Of a stretch of DNA of 39,127 nt, positions 1 to 39,127 are shown piece after piece; position 1 is the first letter of the stretch, and the number at the start of each line of letters is the position of its first letter. Source of the stretch: Saprospiraceae bacterium. Its GTDB lineage: Bacteria > Bacteroidota > Bacteroidia > Chitinophagales > Saprospiraceae. Location of the stretch: NCBI GenBank assembly GCA_013140975.1, contig JABFRV010000186.1:1-39127 (forward strand). The letters run 5' to 3'. Position numbers and translations under genes: made by a program. The notes under the pieces are model-generated. The model did no database searches. It was given only the letters and a program-made list of their open reading frames with translations, and was not told the origin of the DNA.

Positions 1-2157
1 GGTAAAGCGATCAGCAAATACAAGTATTCTCAATTACCTATTGAACTAGGACCTTTTCCGGGAGACTGCAAGACAGAATATTATTTCACAGTTCACGATT
101 GTGAAAATGAAAGATGTGGAGCAAAAGCCGTTCTCGGAAAAGTATGTTGTGAAACACATGGCGAAGATTGCTTGTTGTCGGATTTAAAAATGGAAAAAAC
201 AGACTGCAATGACCACAAAGAATTTTATCTGTACTTTAACTTCAATTATAAAAATACTTCAGACTGCTTCAATGTAGAAGGCAATGGAGTTAATTATGGA
301 AAATTTAAATATGCGGATCTTCCAATCAAGATTGGGCCATTGAAAGGAAATTGCGAAACAGAATATGAATTTGTTTTTAGTGATTGCGAAAATGAAAAAT
401 GCCATCTTGTTAAAAAACTTGGAAAAGTATGTTGTGAAACCCAAGGCGAAGACTGCCTTATTAAGGAATTATCTGTAACACGCGGTGATTGTAACGAAGA
501 AAAACAGTTTTATGTAAAGTTAAATTTTGAATATAAGAATGTCTCTGAATGCTTTGTTGTATATCAGAATGGTAAAGCGATCAGCAAATACAAGTATTCT
601 CAATTACCTATTGAACTAGGACCTTTTCCGGGAGACTGCAAGACAGAATATTATTTCACAGTTCACGATTGTGAAAATGAAAGATGTGGAGCAAAAGTCG
701 TTCTCGGAAAAGTATGTTGTGAAACACATGGCGAAGATTGCTTGTTGTCGGATTTAAAAATGGAAAAAACAGACTGCAATGACCACAAAGAATTTTATCT
801 ATACTTTAACTTCAATCATAAGAATACTTCAGACTGCTTTAAAATACATGGCAATGGAGTTGATTATGGAAAATATAAATACGCAGATCTTCCAATCAAG
901 ATTGGTCCATTAAAAGGAAATTGCGAAACAGACTATGAGTTTGTTTTTAGTGATTGCGAAAACGAAAAATGCCACCTTGTTAAAGAGCTTGGCAAAGTAT
1001 GTTGTGAGACACAAGGAGAAGATTGCATAATTAAAGAACTATCTGTTTCCCGCAGTGACTGCAATGAAGAAAAACAATTTTATGTAAAGTTAAACTTTGA
1101 ATACAAAAATGTCTCTGAATGCTTTGTTGTATATCAGAATGGTAAAGCGATTAGCAAATACAAGTATTCTCAATTACCTATTGAACTAGGACCTTTTACG
1201 GGAGACTGCAAGACGGAATATTATTTCACAGTTCACGATTGTGAAAATGAAAGATGTGGAGCAAAAGCCTTCCTGGGTAAAGTATGTTGTGATACGCATG
1301 GTGAAGATTGCTTGTTGTCAGATTTAAAAATGGAGAAAACTGACTGCAATGACAACAAAGAATTTTATCTATACTTTAACTTTAGTCATAAGAATACTTC
1401 AGATTGCTTCAATGTAGAAGGCAATGGAGTTAATTATGGAAAATATAAATACACGGATCTTCCAATCAAGATTGGGCCATTGAAAGGAAATTGCGAAACA
1501 GAATATGAATTTATATTTAGTGATTGCGAAAATGAAAAATGCCACCTTGTTAAAAAACTTGGAAAAGTATGTTGTGAAACACAAGGCGAAGACTGCCTCA
1601 TTAAAGAATTATCTGTTTCGCGCAGTGATTGCAATGAAGAAAAACAGTTTTACGTGAAGTTGAATTTTGAATACAAAAATGTTTCTGAATGTTTTGTTGT
1701 GTATCAGAATGGCAAAGCAATCAGCAAATACAAGTATTCTCAACTACCTATTGAACTTGGACCTTTTACAGGAGACTGCAAAACAGAATATTATTTCACA
1801 GTTACCGATTGTGAAAATGAACGTTGCGGCGCGAAAGCATTCCTCGGAAAAGTATGTTGTGAAACCCAGGGAGAAGATTGCAAGTTGTCCGAATTAAAAA
1901 TGGAAAAAACAGAATGCAATAGCAACAAAGAATTTTATCTGATATTTAACTTCCATTATAAAAATACTTCTGACTGCTTCAATGTGCACGGCAATGGAGT
2001 AAGTTATGGAAAATATAAATACGCTGATCTTCCAATCAAGATTGGTCCTTTAAAAGGAAATTGTGAAACAGAATATGAATTTGTATTTAGTGATTGCGAA
2101 AATGAAAAATGTCAACTCGTAAAAGAGCTTGGAAAAGTATGTTGTGAAACACAGAAT
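1..2157 (+). repeat. 570-bp tandem DNA repeat (two 285-bp half units) inside the Cys-rich protein gene
   Basis: The opening bases ggtaaagcgatcagcaaata recur at 571, and near-identically at 1141 and 1711, an exact 570-bp period. Long stretches such as 1-160 and 571-730 are almost identical at the DNA level, including silent positions. This points to recent unit duplication or gene conversion. The two half units encode the two flavours of the protein repeat. Confidence 0.9.
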
Positions 2158-3267
2158 AAATGTGAGCTTGGTGCTTTGGAAATTTCAAAAAGCGATTGTA
2201 ATGCTGATGGTTTATTTGATATCAAACTTAATTTTAAGTATGCAAATGTATCTGAATGCTTTATTGTAAAGCAGAATAATAATATCATCGGAAAATTCAA
2301 GTATTCACAGCTCCCTCTTAAGCTTGGATCATTTAAAGCCGATTGCATAACAAACTATGTATTTACAGTTTCGGATTGTGTGAGTGAAAAATGCTTTGTT
2401 AGCAAAGAGATTGGGAAAGTATGTTGTAAACCATTTAGCGGTTCATGTTATATGTCAGATTTAAAGTATGAAAAAACTTCATGTAATGAAAAAAAGGAAG
2501 TTTATTTGGTGTTAAAATTCCTTTACAATAATACTTCAGAGTGTTTCACAGTAACAAGCAATGGGGTTTCATTAGGTACATATAATTATAAAGATCTACC
2601 TGTAAAAGTTGGACCTTTTAAAGCCGATTGCAAGACAAAATACAATCTTGTAATACGCGATTGCAAATCAGAAAGATGTGGTATCGAAGCTTCAATAGGA
2701 ACCTTATGCTGTGATAAATTAGGAGCCGAATGTAAAATATCAGATTTAGAAGCTAAAGCTTTGGATTGTACCGGAATATCTCAATATTCAGTTCAAATTA
2801 ATTTCAATCATACAGGCACACAGGGTTTAGGCTTTGATGTATTTGATGCACATGGAAAATCGATAGGATTTTATTCTTATGCTTCACTTCCACTTACCTT
2901 AAAAGAATACAAAGCAGGTGGCAGTGAATATGATTATATCAAAGTATGTGATAACGACAATGAAAAATGTTGCGCCGAACTTGAATTTAAAGCTTTGAAA
3001 TGCCTCAAGGGCTCAACAGGTACTTTTAAAATTAATAATGTTGAAGTGCGATATATGAATACTGACATTGTTCTTTATAGTGATGTAAATTTCCCGGGTA
3101 AATTTGAATATTTTATTTCTGATATAAATGGAAGGGAGATTCATACTCAGGAGTTATACAGAGAAAATAACCGAATTATTATAAGCACGCAAGGAATCCT
3201 CAATGGAGTATATGTGGTTAAAATGCAGAATTCATTTGAGTTGAGAAATTTGAAGTTTGTTAAGTAG
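1..3267 (+). CDS. Cysteine-rich tandem-repeat surface protein with T9SS sorting domain (5' end outside window)
   Basis: The reading frame is open from base 1, so the gene starts upstream of the window; the TTG at 172 is only an internal codon. The visible 1088 residues are repeats of about 95 residues in two alternating flavours (about ten full units plus a partial one). Each unit has conserved Cys residues, a YKNxSxCF segment, an LPIxxGP turn, a DCENExC motif and a final LGKVCC. The last three units (from about 2158) are diverged. The final 80 residues have the build of a T9SS type A sorting domain, including DINGREI and GVYVVKM, so the protein is probably exported through the outer membrane and anchored or released at the surface. 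I do not recognise the repeat as a named family. Adhesion or a structural surface role is inference only. Many Cys residues suggest disulfides formed in the periplasm. Confidence 0.85.
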   Translation, partial: GKAISKYKYSQLPIELGPFPGDCKTEYYFTVHDCENERCGAKAVLGKVCCETHGEDCLLSDLKMEKTDCNDHKEFYLYFNFNYKNTSDCFNVEGNGVNYGKFKYADLPIKIGPLKGNCETEYEFVFSDCENEKCHLVKKLGKVCCETQGEDCLIKELSVTRGDCNEEKQFYVKLNFEYKNVSECFVVYQNGKAISKYKYSQLPIELGPFPGDCKTEYYFTVHDCENERCGAKVVLGKVCCETHGEDCLLSDLKMEKTDCNDHKEFYLYFNFNHKNTSDCFKIHGNGVDYGKYKYADLPIKIGPLKGNCETDYEFVFSDCENEKCHLVKELGKVCCETQGEDCIIKELSVSRSDCNEEKQFYVKLNFEYKNVSECFVVYQNGKAISKYKYSQLPIELGPFTGDCKTEYYFTVHDCENERCGAKAFLGKVCCDTHGEDCLLSDLKMEKTDCNDNKEFYLYFNFSHKNTSDCFNVEGNGVNYGKYKYTDLPIKIGPLKGNCETEYEFIFSDCENEKCHLVKKLGKVCCETQGEDCLIKELSVSRSDCNEEKQFYVKLNFEYKNVSECFVVYQNGKAISKYKYSQLPIELGPFTGDCKTEYYFTVTDCENERCGAKAFLGKVCCETQGEDCKLSELKMEKTECNSNKEFYLIFNFHYKNTSDCFNVHGNGVSYGKYKYADLPIKIGPLKGNCETEYEFVFSDCENEKCQLVKELGKVCCETQNKCELGALEISKSDCNADGLFDIKLNFKYANVSECFIVKQNNNIIGKFKYSQLPLKLGSFKADCITNYVFTVSDCVSEKCFVSKEIGKVCCKPFSGSCYMSDLKYEKTSCNEKKEVYLVLKFLYNNTSECFTVTSNGVSLGTYNYKDLPVKVGPFKADCKTKYNLVIRDCKSERCGIEASIGTLCCDKLGAECKISDLEAKALDCTGISQYSVQINFNHTGTQGLGFDVFDAHGKSIGFYSYASLPLTLKEYKAGGSEYDYIKVCDNDNEKCCAELEFKALKCLKGSTGTFKINNVEVRYMNTDIVLYSDVNFPGKFEYFISDINGREIHTQELYRENNRIIISTQGILNGVYVVKMQNSFELRNLKFVK

Positions 3268-3462
3268 GGTTGACGGGGTTTAGAGTTGACGGGTTGACAG
3301 TTGACGGTTGACAGGATTATAGTTGACGAGTTGACGGGTTGACAGTTGACAGGTTGACGGGGTTTATAGTTGACAGTTGACGGGTGACGAGTTGACAGGT
3401 GACGGGTTGCCAAGTTTACAGTTGACGAGTTGACAGGTATTTAGTTGATGGTTGACGGGTTG
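3268..3462. repeat. Degenerate TTGAC(G/A)G(G) microrepeat cluster
   Basis: Directly after the stop codon at 3267 the DNA becomes an irregular run of about 20 copies of gTTGACGGg / gTTGACAGg, spaced 7-9 bases and interrupted by short AT-rich spacers such as ggtttata. It has no open frame of its own on the plus strand. A short cluster of the same words occurs at 7036-7074, again right after a stop codon, so this is a dispersed intergenic repeat type and not part of one gene. Confidence 0.85.
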
Positions 3463-3498
3463 TATGCTTTTAATTATATTTTTAAGTTCGATTATCTA

Positions 3499-3541
3499 TT
3501 AGAGCTTTAGAGCTTCAGAGCATTGGAGCATTAGAGCTTTA
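3499..3541. repeat. AGAGC(T/A)TT(A/C/G) microrepeat
   Basis: Five to six copies of an 8-9 base word, ttAGAGCttt AGAGCttc AGAGCatt gGAGCatt AGAGCttt, follow the TTGACGG cluster. A second microrepeat type in the same spacer marks it as a slippage-prone or repeat-collecting intergenic region. The rest of the gap up to 3650 is plain AT-rich DNA in which I see nothing else. Confidence 0.7.
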
Positions 3542-3656
3542 ATTTGTTTTCCTAATTTAATTTTGAATTACTGATATTTTTTATTTATTTCAATATTATA
3601 TTTTAGAATTTTATAGTCAATTAATTTTGTAGTCATATCGGATTGATAATTTAATG

Positions 3657-3664
3657 TATATTCG
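3657..3664 (+). promoter_or_regulatory. Possible -7 promoter element of the Omp28-like gene
   Basis: TATATTCG matches the Bacteroidota -7 consensus TAnnTTTG at all but one fixed position and lies 31 bases before the ATG at 3695. A TTTG at 3626-3629 is spaced too far away (27 bases) to be a confident -33 element. Confidence 0.35.
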
Positions 3665-3694
3665 CCTACAATTCAATTAAAATAATTACAACTT

Positions 3695-5749
3695 ATGAAA
3701 AAAAAATTACTTATAATTTTAGCATTTGTTATGAGTCTAGGATTACAGGCCCAGGCTTTTAACTTTCAGGACGATATTGAATCCTATAATGTGGATGATT
3801 ATATTGGCCAGAAATCTCCAAACTGGACCGTTTGGTCTGGCGCAGCCGGAGAAGGAACTGCTGAAGATGCACTTGTCACCAATGAGGTGGCACGTTCTGG
3901 AACCAAATCAATAAGATTGGAAGCAGGAACTCCAAATATGGGTCCTCTAGATCTAGTCTTACCATTTGGAGGCGAAAGAAATGTAGGAACTTTGAAATAC
4001 AGCATGTGGCTGTATATTACAGCAGATAATTCTGCATATTTCAATTTTCAGGCTAAAGCGACTATTGGTACAACCTGGGCTTTGGACAACTACTTTGACG
4101 GAGATGGCAAGTTTAGAGCTACACTTGGATCTGCAGCAAACGGATTTCTTTGCGAATCTGATTTTGAATTTGAAAAATGGATTAAGTATGAGTTAGTTGC
4201 TAACTTAACAAATAATGAATGGGAGATATTTATTAATGATGCATCTGTAGCTAAATTTAGCAATCCAAATAATACAATTGCGTCTATTGATTTATTTCCT
4301 TTGTTTGGAACAGAAAATTCTAGCTCTTCTTCTATTTGGTATGTAGATGATGTCAAAGCTGATTTTATTCCGTACACATTTAAGAACCTTGATGCAACGA
4401 TTTCCAATGTCATAGTTAAATCGAAATTCCTTGCAGGTCAGTCAACTGATGGTGTTATTCAAATCAGAAATTTAGGCACTACAGCTATTACTGATTTAAG
4501 CTTTAGATGCGCAGTTGATAATGGTACTCCGCAGAACTTAAACTTAACAGGATTGAACTTAAATTCACTAGCTACTACGACTGCTAAAATACCGAATATA
4601 GCATACAAAACGGGTGATGCAAAAGTGAATTGTACGATTTCAAAAGTAAACTCACTTGATGATGATGATATTAATAATAATTCTAAATCAAGCAATATTA
4701 CGGGTATTGTACCAGCACCAAATAAAGTAGTAGTTGCTGAAGAAGCAACTGGTACCTGGTGTCAGTTCTGCCCAGCAGGTGCAGTTATTATGGATTCAAT
4801 GACAAAATTATATCCTAAGCATTTCATTGGAATCGCAGTACACAATAATGATCCAATGATGATTCCTTTATATAATACATGGATGGGATCCTATCCTGGT
4901 TTTGGCGGTTATCCGAATATTGTTTTTGATAGAAATCTATTGGATCAGCCTCCTTTTAGTGATGAGGTGGTATTGGATCAGGTAATTACTCCTACTCCAG
5001 TTATACTAACTAATGGAGCTAAATACAATGCGACAACCAGAGAACTTGAAGTTTCTGTTAAAGGTGATTTCGTATCAGATATTAGTGGAGATTATAGGTT
5101 TAATTTAGTACTTATTGAAAATGGAGTAAAGTTTCCTGGAACCGGATACAGACAAGTAAATGCCTATGCCGGAGGCACAAGAGGTGTTATGGGTGGTTAT
5201 GAAAGACTTCCAAATCCTGTCCCTGCAAGCAGAATGACTTACAACCATGTTGCGCGTGCAATATTTGATGATGCAGTTGGCTTGCAAGGCTACCTCCCTT
5301 CAACTATAAAGAAAAATTCAACATACTACATTACATATAGCATAACTCTGGCTGATACATTTAAAGCTGATAATATCGAATTGGTTGGATTGTTATATGG
5401 TCCAAATGGAGAAATTGTAAATGCTACAGAAACGAGTATAGCAGAAGCAGAAATAAATGGATTGTATAGCAGTGTTTCTGATCCAAGACCAACATTCAAA
5501 GCCGCTAAGGTTAGCCCTAATCCTACAAGTGAAATTGCAAATGTTGAATTGGATTTAGAGAATTCTTCATATGTAAGCTTGCAGATTCTTGACATTACAG
5601 GAAAAGAAGTTTCTTCCCGCAATTATGGTAAATTAAATGGTCATATTATTTTACCTGTAAATACTCTAGGCTTTAATAATGGTTCATACCTAATTAAGAT
5701 TAGTGTAGACGGAAAAGTTATAACTCAAAAATTAGTTGTAACTCACTAA
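3695..5749 (+). CDS. Omp28-like thioredoxin-fold surface protein with T9SS sorting domain
   Basis: This 684-residue protein starts with a clear signal peptide (MKKK, hydrophobic core, ending near LQAQA). Residues about 25-230 look like a beta-sandwich carbohydrate- or ligand-binding module. The region around residues 350-440 resembles the Omp28-related family: it contains EEATGTWCQFCP with a CxxC pair at Cys356 and Cys359, followed by a thioredoxin-like FIGIAVHNND strand. The last 75 residues (PNPT, DITGKEV, GSYLIKI) form a T9SS type A sorting domain. A thioredoxin-fold role in surface redox or metal handling is possible, but the substrate is unknown. It is a single gene, with a possible promoter just upstream and a strong terminator just downstream. 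Confidence 0.85.
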   Translation: MKKKLLIILAFVMSLGLQAQAFNFQDDIESYNVDDYIGQKSPNWTVWSGAAGEGTAEDALVTNEVARSGTKSIRLEAGTPNMGPLDLVLPFGGERNVGTLKYSMWLYITADNSAYFNFQAKATIGTTWALDNYFDGDGKFRATLGSAANGFLCESDFEFEKWIKYELVANLTNNEWEIFINDASVAKFSNPNNTIASIDLFPLFGTENSSSSSIWYVDDVKADFIPYTFKNLDATISNVIVKSKFLAGQSTDGVIQIRNLGTTAITDLSFRCAVDNGTPQNLNLTGLNLNSLATTTAKIPNIAYKTGDAKVNCTISKVNSLDDDDINNNSKSSNITGIVPAPNKVVVAEEATGTWCQFCPAGAVIMDSMTKLYPKHFIGIAVHNNDPMMIPLYNTWMGSYPGFGGYPNIVFDRNLLDQPPFSDEVVLDQVITPTPVILTNGAKYNATTRELEVSVKGDFVSDISGDYRFNLVLIENGVKFPGTGYRQVNAYAGGTRGVMGGYERLPNPVPASRMTYNHVARAIFDDAVGLQGYLPSTIKKNSTYYITYSITLADTFKADNIELVGLLYGPNGEIVNATETSIAEAEINGLYSSVSDPRPTFKAAKVSPNPTSEIANVELDLENSSYVSLQILDITGKEVSSRNYGKLNGHIILPVNTLGFNNGSYLIKISVDGKVITQKLVVTH

Positions 5750-5779
5750 GATCTTTAAAAGATTTATTATAAACAAAAG

Positions 5780-5811
5780 GAAGTATCCATTACGGGTACT
5801 TCTTTTTTTTT
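5780..5811 (+). terminator. Rho-independent terminator after the Omp28-like gene
   Basis: GAAGTATCC (5780-5788) and GGGTACTTC (5794-5802) form a 9-bp stem with one wobble around a 5-base loop, followed by a run of T residues. It starts 30 bases after the stop at 5749. Confidence 0.85.
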
Positions 5812-5813
5812 AT

Positions 5814-5821
5814 CATCTTTG
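5814..5821 (+). promoter_or_regulatory. Possible -7 element of the aminotransferase gene
   Basis: CATCTTTG followed by GCG matches TAnnTTTG except for its first base. It lies 17 bases before the ATG at 5839 and directly after the previous gene's terminator, which is where a promoter for a new unit is expected. No convincing -33 element is visible because the terminator T-run occupies that spot. Confidence 0.4.
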
Positions 5822-5838
5822 CGCGGAAAATCAGTCTA

Positions 5839-7041
5839 ATGAGCCAATTTAAGCTTTCTGAAAGAGTTCTTGAACTAAATGAGTCTGCAACTCTCAGAAT
5901 GGCTCAGAAGGCCAGAGAATTAGTAAGTAAAGGAAATGAGGTAATTAATCTAAGTCTGGGCGAACCAGATTTTGACACCCCTGAATTTATTAAAGAAAGT
6001 GCCATAAGAGCCCTTCACGCCGGACAGACCAAATACACCCCTGTTGCAGGTACTTTAGCCCTCAGAGAAGCTATTAGCAAGAAATTCGCCACCCAGAATA
6101 ATCTCCATTATTCACCTGATGAAATCATAGTTTCCAATGGAGCGAAACAAAGCTTTGCCAATCTCTGTCAAGCAATGCTTACAGATAAAAATGACGAGGT
6201 TATTCTGCTTGCACCCTATTGGGTTTCATATTATGAAATTATAAAACTCGCCGGAGGCACTCCTATTGTTATTCAATCCACTGTCAACAATAATTACAAA
6301 CCCAATTGGGAAGACTTAAAAAAAGCAATAAATTCTAATACCAGAATGTTGATTTTTTCCAGTCCTTGTAATCCTACCGGGACTGTATTTAATCAGCAAG
6401 ATTATGAGATTATTGCTTCAATTTTAAAAGCTTACCCTCAAGTTCTTATTGTCGCAGATGAAATTTATGAACATATCATTTTCGATCAACAACATTTCAG
6501 TATAGGTTCTATCGAAGACTTAAGAAACAGGACTGCAACGATCAATGGTTTCTCCAAAGCATTTTCGATGACAGGCTGGAGATTGGGTTATATGGGTGCA
6601 CCTAAAGAAATTACACAGGCTTGCATAAAAATTCAGGGTCAATTTACTTCAGGCGCAGCAGCGTTTACACAAATGGCCGGAATAACTGCATTAGAAACAG
6701 AACTCAGTGCAACACTTGAAATGCAACAAACATTCAAAAGGCGTAGAGATACACTTTTGAGAGAAATGAAATCAATACAAGAATGGGAATGCAATACTCC
6801 TCAAGGAGCATTCTATCTTTTACCCAAGGTGAGTCAAACTTTTGGGAAGTATCATTTAAACGAAACTATCAAAAATGCTGAAGATCTTGCGATTTATCTA
6901 CTCAATGATGCTCATGTTGCCTTAGTATCCGGTGATGCATTTGGTGCTCCGGAATGTCTGCGAATTTCTTATTCTCTTTCTGAGGAAAAAATTGTTGAGG
7001 CGACAAGGAGGATTAAGATTTCGTTGGATAAGTTGGGTTGA
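5839..7041 (+). CDS. Class I pyridoxal-phosphate aminotransferase (aspartate aminotransferase-like)
   Basis: The 400-residue length and fold signatures match fold-type I aminotransferases of the AspC/AatA group. There is an N-terminal LSLGEPDFDTP substrate-loop motif, SPCNPTGT, VADEIYEHI with the ring-contacting Asp, NGFSKAFSMTGWRLGY with the PLP Schiff-base Lys at 240, and the carboxylate-binding Arg in CLRISYS near the C terminus. It most likely transfers amino groups between aspartate (or a related amino acid) and 2-oxoglutarate in the cytoplasm. Exact substrate preference cannot be read from sequence, so no symbol is given. It is monocistronic, between a terminator and a convergent exosortase pair. 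Confidence 0.9.
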   Translation: MSQFKLSERVLELNESATLRMAQKARELVSKGNEVINLSLGEPDFDTPEFIKESAIRALHAGQTKYTPVAGTLALREAISKKFATQNNLHYSPDEIIVSNGAKQSFANLCQAMLTDKNDEVILLAPYWVSYYEIIKLAGGTPIVIQSTVNNNYKPNWEDLKKAINSNTRMLIFSSPCNPTGTVFNQQDYEIIASILKAYPQVLIVADEIYEHIIFDQQHFSIGSIEDLRNRTATINGFSKAFSMTGWRLGYMGAPKEITQACIKIQGQFTSGAAAFTQMAGITALETELSATLEMQQTFKRRRDTLLREMKSIQEWECNTPQGAFYLLPKVSQTFGKYHLNETIKNAEDLAIYLLNDAHVALVSGDAFGAPECLRISYSLSEEKIVEATRRIKISLDKLG

Positions 7042-7074
7042 CGGGTTGACTGATTAACAGTTGACGGGCTTGAC
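7036..7074. repeat. Second small TTGACGG microrepeat cluster
   Basis: Three to five copies of gTTGACggg / cagTTGACggg overlap and follow the stop codon of the aminotransferase gene. The words are the same as in the 3268-3462 cluster, showing that the repeat is dispersed and sits immediately behind genes. Confidence 0.7.
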
Positions 7075-7202
7075 TTATTAGTTGATTATTAAAATTTTTC
7101 ATACTTGATATTTTATTTGGGCAATTGCTGAACATTAATTCTTTAGGTTTTCATGAAAGGTTTTCTTTGAATTCAATGAAAGTCTGATATAATTTTACTA
7201 CC

Positions 7203-7892
7203 CTATTTCTTCTTCAGAAATATTTCGCCTAATTCAGAAGTATTCAGGATCAACCAAATTAATGCTGACTTGATGTATACGAATTCAATCGCTTGAACGG
7301 AATAAATGCCATTGGTAACTTTAGTCAGTATGCTAGAAGCTCCAAAGGGCTCTAATAATTGTGCATTTGCACGCATATAAATGAGCGTAAAGATGAATTC
7401 AACGCTCAAGACAATGCCTAGAATAAGTATGGATATACCTAATTTCAACCATCGGGTCTGGTATAAAACGGAACCGGCTAACCACAGGCTAAAAAGAATA
7501 CAATAAGGCAAAAGGAGAAAATGCCAGAATGAAAAACGGTAATCACCCATATCCATTAACATAGAGACCTTACCATCGAGATTATTTGCTTTAATGTCGT
7601 CTAATAATTTCTTGGTATTTACGAAAATCAATTTTGTATCGTAATTCTTAGCCGGAGGAGAACCCTGTAAAGTGAAGGATATTTCTCCGCTTACTTTGTA
7701 GGGCTTTCCATTCAGTGCCTGTGCATACAGGCCGGTGTGCTCAAAGACATTGGTTAGATTTGAATTGATTTTATTGTGAATACTGTGGACGAGGTTCCGC
7801 CCGAGAATTGATTTCTGAAGAAGAAGCACAAATAGAAAATAGCTGCTTAACAAGACTAATACACTGAATATTATTTTTTTAGAGTCTAGCAT
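7203..7892 (-). CDS. Exosortase-associated membrane protein, copy 1 (XrtH-partner-like)
   Basis: This 229-residue integral membrane protein has an N-terminal transmembrane segment, an extracytoplasmic region of about 90 residues and three further membrane segments in the C-terminal half. It is clearly paralogous to the product of 9500-10177: both share a YAQAL(N/D)G(K/R)PxKxxGxxxFTLP/Q segment and a C-terminal EWVYIKA/EFVYIKSA motif. It lies 3 bases downstream of the exosortase gene on the same strand, so the two are almost certainly co-transcribed. The constant pairing, seen twice here, suggests a dedicated partner of the exosortase in processing or anchoring. The biochemical role is unknown. 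A partner of similar type is known for the XrtH exosortase group; assignment to it is from memory of the family and not computed. Confidence 0.75.
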   Translation of the reverse strand: MLDSKKIIFSVLVLLSSYFLFVLLLQKSILGRNLVHSIHNKINSNLTNVFEHTGLYAQALNGKPYKVSGEISFTLQGSPPAKNYDTKLIFVNTKKLLDDIKANNLDGKVSMLMDMGDYRFSFWHFLLLPYCILFSLWLAGSVLYQTRWLKLGISILILGIVLSVEFIFTLIYMRANAQLLEPFGASSILTKVTNGIYSVQAIEFVYIKSALIWLILNTSELGEIFLKKK

Positions 7893-7895
7893 GTT

Positions 7896-8369
7896 CTATT
7901 CAGAATACTTTCTTAACCAATACAAAAAATAAATCATGGCCACCAGAATGAACAACACCTGCCAAAATTCCAGATGAAAAAACTCAAACCAATCATTGGC
8001 ATAAATTCCAATGAGATAGAGACTGATAATTCTGACTATATTTAAAACAAAAACAATGCTACAGCCAAGTAATATACCTAATAACTTATTCCTTAGTGAA
8101 CCATAAGTATAGAAACCGATTGCGCTTATAAGCATAAACATTGGAGCAATGGCATCACATCCCGTTGCAATACTCATGCTAAATAACTTTCCTGACATAT
8201 TCCCCTGATATACGGTAATGCCATAACCGAACAGATTCAATATACCTGCTGAAATAAAAGAATAAAAATGCAAAGAAGGAGCAGCAAGGTATTCTATATA
8301 CCAATATGTAGTATTTAACCAATAGAAGGCTGCAAGTACGCTTAAAAATAATATCCAGAATCGGATCAT
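7896..8369 (-). CDS. Minimal exosortase/archaeosortase-family protein, copy 1 (XrtH-like)
   Basis: The 157-residue protein is almost entirely transmembrane helices. It carries the conserved exosortase residues: Cys71 in TGCDAIAP, Arg113 in NIVRIISLYLIG and His132 in FFHLEFWQ. These three residues form the proposed cysteine-transpeptidase site of the exosortase/archaeosortase superfamily. Its small size and the neighbouring IPTLxxWG-type substrates fit the XrtH class. It would recognise a C-terminal sorting signal in the inner membrane, cleave it and transfer the substrate to an unknown anchor. The ATG at 8369 starts MIRFWILF, matching MIRIWILF of the second copy. A rho-independent terminator on the same strand 55 bases upstream separates it from whatever lies upstream. 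Confidence 0.85.
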   Translation of the reverse strand: MIRFWILFLSVLAAFYWLNTTYWYIEYLAAPSLHFYSFISAGILNLFGYGITVYQGNMSGKLFSMSIATGCDAIAPMFMLISAIGFYTYGSLRNKLLGILLGCSIVFVLNIVRIISLYLIGIYANDWFEFFHLEFWQVLFILVAMIYFLYWLRKYSE

Positions 8370-8423
8370 AAGGTACGTTTGAATCTTAACTATAAAATGA
8401 TCTAGATAGCAATAAAGTTATTC

Positions 8424-8459
8424 AAAAAAAAAGCTGATAAGGAATTATCCCAATCAGCT
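8424..8459 (-). terminator. Rho-independent terminator, minus strand, upstream of exosortase copy 1
   Basis: AGCTGAT (8432-8438) pairs with ATCAGCT (8453-8459) around a 14-base loop with a small inner GG/CC pair. On the minus strand the stem is followed by a run of nine T. It lies between the minus-strand exosortase gene and a possible 35-codon frame at 8485-8592, so it either ends that transcript or acts as a leader attenuator. Confidence 0.6.
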
Positions 8460-8484
8460 ATTATCATTTGATATTCTGCACAAC

Positions 8485-8592
8485 TTAATTAATTGGGTAT
8501 GTAAAACTTTTAGAAGGTACAACTATTGCAGTTGAGCAATATCCAAGTTTGCTAATTTGGTTAGTTGGCTTCAAGATTGGTTCATACAACAT
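8485..8592 (-). CDS. Possible 35-residue small protein upstream of exosortase copy 1
   Basis: An ATG-started frame of 35 codons contains PILKPTNQIS followed by GYC and STAIVV and is followed by a terminator on the same strand. The equivalent position in the duplicated module (11542-11652, minus strand) keeps the same PILKPTNQIS words and a following YC and AI, with several silent third-base changes, but has no ATG. The peptide matches nothing I know. It could be a small gene, the 3' remnant of a larger gene, or simply part of the conserved duplicated spacer. Confidence 0.2.
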   Translation of the reverse strand: MLYEPILKPTNQISKLGYCSTAIVVPSKSFTYPIN

Positions 8593-8896
8593 CAAAGCTA
8601 TATCTATTTACTGAAATTTAGAGTATGCTTATTAACTTTCTTTTAAAGATTATTACATTATAAATAAATAGAATGTATTAAGGGTTGATTATTATAATAT
8701 TGTGTGATAAATTAAATTTATAAATTGACAAATAATAAAATCGGGTAAGCAATAAGTGGCAAGCTGTAAGCTTAGTGTAAGGACATTTTTCTAATCCAAT
8801 ATACTATCACATTTCTCTAATCCAAGAATTCTTAAGTCAGAGGTTTACAGGGCACACTTATGAACCAGAAGCACCAAATACACATCTTCATTATTT
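8545..8896. repeat. Duplicated spacer, copy A (diverged partner at about 11606-11975)
   Basis: The AT-rich spacer between the two divergent exosortase pairs shares ordered blocks with 11606-11975: gctaatttggttagttgg, ttattacattataaataaa, ggtaagcaat, aagctgtaagt/c, atttttctaatccaat and tacacatcttcat. Parts of it also hold a perfect 14-base palindrome at 8891-8904. It probably contains the promoters for the two divergent units, but I could not pick a confident TAnnTTTG element. The stretch 8900-9021 is featureless AT-rich DNA. Confidence 0.6.
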
Positions 8897-9021
8897 TAAA
8901 ATAAACAATGCCATTATTTAATAATTTATTGAAAATACAATATAGTTTTACTTACTTTGTCGGATTCTTACAATATAATCTTTTAGTCATTCACATATCA
9001 ACCATTAATTAATAACAATTT

Positions 9022-9489
9022 ATGATTCGAATCTGGATTTTGTTTATCGGCATATTAATCGCTTTACTTCTTCTTCCCAGGAGCACAACTTATCAAAATA
9101 CCGTTGAGAAACCTATTGGTGGAATTTATTCTAGCTTGGCTGCAGTAGTTCTGAATTTGTTTGGATATAATCTTGAAAAGACGGAAGATACAGAATTAAG
9201 CGGGCCACAATTCTCGATGAATGTTTCCAAAGGTTGTGATGCAGTCGCACCCATGATAATGCTTATAACTGCTATTACACTATACCCTTCTGCCAGCATA
9301 AGAAAGAAGTTTAAGGGAATCGCAATTGGGTGTGCTTTACTTTTTGCCCTAAATCTTCTTCGAATTGTCTCTCTTTATTTGATCGGTATTCATGCCAATT
9401 CTTGGTTTGATTTCTTTCATGTAGAATTCTGGCAGGCAATATTTATTTTTATTGCATTACTATATTTTGTAAACTGGATTAGAAATTAA
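9022..9489 (+). CDS. Minimal exosortase/archaeosortase-family protein, copy 2 (XrtH-like)
   Basis: This 155-residue membrane protein is paralogous to the divergent 7896-8369 gene product. The three proposed catalytic residues are Cys72 in KGCDAVAPM, Arg114 in NLLRIVSLYLIG and His133 in FFHVEFWQ. The N-terminal half differs more (LEKTEDTELSG in place of the copy 1 loop), and that loop could bear on substrate choice. It is followed 10 bases later by its membrane partner and then, after a bidirectional terminator, by a convergent gene for an IPTLxxWG-type substrate. Its proximity makes it the likelier enzyme for the two substrates at 10243 and 12137, but this is inference. Confidence 0.85.
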   Translation: MIRIWILFIGILIALLLLPRSTTYQNTVEKPIGGIYSSLAAVVLNLFGYNLEKTEDTELSGPQFSMNVSKGCDAVAPMIMLITAITLYPSASIRKKFKGIAIGCALLFALNLLRIVSLYLIGIHANSWFDFFHVEFWQAIFIFIALLYFVNWIRN

Positions 9490-9499
9490 AGGAAAAACT

Positions 9500-10177
9500 A
9501 TGCTTGGCAACAGAAAAATTAATCTTAGTTTTTTGCTTTTTATATGCTTGTATTTTCTTTCATTTTTATTATATGAAAAAACACCTGCCGGAAAAGTCTC
9601 TTTATATCTGTATCATCAGCTATGCAATTCAAGTATTACGGATTTTTTTGATGGAGCTAAAATGTATGCCCAAGCCCTTGATGGCAGACCTCATAAAATA
9701 AAAGGAAGTCTCAATTTTACTTTACCTGCTGCAAATCCTGAAAGAGACCATGATACTCGATTTACCCTTGTGTCTATTACTCCGGTTGCGAATAATTCTT
9801 TGAATAATAATCCCGCCAACACAATGGAGGTGAAATCCGGTCATGCAACTTTTTCTTTTAAATACTTTATTGCATTGCCATTTATAATATTGATTAATCT
9901 ATGGATCTCCTCATTGATATTATTCCGACCCAAAGCTATTAATGTACTGATCTCCTTTGTTAGTTTAGCAATTTGTCTAGCAATTGAATTTTACTGCTAT
10001 TTATTGTTTTTTCGCTCAGGCGCGTCGTTTTTGCCGTCCCTGAATCTGTCTTCTTTTTCTTCTAAAATAATCTCCATTATTAATTCACTTTCCGGCATTG
10101 AATGGGTGTATATCAAAGCGATTGTTTGTTATGCAGCCTTTTCATTCAGGCAGATTTCAAGAGTCATTGGAGTTTAA
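9500..10177 (+). CDS. Exosortase-associated membrane protein, copy 2
   Basis: The 225-residue partner of the upstream exosortase has one membrane segment at residues about 8-25, a polar extracytoplasmic region with MYAQALDGRPHKIKG and a FTLP stretch, then three membrane segments and a terminal GIEWVYIKA...FRQISR motif. It begins 10 bases after the exosortase stop codon and ends 4 bases before a hairpin terminator. The last 31 codons are duplicated as a remnant at 11977-12072, which shows that this gene was once part of a larger duplicated module. The role is inferred only from the strict gene pairing. Confidence 0.75.
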   Translation: MLGNRKINLSFLLFICLYFLSFLLYEKTPAGKVSLYLYHQLCNSSITDFFDGAKMYAQALDGRPHKIKGSLNFTLPAANPERDHDTRFTLVSITPVANNSLNNNPANTMEVKSGHATFSFKYFIALPFIILINLWISSLILFRPKAINVLISFVSLAICLAIEFYCYLLFFRSGASFLPSLNLSSFSSKIISIINSLSGIEWVYIKAIVCYAAFSFRQISRVIGV

Positions 10178-10180
10178 CTA

Positions 10181-10226
10181 AAAAAAAAGAGTTGACAAAT
10201 ATGTAAAACTTGCCAACTCTTTTTTA
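10181..10226. terminator. Bidirectional terminator between exosortase pair 2 and substrate A
   Basis: AAAAAAGAGTTG and CAACTCTTTTTT form a long stem with inner CAA/TTG pairing around an AT-rich loop. A-tract and T-tract on both sides let it work in both directions between the convergent genes ending at 10177 and 10243. A near-identical copy is at 12075-12117. Confidence 0.85.
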
Positions 10227-10557
10227 TATCTTATGTAAGCTGCTAATTCTTCTTTGACATTTTCCAAAGATGAATCGCATAAGCAAGTATTGGTGAATTG
10301 ATCAGGATACCCGGAACATCTGCATCTGTCAGAGAATATCCAAAGTAATTAACGAACATACTGAAGCATAAGCCTGTAACAAGCAACACTGCAACTAGGG
10401 TTTTGAAATACGTAGGAGCGTCAAATGGAATTCCGGCACCCGCAGAAACGCTGCCAAAACCCCCTAGTGACAAGCGGAAGCCTAACATATATACCATGCA
10501 GACAGATAAGAGCAACATAGAAAAAGTTATAAGACCCCATTCGCCAAGTGTAGGTAC
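10181..10557. repeat. Duplicated terminator plus sorting-cassette DNA, copy A
   Basis: About 377 bases, running from the terminator hairpin through the 104 C-terminal codons of substrate A, match 12075-12451 almost base for base with scattered, mostly silent differences. Similarity ends abruptly just before the VPTLGEWG codons, where the two proteins become unrelated. Confidence 0.85.
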
Positions 10558-11100
10558 ACCTTCCAAAGGCCCTGCTATGAAATTCCCTCCAAACCAAGAT
10601 GTTCCTGAACCTAATAAAGTAGTAGGAAAAACTAGTGTAGCGCTATTAGAATAAGCACCGCTAATCCAAGTTACATTAGGATGAAATGTTCCTGTTGAAT
10701 TAAACGCGTATGTATCACCGCCAGTTAAAAGATGCAAAGCTACAACTCTATATGTCCCGGGCTGTAAAATAACCGGGGCAATACTTACATATCTAAAAGC
10801 TCCATTCAATGTACCTCCTGTTCCAGCTGGAACTGTTCCAGTGGCAAGAAGAACTCCTGCATCCGAATAAATACCAACCGGATGACTACTGCTTAATCCA
10901 TCTGAACCTTCATCAAAAACACCAAGTGCACTTATGGATAATGCAACATTCGTTGAAAATCGCCAACCGATGGACCAATCACTATTTAAATTAATAGCTC
11001 CTATGGTCGTTAAATTTATACCTGGAGTTTGAGAGCTAACATTGCCAATGCTCCAAATTATAAAACTTAAACTAAAGATTATTTTTAATAAATTTTTCAT
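10243..11100 (-). CDS. Exported protein A with IPTLxxWG-like exosortase sorting region
   Basis: This 285-residue protein has an N-terminal signal peptide (about residues 1-23). Its exported domain (25-180) resembles the beta-sandwich found in many PEP-CTERM/exosortase substrates of other phyla: GWRFSTN, LGVFDEGSDGL, HPVGIYSDAG, TVPAGTGGTL, FRYVSI and PGTYRVVAL. At residue 182 begins VPTLGEWG, close to the IPTLxxWG sorting motif, followed by a membrane segment and GFRLSLGG. Unusually, about 70 more residues with two further hydrophobic segments (about 231-255 and 261-275) follow, ending KMSKKN. It is encoded 39 bases downstream of a small secreted protein gene and is probably co-transcribed with it. 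It is a probable substrate of the adjacent exosortase. Confidence 0.8.
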   Translation of the reverse strand: MKNLLKIIFSLSFIIWSIGNVSSQTPGINLTTIGAINLNSDWSIGWRFSTNVALSISALGVFDEGSDGLSSSHPVGIYSDAGVLLATGTVPAGTGGTLNGAFRYVSIAPVILQPGTYRVVALHLLTGGDTYAFNSTGTFHPNVTWISGAYSNSATLVFPTTLLGSGTSWFGGNFIAGPLEGVPTLGEWGLITFSMLLLSVCMVYMLGFRLSLGGFGSVSAGAGIPFDAPTYFKTLVAVLLVTGLCFSMFVNYFGYSLTDADVPGILINSPILAYAIHLWKMSKKN

Positions 11101-11139
11101 ATATTTTATTTGAAATTGAAATATAGTTAATCGATAAAT

Positions 11140-11499
11140 TTAGTTTACGGTTAAACTAATTTGAGGATTTACAAACGTATGAATAAGAGAAATACAAGGT
11201 GAACTTGGCATAATTGCTTGATTGCAATTACCTTCAAGACCATTAGTAGTTAACTCTACTGAAAAAGCTATTGCTTGTGAATAATTTCCTTCCACAATTG
11301 TGCCTTTAACACGAATGAATTTATTTTGCCCTGAAGAGTTTTCCATTTTCCAAAATAACATTGGGGCTCCATGACAAGAATAAATATCATAAGAAATCTT
11401 GATTCCGTCCCGATTATGAACTAGATTCCATGCCATGATTGGTGGCGGCGGAGTAAACGCATTATTTAATAAAAAGGCTAACAAGATGGCTAATTTCAT
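11140..11499 (-). CDS. Small secreted protein of unknown function (119 aa), upstream of substrate A
   Basis: An ATG-started frame with a short signal peptide (MKLAILLAFLLNNAFT) is followed by a proline-rich PPPP junction and a mature part of about 100 residues with four Cys residues (C44 region, GNCNQAI, SPCISL) and several beta-strand-like stretches (KFIRVKGTI, AIAFSVEL). I do not recognise the family. It lies 39 bases upstream of the exosortase substrate gene on the same strand. The second substrate gene also has a small secreted protein gene in the same position, although the two small proteins do not look alike. This suggests operon-level pairing of a small exported protein with an anchored one. 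Confidence 0.6.
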   Translation of the reverse strand: MKLAILLAFLLNNAFTPPPPIMAWNLVHNRDGIKISYDIYSCHGAPMLFWKMENSSGQNKFIRVKGTIVEGNYSQAIAFSVELTTNGLEGNCNQAIMPSSPCISLIHTFVNPQISLTVN

Positions 11500-11605
11500 A
11501 ATTTTAATTTTAGATATATTTTAATTAATAATAGGTCAATCTTAATTTATTTGGCAAGAAAGCAGAATAGAAGCTATAAGTATTGCAGAAAAGCAGTACA
11601 CAAGT

Positions 11606-11976
11606 AGGCTAATTTGGTTAGTTGGTTTCAAAATTGGTTTACTTATATATACTCATAAAGCTAATTATATTTATTGAATTCTTAAGGATACTTATTACCT
11701 TATTTTAACTGCTTATTACATTATAAATAAAGAGAATATATTAATGGTTGAATATCACAATTTTGTCTTTATAAATTAAAATTATTATTATAACATAATA
11801 TAATAAGGTAAGCAATGATCAGTAAGCTGTAAGTTTAGAGTAAGAGCATTTTTCTAATCCAATAATTCTTATGGAAGTGTTTTACAGGTCCTGCTTTTGA
11901 ACCAGCAATCCAGTCTTTTACATTCGATCCGAATGATTTGTAAAGTCAGAACCACCTAATACACATCTTCATATTT
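11606..11976. repeat. Duplicated spacer, copy B, ending at a deletion junction
   Basis: This is the diverged counterpart of 8545-8896. It runs through acacatcttcat at 11961-11972 and then joins directly to attcactttccgg, sequence that in the other module lies at 10083 onward, inside the partner membrane gene. A minus-strand stop-free stretch at 11542-11652 keeps the PILKPTNQIS words also seen at 8485-8592. No other gene is visible between 11500 and 11976. Confidence 0.6.
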
Positions 11977-12072
11977 AATTCACTTTCCGGCATTGAATGG
12001 GTTTATATCAAAGCGATTGTTTGCTATGCAGCCTTTTCATTCAGGCAGATTTCAAGAATCATTGGAGTTTAA
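11977..12072 (+). pseudogene. Remnant of an exosortase-associated membrane protein gene (last 31 codons)
   Basis: Translation of 11977-12072 gives the final 31 residues of the copy 2 partner protein with only one change (RIIGV for RVIGV) and keeps its stop codon. The rest of the gene and the exosortase gene that should precede it are missing. The left junction lies at about 11968-11978 and fits a deletion between two CATTATT words (equivalent to 8889-8895 and 10075-10081 in the intact module). Confidence 0.85.
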
Positions 12073-12074
12073 CT

Positions 12075-12117
12075 AAAAAAAAGAGTTGACAAATATGAAA
12101 ACTTGCCAACTCTTTAT
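12075..12117. terminator. Bidirectional terminator between the remnant and substrate B
   Basis: AAAAAAAAGAGTTG (12075-12088) pairs with CAACTCTTT (12106-12114) with the same inner CAA/TTG pairs as the copy at 10181-10226. It terminates the minus-strand substrate B gene, whose stop is at 12137. Confidence 0.8.
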
Positions 12118-12451
12118 TTATAACTTAGGTAAATTACTAATTCTTCTTTGACATTTTCCAAAGATGAATCGCATAAGCAAGTATTGGTGAGTTGATCAGA
12201 ATACCCGGAACATCTGCATCCGTTAGAGAATATCCAAAATAATTAACGAATATACTGAAGCATAAGCTAGTAACAAGCAACACTGCAACTAGCGTTTTGA
12301 AATATGTAGGAGCGTCAAATGGAATTCCGGCACCCGCATAAACGCTGCCAAAACCCCCTAGTGACAATCGAAAACCTAACATATATACCATGCAGACTGA
12401 TAAGAGCAACATAGAAAATGTTATAAGGCCCCATTCTCCTAGTGTTGGAAC
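12075..12451. repeat. Duplicated terminator plus sorting-cassette DNA, copy B
   Basis: This is the partner of 10181-10557. It covers the hairpin and the 104 C-terminal codons of substrate B; only about three amino acids differ between the two cassettes. Beyond 12451 the two substrate genes have no visible similarity. Confidence 0.85.
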
Positions 12452-12964
12452 TGTAGAAAGTGATGAATAACATACAGTTACGTCAACAGAATTATAGCAT
12501 GAAATTTCACCGCTATTACTAAATTCAAAACTTACAATTTGAATGTTGTTAACGCCTCCGACAGAATAACCAGGAGGATGTCCTGTATATACCGTATGCA
12601 ACGGAGTTGGGCAGGATTCATAACAAGAGCAACTAGTACCTGTGACAGTTGAAGTTCCAATTGGAAAACCATTTAAATTCCCATCTAGCGTAGCGTCACA
12701 TTGTCCAAATACCTCAAAGTACACAGAAGTAATTGGCCCTCCATAACCAGGAGGCGGAACATCTGTGAAAGGTTTTTCTTGAGAGCCTTCAGCTTCACCA
12801 AAATTGCAGCTGTAATCAAGACCTGGTTCGGGGGTGCAAATGCACTGGCCAAAATCGCCATATGTTACTGTATATGTTTTACAATTGGCTTGAGCTGAAG
12901 CATAATTAGACAATAAGCTGGTAAATGCTGCAATCAGTATTCTTAATGTAGTAAATTTTTTCAT
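12137..12964 (-). CDS. Exported protein B with the same IPTLxxWG-like sorting region
   Basis: The start is taken at the ATG at 12964 (MKKFTTLR); an upstream TTG at 12970 in frame is less likely. The 275-residue product has a signal peptide ending near NYASAQA, then a Cys-rich exported domain of about 150 residues (GQCICTPEPG, SCNFGEAEG, FGQCDATLDG, TSCSCYESCP) unrelated to protein A. The last 104 residues, starting VPTLGEWG, are nearly identical to those of protein A and include the sorting motif, a first membrane segment and two extra hydrophobic segments. It is co-directional with, and about 11 bases behind, the small secreted protein gene at 12976. It is a probable substrate of the neighbouring exosortases. 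Confidence 0.8.
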   Translation of the reverse strand: MKKFTTLRILIAAFTSLLSNYASAQANCKTYTVTYGDFGQCICTPEPGLDYSCNFGEAEGSQEKPFTDVPPPGYGGPITSVYFEVFGQCDATLDGNLNGFPIGTSTVTGTSCSCYESCPTPLHTVYTGHPPGYSVGGVNNIQIVSFEFSNSGEISCYNSVDVTVCYSSLSTVPTLGEWGLITFSMLLLSVCMVYMLGFRLSLGGFGSVYAGAGIPFDAPTYFKTLVAVLLVTSLCFSIFVNYFGYSLTDADVPGILINSPILAYAIHLWKMSKKN

Positions 12965-12975
12965 AGTCAATAAAT

Positions 12976-13302
12976 TTAACGGGCTTTAGATATATAATCA
13001 TTCCAATCTTCATTCGTCCAGGAATTTCTATTCGAACTTCTATCCAATACAAAAGTGATTTTTTTTGTATTCATGTCTACAGAATGGTGGATATACTTCC
13101 ATCGATTCCAAATTTTTTCATACGTTTTTTCCATTTGAAGTGAACTTTGGTTTGGATTTGGAATATCCATAGTGTATGAATTTTGAACAGGACCAGATTG
13201 CAGGACTAAGATTCCATTAACGCCTAAAAAGGCCTCTTGTGCTTTTACATCAGCCAAGCCAACACAAATCATTATAGCTAAAAAATAAAAGATTTTTTTC
13301 AT
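12976..13302 (-). CDS. Small secreted protein of unknown function (108 aa), upstream of substrate B
   Basis: It has a clear signal peptide (MKKIFYFLAIMICVGLADVKAQ) and a mature part of about 86 residues with a QMEKTYEKIWNRWKYIHHSVD stretch and a hydrophilic, Trp-containing C terminus (SWTNEDWNDYISKAR). No cysteines follow the signal peptide, and no family is recognised. The stop codon lies about 11 bases before the ATG of substrate B, so the two are co-transcribed. A TAACTTTG promoter element sits 58 bases upstream. The position mirrors the 119-residue protein in front of substrate A, but the sequences are unrelated. Confidence 0.65.
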   Translation of the reverse strand: MKKIFYFLAIMICVGLADVKAQEAFLGVNGILVLQSGPVQNSYTMDIPNPNQSSLQMEKTYEKIWNRWKYIHHSVDMNTKKITFVLDRSSNRNSWTNEDWNDYISKAR

Positions 13303-13359
13303 AAATATATTTTTATTTTGGTCTAATTAATAATAAGAAATAATTATTTCGCCTTACCG

Positions 13360-13367
13360 CAAAGTTA
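13360..13367 (-). promoter_or_regulatory. -7 promoter element for the small protein / substrate B operon
   Basis: On the minus strand the sequence reads TAACTTTG followed by CGG, a full match to the Bacteroidota TAnnTTTG element, 58 bases before the ATG at 13302. No good TTTG -33 element is seen at the expected distance. Confidence 0.45.
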
Positions 13368-13836
13368 ACGAATTGTTGAGGAATGTTCTATTTTTTTTGT
13401 TTTATTTGAAACCAAATTATATTAAACTTATAAAGTATATGTTAGGCATTGCATGTTTTAAAGTTGTGTATAAAATTTAACAATGAATAAATGACAATAC
13501 CTAAAAACTGTAAACTATTCAAGTGTTCTAGACAAAACTCCCATTCATACAACAATCCATGAAATCGATGACCAAGTTCTATAAAATCAGAAGGAACACA
13601 GAGCCACATCAAAATAAAATATGTTGGATATTCCTATCCATGTGCGAATTGGATCGTTCTGATACTTTCTAACAATAATCAAAGTCGATCTATATCCGAT
13701 GAGAATTATACTTAGAAAAAGCCGAACTTTAAATCCGCGTTACTATAATTAGTTCTCGAAAAATTAATTTCACAAGAAAATATAATCTTACAACAATTTC
13801 GATACATAATGGATTTAATAAAATTAAGTAATAAAT
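13368..13836. other. Long intergenic region with no recognisable gene
   Basis: This AT-rich spacer has no start-codon frame of useful length on either strand. A stop-free plus-strand stretch around 13570-13700 reads like protein in places but has no start and no recognisable family. It could be the decayed end of a gene or a transcribed leader; the hairpin at 13837-13870 follows it. Confidence 0.4.
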
Positions 13837-13870
13837 AATGCCAATCGCGTCAATTCGATTGGCATTTTTT
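13837..13870 (+). terminator. Strong hairpin terminator in the spacer before the giant gene's 3' end
   Basis: AATGCCAATCG (13837-13847) and CGATTGGCATT (13856-13866) form a perfect 11-bp stem with an 8-base loop, followed on the plus strand by T6. The plus orientation has the better T-run, although the minus orientation would serve the giant gene ending at 13989. The plus-strand reading implies transcription through 13400-13830, where no gene is evident. Confidence 0.7.
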
Positions 13871-13988
13871 ATTATTCTATATTCTAAGCTACTGTAAGCG
13901 AGATATAAATATTTTGAATTCCGATATTATCATTTACTAGCTTAAGCTTACAAGTTGCGTCTAATTCCTTATAATGCTACACTTAAAT

Positions 13989-16900
13989 CTATTTTACGAC
14001 AACAATCAACTTATTAAATACATATTCTTTATCCTTATACTTTAATAAGTAATTCCCTTCAACCAAGTTTCTTAAATCCAGATTGAGATGTACGTGATTT
14101 TCAGTATTATCTATTTCAGAATAATATATAACCTTTCCGGCAATATTAACTATCTCTATTATTCCATGATATTGTTGAAGTCCATCCAGATGCAGAACAA
14201 AATTTCCATCGTTCGGATTAGGAGTAATATCAATAGATAGTTCGTCATCATAATTTGAGCCAAATTGTTCCAGGCTTGGCATATCACTTTCATCTTTAGA
14301 CAATGTATTACACTTAACCTGATTACAAGGTCCTAGATAATCGCCATGATTTAGATGGGCTTGAACCAAACTCCAGGTTACGCAAGTCGATTTGTAATTT
14401 CCAACTATATGACATACATATGCTTTATTGCTTCCACATTTCCAACTTGCAGGAAGACTGGAATAATTAGCAGGCTTGTTTTTACAATCCGGCAAACCAT
14501 TATTATCGTTGTCAATCTTATCATCTCCTCCCGCGCAAACATCACAGACATTCCCTACTCCATCACAATCAGAATCTTCCTGACCCGGATTAGCAATTGT
14601 CTTGCAATTATCTACTGAATTATCAATTCCATCACCATCTGTATCATTGCAACCTTCATCCGTTAAGCCATCGCAATCATCATCAATATTATTGTTACAA
14701 ATTTCTGCCGCAGCTTTTATACTTACAACAAACTTACATGTAGAAGTATTTCCTGAACCATCCGTAACTGTTCCATTAACAACAGCATTGCCAATTCCAA
14801 GTGTACTTCCATTTGAAGGAGTATAAACAATCGTAGGATCGGCACAATTATCAGAAGCTGAAGAAGTATACCATACTATTTTATTACAAACACCTGCATT
14901 TAATTGTATCTTCATTGTATCAGGACAGGTCAAGACAGGATCCTGAGTGTCATAAACAATTACATTAAATGTGCATGAATTACTATTACCAGCAATATCT
15001 ACTACTGTATATGTGACTACTGTTGTTCCAACATCATATCTTGAATTAGAAGTATATGGATCAAAATAAGAATAGTCTACTTGAACATTATCTGAATACG
15101 AAGTAGAATATTCAGCTTCACCAAAGCAATGGCCTTCAATTGCATCCAATTCTACATCCTCTAACGGACAGGTAGCCACTGGCGGTTCCAGATCAATCAC
15201 ATGAACATTAAAATTACAAGTTGTACTGTTTCCTGCATCATCAGTAACTGTGGAAGTTACTGCAGTTGTGCCAAATTCAAATGCAGTTCCACTTACTGGA
15301 ATAAATGTTGTTGTTACATTACTGCAATTGTCGGTTGCATTTACTGATAAATTTACAATGGCCGTGTTAGCGCCAATGTCCAATATCTTTTCAATATCAG
15401 GACAGCTAACAACCGGATCTTCTATATCATTAATTGTAACTGTGAAAGAACAAGATTTAGTATTATCACTTGCGTCAGTCGCCAATACCGTTACCGTTGT
15501 AATACCTACAATAAACTCTGTTCCACTTAATTGAGTATAACTAACATTCAATCCAGGACAGTTGTCCGATGAAGTCACAGTATAAATAACAATTGCAGAA
15601 CACTCACCTGGGTCTGCGTCTTCTACAATATTAGCAGGACAAGTGAGCGTTGGCAATATTGGTTCTTTTACCTGAATCGTAAAACTACAAGTTTTCGTAT
15701 TTCCCGATCCATCAGTTACTTTGTATGTATTTGTGGTTATTCCTGTATTGAATGTAGATCCGGAAGGTAGTCCATTCAGTTGCACTGTTGTGGAACCAGA
15801 ACAGTTATCAGTTCCAACGGGAGCAGTAAAAGTAACAGTCTTACTGCATGTATTCGGAATAGCATTTTCAATCATATTCGCTGGACAAGTAATTGCAGGT
15901 ATTTGCACATCATTGACAGTTATTGTAAAATTACAAATTGCATTATCACCACATCCATTGGTAGAAGTTACCGCAACATTTGTAACACCTTTATCAAAAA
16001 CTAAACCTGTTCCAGTACCTGCACCGGAAGAGTTAGTCGCACCTGAGAAAACATAAGTATACGTTGGAGTTGGATCTCCGGTTGCTAAAACTGAATAATT
16101 TACATTAGCCTTACAAGTATTTGTTGTTGTATTTACAGAAATATAAGAAGGGCAATCTGTAATTACCGGAGGTTCGCAACAACCATCATCAATAATACCA
16201 TCGCAATTGTCATCTATATTATTATCACAGATTTCAACTGCAGTTGTATATACAGTAATTGTAAAGGAACATGTTTTTGTATTTCCACTCGCATCCGTTA
16301 CTTTAAATGTATTTGTTGTTACTCCATTCGGAAATGCTGATCCGCTTGCAAGACCTGCAGTTTGTATTGTATTTTGTCCTGTACAATTATCTGCACCAGC
16401 AGGCGTTGCATAAGTTTCAACAGCTGTACATACTTCTGGATCATTTTCAGTTACAATGTTAGCAGGACAAGAAATAACAGGTAATTCGTTATCATTCACT
16501 GTTATTGTAAAGGAACATGTTTTTGTATTTCCACTCGCATCCGTTACTTTAAATGTATTTGTTGTTACTCCATTCGGAAATGCTGATCCGCTTGCAAGAC
16601 CTGCAGTTTGCATTGTGCTTTGACCAGAACAATTATCTGTTCCCAATGGAGAAGTATACGTTTCAACTGCTGTACACACTCCCGCATCATTGCCTGTTAC
16701 GATGTTAGAAGGACAAGTAATTGCTGGTAATTCTGAATCATTAACTGTTACAGTAAAAGAACATGTATTTGTATTTCCATTAGCATCTGTTACCTTAAAT
16801 GTATTGGCAGTAACACCTTTTGGAAATGCGGAACCACTCGCAAGTCCAGCTGTTTGTGTTGTACTTTGTCCTGAACAATTATCTGTACCCATAGGAGTAG

Positions 16901-19900
16901 AATAAGTTTCAAATGCAGTGCACACTCCCGCATCATTGCTAGTTACAATGTTAACGGGGCAAGTAATTGCTGGTAATTCAGCATCATTCACTGTTACTGT
17001 AAAAGAACATGTTTTTGTATTTCCACTTGCATCCGTTACTTTAAATGTATTTGTAGTTACTCCATTCGGAAATGCTGATCCGCTTGCAAGACCTGCAGTT
17101 CGTGTTGTGCTTTGGCCTGAACAATTATCTGTTCCGCTAGGTGTTGCATAAGTTTCAATGGCTGTGCACACTCCCGCGTCGTTAGTTGTTACGATGTTAG
17201 CTGGACAACTAATTGCTGGCAATTCATTATCATTCACCGTAACTGTAAAAGAACATGTTTTTGTATTTCCACTTGCATCCGTTACTTTAAATGTATTTGT
17301 AGTTACTCCAATCGGAAATGCTGATCCGCTTGCAAGACCTGAAGTACGAGTTGTAATTTGCCCTGTACAATTATCTGTTCCGGAAGGTGTTGTATATGTT
17401 TCGACTGCTGTACATGCTCCCACATCATTATTTGATGTGATATTAACAGGACAAGAAATTGCAGGCAATTCGTTATCATTAACTGACACTGTAAAGGAAC
17501 ATGTTTTTGTATTTCCAACTGCATCTGTTACTTTAAAGGTATTCGTCGTAATACCAATTGGAAATGCTGATCCACTTGCAAGGCCTGCTGTTCTTACTGT
17601 ACTTTGTCCGGAACAATTATCTGAACCAGAAAGTGTTGAATAAGTTTCAATTGCTGTACACACTCCTGCGTCGTTACTTGTTATGATGTTAGCGGGACAA
17701 GTAATTGCCGGCAATTCATTATCATTCACTGTAACTGTAAAGGAGCATGAATTAGTATTTCCACTTGCATCCGTTGCTGTAACAATAACTGAAGTAGTAC
17801 CCGTATTGAATGTAGATCCACTTGCCGGTGCATAAGTAATATTATCCAATTGACAATTATCTGTTGCTGTAGCACCTACTAGCGTGATTATTGCATTGCA
17901 TTGACCAGGATCAGTTCCTTGCACTATGTTAGCAGGACACGTTACTGAAGGAACTTCTGTTTCGTTGACAGTAACCGTAAAAGAACATGTCTTAGTATTT
18001 CCACTTGCATCCGTTACTGTAAAAGTATTCGTTGTTACCCCTGTCGGAAATGCTGATCCGCTTGCCAGGCCGGCAGTCCGTGTTGTACTTTGTCCTGTAC
18101 AATTATCTGTTCCGGAAGGAGCAGCATATGTTTCAACTGCTGTACAAACTCCAGGATCATTATTGGTAACAATATTAGCAGGACAAGTTATTGCTGGTAA
18201 TTCAGTATCATTCACAGTCACTGTAAATGAACATGTTTTAGTATTTCCAGCTGCATCTGTTACTTTAAAAGTATTCGTAGTAACACCTTTTGGAAATACT
18301 GATCCGCTTGCCAGGCCTGTAGTGCGTACTGTATTTTGACCTGTACAATTATCTGTTCCGCTTGGTGTAGTGTAAGTTTCAACTGCAGTACACACTCCGT
18401 TGTCATTTCCTATTACTATGTTAGCTGGACAAGTAATAATGGGTAATTCTGTATCATTCACGGTAACTGTAAAAGAACACGTGTTTGTATTTCCACTCAC
18501 ATCTGTTGCTGTAACTATAACCGTACTAGCTCCAAGACTGAACAGACTTCCACTTGCAGGCGAATAAGTTATGCCATCAACTTGACAATTATCTGTTGCA
18601 GTAGCTCCTGCAAGCGTGACATTTGCCTGACATTGACCAGTATTAGTTCCTTGCACAATGTTAGCAGGACAAGTTACTGATGGCACTTCTGTTTCATTCA
18701 CTGTTACTGTAAAGGAACATGTTTTTGTATTTCCACTTGCATCTGTTACTTTAAATGTATTTGTTGTTACGCCTGATGAAAATGCTGACCCGCTTACAAG
18801 ACCTGCAGTTTGTATTGTATTTTGTCCTGAACAATTATCAGTTCCTGAAGGTGTAGTGTACGATTCAATAGCTGTACACACGCCGGGATCATTACTAGTT
18901 ACAATGTTGGCTGGACAAGTAATTACAGGTAATTCAGTATCATTCACAGTCACTGTAAAGGAACATGTTTTCGCATTACCAGCTGCATCAGTTATTGTAA
19001 AAGTATTCGTAGTAACACCTTTTGGAAATGCTGATCCGCTTGCAAGACCTGCTGTGCGTACTGTACTTTGACCTGTACAATTATCAGTTCCAACAGGAGT
19101 AGTATACGTTTCAATTGCTGTGCATACTCCCGCATCATTGACCGTTACAATGTTCGATGGACAAGCAATTACTGGCAATTCTGTATCATTCACTGTTACG
19201 GTAAACGAACATGTTTTTGTATTTCCACTTGCATCAGTTACTGTAAAAGTATTCGTCGTAACACCTTTTGGAAATGCTGATCCGCTTGCAAGACCTGCAG
19301 TGCGTACTGTATTTTGACCTGTGCAATTATCTGTTCCAGAAGGTGTAGCGTAAGTTTCGACTGCTATACAGACTCCAGGATCATTATTAGTTACAATATT
19401 TGCTGGACAACTAATCGCCGGCAATTCATTATCTGTCACAATCACCGTAAAAGAACATGTTTTAGTATTTCCACTAGCATCCGTTACTGTAAATGTATTC
19501 GTTGTTACTCCTACCGGAAATGCTGTTCCGCTTGCAAGACCTATAGTACGTACTGTACTTTGACCTGTACAATTATCGGCTCCCACAGGAGCAACATATG
19601 TTGCAACAGCTGAGCACACTCCGACGTCATTGTTATTTGTAATATTAGCTGGACAAGTTATAACTGGTAATTCTGTATCATTCACAGTTACAGTTAACGA
19701 ACATGTTTTTGTATTACCACTTGCATCCGTTACTGTAAAAGTATTCGTAGTAATACCTATAGGAAATGCTGATCCGCTTGCAAGACCTGTAGTGCGTACT
19801 GTGCTTTGACCTGTACAATTATCAGTTCCAACAGGAGCAGTATACGTTTCAACTGCTGTGCACACTCCCGCATCATTGCCTGTTATAATGTTCGCTGGAC

Positions 19901-22900
19901 ACGTAATTACAGGCAACTCAGTATCATTCACAGTAACAGTAAACGAACAAGTTTTTGTATTTCCACTAGCATCTGTTACTGTAAAAGTATTCGTCGTAAC
20001 ACCTTTTGGAAATGCTGATCCACTTGCAAGACCTGCAGTGAGCACTGTGCTTTGACCTGTACAATTATCAGTTCCAACAGGTGTAGCATAAGTTTCGACT
20101 GCTATGCATACTCCGGCGTCATTGCCTGTTACAATGTTTACTGGACAAGTAATTACTGGTAATTCTGTATCATTCACCGTAACAGTAAACGAACATGTTT
20201 TCGTATTTCCACTTGCATCCGTTACTGTAAAAGTATTCGTAGTAACACCTATTGGAAATGCTGATCCACTAGCAAGACCTGTAGTGCGTACTGTACTTTG
20301 ACCTGTACAATTATCAGTTCCAACAGGTGTAGTATAAGTTTCAACTGCTGTACAGATTCCAGCGTCATTACCTGTTGTGATATTGGCAGGACAGGAAATT
20401 ACTGGTAATTCTGTATCAATCACTGTAGCTGTAAAGGAACATGTTTTTGTATTTCCACTTGCATCTGTTACTGTAAAAGTATTCGTAGTAACACCATTTG
20501 GAAATGCTGATCCACTAGCAAGACCTGCAGTAAGTACTGTGGTTTGACCTGTACAATTATCTGTTCCAACAGGTGTAGTATACGTTTCAATAGCAGTGCA
20601 AACACCCACATCATTGCCTGTTACGATGTTGGCAGGACAAGCAATTACTGGCAATTCTGTATCATTCACTGTAACTGTAAAAGAACAAGTTCTTGTATTC
20701 CCGTTTGTATCTGTTACTCTAAAGGTATTTGTTGTCACACCTTTTGTAAATTCTGATCCACTTGCAAGACCTGCAGTTTGGATTGTAGTTGGCCCGGGAC
20801 AGTTATCAGTACCAACAGGTGTTGTATAGCTTACAATTGCAGTACACAAACCTGAATTATTTGACATTGCGATGTTTGATGGGCAAGTTATTTGAGGAAG
20901 CTCAGTATCTGATTTAATGATTGTAATCGGTCCTGCTAAAAATCCGGTGCATCCATTGTGTGTAATGCTAAAATCCGAATACGTTCCAAAACCAAGATTA
21001 ATTAAAGTAGTAGTATTTGAGCTTATGGTTCGACTTGCGGAAGCCGCAACTCCATTCTTTTTATAATTAATTGTGTAAGTTCCATTTGGAATATTCGTAA
21101 AATTCAATACAATGCTTCCATCATTGCCGGTACAGGATTCATTCATAATCGTCCCTGATGTAATTACAATCAAAGGAGTACTATTGTAGAGATCCGAAGA
21201 CCATAATCCCCTTCCATAAGTTGCAGCATAAATTTTATTCGTTGATTTAAGAATTTCAAGTTCTTGTATTTCGACATTTGGCAACTGATCGCTAAACAAA
21301 ACCCAATCAGATAATGAATTATCTCTGTAATAAATTCCTACATCCATTCCAACATATATTCCATCCAAAGTACAGGGATCATAGACAATGCAGTTTGCAG
21401 GAATATTTGGTAAAGTTCCTGAGACATTTGTCCAAGTAGAACCCCCGTTTGTTGATTTATACACTTTCGCACCGGCTGAATAATTTTGTCTTACAGCCCA
21501 TAATGTGTTAGGATCTGTTGGATGTATTGCTATCATATTAGTATTGGATCCAGGTGAGGAAAGAGAATCCCATGTAGTTCCAGCATTTGTAGTTCTATAC
21601 AAAACATTGGATCTTCCTGCATATATAATCTGATTATTTGAAGGCGCCACATTGAGAATCGTTAAATTTCCACCAAAAATAGCTCCACTAATGTCTGTCC
21701 AACTTGTTCCATTATTAATAGATTTCCATACTTTAGTATATCCGGCATAAATAGTTGAAGAAGAAACAGGATCTAAAGAATGTGGAGTAATCCAAGAACC
21801 ATTTGGATCCCCTGGAATACTGTCCCTAATATGTCTCCAATTAATTCCTCCGTCTGTTGAGCCGTGTAACCCACCGTTTTGATATTCTCCATACATTATA
21901 TTTGATGAAGTCGGGTGTATGCTACATTCCATTCCGTCGCCACCAATTTCATCAGTCCAGGTTCCTCCTGAGCTTCTTAATTTGGTTCCATTATCCTGAA
22001 GGCCACAAATAACTTTTCCATCTGAGGCTGAAACTCCAAGTCTATACATTTGGCTGATCGTTAAATTTCCGCTTATTTCTGTCCATGTAGTTCCACCATT
22101 AGAAGTTTTATAAACTCCTCCATCATTTCCTCCAAAAAGTGTTGTTCCTCTCCATTCAAATGCATGTTTATCAGCATGAACTGCAGGTGGACCCGCTCCT
22201 GCAAACCAATGCGTATTTATTGTCCAATTCGCTCCTCCGTCAACTGATTTCCAGGTATTTACTCCACCCACAAATATTATATCTTTATTTGTAGGATCAA
22301 CGGTTGCTACCAAATCATACCATCCCTGGCCTCCTACGTCACTTCCATTTGTTTCCCAGCCTAATAAATTGGGTGAGCTAGACCTCAAAGTATATGAACT
22401 CCCACTGTTAGTACTTCTGTAAAAAGCCTTAAATCCGCTGTTTATTGAATCTGAACACAAAGCGTAAACATGTGTGTCGTCTGAAGGAGCTATTGCCAAA
22501 GCTATTCTATTGGTGCCAAGAATTGTTTGAACATTTGACCAAGTAGCTCCATTATCTGTTGATCTAAATAGCATGTTTCTCGTACAAGCATAAAAAATGT
22601 TTGTTGATCCATCAGGATTTGCTTCAATATCATAAAAATTACCTGATTGAACTGATGTCCAATTTGCTCCCCCATCTGTGGTTCTCCAAATTCCAAAAGA
22701 GCTTGCAATCATCATTGAATTCTCATTATCCGGATCAAGAATAATTTTTCTAATTACTCTAAAATTCGTTATATTCCAATTTAAACCGGTAGTTGAAAAA
22801 CTTGTTCCTCCATTAGTTGATTTTAAAACTCCGATTGAATAATTATCAAAACCATCTCCATCACCAGTCGCGATAAAAATTACATCTGGATTAGACGGCA

Positions 22901-23468
22901 GAACAGCAATTCCGGAAACGCCTAATGATCCCAATAAATCTGTAGAAGTTGTATAGTTGACGCCACCATCTGTAGTTTTCCATAGTCCTCCTCCTGCAGC
23001 TCCTACATAAAATATATTTACGTTAGAAGGGTGAAAAGCAATGGAATTAATTCTTCCAACACCTGCATAACCACCTCCGGGAGAGAAGTTAGGTCCAAGT
23101 GAAGTCCAATTTGCAGGCATACTTCTAGTTTGATTCTTCTGACTTTTCACATATCGATCAAATTGATTAATTGTATGGTTAGCAGCAGGAAAACTTCCAT
23201 CTTCTATCACTCTAGATTGCCAGTACCATTCCCATCTTTTATATGCTTTATACCCTTTTCCCTTTTCCTTGATATTTCTTACACTCCAGTAGTCATTGGC
23301 TTCTTTTTGAATACTTAAGAAGTTTGGAGACTTAGACTGAAAAGCCTTATCCATCCATGGTTGGGCAGAGAGAAATATAGAAATGGTAAGAAATGAAAGA
23401 ATCAAACTTATCAAACGAAAAGCCTTGCTTTTCTGAAAAACAACCGATTCTTGATGGAGAATATTCAT
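13989..23468 (-). CDS. Giant multidomain surface protein: Asp-box beta-propeller, 25 HYR domains, T9SS sorting domain
   Basis: The ATG at 23468 (MNILHQES) is preferred because it gives a normal signal peptide (FRLISLILSFLTISIFLSAQ), for about 3159 residues. Residues about 75-770 carry some eleven Asp-box-like motifs (KTTDGGVNY, RTTDGGANWT, KSTNGGSTWT), as in sortilin/sialidase-type beta-propellers. Then come 19 contiguous HYR domains of about 82 residues (DTELPxITCPANI...GVTTNTFxVTDASGNTKTCSFTVTV). A metal-binding-like EICDNNIDDNCDG segment, six more diverged HYR domains and a second EICNNNIDDDCDG follow. A thrombospondin type 3-like DTDGDGIDNSVDNC stretch, a CHIVGN...QAHLNHGDYLG module and a T9SS type A sorting domain (ITPNPNDG, NIAGKVI, GNYLLKY) end the protein. 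HYR domains are immunoglobulin-like and usually linked to adhesion; a fibrous surface adhesin is likely. Confidence 0.9.
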   Translation of the reverse strand: MNILHQESVVFQKSKAFRLISLILSFLTISIFLSAQPWMDKAFQSKSPNFLSIQKEANDYWSVRNIKEKGKGYKAYKRWEWYWQSRVIEDGSFPAANHTINQFDRYVKSQKNQTRSMPANWTSLGPNFSPGGGYAGVGRINSIAFHPSNVNIFYVGAAGGGLWKTTDGGVNYTTSTDLLGSLGVSGIAVLPSNPDVIFIATGDGDGFDNYSIGVLKSTNGGTSFSTTGLNWNITNFRVIRKIILDPDNENSMMIASSFGIWRTTDGGANWTSVQSGNFYDIEANPDGSTNIFYACTRNMLFRSTDNGATWSNVQTILGTNRIALAIAPSDDTHVYALCSDSINSGFKAFYRSTNSGSSYTLRSSSPNLLGWETNGSDVGGQGWYDLVATVDPTNKDIIFVGGVNTWKSVDGGANWTINTHWFAGAGPPAVHADKHAFEWRGTTLFGGNDGGVYKTSNGGTTWTEISGNLTISQMYRLGVSASDGKVICGLQDNGTKLRSSGGTWTDEIGGDGMECSIHPTSSNIMYGEYQNGGLHGSTDGGINWRHIRDSIPGDPNGSWITPHSLDPVSSSTIYAGYTKVWKSINNGTSWTDISGAIFGGNLTILNVAPSNNQIIYAGRSNVLYRTTNAGTTWDSLSSPGSNTNMIAIHPTDPNTLWAVRQNYSAGAKVYKSTNGGSTWTNVSGTLPNIPANCIVYDPCTLDGIYVGMDVGIYYRDNSLSDWVLFSDQLPNVEIQELEILKSTNKIYAATYGRGLWSSDLYNSTPLIVITSGTIMNESCTGNDGSIVLNFTNIPNGTYTINYKKNGVAASASRTISSNTTTLINLGFGTYSDFSITHNGCTGFLAGPITIIKSDTELPQITCPSNIAMSNNSGLCTAIVSYTTPVGTDNCPGPTTIQTAGLASGSEFTKGVTTNTFRVTDTNGNTRTCSFTVTVNDTELPVIACPANIVTGNDVGVCTAIETYTTPVGTDNCTGQTTVLTAGLASGSAFPNGVTTNTFTVTDASGNTKTCSFTATVIDTELPVISCPANITTGNDAGICTAVETYTTPVGTDNCTGQSTVRTTGLASGSAFPIGVTTNTFTVTDASGNTKTCSFTVTVNDTELPVITCPVNIVTGNDAGVCIAVETYATPVGTDNCTGQSTVLTAGLASGSAFPKGVTTNTFTVTDASGNTKTCSFTVTVNDTELPVITCPANIITGNDAGVCTAVETYTAPVGTDNCTGQSTVRTTGLASGSAFPIGITTNTFTVTDASGNTKTCSLTVTVNDTELPVITCPANITNNNDVGVCSAVATYVAPVGADNCTGQSTVRTIGLASGTAFPVGVTTNTFTVTDASGNTKTCSFTVIVTDNELPAISCPANIVTNNDPGVCIAVETYATPSGTDNCTGQNTVRTAGLASGSAFPKGVTTNTFTVTDASGNTKTCSFTVTVNDTELPVIACPSNIVTVNDAGVCTAIETYTTPVGTDNCTGQSTVRTAGLASGSAFPKGVTTNTFTITDAAGNAKTCSFTVTVNDTELPVITCPANIVTSNDPGVCTAIESYTTPSGTDNCSGQNTIQTAGLVSGSAFSSGVTTNTFKVTDASGNTKTCSFTVTVNETEVPSVTCPANIVQGTNTGQCQANVTLAGATATDNCQVDGITYSPASGSLFSLGASTVIVTATDVSGNTNTCSFTVTVNDTELPIITCPANIVIGNDNGVCTAVETYTTPSGTDNCTGQNTVRTTGLASGSVFPKGVTTNTFKVTDAAGNTKTCSFTVTVNDTELPAITCPANIVTNNDPGVCTAVETYAAPSGTDNCTGQSTTRTAGLASGSAFPTGVTTNTFTVTDASGNTKTCSFTVTVNETEVPSVTCPANIVQGTDPGQCNAIITLVGATATDNCQLDNITYAPASGSTFNTGTTSVIVTATDASGNTNSCSFTVTVNDNELPAITCPANIITSNDAGVCTAIETYSTLSGSDNCSGQSTVRTAGLASGSAFPIGITTNTFKVTDAVGNTKTCSFTVSVNDNELPAISCPVNITSNNDVGACTAVETYTTPSGTDNCTGQITTRTSGLASGSAFPIGVTTNTFKVTDASGNTKTCSFTVTVNDNELPAISCPANIVTTNDAGVCTAIETYATPSGTDNCSGQSTTRTAGLASGSAFPNGVTTNTFKVTDASGNTKTCSFTVTVNDAELPAITCPVNIVTSNDAGVCTAFETYSTPMGTDNCSGQSTTQTAGLASGSAFPKGVTANTFKVTDANGNTNTCSFTVTVNDSELPAITCPSNIVTGNDAGVCTAVETYTSPLGTDNCSGQSTMQTAGLASGSAFPNGVTTNTFKVTDASGNTKTCSFTITVNDNELPVISCPANIVTENDPEVCTAVETYATPAGADNCTGQNTIQTAGLASGSAFPNGVTTNTFKVTDASGNTKTCSFTITVYTTAVEICDNNIDDNCDGIIDDGCCEPPVITDCPSYISVNTTTNTCKANVNYSVLATGDPTPTYTYVFSGATNSSGAGTGTGLVFDKGVTNVAVTSTNGCGDNAICNFTITVNDVQIPAITCPANMIENAIPNTCSKTVTFTAPVGTDNCSGSTTVQLNGLPSGSTFNTGITTNTYKVTDGSGNTKTCSFTIQVKEPILPTLTCPANIVEDADPGECSAIVIYTVTSSDNCPGLNVSYTQLSGTEFIVGITTVTVLATDASDNTKSCSFTVTINDIEDPVVSCPDIEKILDIGANTAIVNLSVNATDNCSNVTTTFIPVSGTAFEFGTTAVTSTVTDDAGNSTTCNFNVHVIDLEPPVATCPLEDVELDAIEGHCFGEAEYSTSYSDNVQVDYSYFDPYTSNSRYDVGTTVVTYTVVDIAGNSNSCTFNVIVYDTQDPVLTCPDTMKIQLNAGVCNKIVWYTSSASDNCADPTIVYTPSNGSTLGIGNAVVNGTVTDGSGNTSTCKFVVSIKAAAEICNNNIDDDCDGLTDEGCNDTDGDGIDNSVDNCKTIANPGQEDSDCDGVGNVCDVCAGGDDKIDNDNNGLPDCKNKPANYSSLPASWKCGSNKAYVCHIVGNYKSTCVTWSLVQAHLNHGDYLGPCNQVKCNTLSKDESDMPSLEQFGSNYDDELSIDITPNPNDGNFVLHLDGLQQYHGIIEIVNIAGKVIYYSEIDNTENHVHLNLDLRNLVEGNYLLKYKDKEYVFNKLIVVVK
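16248..20912 (-). repeat. 246-bp tandem DNA repeat encoding 19 HYR domains
   Basis: Nineteen units of about 246 bases follow one another without linkers. Units 10 and 13 are a different flavour (NETEVPSVTCPANIVQG) spaced three units apart, suggesting that a block of several units was duplicated. The third-base conservation also creates long spurious open frames on the plus strand. Confidence 0.9.
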
Positions 23469-23970
23469 AAATTTATATTTATTTATTTTCAATATATAGT
23501 AAAAGTTAAATAGCTTATCTAAATACCTGATTTTCAATTATTTGCTAAAACTTTTAATTTCTAAATTCATCTTTTAAGAAGCAAGACTTCTTAAAATAGA
23601 ACCAAAATTAACAATGTATTCTATTGTATAGATTACGATTTTTGATAAACTCAGATAGATGATAGAATGCTAGTTCTTTAAGAGAAAATTGAAATAATAT
23701 TATAAACTAAAAATGTAAAAAACATTAAATCAACCTCTTTGCAATTTCTTATAATGAACAGCCGGATATGCTAATGATTCGATGGCAAATGTAGCTATAC
23801 ATTAACTAATTTTGAAGGATTTTTAGTGAAAAATCAGATAAAAGGGATTATCTATTAAGAATATTTAATCGAAAGACAGACTAAATATTCAAATTCCTAA
23901 ATGTTCTTGATAGCTCATCATGAGTTTAAGCTTCTTAACAGCTAAACATGTTAGAAAACAAAGCAAACCC
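23469..23970. other. Intergenic region between the giant gene and the lipoprotein gene
   Basis: AT-rich DNA without a credible gene. It should hold the promoter of the giant gene, but no full TAnnTTTG match is seen near the start. The only distinct element is the inverted repeat at 23572-23596. Confidence 0.4.
23572..23596. repeat. Perfect 10-bp inverted repeat upstream of the giant gene
   Basis: TTTTAAGAAG and CTTCTTAAAA flank a 5-base spacer (CAAGA), about 100 bases upstream of the ATG at 23468. It could be a hairpin terminator for the lipoprotein gene ending at 23971 or a dimeric-regulator operator. The symmetry is seen directly; the function is open. Confidence 0.5.
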
Positions 23971-25329
23971 TTACTCAACGATTCTATATCTGTTATTTCT
24001 TAACTCAACTATTTTCACATATGCATTTTCATAGTATTGTAAAACCGGAGCTCCCCCAGGAGTTATAAGTTTATGAATCGGTTTAATATCGAACATAGTT
24101 TCTAAATAAGAGATATGCGGCGGTAGGTTTTTAAATTGAAAATCAGAACCGTGTGCCCGAAGATTTCGAATTGAATATTTCATTACATCATATCCTTCCA
24201 GAGCATCTTGAGATGGAAATTCACGATACTTGTCAAAGTATCTTTTCTTAAAGGACTTAATATTTTGATTATCCTGATCAAAGTAATTACTAATACTCAA
24301 TCTTATTTTATAAACATTCATGTAATCAATAATATCCGCCTTCATCTCAAGCCATTTGTACATTCCATACACAATAATTTCCTTGTTGGTTTTTTCTGAA
24401 ACAACACGGCGTAGAAAATGGTAGATATAATTTTCATCTTTAGAACTTGCCATTGGTAAAATAAATACTGTAGGTCCGGTCTCTTTTAACATTGGCGTTA
24501 TAATTGGATCAACACCCGTTGCAAGATCATTTTCTTTAATTATTTTTTCAACGATATCTTTGTATTTATTAGAATCATTAAAATTTTTAAGCTTAGATTC
24601 ATCAATGGACTTAGAAATTAATATAATGTTTTCAGTAGGATACTTTGCTCTTGCATGCTCATTGATATTCTGATAATGTGCACTCAGACCCGCTTTAGTC
24701 TGAATGTAATAAGGATTTTCTTCGGTTATACTAGGACTACTCACCCAAGGGCTAATCAAGGTTGTTTCATGATCTTTTGACCAGGTTGCAACGTACTTTA
24801 ATGCTTCGACTTTCTGGGGACCAATGATAATATGTGGAGCCATATTACTATAATTTGCCAATGACACAGCAGCTTCTTCAACAGATTCACAATCATAGAC
24901 ATCTATAACTACCTTTTTTCCCGCTTCACGACTTAATTCATCAATTGCCATATTCATTCCTGCATAAAAATGAACATAACGCGTACTTGCTGAATTAATT
25001 CTTGATGTAGAAGTATCATTTCCCGAAGTTTTAAAAGGCACCAAAGCGACAATTCTTAACTGATCAATCTCTTTTTTATATTTCCCTGTAGGTTTATATA
25101 CTACCTCATCACTTTTATTTGTACTCGGTGTAACAACAGGAGTTTCAGCTTTTTTTGCCGGTTCGTTTTTCCAAACAACTGTATCTATTTTAACAGGCTT
25201 CTCACTTGTTGGCTTCGCCGGAGGATTCTTTTGCGTATTTACAGGAATACTTTTACGCGTTGCACACTGCGAAAAAAACAAAAGAGAAAAAAATAAAAAA
25301 AAGATAAGCAATCGCTTATTCCCATTCAA
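23971..25329 (-). CDS. Lipoprotein with type 1 periplasmic-binding-protein fold
   Basis: The TTG at 25329 gives MNGNKRLL plus a hydrophobic core and lipobox FSQC (Cys at residue 22), an ideal lipoprotein signal. An ATG at 25359 in frame is an alternative with a longer N terminus. A Pro/Lys-rich linker (about residues 25-90) is followed by a domain resembling ABC-transporter/branched-chain amino acid-type receptors: [10 protein letters not shown], a NMAIDEL helix, [28 protein letters not shown], and [12 protein letters not shown]. No permease or ATPase genes are adjacent, so it may be a stand-alone envelope sensor or scaffold and not a transport receptor. It overlaps the end of guaA by 14 bases and is probably translated from the same transcript. 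Confidence 0.7.
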
Positions 25330-26851
25330 TGGTTGCCGGTGGCTTGCTGCTAATATCATAAACGACTCGATTAATTCCTTTAACTTTATTAATAATTTCA
25401 TTTGAGATTGCCGCAAGAACATCATGTGGGATAAAACTCCATTGAGCTGTCATGCCATCCAGAGATTCAACAGCACGCAAAGCAAGAACAAATTCATAGG
25501 TTCTTTCATCACCCATAACACCAACTGTTTTAACAGGTAATAATATTGCGCCTGCCTGCCAGATTTTAGAATAAAGGTCATTCTTTTTTAACTGATCTAT
25601 ATAAATTGAATCTGCTTCCTGAAGAATCTTAATTTTTTCTTCCGTTATATCACCAACAATTCGAATTGCAAGTCCAGGACCCGGAAATGGGTGTCGTTGC
25701 AAAATTGCTTCCGGTAATTTTAATTCCCTGCCAACTCTTCTTACCTCATCTTTAAATAATGATCGTAAAGGCTCAATAATTTTTAATGTAAGAGTATCTG
25801 GAAGTCCACCTACATTATGATGTGATTTAATTGTTACGGAAGGACCATGTACGGAAGCGGATTCAATGACATCCGGATATATTGTTCCTTGTGCCAGCCA
25901 TTTTACTGTAGGGAGAGAGGTCGCTTCTTTTTCAAAAACATCAATAAAGCACTTTCCAATAATTTTTCTTTTTTTCTCAGGATCGCTTACGCCATCTAAT
26001 GATTGTAAAAAATAAGCCGAAGCATCTATGCCTTTAACATTTAATCCCAGTTCCTTATAACTATGAAGTACAAGTTGAAATTCATCTTTTCTCAACAATC
26101 CATTATCTATAAAAAAGCAATGCAACTTATTACCTATTGCTTTATGTAGCAATAATGCTGCTACTGATGAATCAACTCCTCCAGACAGAGCCAATAATAC
26201 TTCATCATCCTTGACTTCAGATTGAATAGATTCAACCGTTTCCTGAATATAAGAACCCGGAGTCCAATCTGCTTTTAAGGCGCAAATATTTAGAAAGAAA
26301 TTTTCGAATAAATCTTTACCTATTGGTGTATGCACAACTTCTGGATGAAATTGAACGAAATATGCCGGAAATTTAGAATCTCGTTTTTTGAATGCTGCAT
26401 TCTCAATTGTTAATGTAGAAGCAATTCTTTCAAAAGCTTCTGGAATAGCAATAATGGAATCACTGTGCGACATCCAAACCTGTGACTTCTCAGAAATTCC
26501 ATCCCAAAAAGGATCTTTGGATATATTTGATAATTCTGCGTGACCAAATTCTCGATGTCCACTTGCCACAACAGAACCTCCATAAAAGTTTGCAGTTAAC
26601 TGGGCTCCGTAACAAATACCCAGAACAGGATAATGATCAATTATGGTATTTAAATCTACGGAAGGATGATCTGTCTCTCTAACGGAAGCTGGACTACCGG
26701 ACAAAACAACTGCATGAAGATTGGTTTTATCAATTTCATTCCATCTATAATATGGATGGATTTCACAATACATATTTATTTCGCGAATTCTCCTCGCGAT
26801 TAGCTGTGTAACCTGTGAGCCAAAATCAAGAATAACAATACGGGAATGCAT
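25316..26851 (-). CDS. guaA: GMP synthase (glutamine-hydrolysing)
   Basis: The 511-residue protein converts XMP to GMP with glutamine and ATP, the last step of guanine nucleotide synthesis in the cytoplasm. The N-terminal class I amidotransferase half shows ILDFGSQ, the nucleophile Cys80 in LGICYGAQ, and the His/Glu pair in FHPEV. The ATP pyrophosphatase half has the P-loop [13 protein letters not shown], and the C-terminal dimerisation domain has [12 protein letters not shown] and the final PPATIEWE signature, all at expected positions and normal length. It lies 29 bases downstream of nusB on the same strand and overlaps the following lipoprotein gene. Confidence 0.97.
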
Positions 26852-26880
26852 GATGATTAAAAATAAAGTGGGTACAATTC

Positions 26881-27819
26881 TTAGTCTTCAACTAATCCTC
26901 TACCTTCTTTAATTATTTTGTTACTTTCAGTTAATTCTTTTAATGCCTTATCTAATACGCCGTTTACAAATTCCTGCGACTTATCTGTGCTGTACATTTT
27001 AGCCAATTCAACGTATTCATTTAAAGTTACTTTAGGTGGAATTGTCTTAATATTGATCATTTCTGTGATCGCCATCTTTATCAGAATGAGATCAATGATA
27101 GCTACACGCTCTGAGTCCCAATTCATTAAAATTGGCTTTACGAGATTTTCGAGGAACTCATCTTCCTGATGCGTCTTTTCAAGTAAAACTTCACCAAATT
27201 CTATGATCGTTTCTTTATCAGGAATATGCTCACTAACGATATCACCATTAGAAGGCAGAATCTTCAATGTCTTTTTAATCGCACCAATTACAAGAGACTT
27301 ATCGTCTGACCAGGAAGAATAGTGGTCGTCCATTATTTCATTAAATAATTCATTCCTTCTACAAACCCGGAACAATTCAAGCAATAATTCAATGATTTCT
27401 TCATTGGTGTTATTGTCATTCAGAATAAATTTATTGAATACTTCTTCCTTTGTAAATTCTTTATAAATTTTCCGATAGATATCATCATCAATGTCTGCAC
27501 CAATTTTTTCTTTGCGAATAAGATTATTTAACGAGTTGTTGGTAGCAAGACTTTTTACAAGAGGATTCGTGTATAATTTATCAGAAAATTTAAGATCTTC
27601 TTCTGTTTTAAGGTGTTTTTTAAGCCTGATAGCATGATCTTCCAAAGAAAAGAAACAGACTTTTGAAAGGCTATATAGATTGAGCAGATACAAATGAAAT
27701 GTATCCTGAACAGACTTAAAGTAACCAGCCTTAATATCCTTAAAGGTTAGTTCTTTATCCTGAATTAAACTGTATAATTGCTGCATCACTTTGATGCGCA
27801 CATTTCTTCTACTCAGCAT
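26881..27819 (-). CDS. nusB: Transcription antitermination factor NusB (long Bacteroidota form)
   Basis: The 312-residue protein starts [17 protein letters not shown], the typical N terminus of NusB in this phylum. The core NusB fold lies in the C-terminal 130 residues, with [55 protein letters not shown]. The family outside this phylum is about 140 residues; the extra middle section (about residues 60-180) is usual for Bacteroidota. NusB binds boxA RNA with NusE/S10 in rRNA antitermination. It is the first gene of a nusB-guaA-lipoprotein unit, with a plausible promoter just upstream. Confidence 0.93.
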
Positions 27820-27846
27820 GGATACACTTTAGCACTTAACAGGCCG

Positions 27847-27878
27847 CAAAGAAAAGCCATATTGGACAAATCAGCAAA
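27847..27878 (-). promoter_or_regulatory. Probable promoter of the nusB-guaA unit
   Basis: On the minus strand, TTTG (27878-27875) is followed after 20 bases by TTTCTTTG (27854-27847), one base off the TAnnTTTG element, then GCGG. The spacing is right for a Bacteroidota -33/-7 pair, and the nusB ATG is 27 bases downstream. Confidence 0.45.
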
Positions 27879-27886
27879 CAAATAGC

Positions 27887-28064
27887 AGACTATTTTAATG
27901 TATCGGTCTGGCATTCCAGTCCAAATAATCCCTTCTCATGTCCGTCATATCAGGAAGATGGTTAAAATGCCATTTTTGGATAATCTTTCCGTTTCTCCAT
28001 AAAACAGCTCCAGGATTCGAGCGCATGATGGTTTTTAATAGGATATCGTCAGCCAGAAGGATTG
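27887..28064 (-). pseudogene. Truncated duplicate of the 3' end of the DoxX-family gene
   Basis: The 178 bases are a gap-free copy of 29082-29259 with about eight substitutions. They encode the last ~55 residues of the DoxX-like protein (ADDILLKTIMRSNPG, NGKIIQKWHFNHLPD) with the same stop codon. Upstream of 28064 similarity stops, and in-frame stops follow, so there is no start and it cannot be a functional gene. It lies between the nusB promoter region and the four-helix-bundle gene. The stretch 28065-28349 shows nothing recognisable. Confidence 0.85.
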
Positions 28065-28349
28065 AGACTTAATAAGAAAATGCCTACATTAGCTAGAAAT
28101 AGCATTTTTTGAGACTTATTTTCATAGAATAAGCCTAAACAATAGACGGACCACCTAGCAGATTCAAGTTATAGATGACCTAAGTGCTTTTTTAGAGTAA
28201 AATTCTGTACTTTTAATAAATCTTTAGAATCTTTTAAGCTAACACCAGAAAACAAGAACTTGTAATTAATAACTCCCAATTTTTGAAATTATCGTACTTA
28301 ATGATTACTTATATCAGTGGTTTGGATATAAACCTTTTAGTAATGTTTT

Positions 28350-28357
28350 TATTTTTG
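28350..28357 (+). promoter_or_regulatory. -7 promoter element of the four-helix-bundle gene
   Basis: TATTTTTG followed by C is a full TAnnTTTG match 16 bases before the GTG at 28374. The very short leader supports GTG as the true start. A TTTG at 28321-28324 is slightly too far away (25 bases) to be a certain -33 element. Confidence 0.5.
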
Positions 28358-28373
28358 CTTTAAATAATTACAC

Positions 28374-28733
28374 GTGAAAGCTCATGATATCGAAGAAAGG
28401 CTAATTTCCATTTCTTGTAAAGTTCTTCAAATTACGGAAAGCATGCCTAAAAAACCAGCAGCAAAACATCTGGGTAATCAAATTATTCGTTCAGCAACAT
28501 CGCCAGCATTGAATTATGGAGAAGCGCAGGCGGCGGAATCACGCGAAGATTTTATTCATAAAATGAAGATATGTCTAAAAGAATTACGTGAAACATATGT
28601 TTGTTTGAAAATTATCAGCTCCATGAATTTTGTATCGGGTGAGAATTTATTTTCTTTACTTCAAGAAAACAATGAACTAATTTCGATTTTTGTAAAAAGC
28701 CTTAAAACAGCTTCCATTAAAAACACGCAGTAA
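28374..28733 (+). CDS. Four-helix-bundle protein (S23 / 23S rRNA intervening-sequence family)
   Basis: The 119-residue protein matches the small four-helix-bundle family often encoded in 23S rRNA intervening sequences but also found as free-standing genes in Bacteroidota. Signatures are the LPKK/MPKKPAAKHLGNQIIRSATSPALNYGEAQAAES turn between helices 1 and 2, and DFIHKMKICLKELRET in helix 3. The start is GTG, with no better ATG upstream. Function is unknown; the fold is a pentameric or oligomeric bundle in solved relatives. It lies between the truncated and intact DoxX-family copies, next to 103-bp direct repeats, so it may have arrived with the duplication event. Confidence 0.85.
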   Translation: MKAHDIEERLISISCKVLQITESMPKKPAAKHLGNQIIRSATSPALNYGEAQAAESREDFIHKMKICLKELRETYVCLKIISSMNFVSGENLFSLLQENNELISIFVKSLKTASIKNTQ

Positions 28734-28784
28734 TTCCAAATGTTTTTTAACTAAGAGCAAGGCGAAACTAATTTACTCTTCACA

Positions 28785-28887
28785 TCGATAGAATTATTGA
28801 AGATTGCAGATTACATAATTTTAGATTTTTGATTAATCTTAATACTTCTACAATCTTCAGTCTTTTAAGCGTAAATCAATTAATCAA
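28785..28887. repeat. 103-bp direct repeat with internal hairpin, copy 1
   Basis: It starts TCGATAG and ends TTAATCAA and is repeated at 28938-29040 with only a few differences. Inside it, attGAAGATTG and CAATCTTCagt can pair over about 11 bp around an AT-rich arm that itself contains a smaller inverted repeat (TTAGATT/AATCTTAA). This looks like a REP-like palindromic element downstream of the four-helix-bundle gene. Confidence 0.75.
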
Positions 28888-28937
28888 TCTAATTTGGAAG
28901 TATGATGCTTTTTTAATGAAACTATTTTAATCTCTTA

Positions 28938-29040
28938 TCGATAGATTGATTGAAGATTGCAGATTACATAATTTCAGATTTTTGATTAATCTTAATACTT
29001 CTACAATCTTCAGTCATTTAATCGTAAATCAATTAATCAA
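28938..29040. repeat. 103-bp direct repeat with internal hairpin, copy 2
   Basis: This copy is offset by 153 bases from copy 1, which it matches without gaps; only a handful of bases differ. It ends 50 bases before the stop codon of the DoxX-family gene, so one arm may also serve as that gene's terminator. The 50 bases between the copies and the flanks hold nothing else recognisable. Confidence 0.75.
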
Positions 29041-29089
29041 CAACGAATAGATATAGAATTTCATTTTTCAAAGAAATTCAAAGACTATT

Positions 29090-30598
29090 TTAATGTATCG
29101 GTCTGGCATTCCAGTCCAAATAATCCCTTCTCATGTCCGTCATATCAGGAAGATGGTTAAAATGCCATTTTTGGATGATCTTTCCGTTTCTCCATAAAAC
29201 AACACCCGGATTCGAGCGCATGATGGTTTTTAATAGGATTTCATCGGCTAGAAGGATTGTGGCTTTCATTGGAAGTTGATTAAACAATCCCGCAATTGCG
29301 TCTTCTGAAGCTCCACCGCAAACAATATAAGCTTTTACGCTGTCTTGATAAACTGAATCGAGAAAAGGTATTATCTTCTCAGTAAATTTCTTTTTATACT
29401 CTTCATTCCAGGTATATGTATTACTCTTGACTTTCTTTTCCTTTATTTCAGCTATTGACTGGATATATTCCGGAGCTGATTTTTTATCTTTTACGATAGT
29501 ATCTGTTTTCCATAGTGTATCCATTACAGTGTTCACCTGTGTAGTTGTCGTATAGTAAAGCTTAGGGCAATTGATCATTATTCTTGAACGCGGTTCATCT
29601 AAAATCGTGTTGGTATATTCTGTATTTTCCAAATCAAACATTGCAAAATCAGAAATTTTTGTTCGCGGAATAGCCATTTTCGTTTTTATCTGATCGATAA
29701 CCTTCCATTCTGTCTTAGGATACGATTTGAAATTGGTCATATATTCTTCATTCTTTACAATTTTAATTTCCGAAGAATTAATATTTTGCAATTTCCAGCT
29801 TTCAATTTCAACATCGGCTTCTGCTTTTGCTTCTGCTTGCTTTTGAGTCTTTATGTCAGCTCCTGCACTAAAAGGACGGAAATCTACCATCGGCTCATTC
29901 CATTTATAATTGGCTAAGCAAAACAATAGTAATCCTACTAACGAAAGTACTGCAAGGGCATTTCTGATTCCATTGCTGAATATTGTGTGAAACTTTTTAT
30001 GGAAAAACAAAAACAAAATCGAAGGAATAAGAAGAAATAAATCTTTAATAAAGGATACCTTAGGCTCAAGCTTGATAAAATCTCCAAAACATCCGCAACC
30101 TTTAACTCTCATGTTCTCATAATTATAGTCACCCCACTTTGAGAATTGGAAAAAATTCGCGTCTGTTGGAACATATCCTGTCATATATGTAAATCCGGTA
30201 AGAATCGTAAAAAATATAATCGTCAAAAAGAACAACCAACTTGTTAATCTTGGCTTATGACCTACTATCAGCATTATCCCTACCACTATTTCGAGAACAA
30301 TCATAAATACAGAAAATCCAATTGCGTATTTTGCCATCAGAGGAAAGATATCTGCACAAAAATTTAAAAATGATCCTTTGGCAGTATATTCAAATTCCTT
30401 AAAATACTCTTCCATCTTATAAGCGGTTCCCAATGGATCAACTGCTTTAACAAATCCTGAAACAATAAATAAGCCACCACAAAAATTCTGAAGTACACTT
30501 ACAAAGAAATTTTTTACAACATGAAAGTACCTATCCATGATAAAAGTAAGAATAACAGCTGCAACAGCGATATAACTACAAAGGGCAATAATGGTCAT
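29090..30598 (-). CDS. DoxX-family membrane protein, BT_3928-like (502 aa)
   Basis: Four to five membrane segments in residues about 1-220 carry a DoxX/MauE-like four-helix core: GGLFIVSGFVKAVDPLGTAYKMEEY, EIVVGIMLIVGHKPRLTSW, and a GCGCFGDFIKLEPKVSFIKDL motif with paired Cys residues. The C-terminal half is a long, mostly soluble region ending in a thioredoxin-fold-like SNPGVVLWRNGKIIQKWHFNHLPD stretch without a CxxC. Similar proteins are widespread in Bacteroidota without a proven function; a quinone- or thiol-linked envelope redox role is inferred from the DoxX and MauE relatives. Its 3' end is duplicated at 27887-28064. A TACTTTTG element lies about 70 bases upstream of the start. Confidence 0.8.
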   Translation of the reverse strand: MTIIALCSYIAVAAVILTFIMDRYFHVVKNFFVSVLQNFCGGLFIVSGFVKAVDPLGTAYKMEEYFKEFEYTAKGSFLNFCADIFPLMAKYAIGFSVFMIVLEIVVGIMLIVGHKPRLTSWLFFLTIIFFTILTGFTYMTGYVPTDANFFQFSKWGDYNYENMRVKGCGCFGDFIKLEPKVSFIKDLFLLIPSILFLFFHKKFHTIFSNGIRNALAVLSLVGLLLFCLANYKWNEPMVDFRPFSAGADIKTQKQAEAKAEADVEIESWKLQNINSSEIKIVKNEEYMTNFKSYPKTEWKVIDQIKTKMAIPRTKISDFAMFDLENTEYTNTILDEPRSRIMINCPKLYYTTTTQVNTVMDTLWKTDTIVKDKKSAPEYIQSIAEIKEKKVKSNTYTWNEEYKKKFTEKIIPFLDSVYQDSVKAYIVCGGASEDAIAGLFNQLPMKATILLADEILLKTIMRSNPGVVLWRNGKIIQKWHFNHLPDMTDMRRDYLDWNARPIH

Positions 30599-30668
30599 TT
30601 TTTTATAATTTTAAAGATGAGTTAAACTGAATCAATAGGCTTTACCCTATTTTAATTCCATACATCAA

Positions 30669-30676
30669 CAAAAGTA
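30669..30676 (-). promoter_or_regulatory. Possible -7 element of the DoxX-family gene
   Basis: The minus strand reads TACTTTTG, a full TAnnTTTG match, 71 bases before the ATG at 30598. There is no clear -33 element at the normal spacing. Confidence 0.35.
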
Positions 30677-30734
30677 GACTCAAACAAATTGAAGGAGGTT
30701 AAAAAAAACACAAAAATATTCAATCAATTGTTAA

Positions 30735-30742
30735 TACATTCG
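30735..30742 (+). promoter_or_regulatory. Possible -7 element of the EamA-yigZ-coaE operon
   Basis: TACATTCG followed by C is one base off TAnnTTTG and lies 7 bases before the ATG at 30750, giving a leaderless or nearly leaderless transcript. It is divergent from the DoxX-gene element at 30669-30676. Confidence 0.35.
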
Positions 30743-30749
30743 CAACGAA

Positions 30750-31592
30750 ATGCTTTCAGTTATAGCTTGTATAGTTTTTACCTTCAGTTTGGGGCTGCTA
30801 TTCCGTTCTTTACAAGGAAAAAAACTTAAGGTTTTTAATATCGTTTTTATAAACTACTTGGTTTGCAGTTCAATCGGTCTATTTAAAATAAATTACGCAT
30901 CGCTTCACCAGAATCATACAGTACTCTATTTTGCAATATTGATTGGACTTATGTTTATTACCGGATTTACTGTATTTGCTAAATCCGTACAGTCGTCTGG
31001 ATTGGGAATAACCACAATGGTGCAGAAACTTTCAGTTTTTGCAACAGTATTAGCTGCATTCTTTTTAGGAGAAACTGTGCTCACTATTCAGATCATTGGA
31101 TTGGCATTATCAGCACTTGCTCTCTTTTTAATATTTAAGTATCCAGCGAATTCTTCATCAGACAAAATCTCTACACAACTCTTACTGACAAGCTTCCTTA
31201 TTGCATCGGGTATTGAAATTCTATTTCTTTTATGCAGTAAAAAAGATTGGGATTTACAAGTAAGAGAAAATCTCACTCCTTTGGTTTTTTTGAGTAGCAG
31301 TATTTTCGGAGGATTATATTTAATCCTAAATAAAACGTATAAGATTTCCAAAATGGAAGTGTTTTATGGAATTCTACTTGGTATTCCGAATTACTTTTCT
31401 ATTGACTTTTTAAATATTTCTTTAAATCAAGGAATTGACGGAGCTGTTTTTTTTCCACTACTCAACATATCAGTAATTTTACTTTCAGGCATAACAGGTT
31501 TTTTCTTTTTTAAAGAAAAATATACTTCGCGTCAATTCCTTGGATATCTGTTGGCTATTATTTCAATATTATTCATTTCATTTTGGAAATAG
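30750..31592 (+). CDS. EamA/DMT-family transporter-like membrane protein
   Basis: The 280-residue protein has about ten hydrophobic segments in two five-helix halves, as in drug/metabolite transporters. The GITTMVQKLSVFATVLAAFFLGETV stretch at the end of the first half and GAVFFPLLNISVILLSGITGFFFFKEKYTSRQFLGYLLAIISILFI at the end of the second are the repeated EamA signature. The substrate cannot be deduced. It is the first gene of an operon in which its stop overlaps the TTG start of the next gene. Confidence 0.75.
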   Translation: MLSVIACIVFTFSLGLLFRSLQGKKLKVFNIVFINYLVCSSIGLFKINYASLHQNHTVLYFAILIGLMFITGFTVFAKSVQSSGLGITTMVQKLSVFATVLAAFFLGETVLTIQIIGLALSALALFLIFKYPANSSSDKISTQLLLTSFLIASGIEILFLLCSKKDWDLQVRENLTPLVFLSSSIFGGLYLILNKTYKISKMEVFYGILLGIPNYFSIDFLNISLNQGIDGAVFFPLLNISVILLSGITGFFFFKEKYTSRQFLGYLLAIISILFISFWK

Positions 31593-32242
31593 CAACTTAT
31601 AAGACACTTTTGTGCGAAAGCAGCACCATATTTACTGAAAAAGCAAGTAAATTTATTGCATATTGTTCACCCGTAAAAGACAAATCTGATTGTCTTTTAT
31701 TTATAGAAAAAGTACAAAAAGAACATCCAAAAGCCAAGCATTTATGCTACGCATATCGTTTAGGTTTAGATAAGAATAATTTTAGAACTGATGATGCCGG
31801 CGAACCATCAGGAACGGCTGGAAAGCCTATACTTGCGCAAATTGATTCTTTAGAACTTACAAATATCATAGTGATTGTTGTTCGGTATTTTGGAGGAGTA
31901 TTACTAGGAACCGGTGGACTGATAAAAGCCTACAGAACAAGCGCCTCTTTAACACTTCAAGAAGCTACTATACTTGAAAAAGATATTTTGAGCAAATACC
32001 ATATCACCAGCCCTTCTCAGGCGATGTATTCGATTCTTAAGATTGCTAAGACATTCTTGATTCAATATGAAGACTTAATCATTGATGAAAATGCATCCAT
32101 AAAGATTTCTGTCCCCATTCGAATTGAAACAGACTTTTTTCGACGAGTAAAAACAATTATTGAAGAAGAAGAACCTAAACCCAATGTGAATGTTTATTCT
32201 ATTCACAATTGCACCATTGAATTAATCGAAAAAATCGTATGA
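31583..32242 (+). CDS. YigZ/IMPACT-family protein (UPF0029)
   Basis: The start is TTG at 31583, overlapping the previous gene by 10 bases; the next residues, EIATYKTL, align with the usual TYKT N terminus, which supports it. The N-terminal domain shows the family signature: SKFIAYCSPV, HPKAKHLCYAYRLG, DDAGEPSGTAGKPILAQI and VVRYFGGVLLGTGGLIKAYRTS. A C-terminal alpha/beta domain of about 70 residues follows. Bacterial relatives (E. coli YigZ) have ill-defined roles; the eukaryotic IMPACT relatives act in translation control. Its stop overlaps the start of coaE (ATGA), so translational coupling is likely. Confidence 0.85.
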   Translation: MEIATYKTLLCESSTIFTEKASKFIAYCSPVKDKSDCLLFIEKVQKEHPKAKHLCYAYRLGLDKNNFRTDDAGEPSGTAGKPILAQIDSLELTNIIVIVVRYFGGVLLGTGGLIKAYRTSASLTLQEATILEKDILSKYHITSPSQAMYSILKIAKTFLIQYEDLIIDENASIKISVPIRIETDFFRRVKTIIEEEEPKPNVNVYSIHNCTIELIEKIV

Positions 32243-32826
32243 TACAGGTTGGGTTAACAGGAGGAATTGGTTCCGGAAAATCTACGGTTGCGGAGATATT
32301 TAAGACTTTGGGAATTCCCATTTACAACTCGGATAAAGAAGCAAAAAAATTAATACAAAATTCTCCAAAACTCAGGAATTCAATTATTGAATTACTGGGA
32401 GAAGAAAGCTATACCAATGAGGAATTAAATCGAAAATTCATTGCAAAAAAGGTATTTCAAAACGAGAAACTTCTTAAACAACTGAATGCTATAGTGCATC
32501 CTGAAGTCTTTCAAGATTATGAAAAGTGGATCCATACTATCGACAAAAATATTCCTTATGTAATTAAAGAATCAGCTCTTCTCCTTGATGTACAAAAACA
32601 TCAAGCTGTTGATCATATTGTTCTTGTATTTACTCCTCTTCTTTTACGAATTAAGAGAATTATGGCAAGAGATAAAATAAGCCATGAAGAAGTTGTCAAC
32701 AGAATGAAAAATCAAAAATCAGATAAAGAATTTCTTGAAGCTTCAGATTATGTGATAGTAAATGATGAATTGCATCCATTAATTCCTCAGGTTTTAGAAA
32801 TTCATAAAGTATTAACTTCACTTTAA
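32239..32826 (+). CDS. coaE: Dephospho-CoA kinase
   Basis: CoaE phosphorylates dephospho-CoA at the 3'-OH of ribose with ATP, the last step of CoA synthesis in the cytoplasm. The 195-residue protein has a P-loop at residues 8-16 (GGIGSGKST), the following IPIYNSDKEAK with its acidic residue, LNAIVHPEVF in the lid/CoA region, and RIKRIMARD. The length is typical. The ATG overlaps the YigZ-family stop by four bases. Confidence 0.95.
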   Translation: MIQVGLTGGIGSGKSTVAEIFKTLGIPIYNSDKEAKKLIQNSPKLRNSIIELLGEESYTNEELNRKFIAKKVFQNEKLLKQLNAIVHPEVFQDYEKWIHTIDKNIPYVIKESALLLDVQKHQAVDHIVLVFTPLLLRIKRIMARDKISHEEVVNRMKNQKSDKEFLEASDYVIVNDELHPLIPQVLEIHKVLTSL

Positions 32827-32878
32827 TAACCAAACGAAAGCTGCATAATTAAGGCTTTAGAAATCAGAAAAATTTACT

Positions 32879-32886
32879 TAATTTTG
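32879..32886 (+). promoter_or_regulatory. -7 promoter element of the ornithine aminotransferase gene
   Basis: TAATTTTG followed by CA is a full TAnnTTTG match. It overlaps the upstream TTG (32884) that would otherwise extend the frame, so translation should begin at the ATG at 32905. TTTA at 32856-32859 is a near match to a -33 TTTG at 19 bases. Confidence 0.55.
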
Positions 32887-32904
32887 CATAATAATTTTTT
32901 ATTT

Positions 32905-34137
32905 ATGGTAGAGAACAAACAAATGATGCAGAACGATTATATACAACTTGAAGATAAATTCGGAGCTCATAACTATCATCCCATCCCAGTCGTATTAGAG
33001 CGAGGTGAAGGGGTATTTGTATATGATACAGATGGGAAACAATATTTTGATTTTCTATCCGCGTATTCTGCCGTTAATCAAGGTCACTCTCATCCTCGAA
33101 TCATCAATGCACTTATTCAACAGGCAAAGAAATTCACATTAAGTTCAAGAGCATTTTATAATAATCAATTAGGAATTTATGAAGAATTCATAACCCGATA
33201 TTTTAAATACGACAAGGTGCTTCCGATGAATACAGGTGTGGAAGCAGTTGAAACAGCAGTAAAGCTTTGTCGAAAATGGGCTTATGAAAAGAAAGGAATT
33301 CCGGAAAATAAAGCCAAAATAGTTGTCCTTGAAGGAAACTTTCACGGACGAACAATAACTGCAATCTCTGCATCAAATGATCCATCCAGTTATAAGGGAT
33401 TTGGCCCATTATTGCCGGGAATTATTCGTATCCCTTATAATGATATTGAGTCGTTCAAAAACATTGTTTCAGATCCTGAAATTGCCGGATTTCTGATTGA
33501 ACCAATTCAAGGAGAGGCAGGTGTTGTCGTACCCAGTGATCAATATCTTCAAGAATGCTTTAGTTTATGCAAAAGAAACAATATTCTTTTTATTGCAGAT
33601 GAAATACAAACTGGAATTGCCAGAACCGGAAAAATGCTTGCCTGCGACTATGTGAATGTAAGACCTGACATATTGATCTTAGGAAAGGCATTATCAGGAG
33701 GCGTCTTGCCCGTTTCTGCTGTATTAGCTGATGATGAAATAATGCTTTGCATCAGGCCCGGCGAACATGGATCAACATTTGGAGGGAATCCGTTGGCATG
33801 TGCTGTTGCTACAGAAGCCTTAAGGGTTGTTGTTGATGAAGATCTTTGCCAGAAGGCACTAGAATCAGGTTTATACTTTAGAAAAATGATGACTGATCTT
33901 AGTCAGAGATATCCTATAATTGAATTGGTTAGAGGTAAAGGATTATTAAATGCAATTGTCCTTAGAAAAGACAATAACCTTGCCTGGGATCTCTGTATGA
34001 AGTTTGCAGAAAACGGGGTTTTAGCAAAGCCAACTCACGGACATATTATAAGACTGGCACCACCTTTGGTAATTAACAAAGAACAGTTAGAAATAGTCGC
34101 TGGACTCATAGAAAAGTCCTTAAAACAGGTATCGTAG
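32905..34137 (+). CDS. rocD: Ornithine aminotransferase
   Basis: The 410-residue class III aminotransferase interconverts ornithine plus 2-oxoglutarate with glutamate semialdehyde plus glutamate, linking arginine and proline metabolism. Features specific to the family are YHPIPVVLERGEG, FLSAYSAVNQGHSHP, SRAFYNNQLG, MNTGVEAVETAVKLCRKW, NFHGRTITAIS, EPIQGEAGVVVP, IADEIQTGIARTG, and the PLP Lys at residue 261 in LGKALSGGVLPVSA, followed by HGSTFGGNPLA. The ATG at 32905 is chosen because the promoter element lies across the earlier TTG. It is monocistronic, and its length is usual. Confidence 0.93.
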   Translation: MVENKQMMQNDYIQLEDKFGAHNYHPIPVVLERGEGVFVYDTDGKQYFDFLSAYSAVNQGHSHPRIINALIQQAKKFTLSSRAFYNNQLGIYEEFITRYFKYDKVLPMNTGVEAVETAVKLCRKWAYEKKGIPENKAKIVVLEGNFHGRTITAISASNDPSSYKGFGPLLPGIIRIPYNDIESFKNIVSDPEIAGFLIEPIQGEAGVVVPSDQYLQECFSLCKRNNILFIADEIQTGIARTGKMLACDYVNVRPDILILGKALSGGVLPVSAVLADDEIMLCIRPGEHGSTFGGNPLACAVATEALRVVVDEDLCQKALESGLYFRKMMTDLSQRYPIIELVRGKGLLNAIVLRKDNNLAWDLCMKFAENGVLAKPTHGHIIRLAPPLVINKEQLEIVAGLIEKSLKQVS

Positions 34138-34196
34138 TATAATTTAAACGCAGGCAATATTTTACAGATTATACGAGTCATATTGCAGTATTTTCC

Positions 34197-34204
34197 TATA
34201 TTTG
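34197..34204 (+). promoter_or_regulatory. -7 promoter element of the small T9SS protein gene
   Basis: TATATTTG is a full TAnnTTTG match and covers the upstream TTG at 34202, so the start is taken at the ATG at 34223, 19 bases downstream. No convincing -33 element. Confidence 0.5.
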
Positions 34205-34222
34205 ACCTTTAAAATATCGATA

Positions 34223-35182
34223 ATGATCAATAAAACTATAATTCTTGCAATATTTGCATGCTTGACCCTTACTTTAGAATCCCAAACAATTCAATTTCAA
34301 TTCTGTGGAAAAACAGATGAAATTCCGACACTAGATGGAAGTGGAGTTGATCAAAGAGCCAAAGCTGCTCTTAAATTAGATTTCTTGAAAATTGGAATAA
34401 GAGGATTCGCTTCCACTAATCCTTTTTACGTTCTGGGAAATATAGAAAGTGGTAAAACAAATGAAAATTTTTTAAATAAAGTTATTGCTGATAAATGCTC
34501 AGGAAGTAATGGTACATCAGGAACATGCAGTCAATGTGGTGTCTGCACGAATGTTTCAAGTTTAACCAACTCCAATATTGGGAATGCAGTTGGAAAATTA
34601 GTTAACAATATAAAAGTAGAAGCAAAGGATAATGATATTTATATTATGAGTACGGGTGCGAATAATGTTGTGTGTTATGAAACTCATAAAATCAGCCTTG
34701 CAGGTCAAGGTGGTAAATCAATAGATGTATATTATAAGTATGAAGGAATTGCCGCACTTAACCCTTCTAATATGAAAAATATTAGTCTTACTTTTAGATA
34801 TAACAATGATGCTTACCCATCGACCCCTTTCTTTTTCAATAAGAATAGCAACCATGTTGGAGTATTTGAAGATACTAGATCTATCTTTGAAAAGGTTCCT
34901 GTTTCTACTGAAGACTTATCAAAAAAATTGAAATTTGAAATAAGTCCTAATCCCGTCAATGAAATATTAAAAATAAATCTAACGGTGTATAAGGAATTTA
35001 AAGGATACATTAATATCCTCAAGGAAAATGGTGCAATCGCACATTTTGAGCCTGCACAATTTGACGCAAATATATCTTCTAAAGAAGTGAATGTAAATAC
35101 TTTAATTGCCGGTAATTATATTCTTCATATTTCAGATGATGACGGAAGAATAAGCACAGCTCGATTTACTAAATTACAATAA
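34223..35182 (+). CDS. Secreted protein of unknown function with T9SS sorting domain (319 aa)
   Basis: The start is the ATG at 34223 (MINKTIILAIFACLTLTL), giving a normal signal peptide; an upstream TTG lies within the promoter element. The mature part (residues about 25-235) shows no recognised domain. It contains a Cys cluster (DKCSGSNGTSGTCSQCGVCTN region) and a predicted mainly beta C-terminal part. The final 75 residues (FEISPNPVNE, INILKENGAI, GNYILHISDD) form a T9SS type A sorting domain. It is probably a surface-exposed or released protein. It is flanked by the convergent LOG-family gene 42 bases away. Confidence 0.7.
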   Translation: MINKTIILAIFACLTLTLESQTIQFQFCGKTDEIPTLDGSGVDQRAKAALKLDFLKIGIRGFASTNPFYVLGNIESGKTNENFLNKVIADKCSGSNGTSGTCSQCGVCTNVSSLTNSNIGNAVGKLVNNIKVEAKDNDIYIMSTGANNVVCYETHKISLAGQGGKSIDVYYKYEGIAALNPSNMKNISLTFRYNNDAYPSTPFFFNKNSNHVGVFEDTRSIFEKVPVSTEDLSKKLKFEISPNPVNEILKINLTVYKEFKGYINILKENGAIAHFEPAQFDANISSKEVNVNTLIAGNYILHISDDDGRISTARFTKLQ

Positions 35183-35224
35183 GCTTTTAGTAGTAATTCG
35201 TTTAAGCAAACACACTTATAGTTC

Positions 35225-35920
35225 TTAGAGCTCGAAAGTATGCTGTAATCCATGCGAGCCATCTCCGCCATAGAATTGATTAATGATTCTAATAACTTCA
35301 TCAGCATCATCTACAATAGGCATTAGATCTACATCACTAAGTGTAATATAACTATACTGCTCTCCCATAGTCTTATAAATCCATTCTTTCAATGGCGTCC
35401 AAAAATCTGAGCCAACAAGAATGATTGGTGTCTTTTTTATTTTTCCAGTCTGTGTTAAAGTTAATACTTCAAAGAGTTCATCCATAGTTCCAAATCCTCC
35501 TGGCATAGCAATAAACGCCTGTGAATACTTTACAAACATAACTTTTCTAACAAAGAAGAAACGGTGATTAAGGGTTTTTTCCTTATCAATATATTTGTTA
35601 TGAAACTGTTCAAATGGAAGATTGATATTAAGTCCTACAGAAATTCCATTATTCTCATATGCTCCCCTGTTTGCAGCTTCCATGATACCCGGGCCACCAC
35701 CTGTAATAATTCCAAATCCTTCTTCAGTCAATCTTTCGGAAATGGTTCGAGCCAACTCATAATGTGGATGCCCTTCTTTCACTCGAGCAGAACCAAAAAT
35801 AGAAATGCAAGGACCAAGACTATTCATTGTTTCAAAACCATCAACGAGTTCAGCTAATATCTTAAACATTGTCCAGCTGTTTTCTCCCTTCAGCTGACTC
35901 CATTGTTTCATTGATCTCAT
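35225..35920 (-). CDS. LOG-family protein (TIGR00730 Rossmann fold; nucleoside-monophosphate phosphoribohydrolase-like)
   Basis: The 231-residue protein has the two LOG signatures: GIITGGGPGIMEAANRGA and MPGGFGTMDELFEVLT (the PGGxGTxxE motif that binds the phosphoribosyl group and holds the catalytic Glu), plus a FGSARVKEGHPHYELA start of the Rossmann core. LOG enzymes release free bases from cytokinin or adenosine monophosphates; in bacteria the usual substrate is AMP-like nucleotides. It lies 60 bases downstream of the NtrC-like regulator on the same strand and may share its transcript. Confidence 0.9.
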   Translation of the reverse strand: MRSMKQWSQLKGENSWTMFKILAELVDGFETMNSLGPCISIFGSARVKEGHPHYELARTISERLTEEGFGIITGGGPGIMEAANRGAYENNGISVGLNINLPFEQFHNKYIDKEKTLNHRFFFVRKVMFVKYSQAFIAMPGGFGTMDELFEVLTLTQTGKIKKTPIILVGSDFWTPLKEWIYKTMGEQYSYITLSDVDLMPIVDDADEVIRIINQFYGGDGSHGLQHTFEL

Positions 35921-35980
35921 GATCTATTAAATTAAATGTGATTTTGTGGGAGCTTAATAAGAAAGTTATTTCTTACTCCT

Positions 35981-37246
35981 TTACGACTTGTAGGCCTGGA
36001 ATTCTTTGCGAATGAACTCATTCAATTCCTGAACCGTTTCAAATTGCTCAAAAAGCTCTTTGAACTTATTGTGCCTTTGGCTGGCAGGAATAACGAAATC
36101 CAATACTTCTTTACGCCCGATTTTATTTTTAGAAAGAATTATTAATCTTTCAACGACGTTTCTTAACTCACGAATATTACCCGTCCAATTATAATTTTGT
36201 AATTCTTCTAAAGCCGAATCATCAAATTTTTTGACAGGAACTCCATACTCATAACAAATATGCTCAGCGAAATGCTCTACAAGAATTGGAATATCCTCAG
36301 CTCTTTCATTTAAAGAAGGAACTTCAATAATTATAACAGCCAATCGATGATATAAGTCTTCGCGAAATTTTCCTTTCGCTATTTCTTCTCTTAGATCTTT
36401 GTTAGTGGCTGCAACTATTCTTACATCTACCGGAATCTCTTTATCGCCTCCTACACGTGTAATTCTATTTTCTTGTAACGCACGAAGTACTTTTGCTTGC
36501 GCAGAAAGACTCATATCTCCGATCTCATCAAGAAATAAAGTTCCTCCATTAGCCAATTCAAATTTTCCAAGTCTTTGCTTAATAGCCGAAGTAAATGATC
36601 CTTTTTCATGACCAAATAACTCACTTTCTATCAATTCAGAAGGAATGGCTGCACAATTTACTTCAACAATAGCACCATTGTTACGATTACTTTTTTCGTG
36701 TATCCATCGTGCAACAAGTTCTTTACCGGTTCCATTATTTCCGGTAATTAGTATTCGAGCATCTGTTGGGGCAACAAGCTCAATCGTTTGACGAACTTTT
36801 GCAATACAGGCTGACTCTCCTACTATTTCTTGTGTTTTATTCTTTGAAACTTTCTTTTGAAGTATCTTTTTTTCTGAAATTAAGGACGATTTGTCAATTG
36901 CGTTACGAAGTGTAATTAACAAACGATTCAAGTCTGGAGGTTTTGAAATAAAATCGTAAGCGCCTTTTTTTACGGCCTCAACAGCAGTATCAATAGTAGC
37001 ATGTCCGCTTATCATTACGATAGGGACATCTGTTGCTAATTGTTGTATCTTATCAAGAGCTTCCATTCCATCCATTTTGGGCATTTTAATATCCAAAATG
37101 ATAGCTTCATACTGGTTTTGCTTCAGCTTTACTAAACAGTCTAAACCGTCGACAGCCTCATCAACAGTATATTTTTCAAGCTCTAGTATACCCCGTAATG
37201 CCCTTCTTATACTCTGCTCATCATCAACAATTAAAATCTTGGCCAT
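35981..37246 (-). CDS. NtrC-like response regulator with AAA+ domain, lacking GAFTGA and HTH
   Basis: The 421-residue protein has a receiver domain (residues 1-120, phosphoacceptor Asp52 in IILDIKMPKMDG, Asp8/9, and the Lys of ISKPPD) and a sigma-54-activator-type AAA+ domain (about 140-375). The AAA+ part has Walker A GNNGTGKE, Walker B GGTLFLDEIGDM, a sensor-like RIVAATNKDL, and NIRELRNVVERL. The loop that normally reads GAFTGA and touches sigma-54 reads GSFTSA here. The protein ends KEFQAYKS, just where the C-terminal Fis-type HTH normally begins, and no HTH is encoded downstream. It therefore resembles Bacteroidota NtrX-type regulators but without DNA binding. It is first in a unit with the LOG gene. 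Confidence 0.9.
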   Translation of the reverse strand: MAKILIVDDEQSIRRALRGILELEKYTVDEAVDGLDCLVKLKQNQYEAIILDIKMPKMDGMEALDKIQQLATDVPIVMISGHATIDTAVEAVKKGAYDFISKPPDLNRLLITLRNAIDKSSLISEKKILQKKVSKNKTQEIVGESACIAKVRQTIELVAPTDARILITGNNGTGKELVARWIHEKSNRNNGAIVEVNCAAIPSELIESELFGHEKGSFTSAIKQRLGKFELANGGTLFLDEIGDMSLSAQAKVLRALQENRITRVGGDKEIPVDVRIVAATNKDLREEIAKGKFREDLYHRLAVIIIEVPSLNERAEDIPILVEHFAEHICYEYGVPVKKFDDSALEELQNYNWTGNIRELRNVVERLIILSKNKIGRKEVLDFVIPASQRHNKFKELFEQFETVQELNEFIRKEFQAYKS

Positions 37247-37280
37247 TCGCTCTATCTATTATCGTATTACGATTAAAGCT

Positions 37281-37315
37281 CAAAGATAAACAGATGACTA
37301 ATACCTAGTTACAAA
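37281..37315 (-). promoter_or_regulatory. Promoter of the NtrC-like regulator gene
   Basis: The minus strand has TTTG (37315-37312), 23 bases, then TATCTTTG (37288-37281), a full TAnnTTTG match, 34 bases before the ATG at 37246. The spacer is at the long end for Bacteroidota promoters. Confidence 0.5.
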
Positions 37316-37328
37316 TTATGAAATATTT

Positions 37329-38510
37329 TTATGTGATAGGCTTTAATTGGGTAGCCAAAAAGGCCATGACAGCGGCACCTTTTGCTATACTTTCCTCATT
37401 TACAACAAATTGTGAAGAATGAACATTCGTTGAAGGCCCTGTGCCTAATCGATAAAAAATTGCAGGAATTTCCTGGCTATAGTAGGAAAAATCTTCTGAA
37501 GTCATCCTGGGCTCCAATACTTCAATTTCATTGATTCCCGGGAAATTGGTTAAAGTCTCAATAAACTGTTGAGATAAGGACTCATTGTTCATAAGACATG
37601 GATACCCTCTTTCGATATTACATTCAATTTTGGCACCATACTTTAAAGCAATACTTGTAGCCTTGTTTTGCATCTCATTATGGAAGCTATTCCTGAAATC
37701 CTCATCTAAGCAACGAAATGTCCCTTCTATTAAAAGCTCTTCAGGAATTATATTGGTGGCACCTCCATTTGTATTTACTTTTCCAAAACTTAGTATTGCT
37801 TTTATATTCGGTGTTAATTTGTTTTTTAATAACTCATTCAATTCCAAAATCAATTCAGAAGCAACCACTATCGGATTGATAGCCAAATGAGGCATTGCAG
37901 CATGTCCTCCTTTCCCAATAACTCGGATATAAATTTCATCACAAGAAGCCATTGCCTTACCAGAACAAATCCCTACGTTTCCTACACTCATATTTGGCTG
38001 AACATGTTGCCCAATTATAAATTGAACTTTTGGATCAGCTAATACCTTTTCCTTTAATAATATACTAGCACCTCCCGGTAGCTTTTCTTCGCCGGGTTGA
38101 AATATAAATCTTACACTTCCGTTCCAATTCTCTTTCGTCTCATGTAAAAGCTTAATTGCACCTAACAAACAAGTCATATGCACATCATGTCCGCAGGCAT
38201 GCATGATACCATCATTCATCGAGCAATACGCTAAATTATTATCTTCCCGAATTAGCAGAGCATCCATATCTGCTCTTAATGCAACAACTCTATCTGATGG
38301 ATGCGATGATTGAATATCGCCAACTATTCCGGTAGTTGCCCAGTTTTTAGAATATTTAATTCCCCATTTATCAAGAATCGATTGAATAAATTCAGCGGTT
38401 TTGTATTCTTTGAATGACAGTTCCGGATGCATGTGAAGATGTCTTCTGATTTCAATTAATTCCTCCTGGAATTCCAAACTTAAATTATATAATTTACTCT
38501 CAAGACTCAT
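37329..38510 (-). CDS. M20-family metallo-amidohydrolase (N-acyl-amino acid / hippurate hydrolase-like)
   Basis: The 393-residue protein has the M20D layout: RRHLHMHPELSFKEY, ALRADMDALLI, a metal-ligand MHACGHDVHMT, FQPGEEKLPGGA with the catalytic Glu pair, GQHVQP, a GGHAAMPHLAINPI lid-domain motif, and a closing MTSEDFSYYSQEIPAIFYRLGTG with VHSSQF ligand. It hydrolyses the amide bond of an N-acyl amino acid in the cytoplasm; the acyl group is not predictable. It overlaps the upstream gene by four bases (ATGA), so the two are co-translated. Confidence 0.9.
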   Translation of the reverse strand: MSLESKLYNLSLEFQEELIEIRRHLHMHPELSFKEYKTAEFIQSILDKWGIKYSKNWATTGIVGDIQSSHPSDRVVALRADMDALLIREDNNLAYCSMNDGIMHACGHDVHMTCLLGAIKLLHETKENWNGSVRFIFQPGEEKLPGGASILLKEKVLADPKVQFIIGQHVQPNMSVGNVGICSGKAMASCDEIYIRVIGKGGHAAMPHLAINPIVVASELILELNELLKNKLTPNIKAILSFGKVNTNGGATNIIPEELLIEGTFRCLDEDFRNSFHNEMQNKATSIALKYGAKIECNIERGYPCLMNNESLSQQFIETLTNFPGINEIEVLEPRMTSEDFSYYSQEIPAIFYRLGTGPSTNVHSSQFVVNEESIAKGAAVMAFLATQLKPIT

Positions 38511-39127
38511 TCACTTAATTTTTCTATATCACGAAGACAAATTTCAAGGTCCATCCAGATTGAATAATTTCTACAATAGTTATTAATATATTCTTCAACA
38601 AATATTTCATGTAAGGGTTTAGAATCCTCGCTATCAATCAGGATTACTGACTTTTTATTAAACATAGCAAAATTCTTATGTTTATCATTGATTCCAACCC
38701 AAGTCTTGACACCGGTAATTGTATCAAAAATATGTAGAAAGAAACGAGATTTTTTAGCTTGAAAAAAAACAAGAATCCAAGAAAAAGCCAATAACATTAA
38801 TCCAAAAATAACATCAAAAAATCTTTTTTGTCTTTTATAACGATCCAAATTAAGATTCCAGGTATTTTCCACTGTAATTAATTCTCCTTTGGACTTGCTG
38901 TTTTGGCTACCAATAATTCCTTTACCACTGGGATTAAGAATTCTGAACAAGACATTATCGGGAATCTGGCTTACAAGATTGGTTATTTCATTTTTCTCAT
39001 AGTAACTAGGACACACTATTAATTCGTTGGGTTTATAAAAAGAAATTATATCATTCTCATTATTTGCTAAAGTTGACTTTTTAGTAGAATGAATATCATG
39101 AACGTAAAGTGTTATACTATCGTCCTG
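38507..39127 (-). CDS. C-terminal part of a probable family 2 glycosyltransferase (5' end outside window)
   Basis: The frame is open from the window edge (39127, reading QDDSITLYVHD) through a GTG at 39016 to the stop, so the gene starts beyond the window. The visible 206 residues contain SQIPDNVLFRILNPSGKGIIGSQNSKSKGEL, a RYKRQKRFFDVIFGLMLLAFSWILVFF membrane segment, and TGVKTWVGIND. This pattern resembles the C-terminal region of Bacteroidota family 2 glycosyltransferases, as I recall them. The catalytic domain is not in view, so the assignment is tentative. Its last four bases overlap the M20 gene start, forming an operon. Confidence 0.6.
   Translation of the reverse strand, partial: QDDSITLYVHDIHSTKKSTLANNENDIISFYKPNELIVCPSYYEKNEITNLVSQIPDNVLFRILNPSGKGIIGSQNSKSKGELITVENTWNLNLDRYKRQKRFFDVIFGLMLLAFSWILVFFQAKKSRFFLHIFDTITGVKTWVGINDKHKNFAMFNKKSVILIDSEDSKPLHEIFVEEYINNYCRNYSIWMDLEICLRDIEKLSE

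Follow-up and report, generated by a model that had tools for sequence, protein, structure and literature searches.

The window analyzed here is a 39,127-nucleotide stretch of the Saprospiraceae contig JABFRV010000186.1. It contains two enzyme and partner gene pairs and two proteins with the motif VPTLGEWG, and all of these open reading frames lie where the earlier, sequence-only reading had placed them. XrtH-like exosortase a (7896..8369, minus strand, 157 aa, with Cys71, Arg113 and His132) is paired with partner a (7203..7892, minus strand, 229 aa), and XrtH-like exosortase b (9022..9489, plus strand, 155 aa) with partner b (9500..10177, plus strand, 225 aa), both partners being XrtH-associated membrane proteins with family homologues at XrtH loci. 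A terminator-like hairpin with an 18-pair stem followed by a T run lies between partner b and substrate 1 (10183..10225, minus strand), in a region where we found five such sites against 3.4 expected from shuffles. Substrate 1 (10243..11100, minus strand) has a signal-like N-terminus, a DUF4082 domain, VPTLGEWG as its predicted XrtH recognition site (10534..10557, minus strand) and three predicted membrane helices (PF13313, PF18203 and an AF2 model of the C-terminal part), and ends in a fused two-helix hairpin with a D-x-x-G turn, hereafter the tail (10246..10434, minus strand; tail profile A8 and AF2). Substrate 2 (12137..12970, minus strand) has a signal-like N-terminus, a passenger without a Pfam domain, the same motif (12428..12451, minus strand; motif and Pfam) and a near-identical fused tail (12140..12328, minus strand). 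Two repeats are present in the same region, namely a second copy of block 10070-10551 at 11965..12445 (no strand assigned; 93% identity), which holds the 3′ end of partner b, the terminator-like hairpin and the tail up to the motif, and an older copy of 8484-8868, the region upstream of exosortase b, at 11541..11905 (plus strand; 75-80% identity; repeat families D2, D4 and D5).

Our profile searches confirm that both enzymes are exosortases with the Cys, Arg and His residues retained. Enzymes a and b score 34.7 and 33.2 bits with the Pfam model Exosortase_EpsH (PF09721; cut-off 25.7) and also exceed the cut-off of NCBIfam TIGR04178, and Cys71, Arg113 and His132 (enzyme a numbering), the catalytic residues of the superfamily, are invariant across 28 aligned sequences that include both window enzymes. 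XrtH (TIGR04177) is the best NCBIfam model for both, although their scores of 84.2 and 71.8 bits miss the cut-off of 86 bits, a value exceeded in 3 of 149 genomes of the window organism's order. The description of these enzymes as miniature was mistaken, since 155-157 aa is the normal size of an XrtH enzyme and the TIGR04177 model itself has 158 positions. Searches of PDB sequences with the enzyme and tail profiles gave no match and one chance-level match.

With the Pfam model IPTL-CTERM (PF18203) the two substrates score 24.1 and 23.3 bits (cut-off 20.8), and with TIGR04174 they remain at 18.3 and 17.7 bits, under its cut-off of 20.5. Their motif had been taken for a C-terminal signal, but in both proteins VPTLGEWG is followed by 96 residues, the final part of which forms a membrane hairpin whose turn has the pattern D-x-x-G. 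Nor is this a system of two enzymes and two substrates, as the genome contains five exosortases and, by a motif profile search, exactly seven substrates. A loose DNA pattern for the motif gave 32 matches in this genome versus 19 for the reversed pattern. Seven of the 32 are the known substrates, and inspection of 20 others, a set that leaves out C30:60, C153, C177 and C190, revealed none with a sorting-type helix after the motif in a secreted protein. We rejected the match in C56, which sits inside what we read as an alpha/beta-hydrolase-like open reading frame, and did not count as substrates the look-alikes APALPLWA (L094) and IPALALFG (L095), found with a loose motif pattern among 14 control loci.

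The sequence-only reading had further proposed that duplicate enzymes beside duplicate substrates would allow a test of whether each enzyme is tuned to one substrate. The enzymes are only 49% identical, and their divergence is old. Over their last ~105 residues, a stretch that spans the motif, the first membrane helix and the tail, the substrates share 97% identity, with similarity between the substrate genes starting at the Val of VPTLGEWG, crossing the stop codons and entering the 3′ end of partner gene b. By this comparison, a block of ~480 bp that includes the motif, first helix and tail is a recent copy; within it the two tail regions of the window are set apart by 18 synonymous and 4 non-synonymous codon changes. 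Both substrates thus show the enzymes a near-identical signal and, with one copied tail cassette in common, would be expected to be seen about equally well by either enzyme, so that the window offers no test of tuning and we dropped the idea for this locus.

The hairpin behind the motif, which is absent from the earlier reading, is the more interesting feature. It comprises ~60 residues in two helices joined by a D-[IL]-x-[GC] turn, and it follows the motif and first membrane helix of the substrate. The tail of substrate 1 scores 80.9 bits against tail profile A8, whose training set includes it, and AF2 places the tail helices of the substrate 1 C-terminal fragment at residues 77-102 and 107-133. 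After merging loci from two routes we obtained 50 distinct tails, 26 fused to a substrate and 24 split, i.e., encoded separately (L158 was assigned to the fused class by hand, and L060 was excluded from this classification because a contig end truncates its tail). The turn Asp is present in 47 of the 50 and replaced by Asn in the other three, Gly or Cys is present in 50/50, and a Tyr and a His are kept in 45/50 and 36/50, respectively. In the turns of the 24 split tails, D and E together number 46 versus 11 for K and R, with the invariant Asp alone making up about half of these acidic residues, and from this charge bias we infer that the turn is periplasmic. At the N- and C-terminal ends of split tails acidic residues about equal basic ones (49/56 and 27/26), which makes the charge rule a weak guide at these positions. 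The hairpin falls outside all NCBIfam and Pfam models, and PDB sequences gave no informative match; NF033207 was considered as its family and rejected, as its matches end near the motif.

Our survey of 149 genomes of the order found the tail in all 16 with a strong XrtH match (best TIGR04177 E ≤ 2.1e-17) and, at E ≤ 1e-6, in none of the remaining 133, 13 of which have weaker TIGR04177 matches. This association (exact p = 8e-22) arises partly by construction because the tail profiles were trained on tails beside XrtH, with many of the counted tails, e.g., those of G036, lying outside the training set. Distances between tails are correlated with those between enzymes (Mantel r 0.67, 0/5000 permutations), and between two genomes of one genus tail, enzyme and partner give the same three orthologue pairs. 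Across Bacteroidota, a search that scored the 16 top candidates of each genome recovered the tail from 3 of 392 genomes, each belonging to the window's family. Of 342 genomes sampled from Planctomycetota, 12 have an XrtH match at E ≤ 1e-11, six of them over the cut-off, and among the best 16-18 candidates scored per genome the tail was detected only in the query centre; in planctomycete genomes reached via window-like enzymes, it is present in 5/5. Other XrtH systems do without it. For example, five genomes of Bacteroidota, of which two are titled Bacteroidales and three are unplaced, contain XrtH, a partner and 2-9 substrates and no tail, and G158 contains XrtH and a partner with neither tail nor motif. 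A scan for small open reading frames at 17 tail-less XrtH loci, nine of them with flanks of only ~1.5 kb, revealed no hairpin gene with the turn motif and one hairpin gene unlike the tail, in L165. By these searches, not every XrtH uses a tail.

Comparison of 30 genomes, with tails and substrates counted by profile (both the motif profile, A9, and the tail profile, A8, draw in part on genomes later counted), indicates that the genomes are mostly of two kinds, those in which each substrate has its own tail and those in which one free tail accompanies many short substrates. The 12 own-tail genomes have tail:substrate counts of 7:7, 3:4, 1:1 (four genomes), 3:3, 2:2, 10:10, 4:4, 8:8 and 6:3, the odd cases being G086, with four substrates and three tails, and G066, where tails outnumber substrates, three of them incomplete or at a contig end. 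In these genomes a tail, fused or separate, lies within 400 bp downstream of 42/42 listed substrates (45 were counted, three being unlisted). The nine single-tail genomes have counts of 1:4, 1:16, 1:10, 1:15, 1:7, 1:3, 1:6, 1:31 and 1:28, where 1:16 belongs to Portibacter lacus (G039), and the single tail is free-standing in all nine; it is directly before xrtH in G026, G039, G131, G154 and G156, beside the XrtH cluster in G155 and G161, and elsewhere in G157 and G159. The regime is mixed in G001 and G036. We inspected 40 substrates (35 from seven single-tail genomes and five from the two mixed genomes), all of which end 33-46 residues past the point where the motif region begins, with no tail within 1.7-1.8 kb. 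On a tree of 91 exosortases, 46 of them labelled, we count at least seven switches between fused and split, which include the supported sister pairs L023/L066 and L129/L153, many forks of this enzyme tree being unsupported. A terminator-like site parts substrate from tail in L071 and L078, which would group the tail with XrtH. On contig C12 such a site lies between tail and XrtH, and there and in G080 the split-tail start overlaps the substrate stop as TAATG.

The window partners have no NCBIfam match at E ≤ 1 and no Pfam match. Among 63 aligned members of the partner family, seven match NF041730 (exosortase H-associated membrane protein; best 2.9e-8), and homologues are present in most XrtH loci and in 0 of 14 loci of other exosortases, as counted with a profile iterated on the same loci. 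AF2 models partner a with a mean pLDDT of 94, as membrane helices that surround a small strand domain, and at the profile level partner a has a distant similarity to the exosortase itself. The partner looks like a distant exosortase relative that lacks the catalytic residues. A fold search for the partner found no PDB chain at Foldseek E ≤ 0.001, and its best VIA-align rows against the PDB (Z ≤ 5.0) are uninformative.

Several features of this locus resemble described systems. Like XrtH (TIGR04177) with IPTL-CTERM proteins (TIGR04174/PF18203), the window has enzymes of the same length, best family and Cys/Arg/His residues, and substrates in which a membrane helix follows the motif; it differs in enzyme scores below the XrtH cut-off and in two further helices after the first, over 96 residues past the motif. 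The midcut-by-XrtH protein NF033207 (profile length 175, motif near positions 31-57, cut-off 45 bits; we read its criterion from the model's name and length) likewise has an IPTL-type motif in mid-protein and a long C-terminal part, whereas the window substrates score only 13.5 and 21.7 bits. The cut-off was reached in none of 17 genomes (best 33.9), where matches end around the motif and extend no further than profile position 89 of 175, and neither the name nor the matches give any sign of a free-standing tail. NF041730 resembles the partners in membrane character and in its position near XrtH, but the window partners do not match it and Saprospiraceae partners are far diverged. In our literature search IPTL-CTERM was hardly mentioned and the terms “exosortase H” and “midcut-by-XrtH” were not found.

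The sequence-only reading was right that an exosortase system and T9SS cargo occur in the same cell, and enzyme, partner and IPTL-type substrates are indeed found together across genomes. Of the four T9SS-sorted proteins it had reported, two (3695-5749 and 13989-23537) exceed the TIGR04183 cut-off, a third (34202-35182) falls just under it at 21.6 against 23, and our scan of 24 window proteins did not reveal a fourth. Such coexistence is already known from Flavobacterium johnsoniae, for which mutants without xrtF or T9SS genes have been made and where deletions of XrtF and Fjoh_1449 affect surface colonisation (PMC10936215). That system likewise combines an exosortase with a dedicated associated protein in a T9SS-bearing member of the Bacteroidota, but it is of the XrtF class, and the sections of that paper available to us make no mention of IPTL substrates or a tail hairpin (PMC10936215).

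We consider it somewhat probable that the tail is a substrate-presenting or activating subunit of XrtH, acting in cis or in trans. The substrate would be exported by Sec until the helix that follows VPTLGEWG arrests it in the inner membrane, and XrtH would cut it from the periplasm, in the motif or close to it, a cleavage expected from the family. The tail, with both ends inside, would hold its acidic turn on the side of the membrane where the motif and the active site lie. In trans, a tail residing with the enzyme would serve many substrates; in cis, each substrate would deliver its own tail, to be freed by the cut, and cleavage of a fused substrate would yield roughly the two products that come from separate genes in split genomes. 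It is possible, though unlikely, that the tail is instead a module for precursor retention or stability, which would keep the uncut substrate in the inner membrane or cover its sorting helix up to the moment of XrtH cleavage, with the split form being a small substrate chaperone. Fusion in many genomes, the TAATG overlaps in C12 and G080 and the terminator-like site between tail and XrtH in C12 would all fit such a role, but a single free tail alongside 3-31 substrates in nine genomes, its location within or next to the XrtH cluster of seven of these nine (in G039 and G131 without an adjoining substrate) and the terminator-like sites that part tail from substrate in L071 and L078 argue against it.

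We regard it as distinctly less probable again that the tail takes part in the chemistry, its acidic turn and conserved Tyr and His binding a lipid or sugar acceptor for transfer by XrtH. The conservation of Asp, Gly/Cys, Tyr and His and the likely periplasmic turn would suit this role, and against it stand the three tails with Asn for Asp, the XrtH systems that have no tail, and the tail's lack of informative matches in NCBIfam, Pfam and PDB sequences. An ordinary XrtH/IPTL-CTERM system with a functionless C-terminal extension is very improbable: many IPTL proteins, like some entire XrtH systems, lack a tail, but co-occurrence is complete in the sampled order, the sequence is kept through repeated fusion and fission, a stand-alone gene precedes xrtH in some genomes, and the changes between the window copies are mostly synonymous. 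Slimmer still is the chance that each enzyme copy is tuned to its neighbouring substrate, an idea suggested by two enzymes and two substrates lying side by side and contradicted by the recently copied signal, the divergent enzymes and the genome-wide tally of five and seven.

Our analysis suggests that the tail is an overlooked helper part of the XrtH sorting machine. For annotators, IPTL-type signals may sit away from the end of a protein, and very small open reading frames adjoining XrtH can be real genes. More broadly, we hold it an evenly balanced proposition that one XrtH lineage (Saprospirales, Chitinophagales and some Planctomycetota) needs a previously undescribed two-helix adaptor, present as a reusable subunit or as a single-use substrate part that the cut sets free. 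Two economies, enzyme-owned and cargo-carried, would then have arisen through repeated fusion and fission, and the partner, apparently without catalytic residues, would complete a three-part membrane machine. The fusions and splits, at least seven in number, provide ready-made controls, in which one hairpin can be compared in its cis and trans forms, even between members of a single genus, and the XrtH relatives without a tail provide further natural controls; the requirements of an exosortase beyond motif, helix and enzyme thereby become directly testable.

Our analysis of the window upheld the two exosortases, the two partner membrane proteins and the two VPTLGEWG substrates of the sequence-only reading, and contradicted the small-enzyme label and the C-terminal motif position implied there. 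Enzymes a (7896-8369, minus strand) and b (9022-9489, plus strand) lie back to back, both exceed the Pfam exosortase cut-off, and both have XrtH as their top match (84.2 and 71.8 bits vs. a cut-off of 86); since the XrtH model spans 158 positions, the 155-157 residues described as “miniature” are an ordinary size. Enzyme a pairs with partner a (7203-7892, minus strand), and enzyme b with partner b (9500-10177, plus strand). Substrate 1 (10243-11100, minus strand) carries a Pfam DUF4082 domain, and the IPTL motif is the sole Pfam match of substrate 2 (12137-12970, minus strand). Both substrates have 96 residues C-terminal of VPTLGEWG, i.e., the motif is not at the C-terminus. An AlphaFold2 model of the last 134 residues of substrate 1 (mean pLDDT 72) contains helices at residues 34-61, 77-102 and 107-133, the last two of which are predicted to form a hairpin, here called the tail.

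Just upstream of the DUF4082 substrate is a 119-aa ORF (11140-11499, minus strand) without a confident database match. By eye, it resembles a 124-aa ORF at locus L023 (1455-1829, plus strand), which likewise sits immediately 5′ of an IPTL substrate with a DUF4082 domain; small ORF and substrate thus seem to travel together. The window also encodes a 3182-aa protein (13989-23537, minus strand) that contains many repeats similar to one another and bears a T9SS sorting domain of type A (27.5 bits). A study of F. johnsoniae describes a T9SS alongside XrtF and an XrtF-associated protein, and deletion mutants impaired in colonisation and biofilm (PMC10936215).

The proposal that each enzyme is tuned to one substrate found no support, in that the substrate signal is one copied sequence: the last 105 residues of the two substrates are 97% identical and the enzymes only 49%, so that enzyme and substrate duplications were separate events. 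A 93% identical copy of the block at 10070-10551 occupies 11965-12445; the block takes in the 3′ terminus of partner b together with a terminator-like hairpin and the tail. Between the two substrate genes, similarity sets in at the Val of VPTLGEWG. The two tail copies differ by 18 synonymous vs. 4 non-synonymous codons, and a 75-80% copy of the sequence upstream of enzyme b is present at 11541-11905. Beside substrate 2, positions 11944-12069 hold what is left of the partner b 3′ end, and this leftover is evidence for which way the copying went. Substrate 2 most likely goes back to a duplication that spanned enzyme b, partner b and the substrate, after which the enzyme genes were lost and the passenger was exchanged.

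The whole genome (3.97 Mb, completeness listed as 100%) contains five exosortases and seven IPTL substrates, all seven of which have a tail. Four tails are fused (two on the window's contig, one each on contigs C80 and C182), and three are split, i.e., encoded by an ORF of 63-73 aa downstream of the substrate (contigs C12, C123 and C26). On C26, locus L024 (2411-9259) consists, in order, of a VPTMTQWG substrate with a split tail, a 1110-aa protein, and an exosortase with its partner; this exosortase scores as well with XrtX (71.7 bits) as with XrtH (70.3 bits), and related enzymes and VPTMTQWG substrates also occur in four congeners (G086, G110, G119 and G140). The midcut-by-XrtH (NF033207) and IPTL-CTERM models match 26 of 26 fused C-termini (E ≤ 0.1), with all alignments shown centring on the motif and falling below the NF033207 cut-off. 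Searched against NCBIfam and Pfam, 24 free-standing tails gave chance-like matches at best (E 0.005 and 0.009). In the literature searched, which covers few subscription papers, one paper contains the term IPTL-CTERM and none of the titles or abstracts listed describes such a tail; an earlier description is possible.

Among 149 genomes of the order, 29 matched the XrtH model TIGR04177 (E ≤ 1e-8). Of 25 loci from other genomes (L060-L084, E ≤ 1.3e-15), 24 have a partner and 20 a tail; the 14 loci with weaker matches (L085-L098), which on the enzyme tree belong mostly to other exosortase lineages, showed neither partner nor tail, and their only motif candidates were two loose look-alikes. A tail-profile search of the same 149 genomes (E ≤ 1e-6) found 16 of 16 with a strong XrtH match and 0 of 133 others, two of which gave marginal matches (E ~3e-4). 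A scan of named genomes yielded 42 loci, mainly from Saprospiraceae, Chitinophagales, other Bacteroidetes and Planctomycetota and including some of the same places as L060-L084, with a partner at 40 (about 2 kb off in L153). In a Planctomycetota sample, 12 of 342 genomes had an XrtH match (E ≤ 1e-11), and the short flanks of 16 XrtH loci contained a partner in 7. With the best 16-18 candidates per genome scored, the tail occurred in one genome of this sample, the query centre, and in 3 of 392 genomes of a Bacteroidota sample. Genome G158 has XrtH and a partner (L134) with no IPTL motif or tail detected, and its substrate signal may differ from the IPTL type. In Saprospiraceae OFTM40 (L121), IPAMGEWG substrates lie near two exosortase-partner pairs; the motif scores 20 bits against VPAMP-CTERM, below the cut-off of 32, and may connect two families of sorting signals.

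In 30 genomes picked for holding XrtH loci, with G008 included as a control, we counted tails and substrates, each with a profile of its own (E ≤ 0.01 for tails, E ≤ 0.1 for substrates). Roughly one tail per substrate was present in 12 (tails:substrates 7:7, 3:4, 1:1 in four genomes, 3:3, 2:2, 10:10, 4:4, 8:8 and 6:3), and one tail with 3-31 substrates in nine (1:4, 1:16, 1:10, 1:15, 1:7, 1:3, 1:6, 1:31 and 1:28), the single tail being in all nine a separate ORF with no motif in frame. Two genomes are mixed: G036, with 36 substrates, one free and one fused tail, and G001, in which 26 substrates are accompanied by one fused tail, by another tail within a 190-aa protein that has no recognised motif, and by a third match that is spurious. 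Five others have substrates and no tail, and two have neither. The 190-residue frame of G001 (L232 on contig C86, 788-1357) opens with a signal-like segment and further contains an acidic stretch, a remnant resembling VPTKFQW, a helix and the tail; it is perhaps a dedicated tail carrier. In own-tail genomes, a tail lies ≤400 bp downstream in 42 of 42 listed substrates (three further ones are unlisted). Of the 40 substrates read (35 from seven of the nine genomes with a single tail, 5 from the mixed ones), all stop 33-46 residues past the point where the motif region begins, and the 1.7-1.8 kb read for each held no tail (0 of 40).

Gene order and covariation point to the tail being part of the XrtH module. 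The single tail immediately precedes xrtH, in the same orientation, in five of nine genomes (G026, G039, G131, G154 and G156), beside the XrtH cluster in another orientation in two (G155 and G161) and elsewhere in two (G157 and G159); in G039 and G131 it has no substrate alongside. Terminator-like sites separate substrate from tail at L071 and L078 (3 found vs. 0.6 expected, and 1 vs. 1.0) and tail from xrtH on C12 (3 vs. 0.2), where, as in G080, substrate stop and tail start overlap as TAATG. On a quick-method tree of 91 exosortases, 46 of them labelled and with 42 of 88 inner forks open, the fused/split state changes at least 7 times, with opposite states in the starred sister pairs L023/L066 and L129/L153; the C12 enzyme (tail split) is sister to the L066 enzyme of a congener (tail fused). 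Genomes G000 and G086 gave the same three orthologue pairs for tails, enzymes and partners, and tail and enzyme distances correlate across 43 loci (r 0.67, 0 of 5000 permutations), to which shared ancestry contributes.

The partner family may represent an exosortase relative that has lost catalysis: comparison of its profile (alignment A10) with the enzyme family gave 96.7% probability (E 4.6e-10, 145 columns), with no counterpart of the GCD motif in the partner, and weak matches to the XrtH model also came from 9 of the 63 partners (best 1.2e-5). A caveat is that both families are membrane proteins of biased composition. Comparison of the confident partner structure model (mean pLDDT 94) with the PDB gave no useful match.

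Within the tail, the Asp (47 of 50), Gly/Cys (50 of 50), Tyr (45 of 50) and His (36 of 50) are conserved. The inter-helix loops of 24 split tails contain 46 acidic vs. 11 basic residues, and their N-terminal (49 acidic, 56 basic) and C-terminal ends (27 and 26) are near balance; by the positive-inside rule, the acidic excess of the loop would place the turn in the periplasm. The exosortase active site is presumably also periplasmic, on the side of the motif, and the turn would then share that side with both. Judged from sequence, the tail appears to be a conserved, detachable XrtH component, and is best read as a subunit that presents substrates or activates the enzyme and that can work either in trans or in cis.
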